Source: Streptomyces violaceusniger (GTDB lineage Bacteria; Actinomycetota; Actinomycetes; Streptomycetales; Streptomycetaceae). From it: DNA of 64,000 nucleotides. Made by a program: the position numbers and the translations under genes. The notes under the pieces are model-generated. The model worked only from the letters and a program-made list of their open reading frames with translations. It was not told the origin of the DNA and ran no database searches. This document shows positions 1 through 64,000 of this stretch, piece after piece; the stretch's first letter is position 1; each line of letters starts with the position of its first letter. Where the stretch lies: assembly GCA_005405945.1 (NCBI GenBank), contig BJHW01000001.1:1922001-1986000 (forward strand), written 5' to 3'.

Positions 1-707
1 GACCCCCATCTCCTCGTACGCCTTGAGGTTCTTCTCGCGGCGCTCGCGGGTCGTCGCGTCCTCGTCCTTCAGGCTCGCGCGCATCTGGCCGAGGGTGATG
101 GTGCCCCGGTAGTGCGTCGTCCGCACCCCGTCGATGGTCTCCTCGCCGACCCGCTTCACATCGTCGGAGCCGGAGAGGAAGGCCGACTCGTCGGCCGGGT
201 TCTTGTCGGCCTGACGGGAGAGCGAACCGCCGCCCAGCGAGCCGGTCTCCTTCTCGCCGAGGGCCGAGAGGTCCAGCTTGAGCCAGCTCTTGCCGTCCAG
301 CCCGGCGGATGCCTCCTTGCCCCGTCGAGGTACATCGCCCCGTCGAGCATCCGGATCTCCACCGCCGCGTCGGCGCCCTGGCCGACCGCGCGCATCTTCA
401 TGCGGACGGCGACCGGCTCGAGGCTCATCGCCGCCTCGCCCTCGATCCGCCCGTCCTCGGGAGTGCGACCGCTCATCCGGTAGCGGAACGAGGTGAGCTT
501 CTCGCTCTTCTCGGCGGCCGTGCGCACGGCCGCCGCCGGGGCCATCCGCACCTGCTCCGAGGACTTCTCCCCCGCCTTGCCCTCGTGCTTTCCGTCCGCC
601 CCGGACGATCCGCAGCCGACCGCGCCGCCGCAGAGCAGCACGGCGGTGAGCACGGCACCGGCGGCTCGGGTACCTCTGCCATGTCCCCCATGTACGACCA
701 TGGCCAT
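1..707 (-). CDS. Putative secreted lipoprotein, partial, frameshifted
   Basis: The ATG at 707 follows a purine-rich AAGGGGTGGGG stretch. The first 32 residues form a lipoprotein signal: a short basic region, a hydrophobic core and a GGAVGC lipobox with Cys32 as the lipidated residue. A Gly/Ser/Lys-rich linker follows. The body has the look of secreted beta-rich Streptomyces lipoproteins (TSFRYRMSG, MLDGAMYLDG, later DGVRTTHYRGTI), similar in style to LppX/LprG folds, but I cannot name the family. The reading frame breaks near 320-327 at a CCCC run; the next frame continues with KEASAGLDGKSWLKLDLSAL to the window edge. I read this as one gene with a one-base error. The C-terminus lies outside the window. 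Function unknown. Confidence 0.7.
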
Positions 708-788
708 AAACCCCACCCCTTGTAGAACTTCTGTTCGTTTCACTGTGATCCGGGACAGTACCAGCAAACGCCGACAGTCGGCCGGGAG

Positions 789-3170
789 CTATCCGTGGGC
801 GCGGACCGGGGGCAGGGGGCCGTCGTAGCGCTCGAGGGCGACGCGGGTGAGCTGTCCGGTGCAGCCCTGGGCCAGCCGCGAGGTGCCGATGTCGCGGGTG
901 ACCGCGTTGGAGTTGCCGTGGACGCAGATGGCCACCTCGGGGGCGGAGGGGTCCCACCAGGCGCCGGTGGCGAGTTGGGCCACCCCGGGGCGTACCGCGT
1001 CACTGATCCGCACTCCTGCCAGGCAGCTGCCGACGGCGCTGCGGATCCGCACGACATCGCCGTCGCCCAGTCCCAGCGCCCCGGCGTCCCGCGGGTGCAG
1101 CCGGACCGGCTCGCGGCCCGCGACCTTCGACGACGCGCTCAGCTCGCCGTGGTCGAGCTGGCTGTGCAGCCGGGTGGCGGGGTTGTTGGCGACGAGCCAG
1201 AAGGGGTACGCGGCGTCCTGCCCCGGGTCCGGGTCCGGGGGCAGCCAGGCCGGGTGGCCCGGGCAGTCGTCGTAGCCGTACGAGGCGATGGTCGCCGAGG
1301 CCAGCTCGATGCGGCCGCTCGGGGTGGCCAGCGGACGGGCGCCGGGGTCGGCGCGGAAATCGGCGTAGAGGGTGTGGTACTCGCGCAGGCCGCGCAGGGG
1401 GATCCGGCCCGCCCGCCAGAAGGTGCCGAAGTCCTCCTCGGGGGCGTACCGCGGGTCCAGCCCCGCGCGCCAGCTCTCGTAGAGGTGTTCCAGCCAGCCG
1501 CGTTGGTCGCGCCCCTGTGTGAAGTCATGGCCGATGCCGAGCCCGTCGGCGAGGTCGGACAGGGCGCGGAAGTCGTCGCGGGCCTCGCCGACCGGGTCGG
1601 CGACGCGGTGCATGGCGATGAGCGCCGCGTCCTGGCTCGCGCCGCCGATGTCCTCGCGTTCCAGGGTGGTGGTGGCGGGCAGGACCACATCGGCGTGGCG
1701 GGCGGTGGCCGTCCAGTGGGGCTCGTGGACCACGACCGTGTCCGGGCGGCCGAAGGCGCGGCGCAGCCGGGCCAGGTCCTGGTGGTGGTGGAAGGGGTTG
1801 CCACCAGCCCAGTGGACGAGGCGGATGTCGGGGTAGGTGTACCGGCCGCCGTCGTAAGTGAAGGTCTCCCCCGGGCACAGCAGCAGATCGGCGATCCTGG
1901 CGCAGGGGATGAAGTCGGGGACGGGGTTGCTGCCCTGCTCGAGGGTGGGCAGCCGGTACGGGAGGGTGCCGGCGCCGATCCCGGCGGTGGCTCCGTACCC
2001 ATGGCCGAAGCCGCCGCCGGGCAGCCCGATCTGGCCGAGCAGGCATGCCAGGGCGATCCCCGCCCACAGGGGCTGCTCACCACGGTGGGCGCGTTGCAGG
2101 GACCAGCTGAGGGAGATCATGGTCCGGTGCCGGGTCAGCTCACGGGCGAGTCCGGCGATCCGGGCGGCGGGAATGCCGCAGATCCCCTCGGCCCAGCGCG
2201 GGGTCTTGGGAGCGGAGCCGTCCTGGCCGAGGACATGGCGGGCGAAGATGTCGAAGCCCGTGCAGTGGGTGCGGCAGAAGTCCGCGTCGTAGCGCCCCTC
2301 CTCGATGAGGACATGGCTGAGCGCCAGCATCAGCGCGGTGTCGGTGCCGGGGACGGTGGCCAGCCACTCGGCGTCGAGTTCGGCCGCGAGGTCGTCGCGC
2401 ACCGGGCTGACGAGGATGAACCGGGCGCCGCGGGCGCGCGCCGCGGCCAGCCGCTCCGCGGTGCGGTGACGGCTGAGGCCGCCCGCGTTGACCTGGAAGT
2501 TCTTGGCCGGCATGCCGCCGAAGCAGAGAAAGAGGCCGGTGTGCTCGGCCAGCACCGGCCAGGTGGTGGGGGCGCTGATCGGCGAGTCGTCGCCGACGAC
2601 ATGGCGCAGCAGGGTGCGGGACGCGCCCAGGCTGTAGGTGTTGACCGAACGGGTGTAGCCGCCGAAGCAGTTGAGGAAGCGGTGGATCTGGCTCTGCGCG
2701 TGGTGGAAGCGGCCCGCGCTGCCCCAGCCGTAGGAACCGCCGAAGACGGCGCGGTTGCCGTGGTCGGCGCGGACCCGGCCGAACTCCCGGACCAGGAGGG
2801 AGATCGCCTCGTCCCAGGACACCCGGACATAGGTGTCCGCGCCACGCCCGGGGTCGGGCCCCGGGCCGTGCTCCAGCCAGCCGCGCCGGACGTGCGGTGC
2901 GAGGACCCGGCCCCGCGGGCCGAGCGCGGCGGGGACGTTGCGCAGCAGGGGCGACGGGTCGGGGTCGCCCGGATCGGGGATCACCTCGAGGCCGCCGCCG
3001 GGGAGGGGTGCGGCGGTGAAGGTGCCCCAGTGCGAGCTGTGGGGGCGGGGGGTGGGAGCGGGCGGCGGGTCCGGGTTCGGCGGCGGCTCCGAGGTCGGCG
3101 GCGCGTCCGGGGCCATCGCATGGCCCGACGGGTCCGGGGCCATCGCGTCGCCTGGCGGGTCCGGGGTCAT
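789..3170 (-). CDS. Molybdopterin oxidoreductase, BisC/TorA/DMSO reductase type
   Basis: About 793 aa, a typical length for single-subunit bis-MGD reductases of S- or N-oxides (biotin sulfoxide, TMAO, DMSO). There is no N-terminal [4Fe-4S] cysteine motif. The SYGWGSAGRFHHAQ segment (about residues 146-159) matches the family region that carries the serine molybdenum ligand (Ser151 here). Further family signatures are WAGGNPFHHHQD, HWTATARHADVVLPAT and the C-terminal HGNSNAVTRDIGTS cofactor-binding end. No Tat signal is present, so the enzyme should be cytoplasmic. The N-terminus is a Pro/Ala/Asp-rich tail containing MAPDPSGHA-like repeats. The ATG at 3170 overlaps the upstream stop (ATGA), giving tight translational coupling; it is the last gene of the operon starting at 13942. 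The substrate is unknown; the operon context suggests an imported N- or S-oxidised compound. Confidence 0.85.
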   Translation of the reverse strand: MTPDPPGDAMAPDPSGHAMAPDAPPTSEPPPNPDPPPAPTPRPHSSHWGTFTAAPLPGGGLEVIPDPGDPDPSPLLRNVPAALGPRGRVLAPHVRRGWLEHGPGPDPGRGADTYVRVSWDEAISLLVREFGRVRADHGNRAVFGGSYGWGSAGRFHHAQSQIHRFLNCFGGYTRSVNTYSLGASRTLLRHVVGDDSPISAPTTWPVLAEHTGLFLCFGGMPAKNFQVNAGGLSRHRTAERLAAARARGARFILVSPVRDDLAAELDAEWLATVPGTDTALMLALSHVLIEEGRYDADFCRTHCTGFDIFARHVLGQDGSAPKTPRWAEGICGIPAARIAGLARELTRHRTMISLSWSLQRAHRGEQPLWAGIALACLLGQIGLPGGGFGHGYGATAGIGAGTLPYRLPTLEQGSNPVPDFIPCARIADLLLCPGETFTYDGGRYTYPDIRLVHWAGGNPFHHHQDLARLRRAFGRPDTVVVHEPHWTATARHADVVLPATTTLEREDIGGASQDAALIAMHRVADPVGEARDDFRALSDLADGLGIGHDFTQGRDQRGWLEHLYESWRAGLDPRYAPEEDFGTFWRAGRIPLRGLREYHTLYADFRADPGARPLATPSGRIELASATIASYGYDDCPGHPAWLPPDPDPGQDAAYPFWLVANNPATRLHSQLDHGELSASSKVAGREPVRLHPRDAGALGLGDGDVVRIRSAVGSCLAGVRISDAVRPGVAQLATGAWWDPSAPEVAICVHGNSNAVTRDIGTSRLAQGCTGQLTRVALERYDGPLPPVRAHG

Positions 3171-4498
3171 CCGGTGGCCGTCCTTCCGTCGTTCTCCTGA
3201 GCCTCCCCCTCGACCGAACCGAGGCTCAGCATCAGGCGGTTGGCCCAGCCGAAGAACGCCGCACAGTGTACGAGGTCGACCAGCGCGAGCTCGGTGAGGC
3301 CCAGCGCGCGCAGCGCCTCCACATCGGCTTCGGCGGCGGTGGCCGGGACCGGGGCGAGCCCCGCGGCGAGCCGGGCGATCAGCTTCCAGCGGCGGCCGAG
3401 GACGGCCGTGGAGCCGTGGGCCAGGAAGCGGTGCACCGGTGCGGGGTCGCCGTGCAGCCGGGCGGTGAGCCGGGCGTGCACCGAGGCGCAGTAGACACAC
3501 CCGTTGTACAGCGATACGGCGGTGGCGGCCAACTCCCGCTCGGCACGCGGCAGTCCGCCCTCGGCGGTGAAGGCGGCCAGGTCGATGGCGGTCCGTACGG
3601 CGAGAATGCCGAGGTCGTGGCCGAGGGTGCGGAAGTACGGGGTGTCGACGCGCCGTTTGCCGGCGAGCGCGGTGCGGTGTTCCTCGCTCAGCTCCTCGGG
3701 GGCGAGCGGGCGGATGGCGGGGCGCCAGGTGAGGACGTCGGTGGTGTACTGGGGCCCGCCGGACACGGTGGTCGAGGGCGCGGCGGGGTGGGTACCGGTG
3801 CCGGGATCACCGGTGGCCAGCAGCGCCAGCCCGGCGGCCAGGTGCATCTGGTGGTTGGCGAAGGCGACGGTCTGGGAGAGCGTCACGATCTGCGGTTCGG
3901 TGAATCCGGCGGCGCGCAGCGCGTCCGGTCCGCCCTCGGCCGGGGTGTGGGTGAGCAGCCGGGCGTGGGCGACGGCGGCGGCGATGCGGTGTGCTTCCGG
4001 CGTCGTCCTCCCACCGTTCAGTGGGGCGCGGGCGGTGATCCGGTCCGCGGTGGCGGTGTCCCCCGTGGCGGCCTCGAGCAGCGCGCGGTAGTGGCCGACG
4101 GCCGGGGCGCGGCGGTGCTCGACGGCCACGGCGAGGGCGGCCGCGGCGCGTTCGGCGGCGCTGACGCCGGTGTCGGTGGCGCTGACGCCGGTATCGGTGC
4201 CGCTGACGCCGGTATCGGTGCCGCTGACGCCGGTATCGGTGCCGCTGACGCCGGTATCGGTGCCGCTGACGCCGGTGTCGGCGGCCGTCCCCGGGCCGGG
4301 TGGGAACAGCACGTCGTACGCGCGCTGCTCCAGCTCGATCAGGTCCGGGCGCAGGGCGCGCAGCCGGGCCAGCTCCGGGGTGGCGCCCGCGAAGTGGTCC
4401 AGGACGTCCGGGCCGTCGATGACGTCGGTGGGATGGTCGGTCTTCGGTACGGCTTTCCGTACGGCGTCGTGCACCTCGGGGCCCTTCCTGCCGGTCAT
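3167..4498 (-). CDS. Double carboxymuconolactone-decarboxylase/AhpD-like protein
   Basis: 443 aa. Two CMD-fold halves are separated by a hydrophobic, Pro-rich linker. The second half has the AhpD-type redox motif NGCVYCASVH (Cys334, Cys337, His340), so a peroxidase or thiol-oxidoreductase activity is plausible. The first half keeps the fold pattern (SQTVAFANHQMHLAAGL) but lacks the CxxC. The layout resembles a fusion of the CMD-domain and alkylhydroperoxidase-domain families named after Avi_7170 and Avi_7169, which also sit beside peptide-type ABC transporters. Residues about 72-113 are a six-copy TDTGVSG repeat. The ATG at 4498 overlaps the ABC ATPase stop, and the stop overlaps the molybdoenzyme start. 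A role in protecting or regenerating the molybdoenzyme step is inference only. Confidence 0.8.
   Translation of the reverse strand: MTGRKGPEVHDAVRKAVPKTDHPTDVIDGPDVLDHFAGATPELARLRALRPDLIELEQRAYDVLFPPGPGTAADTGVSGTDTGVSGTDTGVSGTDTGVSGTDTGVSATDTGVSAAERAAAALAVAVEHRRAPAVGHYRALLEAATGDTATADRITARAPLNGGRTTPEAHRIAAAVAHARLLTHTPAEGGPDALRAAGFTEPQIVTLSQTVAFANHQMHLAAGLALLATGDPGTGTHPAAPSTTVSGGPQYTTDVLTWRPAIRPLAPEELSEEHRTALAGKRRVDTPYFRTLGHDLGILAVRTAIDLAAFTAEGGLPRAERELAATAVSLYNGCVYCASVHARLTARLHGDPAPVHRFLAHGSTAVLGRRWKLIARLAAGLAPVPATAAEADVEALRALGLTELALVDLVHCAAFFGWANRLMLSLGSVEGEAQENDGRTATG
4160..4285 (-). repeat. 21-bp tandem repeat, six copies, in CMD gene
   Basis: Six head-to-tail copies of a 21-bp unit (plus-strand GCTGACGCCGGTATCGGTGCC), starting at 4160, 4181, 4202, 4223, 4244 and 4265. 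The middle copies are identical; the outer ones differ by one to three bases. It encodes TDTGVSG-type heptads and is in frame, so copy number can vary without breaking the protein. Confidence 0.95.
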
Positions 4499-6273
4499 GC
4501 CGGGCGGCGCGGGGACGGTGTGGCCTCGATCAGCGCCCGGGTGTAGTCGCTGCCCGGGCGCTCCATGATCTGCTCGCGGTCCCCGGTCTCGACGATCCGG
4601 CCGTGGCGCAGTACGGCGATCCGCGAGCACATGTGCCGTACGACGGTGAGGTCGTGGGAGATGAAGAGCATCGCCAGGCCCCGGTCCCGGCGCAGCTGGG
4701 TGAGGAGGTTGAGCACCTGCGCCTGGACGGAGACGTCGAGCGCGGACACCGGCTCGTCGGCCACCAGCAGCCGGGGCCCGGGCGCGAGGGCGCGGGCGAT
4801 GCCGACGCGCTGGCGCATCCCGCCGGAGAGCCGGTCCGGGTAGGCGCCGGCCAGCTCCGGGTCCAGGCCGACCTCGGTGAGCAGCGCGGCGACCCGATCG
4901 CGGCGGGCCGCTCCGCGGGGGAGGGCGGCGCCGATGGTGTCGCCGATGCGGCGGTCGGGGTTGAGCGAACCGTAGGGGTCCTGGAACACCATCTGGATCC
5001 CGGCGGCCAGCTCGCGGCGGCGGCGCCGGGTGGCGCGGGTGATGTCCTCGCCGTCGAAGTGCACGCTTCCGGAGCCCGCGCGCTGGAGGCCGAGCAGGAC
5101 GCGCGAGATGGTGCTCTTGCCGGAGCCGGATTCGCCGACGAGGCCGAAGGATTCGCCGGGTGCGATGGCGAAGTCGACGTCGTCGACGGCTTTGAGTGGG
5201 GGGCGGGTGAGGGTGCCCGGGTAGGTGACGGTGAGGGATCGGACCTGGAGCAGGGGGTCTTCCCCACCCCGCCCCTTCCCGAACCGGGGCTCCGCCCCCA
5301 CACCCCCGCCGGGGCTCCGCCCCGGACCCCGGTCCGGGGTCGCCGGACGGGCTGGATTACCCGCCGGTGCGCCCGAGGGGATGCGCAGGGCGGGGTCGGC
5401 CAGGGACTCCTCGTCCACGGGGCCCACCAGGGCGGCGACGGTTTCGGGGACCGTGGCCAGGCGGGTGCCGGGGGTGTCGTCCATGCGGGGGACGGATGCC
5501 ACCAGGGCGCGGGTGTAGGGGTGTTCGGCGGTGGTCAGGATGCGGTCGGTCGGGCCCTGTTCGACGACCCGGCCCCGGTACATGACCACCACGCGCGAGC
5601 ACATCTGACCGATCACCCCGAAGTCATGGGTGACCAGCACCACCGCCATGCCCATCTCGCGCTGCAGCTCCGCGAGGAGCTCCAGGACCTGGGCCTGGAC
5701 GGTGGCGTCCAGCGCGGTGGTGGGCTCGTCGGCGATCACCAGCTCCGGTTCGTTGACCAGGGCGGCGGCGATCATCACACGCTGGCGCATCCCGCCGGAG
5801 AACTGGTGCGGATACTCCTTGGCGCGCCGCCCCGGCCGGTCGATGCCCACGCGTTCCAGCAGCTCCACGGCGCGGGTGCGGGCCTCGGACCGCTTCACGT
5901 CGTGGTGCAGCCGGTACGCCTCGGCTATCTGGGCGCCGACCGTGCGGTACGGGTTGAGCGCGTCGAGGGCGTCCTGGAAGACCATCGAGACGCGGCGGCC
6001 GCGCAGTTCGCGCAGGGTGCGTTCGCCGGCGCCGACCAGCTCCTGGCCGCCGAGCCGGATGGATCCGGTGATCCGCGCCCGCGGCCCGTGGAGGCCGAGG
6101 ACCGCCAGTCCGGTGGCGCTCTTGCCCGAGCCGGACTCCCCCACCAGGCCGACCGTCTCGCCCGGCCGGACCTGCCAGGACACCTCGCGTACGGCCTCGA
6201 CGCCCGCGTCGGGGAAGGCGACGCTCAGGCCGGACACCTCCAGCAGCGGATTCACCCGTTCCACTTCCGTCAC
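4495..6273 (-). CDS. Fused DppD-DppF type ABC transporter ATPase
   Basis: 592 aa holding two complete ATPase domains in one chain, as in peptide/nickel importers with fused DppD and DppF. Each half has a Walker A GESGSGKS, an LSGGMRQRV signature and a DEPxxALD Walker B. The first half is about residues 1-265, the second about 350-590. The linker is Gly/Pro/Arg-rich. The GTG start at 6273 is followed by TEVERVNPLLEVSGL, the normal N-terminus. It energises import of the ligand captured by the binding protein at 9290-10846 through the two permeases. It lies 22 bp downstream of the M24 gene and overlaps the CMD gene by ATGA. Confidence 0.92.
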   Translation of the reverse strand: MTEVERVNPLLEVSGLSVAFPDAGVEAVREVSWQVRPGETVGLVGESGSGKSATGLAVLGLHGPRARITGSIRLGGQELVGAGERTLRELRGRRVSMVFQDALDALNPYRTVGAQIAEAYRLHHDVKRSEARTRAVELLERVGIDRPGRRAKEYPHQFSGGMRQRVMIAAALVNEPELVIADEPTTALDATVQAQVLELLAELQREMGMAVVLVTHDFGVIGQMCSRVVVMYRGRVVEQGPTDRILTTAEHPYTRALVASVPRMDDTPGTRLATVPETVAALVGPVDEESLADPALRIPSGAPAGNPARPATPDRGPGRSPGGGVGAEPRFGKGRGGEDPLLQVRSLTVTYPGTLTRPPLKAVDDVDFAIAPGESFGLVGESGSGKSTISRVLLGLQRAGSGSVHFDGEDITRATRRRRRELAAGIQMVFQDPYGSLNPDRRIGDTIGAALPRGAARRDRVAALLTEVGLDPELAGAYPDRLSGGMRQRVGIARALAPGPRLLVADEPVSALDVSVQAQVLNLLTQLRRDRGLAMLFISHDLTVVRHMCSRIAVLRHGRIVETGDREQIMERPGSDYTRALIEATPSPRRPA

Positions 6274-6295
6274 CGGTTCCGTCCTCTCAGACCGC

Positions 6296-7480
6296 TCAGA
6301 CCTGGATCAGGTCGCGTCGGGTGTGGGTCAGCAGCTCATGGCCGTCTTCGGTGATCACCAGGCTGTCGGAGTGCTGGAGCCCGCCGAAGCTGGGGATGCG
6401 CAGGTTGGGCTCGAAGGTGAGCGTCATCCCGGGCTCCAGCACCAGGTCGTCGTTGGGGCCGAGGCTCGGCTGCTCATGCGGGCCGAGGCCCAGTCCGTGG
6501 CCGATGCGGCCGGGGAGGTAGTCGCCGTAGCCGTGCCGGACGTAGCTCTCCCGGGCCGCCTCGTAGACCTCGGCGCAGGTCAGTCCGGGCCGCAGAACGG
6601 GCTGGACCTCCGCGCGGATGGCCAGCAGCGCCTCGAAGGCGCGCTGCCGCTCGGCGGGCAGCGGGCCGACGGCGACGCTGCGCTCGTTCTCGGCGTGCAT
6701 GCCGTCGATGGCGGTCCAGATGACGGTCCACTGGATCTCGCCGTCGACCGGGCGGCGGGAGGTGGGCGGCGCGGAGTTCATCGGCACCCGGTCGCCGACC
6801 AGGGAGTAGGCCCACAGGGCGTTGAAGACGCCGCCCTCGAGGTTGCCGAAGTCCATGGCGAGCCGGTCGGGGTGGAGGCTGGACCACACCTCCTGCATGG
6901 TGCGCATGGCGGCCGAGGAGACCTCGACCTCGCTGCGCCGCGCGGCGACCGCCTCCAGCGCCGCGTCCATGCCCGCGTCCGCGATCTCGCAGGCGACGCG
7001 GAGCGATTCGAGCTCGGCGGCGTCCTTGACGTAGCGGGCGCGCATCAGGGCCTGGCCGGTGTCGCTGAACACCGCGCCGGGGAGGGTGAGTTCCAGCCTG
7101 CGCTGGTAGTTGACGGGCAGGAACTCGCCCTCGATGCCGATCCTGGCGTCGCCCAGCCCGCGTTCGGCCATCACCCCGGCGAGCACCTGCCACCAGTGGT
7201 CGGGGCCGATCTCCTTGGCCCAGCGCCCGTAGGGGCGGATGTCGGAGATCCGGGAGACCGTACGGGAGCTGTGGGCGCGCAGCGCGTGCAGGATGAACAC
7301 CGGCTCGCCCTCGGCGGGCAGCACCACCAGCACCGGATGGGAGTAGATCATCGGTGTGTAGCCGGAGAGGTAGAAGGTGTTCTGCGGCTTGACGACGACC
7401 ATGGCGTCCACGCCGTCGGCCCGCAGGTGGTGCTGTACGCGGGCCCAGCGGGCGCGGACGGTCTCGGTGTCGGGGATCAT
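6296..7480 (-). CDS. M24 family protein, creatinase-like, metal ligands degenerate
   Basis: 394 aa with the pita-bread fold of M24 (Xaa-Pro peptidase/creatinase). The N-terminal creatinase-N domain covers about residues 1-140. The conserved HGLGLGPHEQP (His328) and FEP (Glu357) are present. The metal-binding residues are not: the first Asp position is Val/Thr near 252, the second is Glu264 in GMHAENERS, and the last Glu is replaced around His370. Creatinase, which needs no metal, shows a similar loss and a similar ..ALERT-like segment. I infer a creatinase-type amidinohydrolase/amidase or a binding role rather than a dimetal peptidase. The ATG at 7480 overlaps the permease stop. Substrate unknown. 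Confidence 0.82.
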   Translation of the reverse strand: MIPDTETVRARWARVQHHLRADGVDAMVVVKPQNTFYLSGYTPMIYSHPVLVVLPAEGEPVFILHALRAHSSRTVSRISDIRPYGRWAKEIGPDHWWQVLAGVMAERGLGDARIGIEGEFLPVNYQRRLELTLPGAVFSDTGQALMRARYVKDAAELESLRVACEIADAGMDAALEAVAARRSEVEVSSAAMRTMQEVWSSLHPDRLAMDFGNLEGGVFNALWAYSLVGDRVPMNSAPPTSRRPVDGEIQWTVIWTAIDGMHAENERSVAVGPLPAERQRAFEALLAIRAEVQPVLRPGLTCAEVYEAARESYVRHGYGDYLPGRIGHGLGLGPHEQPSLGPNDDLVLEPGMTLTFEPNLRIPSFGGLQHSDSLVITEDGHELLTHTRRDLIQV

Positions 7481-8364
7481 GCGGTGGTGCTCCTCGCGGT
7501 CACGGTCTTCTTCACGGTGCTGCGGGCCGCGCGGCGTCCCCCGCCGCGCTCGGCGAGCCGCTCCCCCAGCAGATTGGCGCCGATCACCAGCGCCACCAGG
7601 GCGAGGCCCGGAGTCACGGCGATCCACCAGGCGCCGAGCAGCTGTCCCTGCCCCTCGGCCACCATCAGCCCCCAGTCGGGGGCGGGCGCCTGGGCACCGA
7701 GGCCCAGATAGGTGAGCCCGGCCTCCATCAGCACGGCGCGGGACAGATCGAGGGTGGCGGTGACGGCGACGAGACCGCGCACCCCGGGCAGCAGGTCGTA
7801 GCTCAGCACCCGCCAGGTGGCGACGCCCTGGGTCAGCGACGCCTCGACATACGCCATGGTGCGCAGGGCGAGCACCCGGGAGCGGACGAGGCGGAAGTAC
7901 GCGGGCCAGCCGGTCAGCGCGATCACCAGCACCAGGACGGCGGTGGACTGGCCGCCGAAGGTCAGCACCAACAGCGCCAGCAGGACGGACGGCAGGGCCA
8001 GTTGCACATCGGCGAGCCGGGAGAGCACCTGGTCGAGCCAGCCGCGGGCGAACCCGGACAGCAGCCCGAGCAGCGTCCCCACCAGGCCGCCGCAGACCAC
8101 GGCGAGCGCCCCCACCAGCAGCGGGGTGCGGGCGCCGTACAGCAGCCGGCTGAGCAGGTCCCGGCCGAGCTGGTCGGTGCCGAGCGGATGGCCGTGGACG
8201 CCGGGCGCGGCGTCGGTGTGGGCGAGGTCCTGGGCGAGCGGATCGTGCGGGGCGAGCACGGGCGCGAGCAGCGCCATCAGCACCACGAGGGCCAGCAGCA
8301 CGGCGCCGATGGCGCCGGCCGCGCCCGGCCGGAAGCGCCGGCCTCGCTGGTCCATGGGGCTCAT
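7477..8364 (-). CDS. Peptide-type ABC transporter permease, DppC-like
   Basis: 295 aa, with an N-terminal membrane segment followed by HPLGTDQLGRDLLSRLLYGAR, the DppC/OppC signature. Five further hydrophobic segments and the EAA loop (EASLTQGVATWRVLSYDLLPG) follow. It pairs with the upstream DppB-like permease to form the channel. Its ATG (8364) overlaps the DppB stop and its stop overlaps the M24 start. The C-terminus is Arg/Thr-rich and cytoplasmic. Confidence 0.93.
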   Translation of the reverse strand: MSPMDQRGRRFRPGAAGAIGAVLLALVVLMALLAPVLAPHDPLAQDLAHTDAAPGVHGHPLGTDQLGRDLLSRLLYGARTPLLVGALAVVCGGLVGTLLGLLSGFARGWLDQVLSRLADVQLALPSVLLALLVLTFGGQSTAVLVLVIALTGWPAYFRLVRSRVLALRTMAYVEASLTQGVATWRVLSYDLLPGVRGLVAVTATLDLSRAVLMEAGLTYLGLGAQAPAPDWGLMVAEGQGQLLGAWWIAVTPGLALVALVIGANLLGERLAERGGGRRAARSTVKKTVTARSTTA

Positions 8365-9293
8365 CGGCTCTCTCCTGCCTGGTGCCGGACGCGCGGGTCG
8401 AGCACGCCGTAGAGCAGGTCCACGACCAGGTTGACCATGACGAAGGCGATGATCAGGAAGGTCAGGTCGGCGAGGACCAGCGGATAGTCCTGGTTCTGCA
8501 GGGCGGTGATGGCGAGCTGGCCGACGCCGGGCCAGGAGAACACCGACTCCACGATCACCGTGCCGCCGAGCAGCGCGCCCGCCTCCAGCCCGAGGACGGT
8601 GACGGTGGGCAGCATCGATCCGTACGCGGCGTGCCGCACCACCCGGGCGCGGCTCATGCCGAGCGCCGTCCCGGTGCGGGAGTACGGGCGGGCCAGCTCA
8701 CCGCGGAGGTTGTTGCGGAACACCCGGGCCAGCGGCGGCAGCACCCCGCAGGCGAGGGTGACCGCGGGCAGCACGATGGAGGTGGCGGTGGTGGCGCCGG
8801 AGGTGGGCAGCCAGGCCAGCTCGACACCGAAGACCCACACCAGCAGGACACCGATGTAGAAGCCGGGCACCGACTGGGTGAGGAACACCAGCCACATGGG
8901 CCATTCGCGGCGGGCCCCGCCGCCCTCGCGCGACCCGGTCCACAGCCCGACCAGGAGCGCCGCGACGGCGGCCCCGGCGAGGGCGACGGCGGCCAGCAGC
9001 ACGGTGGCGCCGAGCCGTTGCAGCACCACGTCCATGGCGGGCTGCTGGAAGGTGAGCGAGTCGGGGAAGTGGCCGCGCAGGGCGTCGCCGAAGAACGACG
9101 CGTACTGCTCGGCCAGCGGACGGTCGTAGCCGAGGGCGTGGCTGAGCTGGGCGACCTTCTCGGGCGGGGAGCCGATCGGGGCCATCAGCACGGCGGGGTT
9201 GCCGGAGAAGTGCAGCAGGCAGAAGACGGCCGAGAGGGCGCCCCAGACGGCCAGCACGGTCAGCGCGAGGCGGCGGATCAGGAAGCGGATCAC
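8361..9293 (-). CDS. Peptide-type ABC transporter permease, DppB-like
   Basis: 310 aa. MIRFLIRRLALTVLAVWG is the usual DppB start, with GTG at 9293 overlapping the stop of the binding protein (GTGA). It has a periplasmic loop, five later membrane segments and the GTALGMSRARVVRHAAYGSMLP EAA loop. The C-terminal DLLYGVLDPRVRH is typical. It forms the translocation pore with the DppC-like partner. Confidence 0.93.
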   Translation of the reverse strand: MIRFLIRRLALTVLAVWGALSAVFCLLHFSGNPAVLMAPIGSPPEKVAQLSHALGYDRPLAEQYASFFGDALRGHFPDSLTFQQPAMDVVLQRLGATVLLAAVALAGAAVAALLVGLWTGSREGGGARREWPMWLVFLTQSVPGFYIGVLLVWVFGVELAWLPTSGATTATSIVLPAVTLACGVLPPLARVFRNNLRGELARPYSRTGTALGMSRARVVRHAAYGSMLPTVTVLGLEAGALLGGTVIVESVFSWPGVGQLAITALQNQDYPLVLADLTFLIIAFVMVNLVVDLLYGVLDPRVRHQAGESR

Positions 9294-10846
9294 CGCGTGG
9301 CCCCCTTCCAGGACATCTCGGCGGGGCGGACCCAGTCGTCGGGTCTGGCCCGCCAGTTCAGGCCCTCGGCGGTGGCGTGGAGGCCGGGCTGGGGGAAGAG
9401 GAAGAGCACCGGGGCCTGGTCGCGGGCGCGCCGCGCCGCCCGGCCGTACAGCGTGTCGCGCTCGGCGCGGTCGTCGGTGCCGCGCGCCCGGGTGACGGCG
9501 CCGGTGAACTCCTCGTCGTGCCAGTACGCGTAGGGGCTGTCGGAGACGAAGAGCCCGTAGAGCCCGCCGGCGGCGAGAGTGGGCCATGCCTGGGTGATGT
9601 ACTGCATGTCGGGCATCGCCTTCTGCTGCAGGTACTTCTGCATGTAGACGGCGAACGGCACGCTGTTGATCTTCACGCTCACGCCGATCTCGCGCAGCTG
9701 CTGCGCCACGGCCTGCACGACCAGCTCGCCCGCCACGTACTGACCGCTGGGCACGGTCAGCTCCAGCCGCAGCGGGCGGCCCGTGCCGTAACCGGCCTCG
9801 CGCAGCAGCGCCCTGGCCCGGTCCGGGTCGTGGGGGTAGCCGGTGAGGCCCTCGGTGTAGCCGGAGTAGGACGGGGTCATCAGCTGGCCCGGGCTGGGGT
9901 CGACGGTGTTCTTCAGCAGGCTGGAGGTGATGGCCCGCTTGTCGACCGCGTAGTTGACCGCGCGCCGCACCCGTACGTCGCGCATCGGGCCCTTGAGGGT
10001 GTTGAGCTTGATGAAGGCCATCCGGGTGGTGTCCAGCCGCTGGATCCGCAAGTCCCGGTCGGCGCGCAGCCGGTTCAGATCCTGCGGGTCGAGCCCGGCG
10101 ACGGCGTCGAGTTCCCCGGAGAGCAGCCCGGAGACGCGGGCGGCCTCGGAGGGGGTGATCCGGAAGGTGACCCGGCGGATGGCGGGCGCGGGGCCCCAGT
10201 AGTCGTCGCGGGCGCGCAGCTCGATGGTGCCGCCCGGGCTGTAGCTGGTGATCGTGTACGGGCCGGATCCCATCGCCTGGGTGGCGGGCTTGTGGCGCGT
10301 GGCCCAGCGGGGCTCCAGCAGATACAGGAAGGACAGCGCGCCGAGCAGATCGGCGTCGGGGCGGGAGGTGATGAGGTCGACGGTGCGCCGGTCCACCTTC
10401 TCCGCGCGGATGAGGCTGGGGAAGTTGGGGGTCATGCGCAGCGCGTTGTCCGCGTTGAGCAGCCGGCGGACGTTCCAGACCACGACATCGGCGTCCAGCG
10501 GAGTGCCGTCGGCGAACGCGGCCCGGGGATGGAGGTGGAACCGCCAGCGGGTGGGCGCCACGCGCCGCCAGGAGGTGGCGGCGTCCGGGCCGATGGTCAG
10601 GTCCGGCTCGCGGGTGACCAGCGAGGAGTGGACCGAGGACAACACGGACAGATCGGTGCCGACCGAGGTGGTGTTCATCGGGTCGAGGGTGGTGACGGCC
10701 GCGGACAGCCCGATCACCACACGCGAGGCGTCCGCCCGGTCCCGAGGGGTGTCTCCGGGCAGGCAGCCGGCCAGTGCCGGGGTCAGGGCGAGCCCGGCGC
10801 CGAGGCCGAGCAGACCGCGCCGGGTCAGCGGTGGTGTGCCGTTCAT
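9290..10846 (-). CDS. ABC transporter substrate-binding lipoprotein, SBP family 5
   Basis: 518 aa. The N-terminus MNGTPPLTRRGLLGLGAG has a twin-arginine-like RRG followed by a hydrophobic stretch and an ALAGC lipobox (Cys about 28), so it is a lipid-anchored exported protein. The body is a peptide/nickel-type solute receptor: TLDPMNTTS, ADGTPLDADVVVWNVRRLL, GSGPYTITSYSPGG, DVRVRRAVNYAVDK. It captures the operon's unknown substrate outside the cell. The ATG at 10846 overlaps the C45 gene stop (ATGA). Confidence 0.92.
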   Translation of the reverse strand: MNGTPPLTRRGLLGLGAGLALTPALAGCLPGDTPRDRADASRVVIGLSAAVTTLDPMNTTSVGTDLSVLSSVHSSLVTREPDLTIGPDAATSWRRVAPTRWRFHLHPRAAFADGTPLDADVVVWNVRRLLNADNALRMTPNFPSLIRAEKVDRRTVDLITSRPDADLLGALSFLYLLEPRWATRHKPATQAMGSGPYTITSYSPGGTIELRARDDYWGPAPAIRRVTFRITPSEAARVSGLLSGELDAVAGLDPQDLNRLRADRDLRIQRLDTTRMAFIKLNTLKGPMRDVRVRRAVNYAVDKRAITSSLLKNTVDPSPGQLMTPSYSGYTEGLTGYPHDPDRARALLREAGYGTGRPLRLELTVPSGQYVAGELVVQAVAQQLREIGVSVKINSVPFAVYMQKYLQQKAMPDMQYITQAWPTLAAGGLYGLFVSDSPYAYWHDEEFTGAVTRARGTDDRAERDTLYGRAARRARDQAPVLFLFPQPGLHATAEGLNWRARPDDWVRPAEMSWKGATR

Positions 10847-12030
10847 CCGGCCGCTCCCGCTGTTTCCGCCTCGGCCCGTGCCGCGCCGAACACCGTCCGG
10901 TCGGAGGCGCAGGGGTTGCCGAGGGTCACGTAGAAGGCGCCCTCGGGGAGCACGGCGATGGAGGCGTAGGTCGTCTCGGAGCCGGCCCCCTCGACCTGGT
11001 GGCGGCAGAGCGAGTCCTGCGGATAGCCGGTGTGGTCGGCGAGCAGTTCGGCGAACGCCCCCGGGGTGAGCCCGTGGGAGGTGCCCAGGGCGCGGCCCGC
11101 GGCGGCGGCGCGGTGGTACGAGGAGGCGTTCTCGTCCGGGCCGGGCGCGAGGGGTGCGGTGGCCGGGCACTCGTAGTGGTTGGTGAGCACATGGTGGTCG
11201 GCCCGGTCGCGGACGGTCACCTCGGAGGCGGTGGCCTCCACGGCGAGCCGGTCCCCCGGGTCGGCGAGCGCGATGTTCAGCCCGCTCAGCCGGGGCTGCC
11301 CGCGCAACAGGTCGGCGAACTCCGCCGCGGTGCGGGCGCGGCGCAGCAGATCGTGCGAGTTGATGAGGATCCATCCGGTGCCGGAGGCCCGCCAGTCCAC
11401 TCCGGTGCGCTCGCTCCAGACGCCGGAGGTGGACATCGCCACCCCGGAGTCGTTGATACCGCTGCCCGGCCACAGCACGCTGCCCGCGACGGTGACCTCG
11501 GTCATCCGCCGCCCGTCGGGGTAGCGGCGGCGCAGCACGACGTGCCGGGCGAAGTGGCCCGCCATGTCCCGGGTCTTGGCGAGCAGGGTGTGCCCGGCGG
11601 CGGCGCGGTCCCCGGCGGCCAGCAGCTGGCTGCACTCCTGCGGGACCCAGCGCAGCACCATATGGGCGGGCAGGTTGAGGGCGAGGATGTCGTCCAGGGG
11701 CGCGTCCGCGCCCTCGGCGATGGCGCACAGCTCGGCCCACTGCTCGGGGTCGTGGCGGCGCACGAAGTCGGCGTTTTCGGCGAGGCACTGGCGGTAGCGG
11801 CCCACCGACTCCTCGTCGGCGCACAGTTCGCCGATGTCGCGGCGTACGGCGGCGATGTTGGCGGCGATCGCCGCGCGGGCGGCGCGGCCGTGCTGCCGGC
11901 CCTGTTCTGCGGGGTCGCCGCGGAGGTCGAGATAGGCGGGGTCGGCCGACTCCCCGGCCGACCCGAGGGCCAGGCCCCACTCCCGCCAGCGGCTGGGGTG
12001 GGCGGCGCGGACGGGTGCTGCGACGGTCAC
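10843..12030 (-). CDS. C45-type acyltransferase/amidase-like protein
   Basis: 395 aa, GTG start at 12030. It resembles acyl-CoA:6-aminopenicillanate acyltransferase-type Ntn hydrolases: GDPAEQGRQHGRAARAAI near residue 40, then PQECSQLLA, where the Cys would be the self-processing nucleophile, then NDSGVAMSTSG and TNHYECP. Such enzymes cut themselves before the Cys and then hydrolyse or transfer acyl groups on amides. In this operon it could act on an imported amide, but that is inference. It begins 16 bp after the FAD protein and overlaps the binding-protein start. Confidence 0.78.
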   Translation of the reverse strand: MTVAAPVRAAHPSRWREWGLALGSAGESADPAYLDLRGDPAEQGRQHGRAARAAIAANIAAVRRDIGELCADEESVGRYRQCLAENADFVRRHDPEQWAELCAIAEGADAPLDDILALNLPAHMVLRWVPQECSQLLAAGDRAAAGHTLLAKTRDMAGHFARHVVLRRRYPDGRRMTEVTVAGSVLWPGSGINDSGVAMSTSGVWSERTGVDWRASGTGWILINSHDLLRRARTAAEFADLLRGQPRLSGLNIALADPGDRLAVEATASEVTVRDRADHHVLTNHYECPATAPLAPGPDENASSYHRAAAAGRALGTSHGLTPGAFAELLADHTGYPQDSLCRHQVEGAGSETTYASIAVLPEGAFYVTLGNPCASDRTVFGAARAEAETAGAAG

Positions 12031-12046
12031 GGCTGACTCTCCTCGG

Positions 12047-13942
12047 TCAGGGGGCGGCTGGGGCGGCGGCGTGGCGGCGCTCCGGCGGGCCGACGGCGCG
12101 CAGGAGTTCGGTGGCGACGCGGTCGGTCTCGTGGAAGAAGTCCGCGTTCGTACCGGGCCGGGCCCCGATGGCGGTGGTCCAGCGGACCCCTTCCAGGGGG
12201 ACGCCCACGGCGAAGAGCGCCTGGTGCGCCGTGCCGTCGGGGCGGCGGACCCGGCCGTCGGCGGGGCGGACGTCGAGCGCGCCGGTGGGCAGCGGTTGGG
12301 CGTCCGTCGCGTCCGAGGCCAGCCGGTGGGGGCGGGCCAGGCCGTCGGCGAGGAGCCGGCGGATGACGCCCGGGCCTTCGGTGGTGACGTCCGTTCCCGG
12401 CAGCCAGGCGTCGATCACCGCGTCGGGTCGTACCGACAGCCCCGCCACGACGGCTGACTCCCCTCGCGTCCCCGGGCGGACCGGCCCCAGCAGGCGCACC
12501 ACGCCGGCGTCCAGCAGTGCCCGCAACTGGCGGATCCGCAGCGCGGGCGGGCCGCCGGAGACGAAGTTGGCGAAGCCGTTGAGCCAGCCGAGGACGTCCC
12601 GCCGGTAGGACTCGCCGCTCAGGTTGCCCGCGGTGATGAGCGTGCGCAGCGCGGGGCGGGCCTGCCGTACGGCGACGGCGAGCGCGGCGGGCGGGGGCAC
12701 CCGGGGGTCGGTGGCCGCGGCCACATCGGCGTCGAGATACCCGGCCCACCAGGCCTGCAGCTCCGCGGAGTGGGCGAAGCTCCGCCCGCGCAGCGGTTCG
12801 GCGACGGCATCCAGGTCCAGCCGGAGGGCGGCTGGGGCGGCGGCGCGCAGCGCGGTGTCGCGGTCGGGGCCGGGCGGCTCGGCGAGGGCGCGGCGCAGCG
12901 CGCCGGGGTCGGGCAGTTGGTCCGGGTGGAGCTTCAGCACCCGGTCGTACCAGGCGAGTTCGAGGTCGGCGAGCAGCAGGGGCAGCACCTCGGCGCGGAA
13001 GTCGAGCCGGTCGCGGGCGGCGAGCGCGCTGACCCGCCCGGGGGTGAGGAAGGCGACGGGCGCCGTGACCTCGGGGGCGTCCACCCGGGCGTGGAACGGA
13101 ACCCCGCGCCGGCTGGTGATCCAGATGCGCGGTTCCCGGCCGCTGGGGGTGTAGCCGTGTTCGCCGAAGCGGCCGCCCCGGCCGAGGGTGAGCAGGGCGA
13201 GCACGTCGAAGGCGTTGAGCCCGCCGCCCCGCAGCAGCACCCGGGCGCGCGGGGCGATGTCGTCGAGGGCGTAGTCGGTGGGGTGGCCGCCGGGGAGGTG
13301 GAGCGGCTCGCGCCGCGGCGGGGCGGCGGGCGCGTCGAGATGGCCGGTGGCGAGGACGACGGCCCGGGCCGCCAACCGGTCCCCGTCGTCCAGGACGACC
13401 TCGTATCCGGCCGGTGTGCCGGAGGAGCCCGCCGGGGCCGCCAGGGGTGTCACCCGCACCACGGCCGCCGTGCGGACCGCTATCCGGATACGGTCCCCCG
13501 CGGCCGCCCGTATCCGGTCCAGCGCGTCGGTGAGATAGGCCCCGTAGACCCGGCGCGGGGCGTAGTGGCGGTCGTCGGCGCGGGCGGCGAATTCCGCGGC
13601 GGTGGGCTCGGGATGGTCCTTCCCGGCGATACCCCGCAGCCATTCCGAGAACGTGGGGCCGGTGTCCACGGGCGCGTCCAGGCGCACCGATCCATCGGGG
13701 AAGACGGTGTTGTCGGCCACCATCGTGTTCATCAGCAGCTGCGGCGGCTGATCACGCCGCCACACCCGTCCGGCGCCCGGCGGGTACGGGTCGACCAGCA
13801 CCGTACGGAGCGGACGGTCGCCCGGGACCACCCTCGCCACCAGCCGTTCCAGCACCGACACCCCGCGCGGGCCGGCGCCCACGACCACCGCGTCGACCAT
13901 GTCGCGGTCGGGCCCCGGCGTGGGCACAGCGGAATCGTTCAT
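12047..13942 (-). CDS. FAD/NAD(P)-binding protein (NAD_binding_9 type)
   Basis: 631 aa. The dinucleotide-binding motif VVVGAGPRGVSVLERL starts near residue 18, followed by VLVDPYPPGAGRVWR, LMNTM and VLATGHLD. This is the pattern of large flavoproteins of the FAD-NAD(P)-binding family seen beside specialised metabolite or uptake genes. The ATG at 13942 has no clear ribosome site; an internal ATG at 13900, just before the Rossmann motif, is an alternative. It is the first gene of the 8-gene operon and faces the GntR regulator. The reaction is unknown; a flavin monooxygenase or oxidase is likely. Confidence 0.8.
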   Translation of the reverse strand: MNDSAVPTPGPDRDMVDAVVVGAGPRGVSVLERLVARVVPGDRPLRTVLVDPYPPGAGRVWRRDQPPQLLMNTMVADNTVFPDGSVRLDAPVDTGPTFSEWLRGIAGKDHPEPTAAEFAARADDRHYAPRRVYGAYLTDALDRIRAAAGDRIRIAVRTAAVVRVTPLAAPAGSSGTPAGYEVVLDDGDRLAARAVVLATGHLDAPAAPPRREPLHLPGGHPTDYALDDIAPRARVLLRGGGLNAFDVLALLTLGRGGRFGEHGYTPSGREPRIWITSRRGVPFHARVDAPEVTAPVAFLTPGRVSALAARDRLDFRAEVLPLLLADLELAWYDRVLKLHPDQLPDPGALRRALAEPPGPDRDTALRAAAPAALRLDLDAVAEPLRGRSFAHSAELQAWWAGYLDADVAAATDPRVPPPAALAVAVRQARPALRTLITAGNLSGESYRRDVLGWLNGFANFVSGGPPALRIRQLRALLDAGVVRLLGPVRPGTRGESAVVAGLSVRPDAVIDAWLPGTDVTTEGPGVIRRLLADGLARPHRLASDATDAQPLPTGALDVRPADGRVRRPDGTAHQALFAVGVPLEGVRWTTAIGARPGTNADFFHETDRVATELLRAVGPPERRHAAAPAAP

Positions 13943-14296
13943 AAAGATGTCACGTTTCTGGGACGGTGCGGGAAAAGCGGCGGAACGAAATCTTGCGGGC
14001 AGCGTCCTCGCACGTCAAACGGCTCTTTGGGGAATCTCAAAGAGTGGCTTTGAGTTCGCGCGGAAAAGCGAGCGGGGCCGGGGGCGGATCTGTTGCATCA
14101 GATTTCCCGGACGACGGGGAATAGGGTGTTGCCCCTGCCGGTCGGCCCCGCCGCGATCCGGCCCGGTGGGCATCTGGTGCATCAGGCGGGGAGCTGTGGT
14201 ATCCGTCACAGTCACCCGCCGGAGCCCCCGGAGCCCGCGGCCAACGGAGCCCCCGCGACCAACGGACGCACACGAGAAGAAGCAGACGACACGACC
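13943..14296. promoter_or_regulatory. Divergent promoter region with two candidate GntR operators
   Basis: No gene seen. The region is less GC-rich near 13980-14060. Two near-identical 12-mers, CTGTTGCATCAG (14090-14101) and CTGGTGCATCAG (14174-14185), lie 84 bp apart. Each is a near-palindrome with a TGCA core and CTG/CAG arms, and the identity extends to ATCTG at the left. HutC-type GntR proteins bind such sites, so these are candidate operators controlling the ABC operon and the regulator itself. Confidence 0.5.
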
Positions 14297-15096
14297 ATGA
14301 CCGCATCCGAACCACCAGAGCCACCCGCCTATCTGCGCCTGGCCCGGGACCTCCGCCGTCGGATCGAGGACGGCCGGCTCCCGGCCGGCGCCCAGCTGCC
14401 CTCCCGCGCCCAGCTGGCCCGCACCTACGGCGTCGGCCCGAACGTGGCGAACTCCGCGGTGCGGGTGCTGATGGCCGAGGGGCTGGTGCACGGCCGGGCG
14501 GGCAGCGGGGTGTACGTACGCGAGCCCCGGGCGCTGCGCCGGATGCTGCGCTCATGGCACGACGGACGGCTGAGCGGCACTCCGTACGTACTGGATCTGC
14601 CGGGGCACGGCGGCGGTCGGCGGGAGGGGAGTTCCACCACGCTGACCGCGCCGCCGGGATCGCCGAACGGCTGGGGCTGGCGTCCGGAGCCCAGGTGGTG
14701 CGCAGCGCGTATGTGTTCTGGAGCGGTGACGGGAGCGGGCCGGGCGCCGCGGGTGAGGAGACCGCGGGCGAGCGGGCCATGATCTCCACGAGCTGGGAGC
14801 CGCTGGAGCTGACGGGCGGCACACCGGTCGCGCTGCCGGAGGCGGGTCCGCTGGCGGGACGCGGGGTGGTGGCGCGGATGGCGCACATCGGAGTGCCGGT
14901 GGACCGGGCGGTGGAGGCCGTCGTGGCGCGCACCGCGTCGGCGGAGGAGGCGTCGCTGCTGGAGATCGCGGCGGGTTCGGTGGTCGAGGCGCTGGAGCGT
15001 ACGTACTACAGCGGCGATCAGGCCGTGGAGACGGCGGACATCGTCGTCCCGGCCGGGCGGTATCAGCTGGTGTACGAGTTTCCGGTCGACTCCTGA
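14297..15096 (+). CDS. GntR/HutC family transcriptional regulator, frameshifted
   Basis: The N-terminal winged helix is clear: YLRLARDLRRRIEDGRLPAG, LPSRAQLARTYGV, VANSAVRVLMAEGLV, GSGVYVR. The C-terminal UTRA ligand-binding domain (AERLGLASGAQVVR, TASAEEASLLEI, GRYQLVYEF) is in the next frame. The shift is around 14615-14630 in a G-rich stretch, so one base is probably missing or extra; intact length would be about 265 aa. The ATG at 14297 directly precedes TASEPPEPPAYLRLA. It is divergent from the peptide-type ABC operon, so it is the likely local repressor, sensing the imported compound or a metabolite of it. Confidence 0.8.
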
Positions 15097-15279
15097 CCGG
15101 CGGCCCCCGGCCGTGATCCGCGGGCCGCACCGTGTGCCGGCCCATCTCACCGTGGGCATACTTGAAGGCGCGACCATTGGTTCACTCTCCGCCGCCACGG
15201 CGGAGCCGGCACCTCGCCCACGGTGGGGCCGGCACCCCGCCCACGGCGGAAGACCACGGGGCAACGGTGAGATGACAGC

Positions 15280-17909
15280 ATGACGCGACCGGACACGCCG
15301 CGGGACGAGCGGTCCGTCCGGTCGGGCGATCTCCTCGGCGAGGGTGCCACCGCCAGGGCCACGGTCGACGAGCACGGCATCGTCACCCAGTGGAACGAGG
15401 CGGCCCGCGGGCTGCTCGGCTACCGCCCCGCCGAGATCCTGGGCAGACCCGTGGCCGAACTGCTCCACGACTCCTCCCCCGCCCGCGCCGAGGTGCCGGC
15501 CGCGCTGCGCTCCCCCTCCCCGCCCGCCCGGCTGAACGGGCGGGTCACCCTGCTGCGCCGCGATGGCTCCACCGTGGAGCTGGGACTGCTGGCGCACCGC
15601 CGCACCTCGTCCGCCGGGGCCCCGAGTGGCTGATCGTCTCCGCCGTGCCGCGCGCCGGGGACGCCGCCCGGGACGAAGCGCTGATGCGGCGCTCCTTCCT
15701 CGAGGGCCCCTGCACGACGGCGGTCTACGACACCGGACTGCGGCTGCGCTGGGCCAATCACGACCTGGAGCGGGTGATGGGCCTGGAGCAGGAGGAGATG
15801 CGGGGGCTGCGGATTCCGGAGATCCTGCCCGGGCCCGAATCCGAGAAGGCCGAGCGGACGATGCGGCGGGCGCTGGAGACGGGCGAGGGGCAGCGGCTGG
15901 AGCTGGCCACGCCCGTGCCCGGCCACCCCCGCCGCCTCGCCTGGTCCGCCGTCGTCGCCCCGCTGCTGGACGACGACGGCCGGGCGGCGGCCGTGATGCT
16001 GTCCGCTCACGACACGACCGCCCAGCTGACCGCCCGGGAGCGGCTGACGCTGCTCAACGAGGCCAGTGTGCGGATCGGCAGCACCCTGGACATCGACCGG
16101 ACCGCGCAGGAGCTGGCCGATGTGGCCATCCCGGCGCTGGCCGACTTCGTGACGGTCGATCTGCTGCCCGCGGTGCACGACGGCGGCGAACCGCGCCCCG
16201 GCCCGCCGGGCAGCCATGTGCTGTTGCGCCGGGTCGCCTGCCGGTCGGTCCTCGCGGGCTGCCCGGAGGCCGTGCTGGAGCCGGGGCAGGTGGCCGCCTA
16301 CCCCGAGTTCTCCCCCGCGGCCGAGTGTCTGAAGGCCGAACGGGGGATGCTGAACCGGGTCACCGACCCCGCCGTCGCCCGGTGGGCCGACGAGGCCCCG
16401 GACCGGGCCGCCATGATCCGCCGGTTCGGGCTCCATACGACGATGGCCGTTCCGATGCGGGCCCGCGGCACCACCCTCGGCGTGGCCACCTTCTCCCGGC
16501 ACCGCCGCCCCGAGCCGTTCGAGCAGGACGATCTGCTGCTCGCCGAGGAGATGACGGCCAGGGCCGCCGTCTGCGTCGACAACGCCCGGCGGTACACCCA
16601 CGAGCGGCACACCGCGCTGGCCCTCCAGCGCAGTCTGCTGCCGCGCACCCTGCCTCCGAGCGCCGCGGTGGACGTCGCCTCCAGCTATCGGCCGGCCAAC
16701 TCCCGGTCCGGGGTGGGTGGCGACTGGTTCGACGTCATCCGGCTGTCGGGATCGCGGGTCGCACTGGTGGTCGGCGATGTGGTGGGCCACGGCGTGCGGG
16801 CGTCGGCGGCCATGGGGCGGCTGCGGACGGCGGTGCGCACCCTCGCCGACGTCGATCTCGCCCCCGATGAGCTGCTCACCCATCTGGACGACCTGGTCAA
16901 CCATCTGTCGGACGAGACGGAGAGCGGCGCCGACGCCCCGGGCGCGGCGGAGGCGGCGGGCACAACGGGCGCGACGGGCGCGACGGACGCGACGGACTCG
17001 GCGGAGGCCGTGGACGCGGCGGAGGCCGTGGACGCGGCGGAGGCCGTGGACGCGGCGGAGGCCGTGGACGCGGCGGAGGCCGTGGACGCGGCGGAGGCCG
17101 TGGACGCGGCGGAGGCCGTGGAGGTGACCGACGCGGAGGTCGGCGCCACCTGTCTGTACGCGGTCTACGACCCGGTCTCCCGCCGCTGCTCGCTGGCCCG
17201 GGCCGGGCATCCGCCGCCCGTGCTGGTGACGCCCGACGGCACCGGCACCCTTCTCGACCTGCCCAGCGGGCCGCCGCTGGGGCTGGGGAGCCTGCCGTTC
17301 GAGACGGTCGAGCTCGAACTGCCCGAGGGAAGTCTGCTGGCCTTCTACACCGACGGTCTGATCGAGTCCCGCGAAAGGGACGTCGACAAGGCGATCGACA
17401 CCCTGCGCTTCACCCTCGCCCAGCCCGCCGCCTCGCTGGACGCCCTCTGCCAGGCGGTGGTGGCCAGGCTGCTGCCGGACCACCCCACCGACGACATCGC
17501 CCTGCTCCTGGCCCGCACCCGGGGGCTGGGCGCGGACAGCGTGGCCACCTGGGAGCTGCCGGACGACCCGGCCGTGGTGGCCCGGGCCCGCCGGGAGGCC
17601 GCCGAGCGGCTGGCCGCGTGGGGGTTCGAGGCGGCCGCCTTCACCATGGAGGTCGTGGTCGGCGAGCTGGTCACCAACGCCATCCGGCACGCCGCCCCGC
17701 CCATCAGGCTGCGGCTGATCCATGACCGGGCCCTGATCTGCGAGGTCTCCGACGGCAGCGCCACCGCACCGCATCTGCGCCGGGCCCGCGCCTTCGACGA
17801 GGGCGGCCGCGGACTGCTGCTGGTGGCCCAGCTGACCGATAGCTGGGGCACCCGGCAGTCCGCCACGGGCAAGACCATCTGGGCCGAGCTGGCCGTGCCC
17901 ACTCTGTAG
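15280..17909 (+). CDS. PAS-PAS-GAF-SpoIIE-HATPase sensor phosphatase, frameshifted
   Basis: About 875 aa after joining two frames. Order: PAS domain (VDEHGIVTQWNEAARGLLGY), second PAS (VYDTGLRLRWANHDLERVMG), GAF (LNEASVRIGSTLDIDRTAQEL to NARRYTHERHTA), PP2C-type SpoIIE phosphatase (SGVGGDWFDVI, GDVVGHGV, FYTDGLIESR), and a C-terminal anti-sigma-type HATPase (GELVTNAIRHA, EGGRGLLLVAQL). Such proteins combine an anti-anti-sigma phosphatase with a serine kinase of the RsbW type and control alternative sigma factors in Streptomyces. The frame breaks at 15610-15625 (GGGGCCCC) inside the first PAS. A repeat insert of seven AEAVDA units sits in the phosphatase domain. It is paralogous to 27949-30368. 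Confidence 0.88.
17001..17126 (+). repeat. 18-bp tandem repeat, seven copies, in SpoIIE domain
   Basis: Six perfect copies of GCGGAGGCCGTGGACGCG from 17001 to 17108 plus one imperfect copy to 17126. It encodes AEAVDA repeated in a loop between the phosphatase core segments HLDDLVNHLSDE and GATCLYAVYD; in the paralog at 29.5 kb this loop is short. An upstream degenerate GATGAT/TDATDS tract looks like older repeats. Confidence 0.95.
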
Positions 17910-17971
17910 GGGCCCATGGCCCGAAAGGTCTCGCGCATCGTCACGGTTGCCGCTCCGCGGCTTCACGACCG

Positions 17972-18000
17972 CGGCTCCCGCCGCACCTCTTCACTACAAT
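17972..18000 (+). promoter_or_regulatory. Candidate vegetative promoter for GAF regulator
   Basis: TTCACG (17972-17977), a 17-bp spacer and TACAAT (17995-18000) give a good -35/-10 match to the main Streptomyces sigma factor consensus. The start codon of the GAF regulator is 48 bp downstream. Seen by eye only. Confidence 0.45.
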
Positions 18001-18047
18001 CGCGGAGCGACGAAGCCCCGCTCAGCAGAGGCTGAAGGCTGCCACCC

Positions 18048-19352
18048 ATGCGTACCCAGCACCCGCGCGACACCAGTCCCCTGGCCGCGCTGAGCCCCAC
18101 CGAATCGGCCCGTCTGATGGCGGTGATCCGCGAGGCGGCGCTGAGCCGGGGACGGCTTCCGCTGCCCGCGCGCCCGGTGATCGGCGCCTCCTGGGACCGG
18201 ATGCTGCGCCTGGGACTCGACCCGGACCACGGCCGCGCGCCGCGGCCGCTGGGCCTGGACGAGTTGGAGCGGCGGAGGCGGCAGACCCCGCTGGCCGAGG
18301 TGCTGCCCACCCTGCGGGACGGACTGCTGGAGGCGGCGGAGGCGGCCGCGCACATCATGATCATCGCCGATGCGGAGGGCCGGATCCTGTGGATCGACGG
18401 CCATCGGGGCGTGCGCCGGCAGGCCGACGGCATCGCGCTCGTGGAGGGTTCGCACTGGGCCGAGGACGTCGCCGGGACCAGCGGAATCGGCACCGCGCTC
18501 GCCGTGCAGTCCCCCGTACGGGTGCATTCGACGGAGCACTTCGTGAGCGCCTTCCACCCCTGGAGCTGCGCCGCCGCCCCCGTCCACGACCCGCGCGACG
18601 GACGGCTGCTGGGCGTCATCGACGTCAGCGGCCCCGCCGGAACCGCCCATCCGACGGTGCTCTCCCTGGTCACCGCGACCGCCCGGTGGGCCGAGGGCGA
18701 ACTGCGCCTCGCCCACAGCCGGGAGCTGGAGGGCCTGCGCGCGGTCGCCGCGCCGCTGCTGGCGCGGATCCGCGGCAAGGCCGTCGCGGTCGATCGGCAC
18801 GGCTGGATCGCCGGGGTCACCGGGGTGACCCCGCGCGAGCGCCGGCTGTCGCTGCCGAAGGCGCCGTACGACGGGCCGGTCTGGCTCCCGGCGCTCGGCG
18901 CGTGCGCGGTGGAGCCGCTGCCCGGCGGCCATCTGCTGCGGGTGCTGGACGGCGAGACCTCCGAGGGGGGAGGTACGGCCGGGTGGGGCGATCTGCTGCT
19001 GGACGTACGCCATCCGCACCGCTGGGCCCTGATCTTCTCCGGACCCTCGGGCACCTGGACCCATGAACTCAGCGCCCGCCAGGCCGAGGTGCTGCTGGTG
19101 CTCGCCGCGCACCCCGAGGGGCGCACGGCGGCCCAGCTGGCCCAGGACCTGTTCGGGGACCCGACGCGGGCGGTGACCGTAAGGGCCGCGATGTCGCGGC
19201 TGCGCGGCCGCGTCGGGGCGGTGCTGGCGCACCGCCCCTACCGCATCGCCGAAACCGTCCGCATCGCCGTGGCGACCCCGGACCACCCCACCACACTGCT
19301 CCCCCACAGCTCGGCCCCGGCCATCGCACGGCTACGCCGCCCCTCTCCTTGA
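18048..19352 (+). CDS. GAF-domain transcriptional regulator
   Basis: 434 aa. The N-terminal part (VIGASWDRMLRLGLDP, then AHIMIIADAEGRILWIDG) and the GAF domain (GTSGIGTALAVQSPVRVHS, WSCAAAPVHDPRDGRLLGV) are those of AcoR-type regulators. The AAA+ sigma-54 module is absent. Instead the C-terminus has a helix-turn-helix-like region (LSARQAEVLLVLAAHPEGRTAAQLAQ, VRAAMSRLRGRVG), the form usual in sigma-54-less Actinobacteria. The target is unknown. It converges on aspA across an inverted-repeat spacer, and a TTCACG-N17-TACAAT promoter lies upstream. Confidence 0.82.
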   Translation: MRTQHPRDTSPLAALSPTESARLMAVIREAALSRGRLPLPARPVIGASWDRMLRLGLDPDHGRAPRPLGLDELERRRRQTPLAEVLPTLRDGLLEAAEAAAHIMIIADAEGRILWIDGHRGVRRQADGIALVEGSHWAEDVAGTSGIGTALAVQSPVRVHSTEHFVSAFHPWSCAAAPVHDPRDGRLLGVIDVSGPAGTAHPTVLSLVTATARWAEGELRLAHSRELEGLRAVAAPLLARIRGKAVAVDRHGWIAGVTGVTPRERRLSLPKAPYDGPVWLPALGACAVEPLPGGHLLRVLDGETSEGGGTAGWGDLLLDVRHPHRWALIFSGPSGTWTHELSARQAEVLLVLAAHPEGRTAAQLAQDLFGDPTRAVTVRAAMSRLRGRVGAVLAHRPYRIAETVRIAVATPDHPTTLLPHSSAPAIARLRRPSP

Positions 19353-19353
19353 G

Positions 19354-19429
19354 GCTCGGTTCTCCCCCCAGCTACCGCTGGGAGGTGCCCCCGGCCGGAA
19401 GACCCAATCACCCGGAGGCGAACCGAGCC
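19354..19429. terminator. Inverted-repeat spacer between convergent genes
   Basis: Outer arms GGCTCGGTT (19353-19361) and AACCGAGCC (19421-19429) flank an inner hairpin CCCAGC-TACC-GCTGGG (19367-19382). The element sits between the stops of the GAF regulator and aspA and overlaps no gene, so a bidirectional terminator is likely. There is no U-run, as usual for this group. Confidence 0.5.
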
Positions 19430-19430
19430 C

Positions 19431-20837
<1,407 letters not shown>

Positions 20838-20876
20838 GGTGTGCGGTCTTCCTCGGTTCCTCGTGAGGGTGGGCGG

Positions 20877-21941
20877 TCAGGCGGTGGGCGGGGCCAGGAC
20901 GTCGGTGGGGTGCACTCCGCCGACGGCGGCCCCGCCGCCGTACACCGGCGTGGTGGCGAACTCGGCGAGGACACCGGGGTCGATCCCGCAGTGGGTGAGG
21001 GCCGCGGCGGTCACCGGCATCCGGGCGCGGTCCGCACCGTCGGCGATCTTCACGGCGACGGCCCGGCCGTCGGGCAGCGCCGCGATCTGCACGCCCTCGA
21101 AGCCGTCCTTGGCGATCAGGCCCGGTACGGCGCGCATCAGCCGGGCCACGTCCCGGTCGGTGCCGGACGCCATGTCGGGGTGGGCGCGCAGGGCGGCCGC
21201 CACCCGCCCCTCGGGGGTGTCCATGGCGCCGGAGGCGATCCGGGCGGCGGCCGTCGCGAGTCCGCGCAGGGAGACGGAGAACAGCGGCGCGCCGCAGCCG
21301 TCGACCGAGACCCGGGCGATGCCCTGCCCGGTGAGGTCCTCCACGGTCTCGGCGATCAGCCGCTGCAGCGGATGGGCCGGGTCGAGGTAGTCCTCCAGCG
21401 GCCAGCCGCGCAGCTGGGCGGTGAGCAGCATCGCGGCGTGCTTGCCGGAGCAGTTCTGGGCGAGCCGGGTGGGCTCGCCGCCGTCGCGCAGCCAGGCGTC
21501 GCGCTCGGCGGGGCCGTACGGCAGGTCCGGGGTGTTGCGGAGGTCGGCCTCGGTGAGCCCGGCCCGGTCGAGGATGCGGCGGGCGCCGTCCAGATGGCGC
21601 GGCTGGCCGGAGTGGCTGGCGGCGGTGAGCGACAGCAGTTGCCCGTCCAGCGGCAGTCCGGCCCGCAGCAGGGCGACGGCCTGGACGGGCTTGAGCGCGG
21701 AGCGCGGGTAGAAGGCCACGTCGATGTCGCCGGCCTGGAAGGCGACCCGGCCGTCGGCGGCCAGGACGACGACCGAGCCGTGGTGGACGCCCTCGATGGC
21801 CCCGCCGCGCACCACATGGGCGAGCGGTACGTGGCGGGGCGCACGGATGGCGGGGGGCTCGGCCGGGGTGCGGCGGGTCGCGTCGTCGGTCCGTCCGAGG
21901 GGGCTGTTCATGGTGGTGCTCTCGTGGTCGGGGGTGTTCAC
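20877..21941 (-). CDS. L-asparaginase, Rhizobium etli (type III) family
   Basis: 354 aa, asparagine to aspartate plus ammonia. The family motifs are visible: HVVRGGAIEGVHHGSVVV, YPRSALKPVQA (catalytic Ser and Lys), NCSGKHAAML, and DGCGAPLFSVSL with a conserved Cys. It is distinct from the E. coli AnsA/AnsB fold. GTG at 21941 has GGAGGAAT ten bases upstream; ATG at 21911 is a weaker alternative. It feeds aspartate to AspA just downstream. Confidence 0.9.
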   Translation of the reverse strand: MNTPDHESTTMNSPLGRTDDATRRTPAEPPAIRAPRHVPLAHVVRGGAIEGVHHGSVVVLAADGRVAFQAGDIDVAFYPRSALKPVQAVALLRAGLPLDGQLLSLTAASHSGQPRHLDGARRILDRAGLTEADLRNTPDLPYGPAERDAWLRDGGEPTRLAQNCSGKHAAMLLTAQLRGWPLEDYLDPAHPLQRLIAETVEDLTGQGIARVSVDGCGAPLFSVSLRGLATAAARIASGAMDTPEGRVAAALRAHPDMASGTDRDVARLMRAVPGLIAKDGFEGVQIAALPDGRAVAVKIADGADRARMPVTAAALTHCGIDPGVLAEFATTPVYGGGAAVGGVHPTDVLAPPTA

Positions 21942-22029
21942 GGGGTGGGATTCCTCCGGGTGGCGGTGGAGGGAGAGGGCGTCCGGGGGTGGTACGGCCG
22001 CTGCGGAGAAACGATTTCTCAGTAGGGGT

Positions 22030-23469
22030 TCACGAGGGGTCCTTCATCCGGCTGCGGGCCGCGTACCAGCCGATGACCAGCGCCGCCAGGATCGCCGGAA
22101 GCGCCATGACGGTCAGTCGGCTGGGGCCGCCGTCCGCCCACATCAGGACGAGGACGGAGGCGAGGAAGCCCAGGGTGACGATCTCGGTGTACGGGGAGCC
22201 GGGGAGCCGGTAGCCGGGGCGGCTGACCTGGCCGGCCCGGGCGCGCCGCCAGAACAGCAGATGACAGAGCATGATCATCGCCCAGGTCGAGAGGATGCCG
22301 ATGGCGGCGAAGTTGAGCACGATCTCGAACGCCTTGCTCGGCACCACGTAGTTCAGGCCCACGCCCAGCACACAGAAGAAGGAGGTGAGCAGGATGCCTC
22401 CGTAGGGCACATGGGTGCGGCTCATGGCGCCGGTGAACCTGGGCGCGGAGCCGGACATCGCCATCGAGCGCAGGATCCGGCCGGTGGAGTACAGCCCGGA
22501 GTTGAGGCTGGACATCGCGGCGGTGAGCACGACCAGGTTCATCACCCCGCCGGCCGCCGGGACGCCGATCTTGGACAGCACGGTGACGAACGGGCTCTGG
22601 TCGCCCGAGTAGGAGCCGGAGGGCAGCAGCATCGAGAGCAGCACCACGGAGCCGACGTAGAACAGGCCCACGCGCCACATGATGGAGTTGATCGCCTTGG
22701 GCATGATCTTCTCGGGGTTCTCGGTCTCGCCCGCGGCCACGCCGACCAGCTCCACGGAGGCGTAGGCGAAGACGACGCCCTGGATGACCAGCAACATCGG
22801 CAGCACACCGTGCGGGAAGACGCCGCCGTGCTCGGTGATCAGGCTGGGCCCGGTGCTGCCACCGGCCACCTGCTCGCGGGTGACCAGCAGGAAGATGCCG
22901 ATCGCCATGAAGACGACGAGCGCGCCGACCTTGATGATCGCGAACCAGAACTCCAGCTCACCGAAGATCTTCACCGAGATCAGGTTGACCGTGAGCACCA
23001 CGGCGAGCGCGATCAGGGCGATCACCCACTGCGGGATCTCGGTGAACATCCCCCAGTAGTGGGTGTACGTCGCCACGGCCGTGATGTCGGCGACCCCGGT
23101 GGTGGCCCAGTTCAGGAAGTACATCCAGCCCGCGACGAAGGCGCCCTTCTCGCCGAGGAACTCACGGGCGTAGGAGACGAACGCGCCGGAGGAGGGCCGG
23201 TACAGCACCAGCTCGCCCAGGGCGCGCACGACCAGGAAGGCGAAGACGCCGCAGACCGCGTACGCCAGGGCCAGGGACGGCCCGGCGTCCTTGAGCCGCC
23301 CTCCGGCGCCGAGGAAGAGGCCGGTGCCGATCGCGCCGCCGATGGCGATCATGTTGACGTGCCGGGCCTTGAGGGACTTGCTGTATCCGGCGTCGCCCGC
23401 GTCCACATGCGCGGGGCTCCCGGCCTGGTGCTGTTGGCGGTCTTCTTGCCGGAGGGACTGCTCGCTCAC
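22030..23469 (-). CDS. Amino acid permease, probably asparagine (AnsP/GabP type)
   Basis: 479 aa, twelve predicted membrane segments, APC superfamily. [26 protein letters not shown] is the family start, followed by [23 protein letters not shown] and [17 protein letters not shown]. The gene neighbours make asparagine/aspartate the likely substrate. GTG at 23469 overlaps the regulator stop (GTGA), so both are translated together. 88 bp separate it from the asparaginase. Confidence 0.88.
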
Positions 23470-24221
23470 GCCTGCTGTCCGCCTTCCGTCGGTGCTGTCG
23501 TCCGGCTGTCCGCCGCAGCGGGCCGCACGATGGAGGTCAGGGTGGTCTCCACGCGTTCGAGGTGGTGGGACATGGCCTCCACCGCGTCGTGTTCGGACCC
23601 GTCGGCGAGCGCCTCGACGATCGCCCGGTGCTCCCGGTTCGACTGCTCGCGGCGGCCGCCGAGTTCGTTGAGAAATGCCGACTGCCGGGCCAGGGCATCG
23701 CGGATCTCCTCGATGACCCGCCGGAAGACCGGGTTCCGGGCCGCCTGGGCGACGGCGAGGTGGAACAGCGTGTCCATCGCCACCCATGCGGTGGTGTCGG
23801 TCTCCCGCTCCATCCGCTCCAGCAGATGGGACAGGTGGTCGAGGTCCTCGGCGGAGCGGCGCAGGGCCGCGTAGCCCGCCACCGGGATCTCGATGTGCCG
23901 GCGCACCTCCAGCAGGTCGCTCGCGGCGTAGTCGCCGAAGGTGGGGTCGGCCACCGGGCCGCTGGAGATGACGAAGGTGCCCTTGCCGGTGCGCGAGGCG
24001 GTCAGCCCCATGGTCTGCAGGGCCCTGAGGGCCTCGCGGAGCACCGGCCGGCTCACCTCCAGGCGACGGCAGAGCTCGGCCTCGGAGGGGAGTTTGTCCC
24101 CCACCGCGTAATCGCCGCGCTCGATCGCTTCCCGGAGGTGGGTGAGAACCGCTTCCATCGCGCTGACGCGACGGGGGGAGGCGAATTCGGAGCCACCTGT
24201 CTGGCTGTCTGACAAGTTCAC
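23466..24221 (-). CDS. FadR-type GntR regulator of the asparagine genes
   Basis: 251 aa from GTG 24221, which has a GAGGAT site 8 bp upstream. The winged helix is [24 protein letters not shown] with GKGTFVIS. The C-terminal FCD domain ([44 protein letters not shown]) has the Asp/His pattern for metal and a small acid ligand. As first gene of the permease-asparaginase-aspartase set it probably responds to an amino or dicarboxylic acid. A TTGTCAGACA motif at its own start (about 24208-24217) could be an autoregulatory site. Confidence 0.87.
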
Positions 24222-24329
24222 GCCGCGATCCTCAGGCGTACACCGGAAGGTTGTCAAGGGTCGGCTTTCCCCTCTCCACTGCCCGTTCTGTGGTGATATG
24301 GAGTATTCGTCACGAACGCCGGAGACCCC

Positions 24330-25342
24330 ATGCCCCACCGCCTCGCCACCGCCACCGTGGCCCTGCTCCTGCTGTGCGGCCCGGCCGCCGCGGGCTGCGG
24401 CGGGGCGCGGGCTCGGGCAAGGTCGGCGTGGTGCTGCCGCTGCTCACCTCGCCCTTCTGGGAGGCGTACAACGACGACATCCCGGAGCAGGGCAGGAAGG
24501 CGGGCGTACGGGTGCTGCCGACGGTCAACTCCGACAACGACCCGAGCAAGCAGATCACCGATATCGACAATCTGCTGGCCCAGGACATCAAGGGCCTGGT
24601 CGTCTCCCCGATCGACTCCGCCGCCATCGGCCCCGGGCTGAGCGCCGCCCGGCGCGCCCATGTGCCGGTCGTCGCCGTCGATGTGGCCCCCGACCGGGGC
24701 AGGGTGGCCATCGTGGTCCGGGCCGACAACCGCGCGTTCGGCGCCAAGGCGTGCCACAGCCTCGGCCGCGCCGTGCGGCGGGGCACGGTGGTGCAGATCG
24801 AGGGCGATCTGGCCTCGGTCAACGGCCGGGACCGCACGGCCGCCTTCAACGACTGCATGGCGCGGCACTACCCGGACATCAAGATCCTGGACATCCCGGC
24901 AGGCTGGCAGGCGGAGAAGGCGGCGGCCGGCCTGGAGGCCCTCTACAGCGCCCACCCCGGCATCAAGGGCATCTACCTCCAGGCCGGCGGCGTCTATCTG
25001 GCGCCCACCCTGCGCACCCTCCAGCGCCACCGCGCCCTGGTCCCGGTGGGCCACCGCGGCCACATCGCCATCGTCTCCAACGACGGGATCCCGCAGGAGC
25101 TGGACGCGATCCGTAAGGGCCTGATCGACGCCACCGTCTCCCAGCCCGCGGACCTCTACGCCGTCTACGCCATGCGCTACATCAAGCAGGCCATGGCCGG
25201 GAAGCCCTTCAAGGCGGGGCCGACCGGCCACGGCAGCACCATCGTCCGGCTGCGCGGCGGCAATCTGGAGGACCAGCTGCCCGCCCCGCTGGTGACCCGG
25301 GCCAATGTCGACGACCGCTCCCTGTGGGGCAACCGGGTATGA
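24330..25342 (+). CDS. Sugar ABC transporter substrate-binding lipoprotein, frameshifted
   Basis: The ATG at 24330 has GGAG just upstream and starts a lipoprotein signal (LLLLCGPAAAGC). The mature part, in another frame, is a ribose-type periplasmic-binding fold: GKVGVVLPLLTSPFWEAYNDD, DIKGLVVSPIDSAAIGPGL, VVQIEGDLASVNGRDR, IAIVSNDGIPQELDAIRKG. The shift lies at 24395-24420 in a run of G/C right after the lipobox. Intact length would be about 337 aa. The stop overlaps the ATPase start (ATGA). The ligand may be a pentose, polyol or similar; the operon holds no catabolic gene to narrow it down. Confidence 0.83.
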
Positions 25343-26862
25343 CCGGGGAGCCGCCCCCGCTGGCCGAGGCGCGCGGGATCACCAAGCGGTACGGGCCCAC
25401 GGTGGCCCTGCGGGACGCGGGGATCGCCGTACGGGCGGGCGCCTCGCACGGCCTCGTCGGCCGCAACGGCGCGGGCAAGTCCACGCTGGTCGCGATCCTC
25501 ACCGGCCTCGAGCGGCCGGACGCGGGGACCGTGGCCTACGACGGCGAGCCGGCCCCCGCCCCCGCCGACCGGGCGGCGTGGGACCGCCGGGTGGCCTGTG
25601 TCCACCAACGCTCGATGGTCGTCGGCGAACTGACGGTCGCGGAGAACCTGTTCCTCGGCCGCCGCCCGGTCACCTCCCGGGGGCTGCCGGTCAGTTGGCG
25701 GCGGCTGCGCCGGGAGGCCCGCGCCCTGCTGGACACCTGGGGCGTGGCGGTGCCCGAGAACGCCGTGGCGCGGGTCCTGAGCGTCGAGGAGGCCAAGATG
25801 GTGGAGATCGCCCGCGCGCTGTCCCGAGGCACCCGCTTCGTCATCCTCGACGAGCCCACGGCCCAGCTCGACGGCCGGGCCGCCGCGCGGCTGTTCGGCC
25901 ATATGCGGCGGCTCCAGGACGCCGGGGTCACCTTCCTCTACATCTCGCACCGGCTGGGCGAGATCTACGAGGTCTGCCGGACCGTCACCGTGCTGCGGGA
26001 CGCCCGCCGGATCGTCACCGCACCGGTCGGCGAACTCCCCACCCGGGCGCTGATCGGGGCGATGACGGGCGAGCCCGCCGAGCCGTACCGCGCCCCGGCC
26101 CCCGCCGCCCCGCCGCGGCCGGGCGGCGAGGGGCCGGTGGCGGTGCGGGTCGACCGGCTCAGCGGGCCGTACTTCCACGACGTCAGCCTCACCCTCGCGG
26201 CCGGGGAGGTGGTGGGCCTCGCCGGGCTGGCCGGTTCCGGCAGTCATCAGCTCGGCGCGGCCCTGGCCGGTCTGCACCGGCCCACCGGCGGGCGGATCGA
26301 GATCCTCGGCCGGCCACTGCGGACCGGCAGCGTCCCGGCGGCGCTGGCCGCCGGGGTGGGCTGTCTGCCCCGCGACCGGCACACCGAGGGGCTGGTCCCC
26401 CAGCTGTCGGTGGCCGAGAACATCACGCTGCCGGTCAGCGGGCGGCTCGGGCCCTGCGGGCTGATCCGGCCCTCGGCCCGCGACGCCCTCGCCCGCCGCG
26501 CCATCGACGAGCTGGAGATCACCGCCGAGGGCCCGGCGCAGCCGGTGACCGCGCTGTCCGGCGGCAACCAGCAGAAGGTGGCGATGGCCCGGGCACTGGC
26601 CACGGATCCGCGGGTGCTGGTGCTGATCGACCCGACGGCCGGGGTGGACGTGCGGTCCCGGCGCGCTCTGCTGGCGGTCGCGCTGCGGGCGCGGGCCGAG
26701 GGGCGTGCGGTGCTGCTGGTCTCCGACCAGCCGGAGGATCTGCGGGCCTGTGACCGGGTGCTGGTGATGGCGGGCGGCTTCGTGACCGCCGCGTACCAGG
26801 CGGGCTGGGCGGAGCGGGAGCTGATCGCCGCGATCGAGGGGGTTCCCCTCGGCCATGGCTGA
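25339..26862 (+). CDS. Ribose-type ABC transporter ATPase (RbsA-like)
   Basis: 507 aa with two ATPase domains. The first has the Walker A GRNGAGKST, the signature region LSVEEAKMVEIARAL and Walker B FVILDEPTAQLD. The second has a degenerate Walker A (GLAGSGSHQLG, no Lys-Ser/Thr) and an LSGGNQQKVAMARAL signature. Loss of the second P-loop is usual in RbsA/MglA proteins. It couples ATP hydrolysis to the permease at 26855. Confidence 0.92.
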   Translation: MTGEPPPLAEARGITKRYGPTVALRDAGIAVRAGASHGLVGRNGAGKSTLVAILTGLERPDAGTVAYDGEPAPAPADRAAWDRRVACVHQRSMVVGELTVAENLFLGRRPVTSRGLPVSWRRLRREARALLDTWGVAVPENAVARVLSVEEAKMVEIARALSRGTRFVILDEPTAQLDGRAAARLFGHMRRLQDAGVTFLYISHRLGEIYEVCRTVTVLRDARRIVTAPVGELPTRALIGAMTGEPAEPYRAPAPAAPPRPGGEGPVAVRVDRLSGPYFHDVSLTLAAGEVVGLAGLAGSGSHQLGAALAGLHRPTGGRIEILGRPLRTGSVPAALAAGVGCLPRDRHTEGLVPQLSVAENITLPVSGRLGPCGLIRPSARDALARRAIDELEITAEGPAQPVTALSGGNQQKVAMARALATDPRVLVLIDPTAGVDVRSRRALLAVALRARAEGRAVLLVSDQPEDLRACDRVLVMAGGFVTAAYQAGWAERELIAAIEGVPLGHG

Positions 26863-27861
26863 CCTCCGCACGCCCCACGCGCCGGGCCGCGTCCGCCGCC
26901 TCGTCCCGCTGGGCATCCGCGATCTGGCGCTGCTGCCCACGGTGGTCCTGCTGCTGGTCATCGGCGCCCTCGGCAACCCCGGCTTCCTCACCCGGGACAA
27001 CCTGGTCAACATCCTGGGAGCGTCCTCCGCGCTCGGGCTGCTCGTGCTCGCCGAGGCGATGATCCTGATCAGCGGCAGGATGGACCTCTCCCTGGAGTCC
27101 ATCGCGGGCCTGGCCCCGCGCTCGGCTTCCTGGTCGTCATCCCGGCCGCCGACGCGGGCTTCGGCACCCGGTGGCCCACCTGGGCGGGGCTGCTGCTGAT
27201 CCCGCTGGTGGGCGCGGGCGTGGGCGCCGTCAACGGGGCGCTGATCGTGGGGCTGGGGCTGAACGGATTCATCGTGACCCTGGCGATGAACATCGTGCTG
27301 CGGGGTGTGCTGATCGGCCTGGTCTCGGGCAGGACGCTGTTCAGCGCGCCGGACGCGTTCTTCGCCCTGGGCTCGCAGGACTGGCTGGGGGTGCCGATCT
27401 CGGTGTGGCTGACGGCGCTGTGCTTCGCGCTCGCCGGGTTCGTGCTGCGCTACCACCGGCACGGCCGCGCGGTGTACGCCATCGGCGGCAGCACCCCCGC
27501 CGCCCGGGCGGCGGGCATCCGGACCGGGCGGGTGGGGTGGGCGGTCCTGGTGATCGGCGGGGCGCTGTCGGGGGTGGCGGGGCTGGTGCTGGCCGGGCGG
27601 GTCGGGGCGCTGGGCGCCAATCAGGGCAGCGGCCTGATCTTCACCGTCTTCGCGGCCGCGGTGATCGGCGGGATCAGCCTCCGGGGCGGCCGGGGCTCCC
27701 TGCTGGGGGCGCTGCTGGGCACGCTGCTGCTGGGGATGCTGGAGAACCTGCTGACCCTCGCCCAGGTGTCGTCGTTCTGGATCCAGGCGATCTACGGCGG
27801 GATCATCCTCGTCGCGCTCGTCGTCGCACGGCTCACCACCGGGGAGGCGCAGGAGTCATAG
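26855..27861 (+). CDS. Ribose-type ABC transporter permease, frameshifted
   Basis: The N-terminal frame gives LLPTVVLLLVIGALGNPGFL and ILISGRMDLSLESIAGLAP. The C-terminal frame gives VNGALIVGLGLNGFIVTLAMN, GSTPAARAAGI, GLIFTVFAAAVIGGISLRGGRG. Together they make a normal RbsC-type permease of about 335 aa with 8-10 membrane segments. The shift is at about 27110-27125 (GGCCCCGCG). The ATG at 26855 overlaps the ATPase end by 8 bp. Confidence 0.85.
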
Positions 27862-27948
27862 TATTAAGGGAAATGTATCCGCAGATGGGACGGGTGCGAT
27901 GACCATCCCCAGGGAATCGCGCCGACCGAGACGCATGTCCCCTTCGAC

Positions 27949-30368
27949 ATGGCGGATGCGGCCTCGGCGCTGATCGACGCCACGGGGACCATCATCGGCT
28001 GGACCCCGACGGCGGAGCGACTTCTCGGCTATCCGGCGGCGGATGCGATGAAGCAGTCGGCCAGGATGCTGCTGGCGGCGCCGGAGGATGCCGCGAAGGC
28101 CGAGGCGATCGGCTCGTGGTGCCTGCAGCACGACGGCTGGGGCGGTCTGGGCCGGCTCCGGCACCGGGACGGCCGCCGGATCGAGGTGGGGCTGCGGATC
28201 TCCGCCATGCGCGACCCGGACGGCGATGTCTCCTGGCTGGTCTCCGCGATCGACGTGGGCTCCATCCCGACCTGGGCGCTCAGCGGCTCGCTGCTCCAGG
28301 CGTTCCTCACCCGGTCGCCGGTCGGGATCGCCGTGCTCAGCCCGGATCTGCGGTATGTGTGGCTCAACGACACGCTGGAGCGCTACGGCGGGCTGCCTCG
28401 TGAGCAGCGGATCGGCCGCCGGATGGCGGAGTGCCTGCCGGGGCTGGACACCGAGGCGCTCGAGGCGCAGATGCGGCAGGTGCTGAAGACCGGCAAGCCG
28501 GTGATCGACTACGAGTACCGGGGCTGGACGATGGCCGCGCCCCACCGCGAGCACGCGTACTCGACCTCCTTCTTCCGCCTGGACAACGCCGAGGGCAATC
28601 CGGTGGCCGTGTGCTACATGGGCATCGACGTCACCGACCGCTGGCGGGCCCGGGAGCGGCTGGCGCTGCTCAACGAGGCCAGCGAGCAGATCGGCAGCAC
28701 GCTGGACGTCATGCGCACCGCGCAGGAGGTGGCCGACTTCGCGGTGCCCAGGCTCGCCGACTTCGTCACCGTGGATCTGCTGGAGTCCGTCCTGCGCGGC
28801 GAGGAGCCCTCGGCGCGGCCGACCCGGACCATCCCGGCCTTCCGGCGCGCCGGCCAGGCGTCCATCCACGAGGGCTGTCCCGAGTCCATCGCGGCGCGCG
28901 GCGATCCGATCACCATCTCCCCGGCGTCGCCCTTCGCCTGTTGTTTCCTCGAAGGAGAGTCCGTGCTGGATTCGGAGCTGGACGCCTCCTTGCAGGCGTG
29001 GAGCGGCGACGACCCGGCCCGGACGCGGAAGGTGCACGAATTCGGGATGCGCTCCTTGATCGTGGTTCCGATCTGCGCCCGCGGCGCCCTCCTGGGCGTG
29101 GCCTCGTTCGTCCGCTCCCGGCATCCGGACCCGTTCGAGGAGGACGATCTGCTGCTCGCCGAGGAACTGGTCGCGCGGGCCGCGCTGAACATCGACAACG
29201 CCAGCCGCTACAGCCGTGAGCGCGCCACCGCGCTGGCCCTCCAGCGGAGTCTGCTGCCGCACGCGCTGAGCGGCGGCCAGGCCGTCGAGGTGGCCTCGCG
29301 CTATCTGCCCACGGACGCGCGCAACGGGGTCGGCGGCGACTGGTTCGATGTGATCCCGCTGTCCGGTGCCCGGGTGGCGCTGGTGGTCGGCGACGTGGTC
29401 GGGCACGGCATCAACGCCGCGGCCACCATGGGGCGGTTGCGGACGGCCGTGCACACGCTCGCCGACATGGACCTGCCGCCCGAGGAGCTGCTGGCCCACC
29501 TGGACGACCTGGTCATCCGGCTCACCGAGGAGGAGTCCGGGCAGGAGGGCGTGGCGGCCGCGGTGCTGGGCGCCACGTGCCTGTACGCGATCTACGACCC
29601 GGTCACCCGGCGGTGCACCATGGCGCGGGCGGGCCACCCGACGCCCGCGATCGTGGACCCCTCGGGCGAGGTCACCTTCCCCGCGCTGCCCGCCGGTCCC
29701 CCGCTGGGCCTGGGGTCGCTGCCGTTCGAGTCGGCGGAGCTGGAGCTGCCCGCCGGAAGCCTGATCGCCCTCTACACCGACGGGCTCATCGAGACCTGCG
29801 ACCAGGACATCGACGTCGGCCTCGGGCGGCTGAGCAACGCCCTCGGCCAGGCCGTGCTGCCGCTGGAGGAGCTCTGCAGCACGGTCGTCGACACCCTGCT
29901 GACCTCTCCGCAGACCGACGATGTGGCCCTGCTGCTGGCCCGTACCCACGGTCTGGGCACCGGCCACGTCGTCTCCTGGGACCTGCCCTCCGATCCGGCC
30001 GTCGTGGCCAGCGCCCGCTCCCTGGCGATGCGCCAGCTCGCCGAATGGGGTCTGGACGAGCTGATGACCACCACGGAACTGATCGTCAGCGAGCTGGTCA
30101 CCAACGCCATCCGCCACGGCACCGGCCCCATCCGGCTCCGGCTGATCCGGCATGACGTGCTGATCTGCGAGGTCACCGACACCAGCAACACCTCGCCCCG
30201 GCTGCGCCACGCCCGCACCACCGACGAGGGCGGCCGGGGCTGTTCCTCGTCGCCCAGCTGACCCGCCGCTGGGGCACCCGCTACACCGAGGGCGGCAAGC
30301 TCATCTGGGCCGAACAGGACCTTCCGGAACGAGACCTCCCGGAACAAGACCTCCCGGAACCCGCATGA
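27949..30368 (+). CDS. PAS-PAS-GAF-SpoIIE-HATPase sensor phosphatase, paralog 2
   Basis: About 805 aa: PAS (LIDATGTIIGWTPTAERLLGY), second PAS (VLSPDLRYVWLNDTLERYGG), GAF (LNEASEQIGSTLDVMRTAQEV), SpoIIE phosphatase (GVGGDWFDVIPLSG, GDVVGHGINA, LYTDGLIETC), HATPase (SELVTNAIRHGTG). Near 30238-30245 the frame breaks within EGGRG; the other frame supplies LFLVAQLTRRWGTRYTEGGKLIW and ends at 30368. The ATG at 27949 is the first start in frame, yet the codons before it read PTETHVPFD and resemble protein, so a second indel after the ATG at 27899 is possible. The tail has three DLPE-type repeats. Closely related to 15280-17909. Confidence 0.86.
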
Positions 30369-30428
30369 AGCACGCTCCGGCGCACCCCCGCCCTGTTCAT
30401 GATCGGCCGGCTCCCGCACACTGGCCCT

Positions 30429-32044
30429 GTGCCAACAGGAGGGGGCATCCGAGGTGCGGAGGCCGGTCGGCGGCGAGGACCTGTGGGGCGGCGGCTGGCC
30501 TCCCCGTGGTGGCGGGGCGCGATGGCGCTGCTGGCGGGCGCGCTGCCCGCACTGGCCTTTCCCGCGCCCTCGCTGTGGTGGTGGGCGTACGTGGCCCTGG
30601 TGCCCTGGCTGCTGCTGGTGCGGTCGGCGCCCACCGGCCGCCGGGCGATGCGGGACGGCTGGCTGGGTGGCGCCGGGTTCCTGCTCGCGGCGCACCACTG
30701 GCTGATGCCGAGCCTGCATGTGTTCATCGTGCTCCTGGGGCTGCTGCTGGGGCTGTTGTGGGTGCCCTGGGGTGGCTGACGCACCGACTGCTGCACGGCC
30801 GCCCGGGTCCCGGGCGGGTGGCGGCGGCGCTGGTGCTGCTGCCGTCCGTCTGGCTGATGGCCGAGCTGGCCCGGTCCTGGCAGTATCTCGGCGGGCCCTG
30901 GGGGCTGCTGGGCGCGAGCCAGTGGCAGGTGGCGCCCGCGCTGCGGCTGGCCTCGGTGGGCGGGGTCTGGCTGCTCGGCTTTCTGCTGGTCCTGGTGAAT
31001 GTGGCGGTGACCGTGCTGATCTCGGTGGCCCGGGCCCGTACGGTGGCGCTGGCCGGGCTCACCGCGTGCGCCGCCGCGGCGGCCGGGGCGTGGGCCTGGG
31101 TGCCGCAGGCCAAGGAGCCCGGAACGACACGGATCGCGGTGGTGCAGCCGGGAGTCATCCAGGGGCCGGGGCCGCGCTTCGAGCGCAGCGCGCAGCTGAC
31201 CCGGCAGCTGGCCGGCCGCGATGTCGACCTGGTGGTGTGGGGCGAGAGCAGCGTCGCCCAGGATCTGACCACCCATCCGGAGCTGGGCCGGCGGCTGGCC
31301 GCGCTGTCCCGGACGGTCGGGGCGGATCTGCTGGTCAACGTGGACGCGCGGCGCGGCGATATGCCCGGCATCTACAAGAGCTCGGTGCTGATCGGGCCGA
31401 ACGGCCCGACGGGGCAGCGCTACGACAAGATGCGGCTGGTCCCCTTCGGGGAGTACATCCCGGCCCGGCCGCTGCTGGGCTGGGCCACCTCGGTGGGCAA
31501 GGCGGCCGGTGAGGACCGCCATCGCGGCACCGAGCCGGTGGTGATGAACCTCCCCGGTTCCCTGCGGATCGGGCCGCTGGTGTGCTTCGAGTCGGCGTTC
31601 CCGGACATGAGCCGGAACCTGGCGCGGGACGGGGCGCGGGTGCTCGTCGTCCAGTCCTCGACCTCGACCTTCCAGCGGAGCTGGGCGCCCGAGCAGCACG
31701 CCTCGCTGGCCGCGCTGCGGGCCGCCGAGACCTGGCGGCCGGTGGTGCATGCCACGCTGACCGGGGAGAGCGCGGTGTTCGGGCCGCGCGGCGAGCCGGT
31801 GGGGCCCCGGATGTCCACCGGCACCAGCGCGGCCACCGTCTACACGGTGCCGCTGGGGCAGGGCACCAGCCCGTATGTGCGGATCGGGCCCTGGCCGGTG
31901 TACGGGGCGATGGCGGCGCTCGCCGTCTTCTGCGCCGTCGAGGGGGGCCGGGCGCTCAGACGGCGGACGGACCGGCCGTTGGACCGGCGGCCGGGGCGAC
32001 CGGCAGACCAGCGGACGGACCAGCCGACTCCAGGGCGTCCCTGA
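30429..32044 (+). CDS. lnt: Apolipoprotein N-acyltransferase, frameshifted
   Basis: About 538 aa. It transfers the third acyl chain to the N-terminal Cys of lipoproteins at the membrane. An N-terminal membrane domain (LAGALPALAFPAPSLWWWAY, FLLAAHHWLMPSLH) precedes a nitrilase domain. The catalytic triad is visible: Glu in VVWGESSV, Lys in DKMRLVPFGEYIP, Cys in PLVCFESAFPD. The frame breaks at 30768-30775 (CCCTGGGGTGGC); the next frame resumes with WLTHRLL. GTG at 30429 is the chosen start; earlier in-frame sequence is unlikely to code. The end overlaps the convergent oxidoreductase by about 90 bp. Confidence 0.88.
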
Positions 32045-32921
32045 CGACCCGTTCGCACAGCTCATGGGTGCGCAGCGCGTCCTCGGCGCCGATCCGCCGC
32101 CCGGAGCGCACCGCGTCCAGGAAAGCGTCGGTGATCTGCTCGATCCCGCGCTGCCGCGCCACCGGCACCCAGTCGCCCCGGCGGCGCACGCTCGGCTGAC
32201 CCTTGTGGTCGACCACCTCGGCCAGGTTGAGCACCTGCCGCTTGGTGTCCTGGCCGGAGACCTCCAGGACCTCCTCCGTGGAGCCGCTCATCCGGTTCAT
32301 CACGCCGAGCGCGGTGAACCCGTCCCCGGACAGCTGGAGCAGCACATGGTGTATCAGCCCGCCGCGGATCCTGGCGCGCACGTCGATGTGGTCCACCGGT
32401 CCGGGCGCGAGGAAGCGCAGCGTGTCCACCACGTGGATGAAGTCGTCCAGGACCAGGGTGCGCGGGTCCTCGGCGAGGCCGACGCGGTTCTTCTGGAGCA
32501 GGATCAGATCGCGCGGATGGTCCAGGCACTGGGCGTAGCCGGGCGCGTAACGCCGGTTGAAGCCGACCATCAGGCTCACCCCGCGCTCCTCGGCGAGCCG
32601 CACGAGCCGCTCGCTGTCGGCGAGGTGGTACGCGAGCGGCTTGTCGACGTACGTGGGCACCCCGGCCTCGAGCAGCCGGGTGACGAGGTCGGCGTGGACG
32701 TCGGTCGGGGCGTGCACGAAGGCCGCGTCGAGCCCGGCCGCGAGCAGCGCGTCGAAGTCGGCGTGGCGCTGGGCTTCGGGGACGCGATAGGTGTCGGCGA
32801 CCCGCTGGAGGGTGGCGGGGGTGCGGGTGTGGAGATGCGGCTCCAGGCCGGGGCGGGCCATCAGTACGGGCAGATACGCCTTCTGCGCGATGTCGCCGAG
32901 CCCGACGCAGCCGACCCTCAT
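31956..32921 (-). CDS. Gfo/Idh/MocA family oxidoreductase
   Basis: 321 aa from ATG 32921, preceded by GGGGAG. The NAD(P)-binding start is MRVGCVGLGDIAQKAYLPVL; FVHAPTDVHADLV and the EKP-like YVDKPLAYHLADSERLV are present, and GFNRRYAPGYAQ is the usual second-domain segment. It acts on a sugar, inositol or similar polyol derivative; substrate unknown. The reading frame is open upstream into the flavin monooxygenase, with no stop between them. The C-terminus becomes Pro/Ala/Gly-rich and overlaps lnt on the other strand. Confidence 0.88.
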   Translation of the reverse strand: MRVGCVGLGDIAQKAYLPVLMARPGLEPHLHTRTPATLQRVADTYRVPEAQRHADFDALLAAGLDAAFVHAPTDVHADLVTRLLEAGVPTYVDKPLAYHLADSERLVRLAEERGVSLMVGFNRRYAPGYAQCLDHPRDLILLQKNRVGLAEDPRTLVLDDFIHVVDTLRFLAPGPVDHIDVRARIRGGLIHHVLLQLSGDGFTALGVMNRMSGSTEEVLEVSGQDTKRQVLNLAEVVDHKGQPSVRRRGDWVPVARQRGIEQITDAFLDAVRSGRRIGAEDALRTHELCERVVRDALESAGPSAGLPVAPAAGPTAGPSAV

Positions 32922-34141
32922 GTGTTCTCCCCGGTCTCTTCCGCTCACGCCTTCCGCTGTGCCCCGCAGGATACGTGGGGTGGGCGGAGACCAGTCGGCG
33001 ATGCCGTCGAAGGAGCGGAGGGCCAGACCGGGGGCGAGGCGGCCGACGGCGGCGATCGCGGCGTCGCGGAGGGCGACGGCGGGGGCGCTGGTGAGGGTGA
33101 TCATGCGGGCGGTGCGCGCCGAGCGGCGTACCACGTCCATGGTGCGGGGCAGCCGGTCGCGGGTGTAGGCGGCCAGCGCGTCGGAGGGGTCGGCGGTCTC
33201 GGGGGCCAGATGGTGGGCGAGGACGACGGCGTCCTCGATGGCCTGGTTGCCGCCCTGCCCCATCGTGGGGCCATGGCGTGGGCGGCGTCGCCGAGGAGGG
33301 CGGCCCGGCCCCGGTGGTAGGCGGGCAGCGGCTCGGCCATGTACCGGATGTCATGGCGCAGCACGTCCCTGGGCGCGACGGCGGCGAGGACGTCGGGGAC
33401 GGGGCTGTGCCAGTCGCCGTAGAGCCGCAGCAGTTCGGACCGCTCGTCGTCCGGGGCCCGGCCGCCGGGCGGGGCGACGGCCGCCGCGTAGGCGTAGACC
33501 CGGCCGTCCCTCAGCGGCTGGGTGCCCCAGATCCGGCCCCTCCCCCAGGTCTCGTGCGGCTCGAACGGCCGGTCGGGGGCGGGGATGACGACACGCCAGG
33601 TGGTGAATCCGGCGTAGCGGGGCCCGGGATGGTCCGGGAAGAGCGCGCGGCGGGCGGCCGAGTCGATGCCGTCGGCGCCGATGACGAGTTCGGCCTCGTG
33701 GTCGCCGTCCTCGGTGGTGACCCGGGCCGGGCGGCCGGCGGCGCCGGGGTCGGCCAGCCGGGCGGCGGTCCCGGTGCGGACCACGCCCTGGGGCAGCCGG
33801 GAGACGAGCAGGTCGACGAGGGTGGCCCGGTGGAGGAGGACCAGCGGGCCGCCGAAGCGCTCGGCCGTCGTGGCGCTGTCCATCCGGGACAGCCAGCGGC
33901 CGCCGGGGGTGCGCAGTCCGCCGCCGCCCTGCCAGGCGGCGAGCGCGCGCACGTCGTCGCCGAGGTCGATGGCGTCCAGGGCGCGCTGGGAGTTGGGGGC
34001 GAGCGAGATTCCGGCGCCGACGGGTTCCAGGCGGGCGGCCCGCTCCAGGACGGTGATGGACCAGCCGCGGCGGTGCAGGGCCGCGGCGGCGGTGAGCCCG
34101 CCGACTCCGGCACCGATGACGAGGGCACGGGGCTGCCGCAT
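32922..34141 (-). CDS. FAD-dependent aromatic-type monooxygenase, frameshifted
   Basis: Class A flavin hydroxylase. N-terminal VIGAGVGGLTAAAALHRRGW binds ADP; LVIGADGIDSAARR is the DG motif; GDAAHAM closes the flavin site. The frame shifts near 33265-33275, after which MGQGGNQAIEDAVVLAHHL and the C-terminal helices continue. After the shift the frame runs without a stop into the Gfo/Idh gene at 32921, so the true end is unclear. The expected C-terminus is near IADWSPP at about 32985. ATG 34141 has GGAGGA upstream. It is divergent from a TetR gene and probably controlled by it. Substrate unknown. Confidence 0.82.
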
Positions 34142-34156
34142 GACTCCTCCAGGTCA

Positions 34157-34198
34157 ACTACAGGTGTAGTACTCACATACGTTACTACATCCGTAGTA
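34157..34198. promoter_or_regulatory. Two ACTAC-N4-GTAGT operators between monooxygenase and TetR genes
   Basis: Site 1: ACTAC-AGGT-GTAGT (34157-34170). Site 2: TACTAC-ATCC-GTAGTA (34183-34198). Both are perfect inverted repeats with the same arms and 4-bp spacers, 27 bp centre to centre. The right arm of site 2 lies 17 bp upstream of a TAGGTT (34216-34221) that could be the -10 of a leaderless tetR transcript. Expected operators for the divergent TetR. Confidence 0.7.
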
Positions 34199-34227
34199 CG
34201 GATGGCGGATGGGCTTAGGTTGGCCCC

Positions 34228-34959
34228 ATGACCGCTGATCGAACCGCCGCTTCCGCTTCCGGCGCCTCCCCGTCCGCCTCCGCGTCCGGCGTTCCGCGCG
34301 CCGAGCTGATCGCCGACACCGCGCTGGCGCTGCTGGCCGAGCGCGGGATGCGGGGGCTGACGCACCGTGCGGTGGACGAGGCGGCCGGGCTGCCACTCGG
34401 CTCGACCTCCAACCACGCCCGGACCCGCGCCGCCCTGCTCAAGGCGGCGGTCCGGCGGCTGGCCCAGCGGGAGGCGGAGGTGCTGGCGCCCGACGAGATG
34501 CCGCGCCCCGCCGGGGCGGCACCGGACGGAACCGATCCGGTCGCGGCGCCGGCCGACGCGCTCGCACTCGCCCTGCACCGCTCGCTCACCACCCAGCGCG
34601 ATCTGTTGATCGCCCGCTACGAGCTCGCGCTGGAGGCGACCCGCCGCCCCGAGCTGCGGGAGTTCTACGACGCCACGGGACGCGGCTTCCGGGAGCCGCT
34701 CGAGGCGATGATGACGGCGCTGGGCTCCACCGAGCCCCGGCGGCACGCGCGGTCGCTGGTCGCCTGGTGCGAGGGGCTGATGTTCAGTTGCGCCGCGGGC
34801 GCCGACCACGACGCCGTCCCCGGCCGCGCGGCGCTGCGCACCGGCTTCGCGGAGCTGCTGCGCGGGATGCTCGGCGAATGGGGCGCGCAGGAGCCGCCGC
34901 GCGGAATGCTCGGCGAATGGGGCGCGCAGGAGCCGCCGCGCGGGACGCCGGACGGATAA
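34228..34959 (+). CDS. TetR family repressor
   Basis: 243 aa. The DNA-binding helices are [41 protein letters not shown]. The C-terminal part ([44 protein letters not shown]) is a TetR_C ligand domain. There is no ribosome site before ATG 34228. The last 30 residues carry a perfect 13-residue duplication ([13 protein letters not shown]). Divergent to the flavin monooxygenase with two palindromes between them, so it most likely represses that gene until the hydroxylase substrate is bound. Confidence 0.87.
34862..34939 (+). repeat. 39-bp direct duplication at 3' end of tetR
   Basis: Copies at 34862-34900 and 34901-34939 differ at one base (GCGGGATGC versus GCGGAATGC). They encode two copies of a 13-residue segment before the stop, a recent in-frame duplication. 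Confidence 0.93.
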
Positions 34960-34991
34960 CGCGTGGCGGGCCGGGCGGCGGGGCCGCCATC

Positions 34992-35507
34992 ATGACCGCC
35001 ATGACGACCACAGAACGCCCCGACCCGCCCCGGACCGCCGATGAACGCACCAGCCTGGAAGGGTGGCTGGACTTCCACCGCGCGACCCTCGCCCTCAAGT
35101 GCGAGGGACTGGACGACAAGCAGCTGCGCGAGGCGTCGGCGCCGCCGTCCGGGCTGACCCTGCTCGGCCTCGTACGGCACATGGCCGAGGTCGAGCGGAG
35201 CTGGTTCCGGCGGGTGCTCGCCCAGCAGGACGTAGCGCCGATCTGGTACAGCGAGGAGGACCCGGACGGGGAGTTCCACCTCACCGAGGAGGACACCTCG
35301 GAGACCGCCTTCGCCATCTGGCGGGAGGAGATCGCCAAGGCCAAGGAGGCCGCCGCGGGCCGCTCTCTGGACGATGTGATCAGCCGCCCCGGCCGCGGGG
35401 ACTACAACCTGCGCTGGATCTATCTGCACATGATCGAGGAGTACGCCCGCCACAACGGCCACGCCGACCTCATCCGCGAACGGATCGACGGCGCCACCGG
35501 CGACTGA
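34992..35507 (+). CDS. DinB family protein (DUF664)
   Basis: 171 aa, four-helix DinB-like fold. [42 protein letters not shown] and [24 protein letters not shown] carry the three conserved His positions that usually bind a metal. Related proteins include mycothiol- or bacillithiol-dependent transferases, but most DUF664 members are uncharacterised. A second ATG at 35001 is possible. It is 32 bp from the tetR stop, on the same strand. Confidence 0.87.
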
Positions 35508-36182
35508 GCGCTCCACGGGAAGTGCCGCGAGGTGCGGTCGTTCATCCGCGGCTTCGTCGTGGCCGATCGCGCCCCGCGGCGGAGCCGCATATCGACACAG
35601 CCGCGGCGGAGCCGCATATCGACACAGCCCCGCGCCCCTTCGGGGCGCCTCCGACCGGCTTCCGTCGATCTGCTCGGCGGCGTTGTGCCAGACGGGGCCA
35701 CGCCCACCGCGACGACGGTGCGCCGAGGGACGCGGGGAATGACCATCGGAGCCCTCCTTGGGGGCGGCGCGCCGCCGAGAACCAGCCATCGCGAGGCAGC
35801 TCAGGGCATGCGGTCCGGATGCGAACAGAAACTATCCGAGCACGTACGAACTCTCGGCGCAAGACTTCGCATCAGCCGCAATCATCTTTCGTTCATCTTC
35901 GTGAAGCCGGGAAAGTTGGCCGGCGCCTGGGGAAAATACGAGGTCAGCAGGTGTGATCCATCCACCGGGCCCACTCCGACAGGCGGACTGATCACAAAAA
36001 AGTTCGGCCGTACCCCTTGCCAGACCCAGATCGTACGCGTTCGGATTAATTGCGTCGGCGGCACCCGTGAGACCCGCGTCTCCCCATGAAGCCACCCGGC
36101 CGCATGGCTGGATCTCTACCTCTACGCCCGCCCGGACCGTGCGATCGCCGTCTGCCACCTCCCCCTTCCCCAGGAGCGAGAC
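35508..36182. other. 675-bp non-coding spacer upstream of the nic operon
   Basis: No convincing gene. It contains a 27-bp direct repeat in two copies (35574-35627), a terminator-like hairpin (35632-35648), a GC-rich stretch with palindromes up to about 35790, then an AT-richer stretch at 35865-36070, unusual for this DNA, which probably holds the nic promoter and MarR operators. Candidate -35 TTGCCA is at about 36018, followed by GGATTAAT, but the spacing is not ideal. Confidence 0.55.
35574..35648. terminator. Tandem 27-bp repeat and hairpin, likely terminator
   Basis: Two identical 27-bp copies (35574-35600, 35601-35627), each holding a small GCGGC-GGA-GCCGC stem-loop, are followed by GCGCCCC-TTC-GGGGCGC (35632-35648), a perfect 7-bp stem. 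It lies downstream of the DinB gene and before the nic promoter region, so it should end transcription from the tetR/DinB side. Confidence 0.55.
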
Positions 36183-37214
36183 ATGCTCGACCTCACCTCC
36201 GTTGACCTGCTCGACGCGTTCACCCAGGAGCTGAAGCTGTGCAAGCTCAAGCCCGATGAGCACGTCGTCGTCCTGTCCGAGCCCACCAGCCGCGGCGACT
36301 ACGTGGCGGCCGCCTTCGGCGCGGCCAAGGCCTGCGGCGCGCACGTCATCGCCGCCACCGTCCCCGGCGGCAACCCGTCGCCCTCGGACAGCACCCGCAC
36401 CGGTGCCGGACCCGGCCTGAGCGCGGTGCTCGGCGACACCGCCGCGCAGGACCTGCTCAAGGCCGCCGACCTCGTCGTGGACCTCACGCGGGAGGGCTTC
36501 ATCCACGCCCCGCTCCAGCAGGAGATCCTGCGGACGGGCACCCGCATCCTCTTCGTGTGCGACGCCCCCGACGTGCTCGTCCGCAATCTGCCCAGGCCGG
36601 AGGACAAGGCGGAGGTGCTCAAGGGCGTCAACCTGCTGAAGAGCGCGTCCGTCATGCGGGTGACCTCCGAGGCCGGCACCGACCTGACCATCGAACTGCC
36701 CGGCTCCAAGCCGGAGTTCCAGGTGGGCTTCGCCGACGACCCGGGCCGCTGGGACCACTGGCCGAGCACCATGGTCCTGTGCTGGCCGCGGTTCTCCGAG
36801 GGCCGGATCGTGCTCTCCGAGGGCGACATCCTGCTGCCGTTCAAGGAGTACGTACGTCAGCCGGTCACGCTGCAGATCGCGGGCGGGAACATCGAGAAGG
36901 TGTCCGGTGGCGCCGAGGCCCACCTGCTGAACACCTTCTTCGACGACGCGGACGACGAGTGGGGACGCAGCCTGTCCCATATGGGCTGGGGCCTGATGCG
37001 CACCGCCGACTGGTTCGCCACCGCCCTGTACGGCAAGGAAGAGCTGATGGGCATGGACGCGCGGGCGTTCGCCGGAAACTTCCTGTGGTCCACCGGACCC
37101 CACCCCGTACTGCGGCGTGAGTCGTACGCACACGTCGACATCGCCATGCGCGGCTGCACGGTCTCCGTCGACGGCCAGGACGTCGTCACCGCGGGCCGAC
37201 TCGTCGACTACTGA
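36183..37214 (+). CDS. nicX: 2,5-dihydroxypyridine 5,6-dioxygenase
   Basis: 343 aa. It opens the 2,5-dihydroxypyridine ring to N-formylmaleamate using Fe(II) and oxygen. The fold belongs to the NicX/M29-like group. The expected iron ligands are in place: His266 in SLSHMGWG, and His317-x-Asp319 in SYAHVDIAMRG, almost the same positions as in the Pseudomonas putida enzyme. ATG 36183 follows AGGAG. First gene of the nicotinate operon, 31 bp before nicC. Confidence 0.9.
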   Translation: MLDLTSVDLLDAFTQELKLCKLKPDEHVVVLSEPTSRGDYVAAAFGAAKACGAHVIAATVPGGNPSPSDSTRTGAGPGLSAVLGDTAAQDLLKAADLVVDLTREGFIHAPLQQEILRTGTRILFVCDAPDVLVRNLPRPEDKAEVLKGVNLLKSASVMRVTSEAGTDLTIELPGSKPEFQVGFADDPGRWDHWPSTMVLCWPRFSEGRIVLSEGDILLPFKEYVRQPVTLQIAGGNIEKVSGGAEAHLLNTFFDDADDEWGRSLSHMGWGLMRTADWFATALYGKEELMGMDARAFAGNFLWSTGPHPVLRRESYAHVDIAMRGCTVSVDGQDVVTAGRLVDY

Positions 37215-37245
37215 TCCCGCCGCCGCACCCGCATCTGGAGAGAAG

Positions 37246-38517
37246 ATGGCATCCACCCAATCCCTCGACGTCGTCATCGTCGGCGGCGGGCTCGGCGGAA
37301 TGACCGCCGCGCTGTCGCTGCGGCAGCGCGGCCATCAGGTGACCGTACTGGAGCAGGCACCGCGGTTCGGCGAGATCGGCGCGGGCATCCAGACAGCGCC
37401 CAACGCCAGCCGGGTCCTGCTCGGGCTGGGGCTGCGCAGGCAACTGGAGGCCATCCGCACCGAGCCCCAGGACCAGGTGCGGCGCCGGTGGAAGGACGGG
37501 AGCGTCATCGGGCTGACCCAGCTCGGTGACTACTGCAAGCAGCGGTACAACGCGCCGTACTGGCACTACCACCGGGCCGATCTGCACGGTGTCCTCACCG
37601 ATGCCTGTGTCGACCCGACCGGCCCCGGCCCGGTGGTCGCGCTGCACACCTCGAGCCGGGTCGGCGAACTGGACCGTGGCGACCCCCGCCGCCCCGCGGC
37701 CGTGACCGAGGACGGCCGCCGCTTCGAGGCCGATGTGCTGATCGGCGCCGACGGCATCCGTTCCCGGGTCCGCGACCTCATGGGCCTCCCGGACACCCTG
37801 CTGTTCTCCGGCGAGATGGCCTTCCGGGCCCTCATCCCCGGCGACCTCATCGCCGCCGACCCGGCCACGCGCTTCTTGATGGACCGCTTCCAGAGCACCA
37901 TCTGGTACGGCCCCGATCGGCACCTGGTCCACTACATGATCCGCGGCGGCGAGTACCTCAACGTCGTCGGCTGCGTCCCGTGCGCGGACGAGGTCGCCGA
38001 GCGGTGGACCGGCTCGGCCACCGCGGAAGACCTGGTGAACGCCTACGAGGGCTGGGACGATCGCGTGGCGGCGATGCTGTCCAAGGCCAAGGACGACGTG
38101 CTCTGCTTCGCCCTCTACCACCGCCGACGCGACCCGGTCTGGATGGACGGCCGCATAGCCCTCCTGGGCGACGCCTGCCACGCCATGCTGCCCTACCAGG
38201 CCCAGGGCGCCTCCCAGGCCATGGAGGACGCCGCCGTACTGGCCGAAGAACTGGGCCGTATCAACGCCGACGGCGTCGAGGGCGCGCTGCGACGCTACGT
38301 GGACCGGCGAGCCAAGCACGCCGGCATGGTCCAGGACGCCTCGCTGCAGAACAAGACCTTCTACCACTATCCCGACGGCCCGCAGCAGGAGGCCAGGGAC
38401 GCCCTGCTGCGGCGCGGCTTCGACGGCGAATCCGACGTCTCCTACCACTGGTTGTGGAGCGGCAGCCCGCTCGACGACCCGGACCTGGGCGCCTTCGACT
38501 ACCGCTTCGCCCGCTGA
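37246..38517 (+). CDS. nicC: 6-hydroxynicotinate 3-monooxygenase
   Basis: 423 aa, FAD-dependent. It hydroxylates and decarboxylates 6-hydroxynicotinate to 2,5-dihydroxypyridine with NADH and oxygen. VIVGGGLGGMTAALSLRQRGH binds ADP; GEIGAGIQTAPNASRVL, LIGADGIRSRVR and GDACHAMLPYQAQGASQAMEDA are the other flavin signatures. NicC is chosen over salicylate hydroxylase because of its place between nicX and the transporter. ATG 37246 has GGAGAG upstream. Confidence 0.87.
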   Translation: MASTQSLDVVIVGGGLGGMTAALSLRQRGHQVTVLEQAPRFGEIGAGIQTAPNASRVLLGLGLRRQLEAIRTEPQDQVRRRWKDGSVIGLTQLGDYCKQRYNAPYWHYHRADLHGVLTDACVDPTGPGPVVALHTSSRVGELDRGDPRRPAAVTEDGRRFEADVLIGADGIRSRVRDLMGLPDTLLFSGEMAFRALIPGDLIAADPATRFLMDRFQSTIWYGPDRHLVHYMIRGGEYLNVVGCVPCADEVAERWTGSATAEDLVNAYEGWDDRVAAMLSKAKDDVLCFALYHRRRDPVWMDGRIALLGDACHAMLPYQAQGASQAMEDAAVLAEELGRINADGVEGALRRYVDRRAKHAGMVQDASLQNKTFYHYPDGPQQEARDALLRRGFDGESDVSYHWLWSGSPLDDPDLGAFDYRFAR

Positions 38518-38635
38518 CCAGCCCTTCCCCATCCCCCTCCCCGCTCTTCACTCGCCCCCTTCGGGGCCACTTCCCGCTCATCCACCTCGGTGTCGCCCCA
38601 CGCGGGCACATCCCCGAACACCCCGTGGAGCGACA

Positions 38636-40038
38636 GTGAAAACAGGCGACCAGATCGTCCAGGACCTCCCATGGAGATGGGGGTCCAGGGCCGGATCTTC
38701 ATCATCGGCGGCCTCGGCTACCTCTTCGACGCCTATGACATCGCCCTCAACGGCTTCCTGATGCCGCTGCTGGGCGACCACTTCCACCTCTCCCTCTCCC
38801 AGCGAGGTCTGGTGGCCACCGCCAATCTGGTCGGCATGGCCGTGGGCGCGGTGGCCTGGGGCGCGATCGCCGACCGCATCGGACGCAAGAAGGCTTTCAG
38901 CGTCACCCTGCTGATCTTCGCGCTGTTCTCGGTGGCCGGTGCCCTGGCCCCGAACTACGGAATCTTCCTCGCCCTGCGCTTCATCGCGGGGGTCGGACTG
39001 GGCGGCTGTATTCCCGTCGACTACGCCCTGGTGGCGGAGTTCTCCCCGACGAAGTACCGCGGCCGCGTACTGACCGCGCTGGACGCCTGGTGGCCGATCG
39101 GCGTGACCCTGTGCGGTCTGGTCTCGACGGCCATGCTGTCCCTCGACGGCAACTGGCGGTGGATGCTCTGCGTGATGAGCGTTCCGGCGCTGCTGCTGTT
39201 CTGGGTGCGCAGGGGTGTGCCGGAGTCGCCGGTCTACCTCAGCAGGAAGGGCAGGGAGGCCGAGGCGCGGGCCGTCATCGACGATCTGGTCGCCCGCACC
39301 GGCGCTCCCGTCGAGCCGTACGTCATTCCCGCCCCGGTGCGCGAGGCCGCCGGGAACGGCCCCCGCGCCGCGCTCGAACAGCTGCGTGCGGTCTGGAAGT
39401 TCAGCCCGCGCATCACCTCCGCCGCCTGGCTGCTCTTCGCCACCGTCATGCTGGTGTACTACGCGGCGCTGAGCTGGCTGCCGTCCATCCTCAAGGAGGA
39501 GGGCCTCGGCGACACGGCCGCCTTCATGAGCACCACGCTGATGAGCGCGGTCGGCATCGTCGGCGTCCTGACCTCCACGGTGCTGGTGGACGCGGTCGGC
39601 CGGAAGTGGCTCATCGGGGTCTCGGCCCCGGTCGCCTCGCTCGCACTGGTGGTGTTCGCGCTGGTGATGCGCATGCCGACGGGTTCCATCGTGGCCATCG
39701 CCGGCTTCGGCTTCCTGATGCAGCTGACCATCCCCGCCATGTACGCCTACGTCTCCGAGCTGTACCCGACAACGCTGCGGGCCAGCGGCTTCGGCTGGGC
39801 GTCCTCGTTCAGCCGGGCGCTCACCGGCTTCGCCCCGATGCTGTTCGGCTCGGTGATGTGGCCGCTGCTGGGATTGCCGCTGACGTTCGGGGTACTGGCC
39901 GTGGCCGTCCTGGGGGCCGTCGTCTGGACGGCGTACGCGGCGCCCGAGACGAAGGGACGCGACCTCGACGAGGACGACCCGGCCGCGGTGCCCGCCCCCG
40001 CGTCCCCGGAGCCGGCCGTCGGTCAGCCGGTGCGCTGA
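38636..40038 (+). CDS. MFS transporter, NicT-like nicotinate uptake, N-terminal frameshift
   Basis: About 467 aa, twelve membrane segments, aromatic-acid/H+ symporter family: GGLGYLFDAYDIALNGFLMPL, WGAIADRIGRKKAFS, PVDYALVAEFSPTKYRGR, SELYPTTLRASGFGW. GTG 38636, behind GGAG, starts VKTGDQIVQDLPWRWG, the normal family N-terminus; the rest (VQGRIFIIGG) is one frame away. Adding one G to the five-G run at 38679-38683 restores it. By position it should import nicotinate or 6-hydroxynicotinate. Confidence 0.85.
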
Positions 40039-40117
40039 AGGGCGGCCCGCCCGGCCGGACTGCCCCCACCCCGACCGGACGCGGCCCGGGTCGGCCTTCG
40101 AAAACGACAGGAGAAAC

Positions 40118-40965
40118 ATGAAGCCCGCTCCCTTCCAGTACCACCGGGCGCGCGACGTCGAGGGCGCCACGGCACTCCTGGCCGAACTGTCCGACGAGGC
40201 CAAGGTCATCGCCGGCGGCCAGAGTCTGGTGGCGATGATGAACTTCCGGCTGGCCCGGCCGGCGCACCTGGTCGACATCGCCGGTCTGCGCGAACTCGAC
40301 CATCTCGGCGTCGAGTCCGACGGCGGGCTGCGCATCGGGGCGCTCACCACCCATCACACGGTGGAGACCGCGCCCGCGGACCGGCTCGGGGCGGGTTTCG
40401 CGGTCATCCGCGATGCCATGCGGTGGATCGGCCATCTGCCGATCCGGACCCGCGGCACCGTGGGCGGCAGCATCGCGCACGCCGACTCGACCGCCGAGTG
40501 GTGCCTGCTGGCCGTGCTGCTCGACGCCGAGTTCGTGGCCCAGAGCCCGCGCGGGCGGCGTCGCCTCCCGGCCGGTGAGTTCTTCTTCGGTTACTACACC
40601 ACCGCCCTGGAGCCCGACGAGATCCTCCTGGAGATCGTCTTCCCCGCCCCGCGCCGCACGCGGCGCTCACCGAGTTCGCCGAGCGTCGCGGAGACTTCGC
40701 CATCGTCTCCGCCGCGGTCGATCTGGCAACCGACGGCGAGGACATCCGCGGCGGCCGGGTGGCTCTGGGCGGTGTCGCCGCGATGCCGGTGCGTGTGCCC
40801 GAGGCGGAGGCCGTGCTGGCGGCCGGCGGCTCGTTCCGGGACTGCGCGGAGGCGGCTGCCTCCGCCGTGGACCCGCCGAGTGACACAGGCGGAAGCGGCG
40901 ACTACCGCAAGCACCTCATCCGCACTCTGATCGAGCGAGCCTGTGAGGAGGCGATGTCACGATGA
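40118..40965 (+). CDS. Nicotinate dehydrogenase FAD subunit (CoxM type), frameshifted
   Basis: About 283 aa, medium subunit of a xanthine-oxidase-family enzyme. FAD motifs: VIAGGQSLVAMMNFRL and TRGTVGGSIAHADSTAEW. The C-terminal part in the next frame (LTEFAERRGDFAIVSAAVDL, GDYRKHLIRTLIERACEEA) matches CoxM/CutM ends. The shift is at about 40650-40665 (CCCCGCGCCGC). Pseudomonas NicAB has no FAD subunit, so electron flow here differs: Mo to 2Fe-2S to FAD. The ATG follows CAGGAGAA; the stop overlaps the Mo subunit start (ATGA). Confidence 0.86.
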
Positions 40966-43333
40966 CGCCCGCCAAGGACGACCGGCTGGTCGGCAGGTCG
41001 GTGGCGCGCCGCGAGGATCCCCGGCTGCTGTCCGGACGTGGCCGTTTCGTCGACGACATCGAGCTGCCCGGGATGCTGCACGCGCAGTTCGTCCGCAGCA
41101 CGGTCGCTCACGGGACGATCACCGGGATCGATCTGACCCGGGTGCGTCAGGTCCCGGGTGTCGTCGCCGCGTTCACCGCCGCCGACCTGGAGCTGGGCGA
41201 CATCACCGCCCGGCTCGCCCGCCCGCTCTCGGAGTTCGTGCCGACCGCCATGCCCGTCCTCGCCCGCGACCGGGTCCGCTACGTCGGCGAGCCCGTCGCC
41301 GTGGTCATCGCCCGCGACCCCTACCTCGCCGAGGACGGCCTGGAGGCCGCCAAGGTGACGTACGCACCCCTGCCGCCCATCACCTGCGAGGAACAGGCCC
41401 TCGCCCCCGGCGCCCCGCGGGTGCATGCGGAGGCCGCCGGGAACACCCTGGTCGACGTCGGCCTGTTCGCCACCGAGGGCATCGACGAGATTTTCGACCG
41501 GGCTCCCTGCGTTGTCCATGTCGATGTGCGAACCGGTCGGCAGAACGCACTGCCGCTGGAGACGCGTGGCGCGGTGGCGCAGTGGGACGCCCGGGAGGAG
41601 CAGCTCGTCCTGCACACCTGCACCCAGACCCCGCATCAGGTGCGGACCGTGGCCTCCCGCTGCCTGCGACTGGACGAGCGCGCGGTGCGAGTGATCGTCC
41701 CGGACATGGGTGGCGGCTTCGGCCTCAAGTGCGTGGTCGGGCGCGAGGAGATCGCCACCGCGGCGGCCGCGCTGCGGCTCGGCCGGCCCGTCAAGTGGAT
41801 CGAGGACCGCAAGGACGCCCTGTCCGCCTCGTTCCTCGCCCGGGAACAGCACTACACCGCACGCGCCGCCTTCGACACCGACGGCCGGATCCTCGGCCTC
41901 GACGCGGACGTGGTGTGCGACATGGGTGCCTACTCCTGCTATCCGTTCACCGCCGGTATCGAGCCGCTGATGGCCTCCGCAGAGATGCCCGGCGTCTACA
42001 AGGTCCCCGCCTACCGGGTGCGCGGCCGGGCGATCACCACCAACAAGGCGCCCACCGCCCCCTACCGGGGCGTGAGCCGCCCGAGTTACGTGATGGCCAT
42101 GGAGCGGCTCATGGAGCGCGCCGCCCGCGAACTGCGCCTGGCCCCGGTGGAGATCCGGCGCCGCAACGTCATCACCGACTTCCCGTACACCGGCGTCAAC
42201 AACATCACCTACGACCCCGGCTCGTATCTGGAATCCCTCGACCTGTGCGAGCGGGCCGTGCGCGAGGCGGGCTGGTACGACCGGCAGGCCGAGGCCACGG
42301 CCGAGGGCCGGCACATCGGCATCGGATACAGCTGCTTCAGCGAGCGCACCGGCTACGGCTCCGCCGCCTTCGCCCAGCGCAAGATGGAGGTCGTGCCGGG
42401 GTTCGACCTCGCCGAGGTCCGCATGGACACCAGCGGCGCGGTCACCGTCACCACCGGCACCGTCAGCCACGGACAGAGCCATGAGACGACCATGGCGCAG
42501 ATCGTCGCCGATACGCTCGCCCTCGACCTCGCCAAGGTCAAGCTCCACCAGGGCGACACCGATCGCATCACCTACGGCTGGGGGACCTTCGCCAGCCGCT
42601 CGATCGCGGTCGGCGGCAGTGCCGTACGTCTGGCGGCGGGCAAGCTCGGCGACAAACTCCGCGCCATCGCCGCCGCCGAGTGGGGCATCCCCCGGAGGAC
42701 ACCGAACTGGACCGGGGCCGGGTCCGTCGGCGCGACGACCCGGATGTCGCACTCACCTACGAGCACCTGGCCGGCACCGCCTACCTCACATCCCATCTGC
42801 TGCCCAAGGACATCGAGCCGGGCCTCACCGCCACCGCCGTCTTCGACGTCCACAACGACGGCACCTTCTCCAATGCCACCCACGGGGTGGTGGTGGAGCT
42901 GCACGAGGGCACCGGGCAGGTGGAAGTCCTCGCCTACTTCTGCGTCGAGGACTGCGGTGTCGCCGTCAATCCGCAGGTGGTGGAGGGGCAGTGCCGGGGC
43001 GGCATCGCACAGGGCATCTCGGGGGCGCTCTTCGAGCAGATCACCTACGACGCCCAGGGCGAGCCGTCGGCCACCAGCTTCATGGACTACAAGGTGCCCA
43101 CCGCACAGGAGATCCCGGAGGTGGTGATCCACCACCTGGAGACCCCGTGCGCCTTCACCGCGACGGGAGCCAAAGGCGCCGGCGAGGGCGGCACCATCGG
43201 GGCCCCCGCCGCCGTGCTCAACGCCGTCAACGACGCACTGCGGCCCACCGGCGTCGAACTGGACCACACGCCCATCACACCGGAGACGGTCCACCGTGCC
43301 CTGACCCCCCGCACACCGGAGCAGACACCATGA
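40962..43333 (+). CDS. Nicotinate dehydrogenase molybdenum subunit (CoxL type), frameshifted
   Basis: About 790 aa, large subunit that binds the molybdopterin cofactor and hydroxylates the pyridine ring at C6 with water oxygen. SVARREDPRLLSGRGRFVDD starts the Ald_Xan_dh_C fold. MGGGFGLKCVVGREE, TAPYRGVSRPSYVMAMERLM and the C-terminal GAKGAGEGGTIGAPAAVLNAV (catalytic Glu) are family marks. The CO-dehydrogenase Cys loop (AYRCSFR) is absent, so it is not CODH. The shift is at about 42688-42696 (CATCCCCCGG). Assignment to nicotinate rests on the operon. Both ends overlap neighbours by ATGA. Confidence 0.86.
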
Positions 43334-43869
43334 ACGACACCACCGGCCTGGGCGACGACGTCCAGCTCATCACGCTCGACGTCAACGGCTCGCCCTACGA
43401 GGTGATCACGGCGCCGCGCCGCACCCTGGTGGACGTGCTCCGCCACGATCTGCGGCTGACCGGCACCCACGTCGGCTGCGAGCACGGGATCTGCGGCGCC
43501 TGCACCGTGCTCGTCGACGGGCTGCCGGTCCGGGCCTGTCTGATGTTCGCCGCCCAGGCGGAGGGCGCGCGGATCACCACCGTCGAATCCCTCGCCGACT
43601 CCCGCACCGGCGAGCTCAGCGATCTCCAGCGGGCCTTCACCGCCCACCACGGCCTCCAGTGCGGCTTCTGCACCCCCGGCTTCCTGATGCTGGCCCAGGG
43701 CTTCCTCGCGGAGCGGCCGGAGGCGGCCAAGGAGGAGATCCGGGAGGTCGTCGCCGCGAACCTGTGCCGGTGCACCGGCTACCAGACCATCGTCGAGGCG
43801 ATCGACGCCTGCGCGACCGCCCGGCGCTCTCAGCGGCCCGTGGGCGCCGAGGAGGACTCATGCGACTGA
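43330..43869 (+). CDS. Nicotinate dehydrogenase 2Fe-2S subunit (CoxS type)
   Basis: 179 aa. Plant-type ferredoxin cluster ligands are Cys50, Cys55, Cys58 and Cys70 (CEHGICGACTVLVDG). The second cluster uses Cys111, Cys114, Cys146 and Cys148 (QCGFCTPG, NLCRCTGYQ). Both are standard for small subunits of xanthine-dehydrogenase-type hydroxylases. It overlaps the Mo subunit by 4 bp and coxG by 10 bp. Confidence 0.93.
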   Translation: MNDTTGLGDDVQLITLDVNGSPYEVITAPRRTLVDVLRHDLRLTGTHVGCEHGICGACTVLVDGLPVRACLMFAAQAEGARITTVESLADSRTGELSDLQRAFTAHHGLQCGFCTPGFLMLAQGFLAERPEAAKEEIREVVAANLCRCTGYQTIVEAIDACATARRSQRPVGAEEDSCD

Positions 43870-44485
43870 TCCATACCGTTTCCGTCGAAGCCGCGCCCGA
43901 CGCGGTGTTCGCCCTGCTCAGCGACGTCCCAACAGTGGCGTCCTGTATGCCCGGCGCCGCTCTCGAAGGCCGTGACGGCGATGCCTGGCGCGGCGCGGTC
44001 ACGATCAAGGTCGGCCCGATCTCGGCCGCCTACGCCGGCACCGTGCGCTTCCTGGAGGTAGACGCCGAGAAGCGGAGGCTGCGTGTCCACGCCAGCGGCG
44101 CCGACACCCACGGCAGCGGCGACGCCGAGGCCGAGGTTTCCCTGGAGGTCGTCCCGGATCAGGACGGTGCCCAGCTCAACCTCTCCACCGACCTGGTGAT
44201 CCGGGGCAAGATCGCCCAGTTCGGCAAGGGAGCCATCGGGGCCGTATCCGACAAGATTCTCCAGCAGTTCGCCCAGAACCTCGGCAACCTCCTCCGGCAG
44301 GGCGGCGTGGAAGCCTCCCCGCCTCCGGCGCGGCGCCCGCCGCGTCCACCCCCGCGGCCGGGGCACCCGGTGAGCTCGACGCAATGGTGCTGATCGCGGG
44401 CCCGCTGCTGAAGAAGTACGGCCCGGTCGCGGCCGCGTTCCTGCTCGGGTTCGTTCCGGGCTGGCTGCTGGGGAGGCGCCGATGA
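43860..44485 (+). CDS. coxG: CoxG family protein with C-terminal membrane anchor, frameshifted
   Basis: About 208 aa. SRPBCC/CoxG domain: RLIHTVSVEAAPDAVFALLSDV, CMPGAALEG, GTVRFLEVDAEKRRLRVHA, GKIAQFGKGAIGAVSDKI. After a Pro/Ala linker, the alternate frame gives LLKKYGPVAAAFLLGFVPGW and ends GRRR, a single membrane helix. The shift is at 44320-44340 in a Pro/Ala-rich, GC-only stretch. In Mo-CO dehydrogenases CoxG ties the enzyme to the membrane and the quinone pool; the same role for the nicotinate enzyme is inferred. The stop overlaps nicF (ATGA). Confidence 0.83.
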
Positions 44486-45187
44486 GCGGCGGACTGTACG
44501 GCGTCGCCACCCACCACACCTACCAGCGGGCCGGCTTCGGTGCCGCGGTGCGGCGCGGCAGCCGTCCGGCGATCGTCGTGGTGGACCTGACCCGGGGTTT
44601 CACCGAGGAGTCGTACCCTTCCGGTGCCGACCTCTCCGAGGTCGTGGCCGCCACCGCGCGCCTGATCGAGGCGGCCCGGCCGGTGGATGTGCCGGTGATC
44701 TTCACCGCGATCGCGTACACCGAGGCCGAGGCGTCCGGTGACGCGGTCCCCTGGCTGCGCAAGGCTCCCGGCCTGCGCACCTTGGTCGAGGGCAGTGACG
44801 CCGTGGCCATCGACCCACGGCTGCCCATGCGGCCGGGACACGATCCGCTGGTGGTGAAGAAGGGCGCCTCGGCCTTCTTCGGCACGAGTCTCGCCGCCAC
44901 CCTGACCGGTCTGGGCCGCGACACCGTGGTGGTGTGCGGCGCCACCACGAGCGGCTGTGTGCGGGCCACCGTGGTCGACGCCGTCCAGTCGGGCTTCCCG
45001 GTGCTGGTGCCCCGTGCCTGCGTGGGCGACCGGGCCGAGGGGCCGGCGGACGCGGCGCTCTTCGACATCCAGGCCAAGTACGGCGACGTCGTCACCTTCG
45101 AGGACGCCGTCGGCTACATCGGCTCCGTTCCCGCCCCGGCGGCTCCTGACGCGGCCGGGCGTTCCCCCGACGAGGAGACAGCACATG
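44482..45187 (+). CDS. nicF: Maleamate amidohydrolase (isochorismatase family)
   Basis: Converts maleamate to maleate and ammonia. Cysteine hydrolase fold with the triad Asp35 (VVVDLTRGF), Lys127 (VVKKGASAF) and Cys159 (CGATTSGCVRATVVDA). SAFFGTSL and the cis-peptide region GATTSG are present. The domain ends near Asp-Ala-Val-Gly-Tyr-Ile at about 45120. The frame has no stop there: it stays open through nicD to 46035, so an indel between 45120 and 45190 is likely. The end given here is therefore approximate; nicD starts at 45185. ATG 44482 overlaps the coxG stop. Confidence 0.83.
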
Positions 45188-46035
45188 ACACGGCGTTCGG
45201 TCCTGCAGAGCGCGCTCGCCGATCTGGCCGAGGTGCCGGCCACGAGCCGGTGGGTGCGCTCCGGGGACGTACGGCTGCACGCCCTGGACTACGGCGGCGG
45301 TCTGCCGGCGCTGGTCGTCCTGCCCGGTATCACCAGCCCCGCGGTCACCATGGACTTCGTGGCACGCGAACTGACCGACCTGGTCAGGCCGGTGGTGCTG
45401 GACGTACGCGGCCGGGGTCTTTCGGACGAGGGCGAGGGCTACGGGCTGGAGGAGTACGCCGAGGACACCGAAGCCCTCATCACCCACCTCGGCCTCGACC
45501 GTCCGCTGCTCCTCGGTCACTCCATGGGCGCGCGGATCGCGGCGGCCGTCGCGGTGCGTGCCAAGGTGCCCCTGCGCGGCACCGTGCTGGCCGATCCGCC
45601 GATGAGCGGCCCGGACCGCGGGCCCTACCCCACCCCCGGGAGGTGTTCCTGCGGCAGCTTTCCGAGGCCCGGCGCGGAACGGACGCCGACGAGGTGGCCG
45701 CCTCGTGGCCCACCTGGCCGCGGCGGGAACAGGAGCTGCGGGCCCGCTGGCTGTCCAGCTGCGCCGAGGAGGCCATCGTGGCCACGCACCACGGCTTCGA
45801 GCACGAGGACTTCTTCGACTGGTGGCCCCGGGTGCCCGGACCGGCCCACCTGCTCTACGGAGCCGACAGTCCCGTCGTGACGGCGGAAGGGGCGCGGGAG
45901 GCCGCCGGGAGCAATCCACCGGCGCCGCTGCACCGGATCCCCGGCGCCGGTCACATGATCTTCTGGGACGCCCCGGCCATCGCCACCGCGACGCTCCGCG
46001 ACGCGCTGCGGACCATCCTCGCCCCGGCCGCCTGA
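45185..46035 (+). CDS. nicD: N-formylmaleamate deformylase (alpha/beta hydrolase), frameshifted
   Basis: About 283 aa. Hydrolyses N-formylmaleamate to maleamate and formate. Alpha/beta hydrolase: ALVVLPGITSPAVTMDF, DVRGRGLSDEG, nucleophile Ser113 in GHSMGARIAAAV, and the final GAGHMIFWDAP with the catalytic His. The frame shifts at about 45638-45648 (CCCACCCCCGGGAGG); the rest is in the frame shared with the open nicF reading frame. ATG 45185 follows GAGGAGA. Confidence 0.84.
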
Positions 46036-46071
46036 CCGGTGTCCGCTGCCCCGTTTCGGAGGACCGACCCC

Positions 46072-46908
46072 ATGGCAGACCATCACATCGGGCTGATCGT
46101 GCCCAGCTCCAACCTGACGATGGAGACCGAGCTTCCCCGGATGCTCAACGCGCGGGAGTCCATCGCGCCGGGCGACCGCTTCGTCTTCCACACCAGCCGG
46201 ATGCGGATGAAGCACGTCACCCCGGACCAGCTGCGCACCATGAACGCGCAGACCGAGCGGGCCGCCCTCGAACTGGCCGACGCGCGGCCCGACGTCGTCG
46301 CCACCGCCTGCCTGGTCGCCATCATGGCGCAGGGGCCGGGTCACCACTGTGTGGCGGAGGCCGACATCAGCTCCGCGCTGCGGGCCGAGGGCTCCCGGGC
46401 TCCCGTGGTCTCCAGCGCGGGCGCCCTGCTCAGCGGCGTCGAGGTGGTCGGCGCCCGCCGGGTCGCGATCATCACGCCGTATATGAAGGAGCTCACCGCC
46501 AAGGTGGTCGACTACATCGAGGACGCCGGGATCGAGGTGGTCGACGCGCTCAGCCTCGAGGTTCCGGACAACCTGGCGGTGGCCCGTCTGGACCCCGCCG
46601 ATCTGCGTGAACACTGGCGCCGCCTGAACCTGGGCAGGGCCGACGCGCTGGTGCTGTCGGCCTGCGTGCAGATGCCGTCGCTGGCGTCGATCCAGCCCGT
46701 CGAGGACGAGGCGGGGCTGCCCGTACTGTCGGCGGCCACCTCCACCGCGTTCCGCATCCTGACGGAGCTCGGGCTGCCGCCCGTCGTGCCCGGCGCCGGG
46801 AGCCTGCTCGGCGGCCAGGTCTCCCGCACTGCCGGGAGCGGCGCCGGAACGACGGCCGGTCGGAGCTCCGGCGGTACGGGACCGGTCCACCTCGGTACCG
46901 GTCGGTGA
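46072..46908 (+). CDS. nicE: Maleate cis-trans isomerase
   Basis: 278 aa, Asp/Glu racemase superfamily. Converts maleate to fumarate, which enters the TCA cycle. The two active-site cysteines are Cys80 (ATACLVAIMAQG) and Cys198 (LSACVQMPS), positions identical to those known for maleate isomerase. The start MADHHIGLIVPSSNLTMETE is typical, with GGAGG 10 bp upstream of ATG 46072. The last 30 residues are a Gly/Ser/Thr-rich tail outside the family norm. Confidence 0.9.
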   Translation: MADHHIGLIVPSSNLTMETELPRMLNARESIAPGDRFVFHTSRMRMKHVTPDQLRTMNAQTERAALELADARPDVVATACLVAIMAQGPGHHCVAEADISSALRAEGSRAPVVSSAGALLSGVEVVGARRVAIITPYMKELTAKVVDYIEDAGIEVVDALSLEVPDNLAVARLDPADLREHWRRLNLGRADALVLSACVQMPSLASIQPVEDEAGLPVLSAATSTAFRILTELGLPPVVPGAGSLLGGQVSRTAGSGAGTTAGRSSGGTGPVHLGTGR

Positions 46909-46989
46909 GCCCGCGGCCGGGGCCGGAGGGTGCGCCGGCGCCCGCCCCGCTGTCCTCCGGCGTCAACCGTGCGTGCTTAAGTAGGTTCC

Positions 46990-47469
46990 ATGACTGATCC
47001 CACCCCGTCCGCCCCAACTGGGCCGGAGGCTCCCACTGCCCTGACGGCCGCGCCCGGCTATCAGGTCCGCCGTCTCTACCAGGCGTATCTCGCCGTGTGG
47101 GCACGGGAGGTGGACCCGGTCCTCACCGGCCCCCAGTTCGCGGTGCTGCAGACAGTGGAGGCCCATCCCGGCCAGGATCAGCGTTCCATGGCCGCCGCCG
47201 TCGCCCTGGACACCTCCACCATGGCCGATGTGGCTCGCCGGCTGGAGAACCGTGGTCTGCTCGCCCGGCGAACCGCGGCCGCCGACGGCCGTCGCAAACT
47301 GCTCTACCTGACCGACGCGGGCCAAGAGGCCCTTCGGGAGGCGAACCACCGGGCGCGCAGGCTCGACACGATCCTCCTGGACTCCTTCGACGAGGCGGAA
47401 CGCGAACGGTTCGTCGTCAACCTGAAGGCGCTCGCCGACCGCTGGGAGGAGCTGGCGGAGGCGGCATAG
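46990..47469 (+). CDS. MarR family regulator, probable nic operon repressor
   Basis: 159 aa. Winged helix: YLAVWAREVDPVLTGPQFAVLQTV, RSMAAAVALDTSTMADVARRLENRGLLARR, ADGRRKLLYLTDAGQEAL. In Pseudomonas the MarR protein NicR represses the nic genes and responds to 6-hydroxynicotinate; position at the end of this operon suggests the same. The 81-bp gap before it contains CTTAAGTA close to the ATG, possibly a -10 box of its own promoter with little or no leader. Confidence 0.82.
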   Translation: MTDPTPSAPTGPEAPTALTAAPGYQVRRLYQAYLAVWAREVDPVLTGPQFAVLQTVEAHPGQDQRSMAAAVALDTSTMADVARRLENRGLLARRTAAADGRRKLLYLTDAGQEALREANHRARRLDTILLDSFDEAERERFVVNLKALADRWEELAEAA

Positions 47470-47534
47470 CCGCCTGAAGTCCGCCCGGGGCCACGCACCC
47501 GTGGCCGCCCGGCCGCCGGAAGGACCCTGGGCCT

Positions 47535-47999
47535 TCAGTCCTCGACGGCGCCCTCCAGGACCAGCGTCAGCCGCAGGATGGCCGCCCGCACCCCGTCGCC
47601 GTACGGATCCTCGCCGAGCGCACCGGCGGCCTCGCGCGCCAGCGCCAGCTGGCCCCGGGCCGCCTCCTCCTGCCCCAGCTTCAGATGGCCCGCGGCCACG
47701 TTGAGGTGGAGGGAGGGCAGGAACGCCCGTGGCGCCGGCGCCCCGGTGAGCGCGTCGGCGGCGGCGAGCGCCCGCAGGTCCCAGATCAGCTCGTCGAGCG
47801 GGTCGTCCTGGGTGTCGGCCAGATAGTGGGCGAGGGCGCAGCGGTGGAAGGGGGCGCCGTCCCGTTCGATCTCCCGCCACAGCGCGGCGAGGCGATTGCG
47901 CGCCTCCTCCCGGTCGCCGCCCCGGTGCAGCATGACCGCCTGCCCGATCCGGGTCAGTACGGCATCGCCCTCCGGCGTCTGCCGCCGCGCTTCCGCCAT
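47535..47999 (-). CDS. TPR-like hypothetical protein
   Basis: 154 aa, helical, with TPR-style repeats (LTRIGQAVMLHRGGDREEARNRLAALW, LNVAAGHLKLGQEEAARGQLALAREAA). Similar short proteins in Streptomyces are annotated as tetratricopeptide or hypothetical proteins. ATG 47999 has GGGAGG upstream. It lies 27 bp after the WYL regulator on the same strand and may be cotranscribed. Role unknown. Confidence 0.78.
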   Translation of the reverse strand: MAEARRQTPEGDAVLTRIGQAVMLHRGGDREEARNRLAALWREIERDGAPFHRCALAHYLADTQDDPLDELIWDLRALAAADALTGAPAPRAFLPSLHLNVAAGHLKLGQEEAARGQLALAREAAGALGEDPYGDGVRAAILRLTLVLEGAVED

Positions 48000-48026
48000 C
48001 GCCGCCTCCCGTGTTTCGACACGACG

Positions 48027-49054
48027 CTAGCCCTTCGCGCCCACGCCGCTCGGCGTGTCGTGGCGCGGCGGGGCCGTAGAGGGCGCGCCGTAGCGGCGGG
48101 CCAGTTCGGCGACGGCGCGGGCGACGGCCGACCGCAGCTCGGGCGGGCCCAGCACCTCGGCGTCGGTGCCCAGCCGCAGCATGTCGTGGACCGCGACCGG
48201 CAGCGACTCCACGGGGAGGACGACACGCCGTCGCCCCTCGTCGTCGGGCGGGCCCGCCGCGGCCGCCGCCTCCGCGCCCACCGCCCCGAACTGCATCGGG
48301 AGCAGCTTCACCCCGCGCTCGGAGAGCAGGAGTTCGGCCTCGCCCTGGAAGCGCATGGACTCCAGCCGGCGGGACGACTCCGCCCAGGAGGCGGCGAGGT
48401 CGAATCCGGCGGGCCGCTCGAAGACCTCCTCCAGCAGTTCGGCGTCGAGGATCCGCGCCACCCGGTAGCTGCGCACGGAAATCCCGACCCGCGCCACCAG
48501 ATACCAGATGCCGCCCTTGAGGACGAGGCCCAGCGGGCACAGCTCGCGTCGCACCTCGCCGCGCCAGCGGCGGTAGTGCACCCGCAGGACGCGCCGCTCC
48601 CATACGGCCTCGGCGGCCGCCGCCAGATGGGGCACCGGCTCGGCGTCCCGGAACCAGCCCGGCGCGTCGAGGTGGAAGCGCTCCTGGATGCGCCGGGACC
48701 GCTCCCCCAGCTCGGCCGGGAGCGCGGCCCGCAGCTTGAGCTGGGCCGTGGTGAGGTCGGCGCCCAGGCCCAGCTCGGCGGCCGGGCCCGGCATCCCGGC
48801 GAGGTAGAGCGAGTCGGCCTCGTCGCCGGTGAGCCCGGTCAGCCGGGTGCGGTAGCCGTCGAGCAGCCGAAAGCCCCCGGCCGGCCCCGGTCGGCGTACA
48901 CCGGTACCCCGGACGCGCTCAGCGCCTCCACATCGCGGTAGACGGTGCGCACCGAGACCTCCAGCTCGGCGGCGAGCTCGGGCGCGGTCATCCGGCCCCG
49001 GTTCTGCAGCAGCAGGAGCAGTGAGAGAAGGCGGTCGGCGCGCATGCGGTCCAT
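48027..49054 (-). CDS. WYL-domain (YafY-type) transcriptional regulator, frameshifted
   Basis: N-terminal [51 protein letters not shown]. Next frame: [20 protein letters not shown], then the WYL region ([34 protein letters not shown]) and C-terminal domain. The shift is near 48880-48890 (CCCCGGCCGGCCCCGG). Intact length is about 340 aa. ATG 49054 or 49045 could be used; the start sits 4-13 bp from a 17-bp-arm palindrome, so the regulator probably represses itself and the divergent DUF3224 gene. Confidence 0.87.
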
Positions 49055-49057
49055 TGT

Positions 49058-49096
49058 GGCCGCCGTACCTGACAGAAGATGTCAGGTACGGCGGCC
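49058..49096. promoter_or_regulatory. 39-bp perfect palindrome, WYL regulator operator
   Basis: Left arm GGCCGCCGTACCTGACA (49058-49074), 5-bp centre GAAGA, right arm its exact complement (49080-49096). The inner core TGACA-N5-TGTCA resembles known operator forms for YafY-type regulators. It sits between divergent promoters, so an operator is far more likely than a terminator. Confidence 0.8.
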
Positions 49097-49141
49097 AGAG
49101 TGGTTCCCGCAGCCGATCCCGGCCCCGGAAAGGACCCACCA

Positions 49142-49546
49142 ATGACCACGCACACCACCGGCCACTTCACCTACGCCGACTGGCAGGAGACCGCCCTCGA
49201 GGAGGCCGAGGGCGGTGCCAAGCTGGCCCGGGCGGTGGTGACGAACGCCTTCTCGGGCGGTATCGAGGCACCGCGGACCAGCTGTCAGTACGCCATCACC
49301 TATCTGTCCGACAAGACCGGCGTCTGCTGCGGCTACGAGCTGCTGACCGGCACCCTGGACGGGCGCGCGGGCAGCTTCGTGGTGGTGCAGCACGGCAGCT
49401 GGGGCGAGGACGCCACCGTCCACTGCGCCTTCGAGGTGGTGCCCGGATCCGGCACCGGCGAGCTGACCGGGCTCACCGGATCGGGCACCTTCTCCGCCGT
49501 CCAGGGGGAGTCCGAGATCCCCTACAGCTTCGACTACGCGCTCTAG
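49142..49546 (+). CDS. DUF3224 domain protein
   Basis: 134 aa small beta-barrel-like protein: GHFTYADWQETALEEAEGGAKLARA, GSFVVVQHGSWGEDATVHCAFEVVPGSGTGEL, TGSGTFSAVQGESEIPYSFDY match DUF3224 throughout. Function not known; related to the allene-oxide-cyclase-like barrel folds. ATG 49142 has AAAGGA 10 bp upstream. The palindrome 46 bp upstream places it under the WYL regulator, a gene pair common in Actinobacteria. Confidence 0.88.
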   Translation: MTTHTTGHFTYADWQETALEEAEGGAKLARAVVTNAFSGGIEAPRTSCQYAITYLSDKTGVCCGYELLTGTLDGRAGSFVVVQHGSWGEDATVHCAFEVVPGSGTGELTGLTGSGTFSAVQGESEIPYSFDYAL

Positions 49547-49552
49547 CCCCGG

Positions 49553-50233
49553 TCAGGCGCCGAGGTCCGGGATCCGCCAGTCGATCGGGGTGTGGCCCTG
49601 GGCCTTGACCGCCTCGTCGATCTGGGTGAAGGGGCGCGAACCGAAGAACTTCTTCGCGGACAGCGGGGACGGGTGCGCCCCCTTCACCACCGCGTGCCGC
49701 GACGCGTCGATGAGCGGCAGCTTCTTCTGTGCGTAGTTCCCCCAGAGCACGAAGACGGCCGGATCGGGGCGCGAGGCCACCGCGCGGATCACCGCGTCGG
49801 TGAACTTCTCCCACCCCTTGCTCTTGTGGGAGTTGGCCTCGCCGCCCCGGACCGTCAGCACCGCGTTGAGCAGCAGCACACCCTGCTCGGCCCAGGGCAT
49901 CAGATAGCCGTTGTCGGGCACCGGGTGGCCGAGCTCCTCCTTCATCTCCTTGAAGATGTTCCGCAGCGACGGCGGGGTTTTGACGCCCGGCCGCACCGAG
50001 AAGCACAGACCGTGGCCCTGGCCCTCGCCGTGGTACGGGTCCTGCCCGAGGACGAGCACCTTCACCTGGTCGAACGGCGTGGCCTCCAGGGCGGCGAACA
50101 CCTCCTCGCGCGGCGGGTACACCGGCCCCTTGGCCCGCTCCTCCTCGACGAACTCGGTGAGCTCCTTGAAATAGGGCTTCTCCAGCTCCTCGCCGAGGAC
50201 CCCGCGCCAGGACTCGGGCAGCACATAGGGCAC
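49553..50233 (-). CDS. ung: Uracil-DNA glycosylase, family 1
   Basis: 226 aa. Removes uracil from DNA. Water-activating motif GQDPYH (Asp65, His68), FSVRPGVKTPPSLRNIFKEM, LLLNAVLTVRGGEANSH and the minor-groove loop HPSPLS are intact. GTG 50233 has GGAGG 10 bp upstream and begins PYVLPESWRGVLGEEL. Monocistronic by layout. Confidence 0.96.
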   Translation of the reverse strand: MPYVLPESWRGVLGEELEKPYFKELTEFVEEERAKGPVYPPREEVFAALEATPFDQVKVLVLGQDPYHGEGQGHGLCFSVRPGVKTPPSLRNIFKEMKEELGHPVPDNGYLMPWAEQGVLLLNAVLTVRGGEANSHKSKGWEKFTDAVIRAVASRPDPAVFVLWGNYAQKKLPLIDASRHAVVKGAHPSPLSAKKFFGSRPFTQIDEAVKAQGHTPIDWRIPDLGA

Positions 50234-50372
50234 GTCTTCAACCTCCGGTCGGTGTTTCCGTCTTACGGGCACAGAACCTACCGGCGGCCGCTGACAACGC
50301 CCCACACGCTCCCGGGGCCACCGGGCGGCGCGGGCCGGACCGGGGCGGCGCGGGGCCGGACCTGGCGCCGGT

Positions 50373-51134
50373 CTAGCCGAGCCCGGCGCCCAGGAGGATG
50401 CCGCCGTCCACCACCAGCGTCTGGCCGGTGACCCACGCCGACTGGTCGGAGGTGAGGAACGCGGCCGCGCCCCCGATGTCCTCCGGCACGCCGAGCCGCT
50501 TCAGCGGATAGGCCGCGGCGGCCTCCTCCTCCCGTCCCTCGTACAGGGCGGTGGCGAACTTGGTCTTCACCACCGCCGGCGATATGGCGTTGACCCGCAC
50601 CCGCGGGGCGAACTCCTGGGCGAGCTGCACCGTGAGGTTGATCATGGCGGCCTTGCTGACGCCGTACGCCGCGATGAACGGCGAGGACGACATTCCGGCG
50701 AGCGAGGCGATGTTGACGATCGTGCCGCCGTTCTCCCGCTGCCAGGCCTTCCAGGTCCGCTGGGCGAAGCCCAGCGCCGAGACGACATTGGTCTCGAAGA
50801 CCTTACGGATCACATCGAGGTCGAGGTCGGCGATGGGCGAGTAGACCGGGTTGGTGCCGGCGTTGTTCACCAGATGGTCGACGCGTCCGAACGCCTCCAT
50901 CGCCCGCTCGACGGCGGCCGCCTGGTGCGCCTGGTCATGGGCCTTCCCGGCGACGTAGATCGCGCGATCGGCCCCGAGTCGCTCCACGGCCTCCTTGAGC
51001 GCGTCCTCGTTGCGCCCGGTGATGCACACCTTGTCGCCACGGGCCACCATCGCCTCGGCGATGGCGTAGCCGATCCCCCGGCTCGCCCCGGTGATGAGCG
51101 CGGCCTTGCCGCTGTCCTGTATCTGCGCGGTCAT
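50373..51134 (-). CDS. SDR family oxidoreductase (3-oxoacyl reductase-like)
   Basis: 253 aa classical SDR. TGASRGIGYAIAE binds the nucleotide; NNAG is present; catalytic Ser in NIASLAG and YGVSKAA (Tyr-x3-Lys). C-terminal VTGQTLVVDGG is the FabG-type end. It sits 18 bp downstream of another SDR, so the two are cotranscribed. Substrate unknown; FabG-like or a secondary alcohol. Confidence 0.88.
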   Translation of the reverse strand: MTAQIQDSGKAALITGASRGIGYAIAEAMVARGDKVCITGRNEDALKEAVERLGADRAIYVAGKAHDQAHQAAAVERAMEAFGRVDHLVNNAGTNPVYSPIADLDLDVIRKVFETNVVSALGFAQRTWKAWQRENGGTIVNIASLAGMSSSPFIAAYGVSKAAMINLTVQLAQEFAPRVRVNAISPAVVKTKFATALYEGREEEAAAAYPLKRLGVPEDIGGAAAFLTSDQSAWVTGQTLVVDGGILLGAGLG

Positions 51135-51152
51135 GTGGTGCCTGACTCCTGA

Positions 51153-51913
51153 TCAGTTGAGCGGGCCGCCGGCCACGTACAGGACCTGGCCGGAGACGAA
51201 ACCGGCCGCCTCGCCGGTGAAGAAGGCGATCGCGTTGGCGATGTCGGCGGGCTCCCCGACGCGCTGGACCGGGATCTGGCTCGCGGCCGCCTTCTGGAAG
51301 TCCTCGAAGCCCATGCCGACGCGCTCGGCGGTCGCGGCGGTCATGTCGGTGGCGATGAAGCCGGGCGCCACGGCGTTGGCGGTGACCCCGAACTTGCCGA
51401 GCTCGATGGCGAGGGTCTTGGTGAAGCCCTGCACGCCGGCCTTGGCCGCGGAGTAGTTGACCTGGCCCCGGTTGCCCAGCGCCGAGCTGCTGGAGAGGTT
51501 GACGATCCGGCCGAAGCCCGCGTCCACCATGTGCTTCTGGCAGGCGCGCGACATCAGGAACGCGCCGCGCAGATGCACGTTCAGCACGGTGTCCCAGTCG
51601 GACTCGCTCATCTTGAACAGCAGGTTGTCGCGGAGCACACCCGCGTTGTTGACCAGGATCGTCGGCGCGCCGAGCTCCTCGGCAACGCGCGCGACGGCGG
51701 CCTCGACCTGCTCGGCGTCCGACACATCGCAGCCCACGGCGATGGCCTTGCCGCCCGCCTCGGTGATCTTCTCCACGGTGGCCGCACAGGCCCCTCGTCG
51801 AGGTCGAGCACGGCGACGACACGGCCCCCCTCGGCCAGGCGCACGGCGGTCGCCGCGCCAATGCCGCGGGCCGCGCCGGTCACGATGGCAACGCGCTGCT
51901 CGGTGGTGGACAT
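51153..51913 (-). CDS. SDR family oxidoreductase, FabG-like, frameshifted
   Basis: About 254 aa. MSTTEQRVAIVTGAARGIGAATAVRL in one frame; VEKITEAGGKAIAVGCDVSD, NNAGVLRDNLLFKM, NLSSSSALG and YSAAKAGVQGF in the next. The shift is at about 51785-51795 (GAGGGGCC): adding one G restores LDEGACAATVEKI. ATG 51913 has GAGGGAGAA upstream. Likely a 3-oxoacyl-ACP/CoA reductase, with 50373-51134 in the same transcript. The upstream spacer contains a GAGCAACCGCTTAGT motif at the likely promoter. Confidence 0.87.
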
Positions 51914-52073
51914 GCGGGTTCTCCCTCGCATCGATGGCGGCTCACGGTCCCGGCCCCGGGAGTGAGCAACCGCTTAGTCTCTCCTGCGCACGAGACGCTA
52001 TGAGGCCCGCCACCGCCTGTCAACGACCGCCCTTATGTACTCGCTCACCTCCGCGTGCTTTGAGCCGGATGCG

Positions 52074-52469
52074 TCATCGCACCAGCAGGTCGAGCAACCG
52101 CTCGACCTCCGCCTCCGCGTCCGCCGTCAGCCCCGTGTGCACCGGCCCCGGCTGGACGACCGTGGAGCGCGGCGCCACGAGCCAGCGGAAGCGCCTCCCC
52201 GCGTCCTCCCCGGCCGCCTGACCGGCCCGCTCCCCCCCGCCGCAGACGCACTCCACCGCGCGCAGCGCGGCCCGTACCGCGGGCACGTCCGCCGAGGGGT
52301 CCAGGGCGCGCAGCCGGTCCTCGTCCAGATGGACCCGGGCCGCCACGAAGGACGTGGCGCGGCAGTAGACGACCACGCCCGCGTTGATCTGCTCGCCCCG
52401 CTCGACCCGGGGGACGACCCGCAGCACGGCGTATTCGAAGACATCCCGGCCGTTGTGGAACCCGCTCAC
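52074..52469 (-). CDS. DUF3037 protein, partner of HipA-like kinase
   Basis: 131 aa, GTG 52469, overlapping the kinase stop by GTGA. FEYAVLRVVPRVERGEQINAGVVVYC is the DUF3037 start; VAARVHLDEDRLRALDP, RFRWLVAPRSTVVQPGPVHTGL follow. No known biochemical role. The strict coupling with the HipA-like gene suggests a two-protein unit, perhaps a kinase substrate or regulator. Confidence 0.88.
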   Translation of the reverse strand: MSGFHNGRDVFEYAVLRVVPRVERGEQINAGVVVYCRATSFVAARVHLDEDRLRALDPSADVPAVRAALRAVECVCGGGERAGQAAGEDAGRRFRWLVAPRSTVVQPGPVHTGLTADAEAEVERLLDLLVR

Positions 52470-53302
52470 TGCGACGCCTTTCCGTCGACCCACACCCGCA
52501 GCCACTCCGGGGCCTTGGACGGGGCCTTGGACGGCCCCTCACCGGTGCGCTCCCCGAGCGTGATCCTCTGCTCCACCGTGGCCGCCCGCTCCAGCAGCAC
52601 CTCGACATAGGCGCGGCGCACCGCGTCCGGGCCGTCGAAGCCCGGCTCGTCGGTCAGCCATTCGTCGGGGACGTCCGCCACCACCTCGGTGAGCAGCTCC
52701 TCGGTGATCCGCGGCGCCAGGGCCCGGCCGGCCGCGGCGATGTCCGGCGCGAACGGCGCGAGGACGTGGTCGGAGGCGTCGTACGCCTTGGTGGCGGCCT
52801 TGTCCAGCCCGCGCCAGCCGTGGTGCCAGATCATCGTGGCGCCGTGGTCGATGAGCCACAACTGCCCGTGCCAGACCAGCATGTTGGGGTTGCGCCAGGA
52901 GCGGTCCACATTGCCGATGAGCGCGTCGAACCACACGACCCGCCCGGCCTCCTCCGCGCCCACCTCGAAGGCGAGCGGGTCGAAGCCGAGCGACCCGGGG
53001 AGGTAGTCCATGCCGAGGTTGAGCCCGCCACTGGCCTTGAGCAGCTCCTGCACCTCCTGGTCCGGTTCGCTCAGACCGATCACCGGGTCCAGCTGGATCC
53101 GCACCAGATCCGGCACCCGCAGCCCCAGCCGGCGGCCCAGCTGACCGCAGACGACCTCGGCGACGAGGGTCTTGCGGCCCTGCCCGGCGCCGGTGAACTT
53201 CATGACGTAGGTGCCCAGATCGTCGGCCTCGACGATGCCCGGCAGCGATCCGCCCTCACGCAAGGGCGTGACATAGCGGATCGCGGTGACTTCGGTCAAC
53301 AT
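52466..53302 (-). CDS. HipA-like kinase (HipA_2 type)
   Basis: 278 aa stand-alone kinase-like fold without the N-terminal HipA domain. Putative ATP-binding Lys35 (YVMKFTGAGQG), catalytic-loop-like Asp133 to Asn140 (NVDRSWRNPNML) and metal-binding Asp152 (LIDHGATM, the DFG equivalent) are all present, so it is probably active. The C-terminus carries a SKAPSKAPE repeat. It precedes the DUF3037 gene. Unlike hipBA toxin pairs there is no HipB repressor gene next to it. Confidence 0.85.
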   Translation of the reverse strand: MLTEVTAIRYVTPLREGGSLPGIVEADDLGTYVMKFTGAGQGRKTLVAEVVCGQLGRRLGLRVPDLVRIQLDPVIGLSEPDQEVQELLKASGGLNLGMDYLPGSLGFDPLAFEVGAEEAGRVVWFDALIGNVDRSWRNPNMLVWHGQLWLIDHGATMIWHHGWRGLDKAATKAYDASDHVLAPFAPDIAAAGRALAPRITEELLTEVVADVPDEWLTDEPGFDGPDAVRRAYVEVLLERAATVEQRITLGERTGEGPSKAPSKAPEWLRVWVDGKASQ

Positions 53303-53341
53303 TTTCTCAGGCTATCGGACTTACTGACCTTGCAATCCTGC

Positions 53342-53440
53342 TGGTGAACGGGCCGGGCCGGGCGACGTCGAGCGCCCGAAGGCGCGGCGGTAGGCGGTGG
53401 GGGCGGTGCCCAGCGCGTGCCGAGTCGAAATCCGCGCGAC
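53342..53440 (-). pseudogene. AraC-family regulator C-terminal remnant
   Basis: On the minus strand the sequence reads ALGTAPTAYRRAFGRS, the typical last residues of AraC/GlxA-type regulators (second HTH end). Nothing upstream (plus coordinates above 53440) extends it; it runs straight into MFS fragments on the other strand. Fewer than 35 codons remain, so it is a remnant. Confidence 0.65.
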
Positions 53441-53886
53441 CGCCGCGCGACCGTCGAGTATCCGACCCTGCAGTGGGTCCTGTCCGCCTACACCGCCGCC
53501 TTCGCGCTCGGCCTGATCACATCGGGCCGACTCGGCGATCTGATCGGCCGCCGCCGGCTGTTCCTGCTGATCACCCCGCTGATCGAGGGGCGCGAGCTCG
53601 GCTGGCCGTTCTACAGCTCGGCATGGGCTGGACGCCGCTGCACACCGGCCTGACGCTGATTCCCCGGGCCCTGGGCGCCGCCGTCGCCGTCCTGTTCGGC
53701 GGCGGAGCGATCGCCGAAAAGCTGGGCCGCGCGGCCCTGCACATCGGCCTCTCCATCGCCGTCGTCGGTCTGCCGGGCCTGTGGTGGTCCACCGCCCACT
53801 GGGGCACCGACCTCACCAGCCTGCACGTCCTGGCCTTGCTGCTCGTCGGGCTCCTGCCCGAACACTCCCAGCAGGCCCAGGAGTGA
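53410..53886 (+). pseudogene. Remnant of EmrB/QacA-type MFS transporter
   Basis: One frame gives EYPTLQWVLSAYTAAFALGLITSGRLGDLIGRRR (transmembrane segments 2-3 of a 14-segment drug exporter), then jumps to LIEGRELGWP, a motif normally about 150 residues later. After a frame change it continues LQLGMGWTPLHTGLTLIPRALG and AIAEKLGRAALHIG, then stops. At least two internal deletions and a shift leave about a quarter of the gene, so it cannot be functional. Confidence 0.8.
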
Positions 53887-53970
53887 AGCCCGGCCCGCCC
53901 CAGAAGCCCAAGGCGTGTGGTGTGATCGCCGTCACTGGGACGAGGGGCGCCGAGCGGACAGGGCCGTGTC

Positions 53971-54720
53971 GTGGAACTTTCCCTACGTGACCGGATACGG
54001 GCCGGTGACCCGGCGGCGTTCGCCGAGCTGTTCGGCGCGCATGCCCGAGCCGTGTACAGCCACGCCGCCCGGCTGACCGGAGACCGGGGCGCAGCGGAGG
54101 ACGTGGTGTCCCTGACCTTCCTGGAGGCATGGCGGCTGCGGGAGAAGCTGAGGCCCGATGCCGCACCCCTCGAAGGAGAGGCCGAGGGCGACGGGCTGCG
54201 GCCCTGGCTCTACGGCATCGCCGGCAACGTCCTGCGCAACACCCGCCGGGCCGCTCGCCGCCACAGCGCCGCACTCGCCCGGCTCCCGGACCGCCCGGCC
54301 GACCACGAGACCGTGCCCGACTTCGCGGATGAACTCGTCGGCCGCATGGAGACCGCCGACCGGTTCGCCGCCGCCCGCACCGCGCTCGGCCGGCTCCGCA
54401 GGTCCGAGCGGGAGGTGTTCGCGCTGTGCGTCTGGTCGGGGCTGAGTTACGCGGCGGCGGGCGAGGCCCTGGGCGTACCGGCCAGCACTGTACGGTCGCG
54501 GCTCGCCCGGGCCAGGCAGCGCCTGCGGCGCTTGGCGGAGGCGGAGTTGGCCCGGCGCGCGTCCGGCGGGCGGCCACCCGGCAGCCGGGGCGGCCCAAGT
54601 GCCCCCGGATCGGCTGGGATCCCATTTCATCAGGAAAAGCCGAGACTCGTCCCTCGCACCGGACAGGTACCGGGTGGCCGCCCGCAAGCGGCCCGGTCGA
54701 CACAGGAGAAGCACCGATGA
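53971..54720 (+). CDS. RNA polymerase ECF-type sigma factor
   Basis: 249 aa. Region 2: DPAAFAELFGAHARAVYSHAARLTG, AAEDVVSLTFLEAWR. Region 4: LRRSEREVFALCVWSGLSYAAAGEALGVPASTVRSRLARARQRL. The family usually ends near residue 190; a basic, Pro/Gly-rich tail of about 55 residues follows here. GTG 53971 is the start. The stop overlaps the start of the CU044_5270 gene (ATGA), a pairing common in Streptomyces, where the membrane protein may sense or restrain the sigma factor. Confidence 0.9.
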   Translation: MELSLRDRIRAGDPAAFAELFGAHARAVYSHAARLTGDRGAAEDVVSLTFLEAWRLREKLRPDAAPLEGEAEGDGLRPWLYGIAGNVLRNTRRAARRHSAALARLPDRPADHETVPDFADELVGRMETADRFAAARTALGRLRRSEREVFALCVWSGLSYAAAGEALGVPASTVRSRLARARQRLRRLAEAELARRASGGRPPGSRGGPSAPGSAGIPFHQEKPRLVPRTGQVPGGRPQAARSTQEKHR

Positions 54721-55708
54721 ACCCCGAAGAGCGCGAAGCACTGGCCAGGCTGCTGCCGAGCCCGGGTGAACCGATCCTGCGGAACGACCGCCATGACCTG
54801 CTGCAGGAGCATCTGATGCGAGAGTTCACCCAGGAAGCACGGGACGCACGGGACGCACGGGACGCACCGGAAGCACGGGACGCACGGGGGACCCGCGAGG
54901 CCGCCACGGCGCCCGGGGCGCGCGGGCCCGCCCCCGTCGCCGGTTCGCCCTGATCGCCGTGCCCCTCGCCACGGCCACAGCGGTCACCGCCGCGATCGTC
55001 ATCGGCACCGCCGGATCCGAGCCTCCCGCTCCCGATCGAGAGGCGGTCGGCCTTCTGAACCGCATTGCCACGGTCGCCGCCGAGAAGAAGCCCGTGCCCG
55101 TCCGCGACGACCAGTACGTCTGCGTCAGCACCCAGGGCTCCCAGGAGATCGAGGGCACCGGAGAGGACGGCGGCACCCAGACCTTCCGCCGCTCGGACTG
55201 GACCGCCGTCAACGGCAAGCGCCCCGGGCTGGCCCGGATCACCAGGCTGTCGGGTCCGCCCCTGCCGGGGCATGACGCCCGCAAGGGCACCCCGGAGGAC
55301 ATGACGCTCTCCGCCGATCCGAACGTCACCACGTACCGCGAGCTGGAGGCACTGCCCACCGACCCCGAAGCGCTGCTCAAGAAGATCTACGCCGATACGG
55401 GGGACGAGGGCTCGGTCAACCGAGGTCAGGCGCTGGAGCGGATCGGTGAGATGCTCGCCGACGCGACGCTCCTGCCCGAGGTGAACGCCGCGCTCTACCG
55501 AGCCGCGGCGAAGATCCCGGGCGTCTCGGTGGTCGAGAACGCCAAGGACTTCGCGGGCCGCCCCGGCATCGGCCTGAGCTTCGAGGACCGGGACGACCGC
55601 GACACATGGGTGTTCGACAAGAAGTCCCTCCACTACCTGGGCTCGGACGAGGTGGCCCTGCTCGGCGTCGGAGTCGTGGACGAGGTCGGTGAGACGCCGG
55701 GCGGCTGA
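54717..55708 (+). CDS. CU044_5270 family membrane protein, frameshifted
   Basis: About 329 aa. MNPEEREALARLLPSPGEP, then a 9-bp-repeat stretch (DARDARDAPEARDAR), then in the next frame a single membrane helix (FALIAVPLATATAVTAAIVI) and an extracytoplasmic domain: NRIATVAAEKKPVPVRDDQYVCVST, LPTDPEALLKKIYADTG, GVSVVENAKDFAGRPGIGLSF. This is the CU044_5270 family. The shift is near 54925-54945 in a GC-only run. Partner of the upstream sigma factor. Confidence 0.86.
54835..54890 (+). repeat. 9-bp tandem repeats in CU044_5270 gene
   Basis: Units GGGACGCAC (three perfect copies in a row, then degenerate ones) encode Asp-Ala-Arg triplets in the cytoplasmic N-terminal part, ahead of the membrane helix. 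Confidence 0.85.
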
Positions 55709-55748
55709 GGGGCGTAGCGGCTCGGCCCCGGGCGGGCCGGGCACGGGT

Positions 55749-56126
55749 TCAGGACCGGGCGGTCAGGCGGAGCGTGGTGGCGCGGGCCTGCTCGGCGACC
55801 ATGGGCTCGACGTAACCGCTGTAGCGCCCGTACTTGACCCGGTAGGCACCGTCCACGCGGTCGTTGACCGCCGCGTCGTCCACGGGGGTGAAGGTGACGT
55901 CGGCTTCTACCCCGCCGGCGCTGATGTGCCCGGCCCGGTGGGTGTGGGCGGTGTTCCACCAGGTGCCGGCCGTGCCGCGCCAGGAGCGGATATACAGGTC
56001 GTCGCCGTCGCGTACGACCCAGATGGTGGTCGGCTCGCGCAGCGTTCCGTCGCCGCGGCGGGGCGCGATGCGCAGCTCGTCGGCGTCGGCGATCCGTTCC
56101 AGCGCCTCAGGACTCCAGGTGGCCAT
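55749..56126 (-). CDS. DUF2255 family protein
   Basis: 125 aa. DELRIAPRRGDGTLREPTTIWVVRDGDDLYIRSWRG, WWNTAHTHRAGHISAGGVEADVTF, RVDGAYRVKYGRYSGYVEPMVAEQARATTLRL match DUF2255, a split-barrel family akin to flavin-dependent nitroreductases/pyridoxamine oxidases. Activity unknown. ATG 56126 has AAGGAGAG upstream. Confidence 0.88.
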   Translation of the reverse strand: MATWSPEALERIADADELRIAPRRGDGTLREPTTIWVVRDGDDLYIRSWRGTAGTWWNTAHTHRAGHISAGGVEADVTFTPVDDAAVNDRVDGAYRVKYGRYSGYVEPMVAEQARATTLRLTARS

Positions 56127-56344
56127 GGGCCGCTCTCCTTCCTGTGGGGTGTGTTAGGGCTTGAGGATCCGTTCGCCTGGGCCGGTGCCGCTCGATGGCC
56201 TCCCGTATCCGCGGCGAGGAGCGGCGGCCGGGGCTCTGCTCCGACACCACTCCCCTGAAGTTACGGGAGGCGGCGGCGGTCTGCGCGGCGGCGGGGGCGC
56301 GGCGGCGAGGGCGGCGATGGCCTTCGGGCGAGTTGGGGCCGGTG

Positions 56345-56755
56345 TCAGTCGGTGGGCGGAGCGGCGGCGTACTCGTCGTCCGTGACGGGGGTCAGCCAGT
56401 GCACGACGTCGTGGTCGGCATCGGCTTCGTTGATGGCCAGGTGGACCATCAGCCGGTTCGGCGCGGCGCCGTGCCAGTGCTCCTCGTCGGCCTCGAACAG
56501 GACGCGGTCGCCGGGGCGGATGACCTCGATGGGTCCACCGCGGCGCCGGCACAGGCCGATCCCCTCGGTGACGAAGACGGTCTGGCCCAGCGGATGGCGG
56601 TGCCAGTGGGTGCGGGCCCCGGGCATGAAATGCACCAGGGCGGCGCTGACCCGGGACGGGGCAGGGGCCGCGGCGACGGCGTCGATGTAGACCTCGCCGG
56701 TGAACCAGTCGGCGGGCCCCTTGACGGTGTTGATCGAGCTTCGGGTGATCTGCAC
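56345..56755 (-). CDS. Cupin domain protein
   Basis: 136 aa. The metal-binding cupin motifs HWHRHPLGQTVFVTEG and PGDRVLFEADEEHWHG are complete; such proteins include mandelonitrile lyase-like and carboxymuconolactone-associated cupins. GTG 56755 with GAGAAGGAAA upstream. 35 bp downstream of the alcohol dehydrogenase, in the same operon. Confidence 0.87.
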   Translation of the reverse strand: MQITRSSINTVKGPADWFTGEVYIDAVAAAPAPSRVSAALVHFMPGARTHWHRHPLGQTVFVTEGIGLCRRRGGPIEVIRPGDRVLFEADEEHWHGAAPNRLMVHLAINEADADHDVVHWLTPVTDDEYAAAPPTD

Positions 56756-56790
56756 GGTCGTTTCCTTCTCCGGTAGGTGTCGGGCTCGCG

Positions 56791-57807
56791 TCAGGGCTTG
56801 AGGAGGGCCTTGATGGCGCGGCGTTCGTCCATGGCCCGGTAGCCCTCGGCGACCTGGTCCAGGGGCAGGGTGAGGTCGAAGACCTTGCCCGGGTCGATCC
56901 GTCCGGTCAGCACGCGGTCGATCAGGTCGGGCAGGTAGCGACGCACGGGGGCGGGCCCGCCGCGCAGGCCGACGTGGGAGAAGAACAGCTCCCGGCCGTC
57001 GACGGCCACCTCGTGCGGGACGCCGACGAAGCCGACGCCGCCGCCGGGCCGGGCCGAGTGCAGGGCCTGCCGCATGGCCTGGGCGGTGCCCACGCACTCC
57101 AGGACCGAGTCCGCGCCGATCCCGTTCGTCAGCTCCTTGATCCGGGCCACGCCCTCCTCGCCGCGCTCCGTGACGATGTCGGTGGCGCCGAACTCGCGGG
57201 CGAGCTTCTGCCGGGGCTCGTGGCGGGACATGACGATGATCCGCTCCGCGCCCATCTCCTTGGCCGCGATCACCGCGCACAGGCCGACCGCGCCGTCGCC
57301 GACGACGACGGCGGTGGAGCCGGGCCTGACCTCGGCGGCCTCGGCGGCCCACCAGCCGGTGCCCATGACGTCGGAGACGGCCAGCAGGCCGGGCCAGAAC
57401 TTCTCGTCGGGCGTCCCGTCGGTGGCGACCAGGGTGCCCTGGGCGTTGGGGATGCGTACGTACTCGGCCTGGCAGGTGCTCATGAACTCGCGGTTCAGAC
57501 AGCTCGACTGGAAGCCGTTGCGGCAGTTCGCGCAGGTGTTGTCCGAGGTGGCGAACGAACCGACGACGAACTGGCCCGGTTCGAACGCGGTGACCTCGGC
57601 TCCTACCTCTTCCACGAAGCCGACGTACTCGTGCCCCATGGGATGCGCCTGCTCGGTCGGCTCCGCGCCGCGATACGGCCACAGGTCCGAGCCGCACACG
57701 CAGGTGACGGCGGTGCGGATGACCGCGTCGGTCGGCTTGAGGATCTTCGCGTCGTCCACGGTCTCGAAACGCACGTCGCCGGGGGCGTGAATCACTGCTC
57801 CACGCAT
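56791..57807 (-). CDS. Zinc-dependent alcohol dehydrogenase
   Basis: 338 aa, MDR superfamily. Catalytic zinc: CGSDLWPYRG, GHEYVGFVEEVG. Structural zinc Cys cluster: CANCRNGFQSSCL. NAD(P) motif VVVGDGAVGLCAVIAAKEMGA. ATG 57807 with AAGGAGCC upstream. It faces the XRE regulator across a TGTAC palindrome and is followed by the cupin gene. Substrate unknown. Confidence 0.92.
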   Translation of the reverse strand: MRGAVIHAPGDVRFETVDDAKILKPTDAVIRTAVTCVCGSDLWPYRGAEPTEQAHPMGHEYVGFVEEVGAEVTAFEPGQFVVGSFATSDNTCANCRNGFQSSCLNREFMSTCQAEYVRIPNAQGTLVATDGTPDEKFWPGLLAVSDVMGTGWWAAEAAEVRPGSTAVVVGDGAVGLCAVIAAKEMGAERIIVMSRHEPRQKLAREFGATDIVTERGEEGVARIKELTNGIGADSVLECVGTAQAMRQALHSARPGGGVGFVGVPHEVAVDGRELFFSHVGLRGGPAPVRRYLPDLIDRVLTGRIDPGKVFDLTLPLDQVAEGYRAMDERRAIKALLKP

Positions 57808-58005
57808 GAATGAGGCTCCTTGCCCGCTGAGGCGTCCGGTACCGGGGTGCACCGGACGCCGCTGTGTGATGGCGGTCCCGGCGCGGCGACGAAGCCGCGG
57901 CCCGGGACCGAGCGCCGTGCCTGCCCGCTCCCACGGGCCGGCCTCGAGCGCCACGTCCCCCAGGAAAACCCCGTCTCGCGCGGGCAACGAGTCACCAGTG
58001 AGGGG

Positions 58006-58020
58006 TGTACTGCTGGTACA
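58006..58020. promoter_or_regulatory. TGTAC-N5-GTACA palindrome, candidate XRE operator
   Basis: A perfect inverted repeat (58006-58010 and 58016-58020) in the 249-bp divergent region between the alcohol dehydrogenase and the XRE regulator, 36 bp before the regulator start. No other candidate palindrome of this quality was seen in the gap. Confidence 0.5.
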
Positions 58021-58056
58021 TCGCTCCGGTGGCGTGCGCGTCGTACGGTCGGAGGC

Positions 58057-58942
58057 ATGGACCACCGTGAGGAGGCCCGCGAGTTCCTGACCTCGCGGCG
58101 AGCGAAGATCACCCCGGAGCGGGTCGGCCTGCCCGCCGGGTCCCGGCGGCGCGTGCCGGGGCTGCGCAGGAGCGAGGTCGCCGCACTGGCCGACATGAGC
58201 GTCGAGTACTACGCGAAACTGGAGCGCGGCAACCTCGCCGGCGTCTCCCCGGCCGTCCTGGAAGCCGTCGCCCGCGCGCTGCAGCTGGACGACGCCGAAC
58301 GCGCCCATCTCCTGCACCTGGCCCAGGCCGCCGACGGCTCCGACGCCCTCACCCGCCCCCGGCGCCGCACCACCCGGCAGTCGACCTTGCACCGCAGCCT
58401 GCAATGGACCCTGGACGCGATCACGGCGGGGCCCGCGGTCGTGACCAACGGCCGGATGGACATCCTGGCCGCCAACCCCCTCGCCCGCGCCTTCTACACC
58501 GATCTCTTCGCCAACGCGGACAACCAGCGGAACCTGGCCCGCTTCAACTTCCTCGACCCGGCCTCCCGCCGGTTCTACCCCGACTGGGAGCTGTTCGGGG
58601 ACATGGCGGTGGCCATCCTGCGCCGCGAGGCCGGCCGTGACGCCCACGACAAGGATCTGCAGGACCTCGTCGGGGAGCTGTCCACCCGCAGCGAGGACTT
58701 CCGCACCCGCTGGGGCGCCCACGACGTGAGACGCCACGGGACCGGCACCAAGCGGTTCCGCCACCCCGCGGTCGGCGACCTCACCCTCGCCTACGAGGCC
58801 CTGGACCTGGCCGCCGAGCCCGGACTCCACATGACCATCTACACCGCCGAACCCGGCTCCCCTCGGAAGAGGGACTGCGCCTCCTCGCCTCCTGGGCCGC
58901 CACCGAAGAGGTCAGCCCGCCGGCCCGGCACCCCATGGGCTG
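58057..58942 (+). CDS. XRE-family regulator with MmyB-like domain, C-terminal frameshift
   Basis: About 294 aa. HTH: EFLTSRRAKITPERVGLP, LRRSEVAALADMSVEYYAKLERGN. The C-terminal half (ILAANPLARAFYTDLF, NLARFNFLDPASRRFYPDWE, LTLAYEALDL) is the MmyB-like ligand domain. Near 58860 the frame shifts: one frame ends in a nonsense tail at 58974, the other gives EEGLRLLASWAATEE and stops at 58942, the family norm. Likely controls the divergent dehydrogenase/cupin genes. Confidence 0.88.
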
Positions 58943-58953
58943 AAGCCGCCGCC

Positions 58954-59190
58954 TCACCTCCCGCGCCCGGGTGAGGATGCCACGATCCTCCGCCGCGGCG
59001 AGCCACCGGCGGGGTGCGGGAGCGACGGGCCCCGGGCACCCTCCGGCCCGTGGAACTCGGCCCAGTCCGGCGGGGTGTCCCCGTCCACCATGAACTCCAG
59101 CAGCAGTGGCCCCTCGGCGGCGAGCGCGTCGTCCCAGACGGCTCCCTCCTCGCCCGGCCGCTCGCAGCGGACGCCGGGCAGGCCGAGCAG
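58954..59190 (-). pseudogene. Fragment of a TPP-dependent enzyme C-terminus
   Basis: LGLPGVRCERPGEEGAVWDD and LLEFMVDGDTPP match the last 40 residues of pyruvate oxidase/acetolactate synthase-like TPP enzymes (ARxLGFxGIRVxxPxxVGxAWDxALAxxRPxVLEVVxDPxVPP). It is joined in frame to the selB fragment and runs on as a junk tail to a stop at 58954. No TPP or FAD domain remains. Confidence 0.6.
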
Positions 59191-59432
59191 CCGGGTCAGC
59201 CGGGGCGGCCGTACGTCCAGGACGGTCACCCCGCACGACGGGCGCCGCCCGCCCGGTTCCCGCAGGACCGCCCGGTCGCCCACCCGCAGCGGCAGCTCCC
59301 GGGGCAGGGTCAGCCTGGCCGTGTCCTCGCCCAGCGGGCGGACGGTCACCGGCACCGCGGCGGTGCCGATGTGGAGGGTGACCGTCCGGGGCAGGTGACG
59401 GGCCGACGCGCCGCGGACCCGGACGTCGATCG
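59190..59432 (-). pseudogene. selB: selB fragment (selenocysteine elongation factor)
   Basis: IDVRVRGASARHLPRTVTLH, GTAAVPVTVRPLGEDTARLT and LPLRVGDRAVLREPGG, GVTVLDVRPP match the third EF-Tu-like domain of actinobacterial SelB. The GTPase domain and the C-terminal winged helices are missing. It is fused out of frame to a selA fragment at about 59430 and in frame to a TPP-enzyme end at about 59190. Confidence 0.7.
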
Positions 59433-59690
59433 CAGCCGGGCTCCGGTGGACACCAGCAGGTCCGGCAGGCGGAAGCCGTCCCCGATCTCCACCATCTCGC
59501 CCCGGCTGATGACGGTCTCCTTCCCGGCGGCGAGCGCCGTCGCCACCAGGACCAGCGCCGCCGCGCCGTTGTTCACCACATGCGCGGCGGCGGCCGAGGG
59601 CACCCGCTCGCGCAGCGCGGCCAGGGCGGTCCGCCCGCGGCGGGCCCGGCCACGACGTTGGAGCTGGACCGGGGCGGCCCTCCGCCCGGT
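59430..59690 (-). pseudogene. selA: selA fragment (selenocysteine synthase)
   Basis: TALAALRERVPSAAAAHVVNNG then AAALVLVATALAAGKE, ISRGEMVEIGDGFRLPDLL and STGARLR are the unmistakable N-terminal third of SelA, the PLP enzyme that makes Sec-tRNA. The catalytic Lys region and everything after STGARLR are gone; upstream sequence breaks up near 59690, where the GH15 gene ends. Confidence 0.82.
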
Positions 59691-59691
59691 C

Positions 59692-61480
59692 TCAGCCTGC
59701 CCGGTCGTCGCTGAGCCGCACCGCCGCCTCGAGGAGTTGCGCGTGGACGAACGCCTGGGGCAGGTTGCCCCTCAGCTGGCGCTGGCCGACGTCGTACTCC
59801 TCGGCGAACAGCCCGGTGAGCCACAGGCGGCCCGGGTGCGCTCGAACCAGCGGAACGCGGTGACGGGATCCCGCTGGTGGTGGGCGGCGAGCGCCATCAT
59901 GAAGCCGCACAGCAGGAAGGCTCCCTCCGCCTCGCCCAGGGGCCGGTCGCCGTGGCCGAAGCGGTAGAGGTAGCCGTCCTCGGACAGCCGTTCCGCGATG
60001 AACCGGCGGGTGCGTGGCCCGCTGGGGTCGTCCGGGGGGAGGCAGCCGCGGGCGAGCGGCAGCAGCAGGGCGGCCTCCGGCCCGTCGTCGCCCTCGGCGC
60101 GGCGCCAGTGGCCCCGGGAGCTCAGACAGCGGCGGCGGGTCTCGCGCAGGATGGTGTCGGCGAGGCCGTCCCAGTCGCGTGCCGCCCGGCCCCCACCGCG
60201 CCCGCCGCGGCGCGCAGACCGGCCACCGCGCACAGGCGGGAATGGGTCCACCAGTGGTTTTCCAGCTCCCACAGCCCCGCGTCCGGACGCCTCCAGTTGC
60301 GCTCGACGGCGTCCACGGCCACGTCGAGGGCGCGGCGGGCGTCCGTATCGAGCCGGTCCAGCCGTGCGGCGGCGGCGTACAGCTGGAGGATCTCGCCGAA
60401 GGAGTCCAGCTGGAACTGGCGGCCGGCGCGGTTGCCCACCCGGTCGGTGCCGCCCGGATAGCCGGGCAGCGGCAGGGCGCGCTCCTGGGCCACCGGATCC
60501 CCGGTGACGGTGTAGGCGGGACGCAGTTCGCCGCCGTCGGCCAGCAGACGCTCGGTCATGAAGCTCAGGCCCGCGTCCAGGAGGGGATGCGGGCCGTGCG
60601 CCGCCACCGCCAGACCGGCGTAGCACTGGTCGCGGATCCATGCGAAGCGGTAGTCGTAGTTGCGCTCGCCGTTGGCGCGCTCCGGGAGCGAGGTGGTGGC
60701 GGCGGCCACCATGGCGCCGGAGGCGCTGGTCAGCCCGTGGAGGATGGCGTAGGCGTGCCGGGCGTCGCGCGGGGCGGCCAGCCCGGAGCAGTCGGGTGCG
60801 ACCCCGGCCCAGTGGCGTTCGGTCGCCCGCCACAGCCGCCCCGGGTCCAGCTCCTCCGCTCCCGCCCGGGTGCCGATCTCCAGGACGAGGTCACGCGCTT
60901 CCCCGGCGGCCACCGTGAAGCGCGCCTCCAGCGGGCCCTGCCCGTCGGGGGTGGCGTCGGCCGCTCCGGCGAGGCGCAGGCGCAGTCCGCCGCCCTGGGC
61001 GGACCAGGTGCCGTCGTCCTCCAGCCGCAGGCCGGTCATGGGGTGGGTGCCGAAGCCGGGGCGGGCGTCGAGCCTGAGCCTTATGCGGGCGTCGCCGCGC
61101 ACCGCCCGGATCCGGCGCAGCACGACCAGCCGGTCGGGGGCGGCGGGCCCGGCCAGGGCCTCCCGGCATTCGATCTCGCTGTCCCCGGTGATCCAGCGGC
61201 CGACGTGGATGAGGGTGCCTTCCTCGTAGTAGCCGCCCCAGACGTTCCAGTGGTCGTCGGGGCCGAGGACATACTCCCCCGGTCCGCCGATCAGGGTCGA
61301 GAACACCGCGTCGCTGTCCCAGCGGGGCGCGCACAGCCACACCATCTCGCCACGCGGCCCCACCAGGGCGCCGCGCTCGCCGTCCCCGAGGAAGGCGTAC
61401 TCGCGGAGGGTCCACGGCGACGACGCGTGGGTGGTGGGTGGCGTCGGGCCGCCCTGCCGGTCCGGGGGCGTGTCGTTCAT
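59692..61480 (-). CDS. Glycoside hydrolase family 15 protein, two frameshifts
   Basis: About 595 aa, glucoamylase/trehalase-like. N-terminal beta-sandwich: YAFLGDGERGALVGPRGEMVWLCAPRWDSDAVF. Catalytic (alpha/alpha)6 barrel: NYDYRFAWIRDQCYAG, GLWELENHWWTHSRLCAV (general acid Glu), EGAFLLCGFMMALAAHHQ, then AEEYDVGQRQLRGNLPQAFVHAQLL (second Glu). Frames change at about 60185-60200 (GGCCCCC) and about 59835-59850 (CCCGGG). ATG 61480 follows AAGGAGGAGG. Substrate probably an alpha-glucan or trehalose-type sugar. Divergent to an SDR gene. Confidence 0.85.
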
Positions 61481-61620
61481 CCTCCTCCTTCTCTCCGGGT
61501 CCTTCCGCCGGGCTCGCGGTTTCCCGTGCCGCGCGGCCCATGGGGTCTTTTCGTACGGCGGCCCCCGGGTACCCGGCTCAGCCCCGGCAACCACTGGAGG
61601 CACGGAAGCAGGAGGTCACG

Positions 61621-62646
61621 ATGGGCAGGAAGCGACACGGTCCCCAGATCGTCGTCGTGACCGGCGCCAGCGCCGGTGTCGGCCGCGCCACGGCTCACGC
61701 CTTCGCCGCCCGGGGCGCGACGGTCGCGCTGCTGGCGCGCGGGGCGCGCGGCCTGGAAGCCGCCGCGCAGGATGTGCGGGCGGCCGGTGGCCGTCCGCTG
61801 CCCATCGGCGTCGACGTGTCCGACGCACAGGCCGTCGACGCGGCGGCCGCGCGGGTGGAGCGCGAGCTGGGACCGATCGACGTGTGGGTGAACGCCGCCT
61901 TCGCCACGGTCTTCGCGCCCGTCCAGGAGATCGAGGCCGAGGAGTTCGACAGGGTCACGCGCGTCACGTACCTGGGATTCGTCCACGGCACACAGGCGGC
62001 CCTGCGCCACATGGTGCCCAGGAACCGCGGCACCATCGTGCAGGTGGGCTCCGCCCTCGCCCATCGGGGCGTCCCACTGCAGTCCGCCTATTGCGCGGCC
62101 AAGCACGCCATCCAGGGCTTCCACGAATCGCTGCGCTGCGAGCTCCTGCACGACCGCAGCCGGGTGCGGGTCACCATGGTGCACCTGCCGGGGGTCAACA
62201 CGCCGCAGTTCAGCTGGGTGCTCTCCCGGCTGCCCCGGCACCCCCAGCCCATGCCGCCGATCTACCAGCCGGAGGTGGCCGCGCGGGGCATCCTCTACGC
62301 CGCCGACCACCCCGGGCGGCGCGAGTACTGGGTGGGCGGCTCCACCGCCGCGACGCTGATCGGGAACAGGTTCGCCCCTGGGCTGATCGACCGGTACCTC
62401 GCCCGCACCGGCTACTCCTCCCAGCAGACGGACCGGCCGCGTGACCCGGACCGGCCGACGAACCTCTGGGCCCCCGCCGACAGCGCCGACGGCCGCGACT
62501 ACGGCTCGCACGGCGCCTTCGACGACCGGACGACGAGCCGCAGCACCCAGCTGTGGGCCTCCCAGCACCGCGGGCTCCTGGCCGCCGCCGGGGCGGCCGC
62601 CGGGGCAGCCGGGTGCGCTCTGGCCGTACGGAGCGCACGGAGCTGA
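61621..62646 (+). CDS. SDR family oxidoreductase with C-terminal extension
   Basis: 341 aa. TGASAGVGRATAHAFAARGA binds NADP; the usual NNAG reads VNAAFA; catalytic Ser in VGSALAHRG and Tyr/Lys in YCAAKHA. The last 90 residues are an Asp/Arg-rich extension ending in a hydrophobic GLLAAAGAAAGAAGCALA helix, which may touch the membrane. ATG 61621 with AGGAGG upstream. Common in Streptomyces beside GH15 genes; substrate unknown. Confidence 0.86.
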   Translation: MGRKRHGPQIVVVTGASAGVGRATAHAFAARGATVALLARGARGLEAAAQDVRAAGGRPLPIGVDVSDAQAVDAAAARVERELGPIDVWVNAAFATVFAPVQEIEAEEFDRVTRVTYLGFVHGTQAALRHMVPRNRGTIVQVGSALAHRGVPLQSAYCAAKHAIQGFHESLRCELLHDRSRVRVTMVHLPGVNTPQFSWVLSRLPRHPQPMPPIYQPEVAARGILYAADHPGRREYWVGGSTAATLIGNRFAPGLIDRYLARTGYSSQQTDRPRDPDRPTNLWAPADSADGRDYGSHGAFDDRTTSRSTQLWASQHRGLLAAAGAAAGAAGCALAVRSARS

Positions 62647-62703
62647 CCGGCCCGCCCGGGGCCGCGGTCCACCCGGCCGGTGGCACCGGCCGGGTGGGGT
62701 CCG

Positions 62704-63420
62704 TCAGTCTCTCTCCACCGGGGGCGGGAGCATGTCCAGCTCGGCGGCGAGCAGCCCGGCCTCGAAGCGCGAGCGCGCGTCGAGCCGTTCCATGATGTCC
62801 GCGACATGTCTGCGGTAGGTCCGCACGGAGATGGACAGTGCCCGGGCGGCGACCTCGTCGGTGGCTCCGACGCGCAGCATCCCGAGGATCTCGGCGACCA
62901 GCCGGGTGCGGCGGCGGTCGCCGAAGTCGGGCCGCGCCGAGAGCGGGGCCGACCTCTTCCAGATGGAGTTGAACAGCGTGTGCAACGCCTGGACGGGCAG
63001 GGCCTCCTGGGTGGTGAGGATCTGCGGGCCGGCTTCCGCCCGCAGATTGGCCAGAGCCGTACGGCCGTCCGCCATGACCGCCTCGATCGGATCGAGACGG
63101 GCCAGTCTCACCTCCGGCCCGGCGCCGTCGCCGCCGATGGTGTGCAGCAGACGGCGGTCATAGGTGTGGCGGGTGCACAGGACCCGCACCCGGACGTCCG
63201 GTTTCGCCTGGTCCAGGAGCATCGGGAGGAGCGACCGCAGCACCTCGCGCTGCGTCCCTTGGGGCAACGCGAGGATGATGGACACATGCTGCCCGGCCCC
63301 GCGCACGATCGCCCGGGCGTCCTCGGCCGGGCCGGGATCCCGGCTCCCCGGTGCGGCGGGCGGCCGCGGAGGAGAGCCGATCGGAAACGGGACGGCCGCG
63401 GGAAGAGGAAGAGCCGTCAT
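62704..63420 (-). CDS. LuxR-type helix-turn-helix regulator
   Basis: 238 aa. N-terminal sensor-like domain (VSIILALPQGTQREVLRSLLP, VRVRVLCTRHTYDRRLL, LARLDPIEAVMADGRTAL), C-terminal LuxR HTH (LVAEILGMLRVGATDEVAARALSISVRTYRRHVADIMERLDARSRFEAGLLAAEL). No response-regulator Asp pocket is apparent. ATG 63420 overlaps the upstream paralog stop (ATGA). The short hydrophobic-Pro N-terminus is variable. Target unknown; such regulators often border biosynthetic clusters. Confidence 0.83.
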   Translation of the reverse strand: MTALPLPAAVPFPIGSPPRPPAAPGSRDPGPAEDARAIVRGAGQHVSIILALPQGTQREVLRSLLPMLLDQAKPDVRVRVLCTRHTYDRRLLHTIGGDGAGPEVRLARLDPIEAVMADGRTALANLRAEAGPQILTTQEALPVQALHTLFNSIWKRSAPLSARPDFGDRRRTRLVAEILGMLRVGATDEVAARALSISVRTYRRHVADIMERLDARSRFEAGLLAAELDMLPPPVERD

Positions 63421-64000
63421 TGGGCCTCCTCCAGCTGCGACAGCAGTCCGAGCTCACTGGCCCGTACCCCGGCCTGGAAGCGGGACTCCGCGCCCAGCCC
63501 CTCCAGGATCTCCGCGACCCGGCGGCGATAGGTGCGGTAGGAGATGCCCATCTTCTGCGCCGCGACCCGGTCCGTGTGCCCGTCCCGCAGATGCCCCAGG
63601 ACCTGCCGCTGGTCCTCGTGCCGGACCAGCTCCCGCCGCTTCAGGAATTCGGCCAGCGGTATGGCACTTCCCCACGCGCCGAGGAAGAGAGAGCCCAGTG
63701 CGCCGATCTCCGCGGATTTGTCGAAAAGCGCCACACTTCCGCCCTTGAGGGCGATCGGCGACCACAGCAACGCGCTGCGAAAGTCGGCCATCGCCACGCC
63801 CTGCAGTGGACTCTCGGCAATTCGGACAGCGACGTTCGCCCGCTCGGTGGTCAGCCGTCGCAGCACCTCGACGTCAAAAGCGCGAGAGGGGAAGAGAACC
63901 CGGAATTCGACGTCCGGGCGCACCGTCTTCGCCATGGCGTGGAGCGCCGGGCCGAATTCCGACAAACCTCGTCGATCACCGGGAATCGTGACGTTCACAC
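63417..64000 (-). CDS. LuxR-type regulator, paralog of neighbour, 5' partial
   Basis: At least 193 aa in view; same architecture as 62704-63420: ALHAMAKTVRPDVEFRVLFPSRAFD, RIAESPLQGVAMADFRSALL, then HTH (LGHLRDGHTDRVAAQKMGISYRTYRRRVAEILEGLGAESRFQAGVRASEL). The visible GTG at 63998 may be internal: relative to the paralog about 45 N-terminal residues are lacking, and they would lie beyond the window. Tandem duplication is likely. Role unknown. Confidence 0.8.
   Translation of the reverse strand, partial: VNVTIPGDRRGLSEFGPALHAMAKTVRPDVEFRVLFPSRAFDVEVLRRLTTERANVAVRIAESPLQGVAMADFRSALLWSPIALKGGSVALFDKSAEIGALGSLFLGAWGSAIPLAEFLKRRELVRHEDQRQVLGHLRDGHTDRVAAQKMGISYRTYRRRVAEILEGLGAESRFQAGVRASELGLLSQLEEAQ

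Follow-up and report, generated by a model that had tools for sequence, protein, structure and literature searches.

Does a run of co-directional genes in Streptomyces violaceusniger support growth on nicotinate (vitamin B3), and do its enzymes correspond to those of Pseudomonas? We analyzed a window of 64,000 nucleotides, in which nicX, a flavin monooxygenase gene, an MFS transporter gene, the genes of the FAD, Mo and FeS subunits of a hydroxylase, a CoxG-like gene, nicF, nicD, nicE and marR all lie on the + strand between 36183 and 47469 (Table 1). The single-strand operon, gene order and families described in an earlier note on this DNA were confirmed, the collinear block recurring in relatives far beyond chance; its gene list had overlooked the CoxG-like gene at 43860-44393. 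The operon had also been called complete, which does not apply to it as sequenced: the FAD, Mo and NicD frames are broken, and the MFS start and NicF tail are disturbed.

Table 1. Predicted features of the operon. The 3' ends of the FAD subunit gene (40965) and of nicF (45188) were set from the gene of a relative.
Feature	Position	Strand	Evidence or remark
Candidate operator/promoter element upstream of nicX	36042..36054	.	CGGATTAATTGCG within conserved block
nicX, 2,5-dihydroxypyridine 5,6-dioxygenase	36183..37214	+	PDB NicX 7cn3, E 5e-72
FAD-dependent decarboxylative monooxygenase, candidate functional NicC	37246..38517	+	PDB matches, tree, site table
MFS transporter, aromatic-acid/H+ symporter kind	38590..40038	+	TIGR00895; N-terminal frame disturbed near 38683
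FAD subunit of Mo hydroxylase (CoxM-like)	40118..40965	+	PF00941; frame broken near 40645
Mo (molybdopterin) subunit, QorL-like	40962..43333	+	Frame broken near 42693
[2Fe-2S] subunit (CoxS-like), 179 aa	43330..43869	+	Two Cys motifs in translation
CoxG-like SRPBCC protein, probable hydroxylase helper	43860..44393	+	PF06240, E 6.2e-17
nicF, maleamate amidohydrolase	44482..45188	+	PDB 4l07; last residues shifted near 45167
nicD, N-formylmaleamate deformylase	45185..46035	+	PDB 4l0c, partial match; frame broken near 45637
nicE, maleate cis-trans isomerase	46072..46908	+	PDB 4fq7, E 2.9e-74
MarR-family regulator, nearest PcaV	46990..47469	+	PDB 4fht, E 2e-22

The identity of the lower-pathway enzymes is supported by homology. 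NicX matches a solved 2,5-dihydroxypyridine dioxygenase, NicF a structure named isochorismatase-family hydrolase, NicE a maleate isomerase and part of NicD a deformylase; the last three come from a Pseudomonas nicotine degrader. NicX aligned with 7cn3 over residues 5-341, and no Pfam or NCBIfam match to it was found at E 0.001. NicF matched 4l07 at E 8.5e-60. All active-site residues listed earlier are present, namely His266, His317 and Asp319 of NicX (identical letters in the alignment), Asp35, Lys127 and Cys159 of NicF, and Cys80 and Cys198 of NicE. The deformylase 4l0c matched only residues 376-497 of the open reading frame that also reads NicF (E 1.4e-10); an intact alpha/beta hydrolase frame for NicD is absent from the window and present in S. 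iranensis (locus L062).

The proposed first enzyme has the Mo-binding domains, active-site Glu and FAD and 2x[2Fe-2S] subunits of the xanthine oxidase family. Pfam identified PF02738, PF20256, PF01315 and PF00941, the last covering only residues 5-177 of the FAD subunit (E 4.5e-44), and the Glu lies within GAGEGG or GVGEGG in 11 operon Mo rows. The FAD and Mo subunits (by Pfam) and the FeS subunit (by its Cys motifs) are separate and are accompanied by CoxG, which bears out the earlier distinction from NicAB, where an FeS subunit pairs with one large Mo-cytochrome subunit. Of the subunits labelled "CoxLMS-like" earlier, those for FAD and FeS are CoxM-like and CoxS-like, and the Mo subunit is QorL-like. 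Aerobic CO dehydrogenase was rejected, as the AYxCSFR loop of CoxL is absent and PYRGVSRP stands there in all 11 operon rows and the window translation. A split NdhL/M of the Eubacterium barkeri type was also rejected: relatives have one chain of about 790 aa, and a frame break accounts for the divided gene in the window. Among solved structures, the intact Mo subunit of a relative best matched quinoline 2-oxidoreductase QorL (1t3q; E 2.2e-165); the L chain of E. barkeri nicotinate dehydrogenase matched much more weakly (1.6e-38). The refuting condition set earlier, clustering of this subunit with enzymes for another N-heterocycle, gave an ambiguous answer: the best solved match is a quinoline enzyme, but at only 40% identity, and the operon Mo subunits formed their own clade in a tree whose sampling left SpmA, PicA and the Bacillus enzyme outside. 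The CoxG-like SRPBCC protein, encoded in 57/57 hydroxylase loci, is a probable helper of the hydroxylase.

The second enzyme had been labelled nicC, a name that the comparisons do not uphold. Its best solved matches are carboxyl-replacing hydroxylases, vanillate 1-hydroxylase (8x38, 2.5e-76) and 4-hydroxybenzoate 1-hydroxylase (8gsm, 4.8e-71), followed by NicC (5eow, 1.5e-52) and HspB (7da9, 1.6e-7). In a tree of 23 rows with flagged long branches, the two NicC rows formed a separate pair (100/100) and 16 operon-type rows a clade (100/99). At 11 NicC positions, the monooxygenase keeps 211, 215 and 227, differs from both NicC rows at six (202, 213, 225, 228, 229 and 302) and agrees at 262 with BYT-5 only; at 47 it has Gln, where BYT-5 NicC and the published NicC have His and the 8uiq chain has Gln. 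A Pseudomonas-type NicC orthologue was therefore rejected. The substrate-binding His211 and Tyr215 are common to 23/23 alignment rows, and the 4-hydroxybenzoate enzyme MNX1 likewise has Gln47, Val213 and Val227, so that the substrate cannot be read from these sites. His47 is not essential for the reaction on 6-hydroxynicotinate, because Aspergillus HxnX has Gln there and, according to an excerpt of PMC9304392, its deletion blocks 6-hydroxynicotinate use. We infer that the monooxygenase is a candidate functional NicC, as a non-orthologous relative.

The MFS protein resembles aromatic-acid permeases (TIGR00895, E 1.5e-70; 238.1 bits, under the family cut-off of 418.55). The regulator resembles PcaV, with HosA (8aga, 4.4e-17) and 6pcp (1.1e-9) as further matches. 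The block upstream of nicX that holds the candidate operator/promoter element showed few changes in 6/10 aligned upstream regions, mostly of the closest relatives; in exact-dyad counts, the most widely shared dyad recurred in no more than 4 of the 46 loci, against a maximum of 2 in shuffled sequences.

To assess conservation, 77 NicX loci were fetched, and 65 were counted after 12 with less than 8 kb downstream of NicX were set aside. The NicX-monooxygenase-hydroxylase-CoxG block was collinear in 57 of these, across seven actinobacterial genera. All 57 hydroxylase loci, which by definition contain an FeS homologue, have the order NicX-FMO-FAD-Mo-FeS-CoxG. The hydroxylase thus travels with the lower enzymes. 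Of the Streptomyces genomes sampled (392), 22 had the Mo gene at E 1e-200, and every one of these belonged to the 23 whose NicX was at least 78% identical. In Rhodococcus, Nocardia and Gordonia, two nitrilase-type amidases stand in for NicF and NicD. Two Streptomyces loci (L079 and L080) have the lower genes adjoining a Rieske oxygenase, with the hydroxylase absent, so the presence of the lower genes does not by itself point to nicotinate.

We consider it likely that the locus is an operon under MarR control that allows growth on nicotinate by hydroxylation, decarboxylative hydroxylation and ring opening to fumarate. The aromatic acid would be taken up by the MFS permease, and the three-subunit Mo/FeS/FAD hydroxylase would introduce oxygen from water beside the ring nitrogen to form 6-hydroxynicotinate. 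The flavin monooxygenase would then swap the carboxyl for a hydroxyl, giving 2,5-dihydroxypyridine, which NicX would open to N-formylmaleamate; NicD would remove formate, NicF would remove ammonia, and NicE would convert maleate to fumarate. What the first two enzymes catalyze, what the permease carries and what the MarR binds are proposed from position, architecture and family, and no assayed gene was found in the operon or its close relatives. Separate recruitment of the first two enzymes appears to be the best reading. Of the earlier account, nicotinate catabolism still fits best and the hydroxylase is rightly separated from NicAB, while completeness of the operon as sequenced and the NicC identity do not stand.

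In favor of nicotinate are the matches of the lower enzymes, the constant company of the hydroxylase, the carboxyl-replacing relatives of the monooxygenase and its retained His211 and Tyr215, subunit masses close to those of the Bacillus enzyme, and a transporter and regulator of the aromatic-acid kind. Weighing against it are the quinoline-enzyme match of the Mo subunit and its much weaker match to E. barkeri nicotinate dehydrogenase, the monooxygenase positions that differ from NicC, the Rieske loci and the three enzymes broken as sequenced. It is unlikely, though the best of the alternatives, that the operon degrades another pyridine, a different substituted carboxylate such as a hydroxypicolinate or an alkylated nicotinate, that also funnels into 2,5-dihydroxypyridine. 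Consistent with this are the quinoline enzyme as best solved Mo match, first two enzymes non-orthologous to NicAB and NicC, monooxygenase sites as close to the 4-hydroxybenzoate enzyme as to any 6-hydroxynicotinate enzyme, and the Rieske-associated lower genes of L079 and L080. However, a Mo hydroxylase with a carboxyl-replacing monooxygenase directly suits nicotinate. The picolinate route requires a separate decarboxylase, the amidohydrolase PicC, and no match to picolinate decarboxylase was found among the nine operon ORFs scanned; 5-hydroxypicolinate would need no Mo hydroxylase.

Decay of the operon in this strain through real mutations is very unlikely, although the FAD, Mo and NicD frameshifts are absent from five relatives. 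Single-base deletions break these three frames, and deletions shift the NicF tail and MFS N-terminus, making five disturbed frames or frame ends; all five genes are open frames in S. iranensis. The Mo gene is one stretch in 21/21 other Streptomyces genomes holding it (20 stop-free, one with a single TGA), and two stretches in different frames in the window, matching residues 1-578 and 575-790 of a relative. Among 26 one- or two-base differences common to comparisons with two relatives, 19 were single-base deletions in the window, 16 of which shorten a C or G run. Within the operon, C/G runs of at least 6 number 1, compared with 3 to 6 in five relatives; the whole window has 11, the relative G096 21 (66 kb cut to 64 kb) and the relative G372 14 (58 kb). 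Breaks of this kind are not confined to the operon: across the portions of the window that could be aligned (about 15.1-53.3 kb plus the first 0.8 kb), 10/25 covered G096 genes and 13/29 covered G372 genes were shifted in the window, against 3/35 (G372 in G096) and 4/33 (G096 in G372) between the relatives. Genome completeness is 97.02%, versus 99-100% for most genomes listed. In favor of decay, the region around rpoB of the same genome has only 4/34 covered genes shifted and no depletion of long C/G runs (9 of at least 6 bases versus 7 in G096), which means that the error signature does not extend across the whole genome. Relatives lacking the deletions and similar deletions elsewhere in the window make read error likelier than decay. 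The breaks are most likely sequencing errors, and the living strain therefore probably has a working operon. Claims of a complete operon from raw sequence thus need frame-break checks.

Least likely is a nicotine-type branch, in which an SpmABC-like 3-succinoylpyridine hydroxylase would act with an HspB-like monooxygenase that releases succinate semialdehyde: SpmABC, also of the xanthine dehydrogenase family, feeds the same lower pathway (in the extract of PMC6122326), but HspB matched far more weakly than NicC or vanillate 1-hydroxylase, and aldehyde dehydrogenase is absent among the nine operon ORFs scanned, SpmA itself lying outside the comparison.

It is about as likely as not that actinobacteria rebuilt the upper nicotinate pathway on their own. 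The outcome would be one more class of bacterial Mo nicotinate hydroxylase, QorL-like and accompanied by CoxG, and a second lineage of bacterial 6-hydroxynicotinate monooxygenase, non-orthologous to the first and drawn from the vanillate/4-hydroxybenzoate 1-hydroxylase side; both would have been joined to conserved lower genes in an operon with modules swapped between genera. If so, annotating the vitamin B3 enzymes of these actinobacteria by similarity to Pseudomonas would leave them wrongly named or overlooked, since NicX goes unnamed by NCBIfam and Pfam and the first two enzymes are not Pseudomonas orthologues. At least three independently arisen classes of bacterial nicotinate hydroxylase have been argued for (excerpt of PMC5746545). 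As a defined operon found in many sequenced strains, the locus would provide a further, testable case or one related to the Bacillus class, and its Mo hydroxylase would be a candidate for 6-hydroxynicotinate production.

The operon shares NicX, NicD, NicF, NicE, a MarR and an MFS with the Pseudomonas nic cluster, as matched in the plasmid cluster of Pseudomonas sp. BYT-5. It differs in having FAD, Mo and FeS genes with CoxG, whereas Pseudomonas has an FeS gene and one 3.6 kb Mo gene, and the BYT-5 monooxygenase is 31% identical to that of the operon. A three-subunit Bacillus nicotinate dehydrogenase of 20/34/85 kDa has already been described (in the portion of PMC10331938 concerned), and the contrast with Pseudomonas alone therefore overstates novelty. 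The S. iranensis subunits (85.1/29.8/19.1 kDa) resemble it in mass. The B. niacini (DSM 2923) enzyme, compared by description rather than sequence, has Mo, flavin and FeS subunits of similar mass, but in Bacillus the ring is opened from 2,3,6-trihydroxypyridine (excerpt of PMC9304392). E. barkeri NdhFSLM belongs to the same enzyme family, but has its Mo part in two chains and a Se ligand (excerpt of PMC5746545). The YRGV loop and active-site Glu of QorL are kept in the operon's Mo subunit, although quinoline is bicyclic and lacks a carboxylate. Vanillate and 4-hydroxybenzoate 1-hydroxylases share Gln47, Asn225 and Tyr302 (NicC numbering) with the operon's monooxygenase at 40.5% and 36.3% identity, respectively, whereas here the gene stands among genes for cleaving a pyridine ring. 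Compared by published sites only, as excerpted, the 6-hydroxynicotinate monooxygenase HxnX agrees at five of eight (47 Gln, 211 His, 213 Val, 215 Tyr and 227 Val) and differs at 202, 228 and 229; it is fungal, with another downstream pathway, and MNX1 agrees with it at least as well as the operon's monooxygenase does.

In the window, the nic genes and those for the hydroxylase, a transporter and MarR lie on one strand (see the table), and the active-site residues quoted for NicX, NicF and NicE were found at the positions described in the earlier note. NicX, NicF and NicE matched solved enzymes strongly. The GC content of the window is 73% and the host genome comprises 11.7 Mb in three contigs; the closest named loci, ranked by NicX, are those of Streptomyces. 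The hydroxylase belongs to the xanthine-oxidase family, and its separate FAD, Mo and FeS subunits set it apart from Pseudomonas NicAB, as had been noticed; a CoxG-like gene accompanies them. The operon is real and widespread, and its first two enzymes are unlike their Pseudomonas counterparts. It is probably functional for nicotinate, the substrate that we infer from the genes present, and nicotinate catabolism is the best overall explanation, held with fairly good confidence. No actinobacterial nicotinate operon of such kind was recognisable by title or start of abstract among the literature matches listed, a weak negative, subscription papers lying mostly outside full-text search.

Positions of the nicotinate gene block and related features (coordinates without a locus name are those of the window)
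Feature	Position	Strand	Remarks
nicX ... marR block	36183-47469	+	gene calls and family matches
Gene order			nicX, flavin monooxygenase, MFS permease, FAD, Mo, FeS, CoxG-like, nicF, nicD, nicE, MarR
Flavin monooxygenase start	37246	+	ATG
Candidate operator CGGATTAATTGCG	36042-36054		upstream of nicX, within conserved block
Nitrilase-superfamily amidases	L114:7259-10023		flavin reductase between them in L114
Rieske variant	L080:8075-9998, L079:4471-5700		lower nic genes and monooxygenase, no Mo hydroxylase there

The NicX search returned 77 named loci, mainly from Streptomyces; the other hosts were Yinghuangia, Sphaerisporangium, Janibacter, Rhodococcus/Rhodococcoides, Nocardia, Gordonia, Mycobacterium/Mycolicibacterium, Amycolatopsis, Nonomuraea and a Modestobacter bin. 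Genes for the monooxygenase and the FAD, Mo and FeS subunits were present in 57 of the 65 NicX loci with at least 8 kb downstream, and these hydroxylase loci came from Streptomyces, Yinghuangia, Sphaerisporangium, Janibacter, Rhodococcus/Rhodococcoides, Nocardia and Gordonia. All 57 were collinear and carried the CoxG-like gene. Within the sequenced stretches, some of which stop short of the last operon genes, the 57 loci contained MFS (51), NicF and NicD (45), NicE (36) and MarR (40). Eight NicX loci lacked the hydroxylase (L080, L124, L125, L126, L130, L131, L137 and L138). The Mo subunit was detected at E 1e-200 in 22 of 392 sampled Streptomyces genomes, all of them among the 23 with NicX of at least 78% identity (any NicX match, weak ones counted, occurred in 34). 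In G130, the sole genome with such a NicX and no Mo subunit, the contig with NicX (10,571 bases) is as long as that of L079, which has the Rieske variant.

The operon had been described as complete. In the window, however, the Mo gene runs across two reading frames, and the FAD and NicD matches are partial in length. Alignment with five relatives revealed window-only single-base gaps within genes near 38682, 40645, 42688, 45166 and 45634, and an intergenic one near 40050. The window was further compared with two close relatives, G096 and G372, over the first 0.8 kb and approximately 15.1-53.3 kb, interrupted. G372 and the open-frame S. iranensis locus L062 are not independent, because they are probably the same genome. 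Both close relatives shared 26 one- or two-base differences from the window, namely 19 single-base deletions in the window, four single-base insertions and three two-base events. A C or G run was shortened in 16 of the 19 deletions, as read by eye from the listing; at one of the 19 (44314), the base is absent from three other relatives too. Deletion sites elsewhere in the window include 323, 15623, 24401, 27910, 30235-30768, 32961-33266 and 51790, and Lnt-like, GFO/IDH/MocA-like and SDR gene calls fall at deletion sites.

In a gene-by-gene frame test, whose counts are upper bounds in all comparisons because several are start-choice artefacts (e.g., nicX with an upstream start), 10 of 25 covered G096 genes and 13 of 29 covered G372 genes were shifted in the window, compared with 3/35 and 4/33 between the relatives themselves. 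The reverse comparison, window to G096, gave 7 shifted genes of 22 covered, with 21 of 43 dropped; uncovered genes dropped elsewhere were 23/48 and 13/42 (relatives to window), 7/42 and 15/48 (between relatives) and 1/35 (rpoB). C/G runs of at least six bases numbered 11 in the window, compared with 21 for G096 (a matching 64 kb) and 14 for G372 (58 kb); within the operon there was one, compared with three to six in five relatives. The deletions, the excess of shifted genes and the fewer long C/G runs make read errors the likelier cause, and the operon was probably broken in the assembly by sequencing error. Real mutations in a decaying operon are unlikely: the rpoB surroundings, with 4 of 34 covered genes shifted (3/33 in the reverse comparison, G000 to G096) and long C/G runs undepleted (9 versus 7), speak for them, whereas the shortened C/G runs at shared deletions and the higher frequency of shifted genes in the window than between relatives speak against them. 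A programmed frameshift was ruled out, the gaps being unique to the window among the sequences aligned. Read errors, the preferred cause, would be unevenly spread over the genome. The Mo subunit of another Streptomyces genome (G368:C10:91199-93541) has a single in-frame TGA.

The intact S. iranensis Mo subunit had quinoline 2-oxidoreductase as its top solved match (2.2e-165), followed by CO dehydrogenases (1.1e-137 and lower) and 6-hydroxypseudooxynicotine dehydrogenase (9e-114). The CoxL loop is absent from operon Mo subunits, which rules out CO dehydrogenase. The catalytic Glu is retained. In a tree of 11 of the 57 hydroxylase loci, with S. iranensis standing in for the broken gene of the window, operon Mo subunits formed one clade (11 rows, support 100/100), and the closest rows outside it showed 50-53% identity; the tree was built without the own-genome paralogue L153 (ORF too short), L155-L159, and the Bacillus niacini, SpmA, E. 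barkeri NdhL and PicA sequences. For the Mo subunits next in similarity (45-53% identity), seven loci spanning 6.7-20 kb showed no NicX nearby, so they give no hint of the substrate. One of the seven contained a weak NicF-family match.

The gene first called nicC does encode a flavin monooxygenase, but its assignment to NicC was not borne out. Its top solved matches were vanillate and 4-hydroxybenzoate 1-hydroxylases, with NicC further down. In a tree of seven references and 16 operon-type rows, drawn from the window and from 15 of the 77 loci, the operon monooxygenases grouped by themselves, separate from the two NicC rows; Azospirillum, tropone monooxygenase, MNX1 and L126 had long branches, and the NicC/Azospirillum join is possibly false. 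6-Hydroxynicotinate is the ring-nitrogen analogue of 4-hydroxybenzoate, and it is therefore chemically plausible that the monooxygenase was recruited from the vanillate/4-hydroxybenzoate side. No monooxygenase relatives were found in viral contigs. Among 11 NicC positions compared, we take 225, 262 and 302 to be functional sites. Positions 211, 215 and 227 are kept in the window enzyme, which is unlike both NicC rows at 202 (alignment-dependent: Ser in the alignment, Thr by eye), 213, 225, 228, 229 and 302; at 262 the two NicC rows disagree with each other. Position 47 is Gln in the window and the 8uiq chain and His in the BYT-5 row, as in print (available part of PMC9304392, the source for 47, 202, 211, 213, 215, 227, 228 and 229).

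The closest solved match of MarR was PcaV (2e-22). It also matched 6pcp (1.1e-9), presumably BpsR, a 6-hydroxynicotinate sensor. The MarR gene follows nicE in the window (46990-47469) and in four Streptomyces loci (L062, L063, L067 and L129), and is flanked by nicD and nicE in 24 of 57 hydroxylase loci; nicE is upstream on the opposite strand in four Janibacter loci. This sensor role of BpsR is described in the available part of PMC6837509. A block upstream of nicX is kept in 6 of 10 aligned regions, and we would guess that the CGGATTAATTGCG block may act as an operator. A search for a common operator was negative, no exact dyad with arms of 5-7 bases occurring in more than 4 of the 46 upstream regions (at most 2 in shuffles).

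Eleven hydroxylase loci (Rhodococcus/Rhodococcoides, Nocardia and Gordonia) had no NicF, NicD and NicE matches. Two nitrilase-type amidases, searched with proteins from L114, one of the 11, were encoded upstream of nicX in all of them, and are likely to replace NicF/NicD functionally. A Rieske oxygenase gene lies beside the lower genes in L079 (S. hirsutus); the Rieske gene of L080 has ferredoxin and reductase genes nearby, and among named solved proteins its product matched dicamba O-demethylase DdmC best (3.8e-36). Speculatively, a Rieske demethylase yielding 6-hydroxynicotinate would bypass the Mo step. In the Mycobacterium/Mycolicibacterium loci L124, L125 and L126 the monooxygenase is 46-51% identical and the stretch contains no Mo hydroxylase; an ABC-transporter ATPase gene lies downstream in L124. 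A Peribacillus frigoritolerans plasmid (L189) carries a 37% NicX relative, two NicF-like genes, one maleate-isomerase-like gene, one NicD-like gene and 4-hydroxyphenylacetate-3-hydroxylase-like genes; annotation of the stretch shows no Mo hydroxylase. On a Rhodococcus pyridinivorans plasmid from a quinoline-degrading reactor (L147), a 42% NicX relative neighbours Mo-hydroxylase, molybdenum-cofactor and Rieske dioxygenase genes.

Deletion of HxnX in Aspergillus blocks 6-hydroxynicotinate use, according to the available part of PMC9304392. At the HxnX sites published there, HxnX and the window monooxygenase agree at 47, 211, 213, 215 and 227, and the 4-hydroxybenzoate enzyme MNX1 shows the same agreement. 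Because MNX1 shares the pattern, the sites permit the 6-hydroxynicotinate reaction without proving it. E. barkeri nicotinate dehydrogenase was a far weaker match to the S. iranensis Mo subunit (1.6e-38). The S. iranensis subunits have masses of 85, 30 and 19 kDa, similar to the 85, 34 and 20 kDa of Bacillus nicotinate dehydrogenase (available part of PMC10331938). The Azospirillum brasilense plasmid ABSP7_p3 (L146, L148), in an alphaproteobacterial host, carries a similar FAD/Mo/FeS/CoxG set, with amidase and MarR genes, approximately 18 kb from a nicX/D/E/F cluster, and its Mo subunit is 43% identical.
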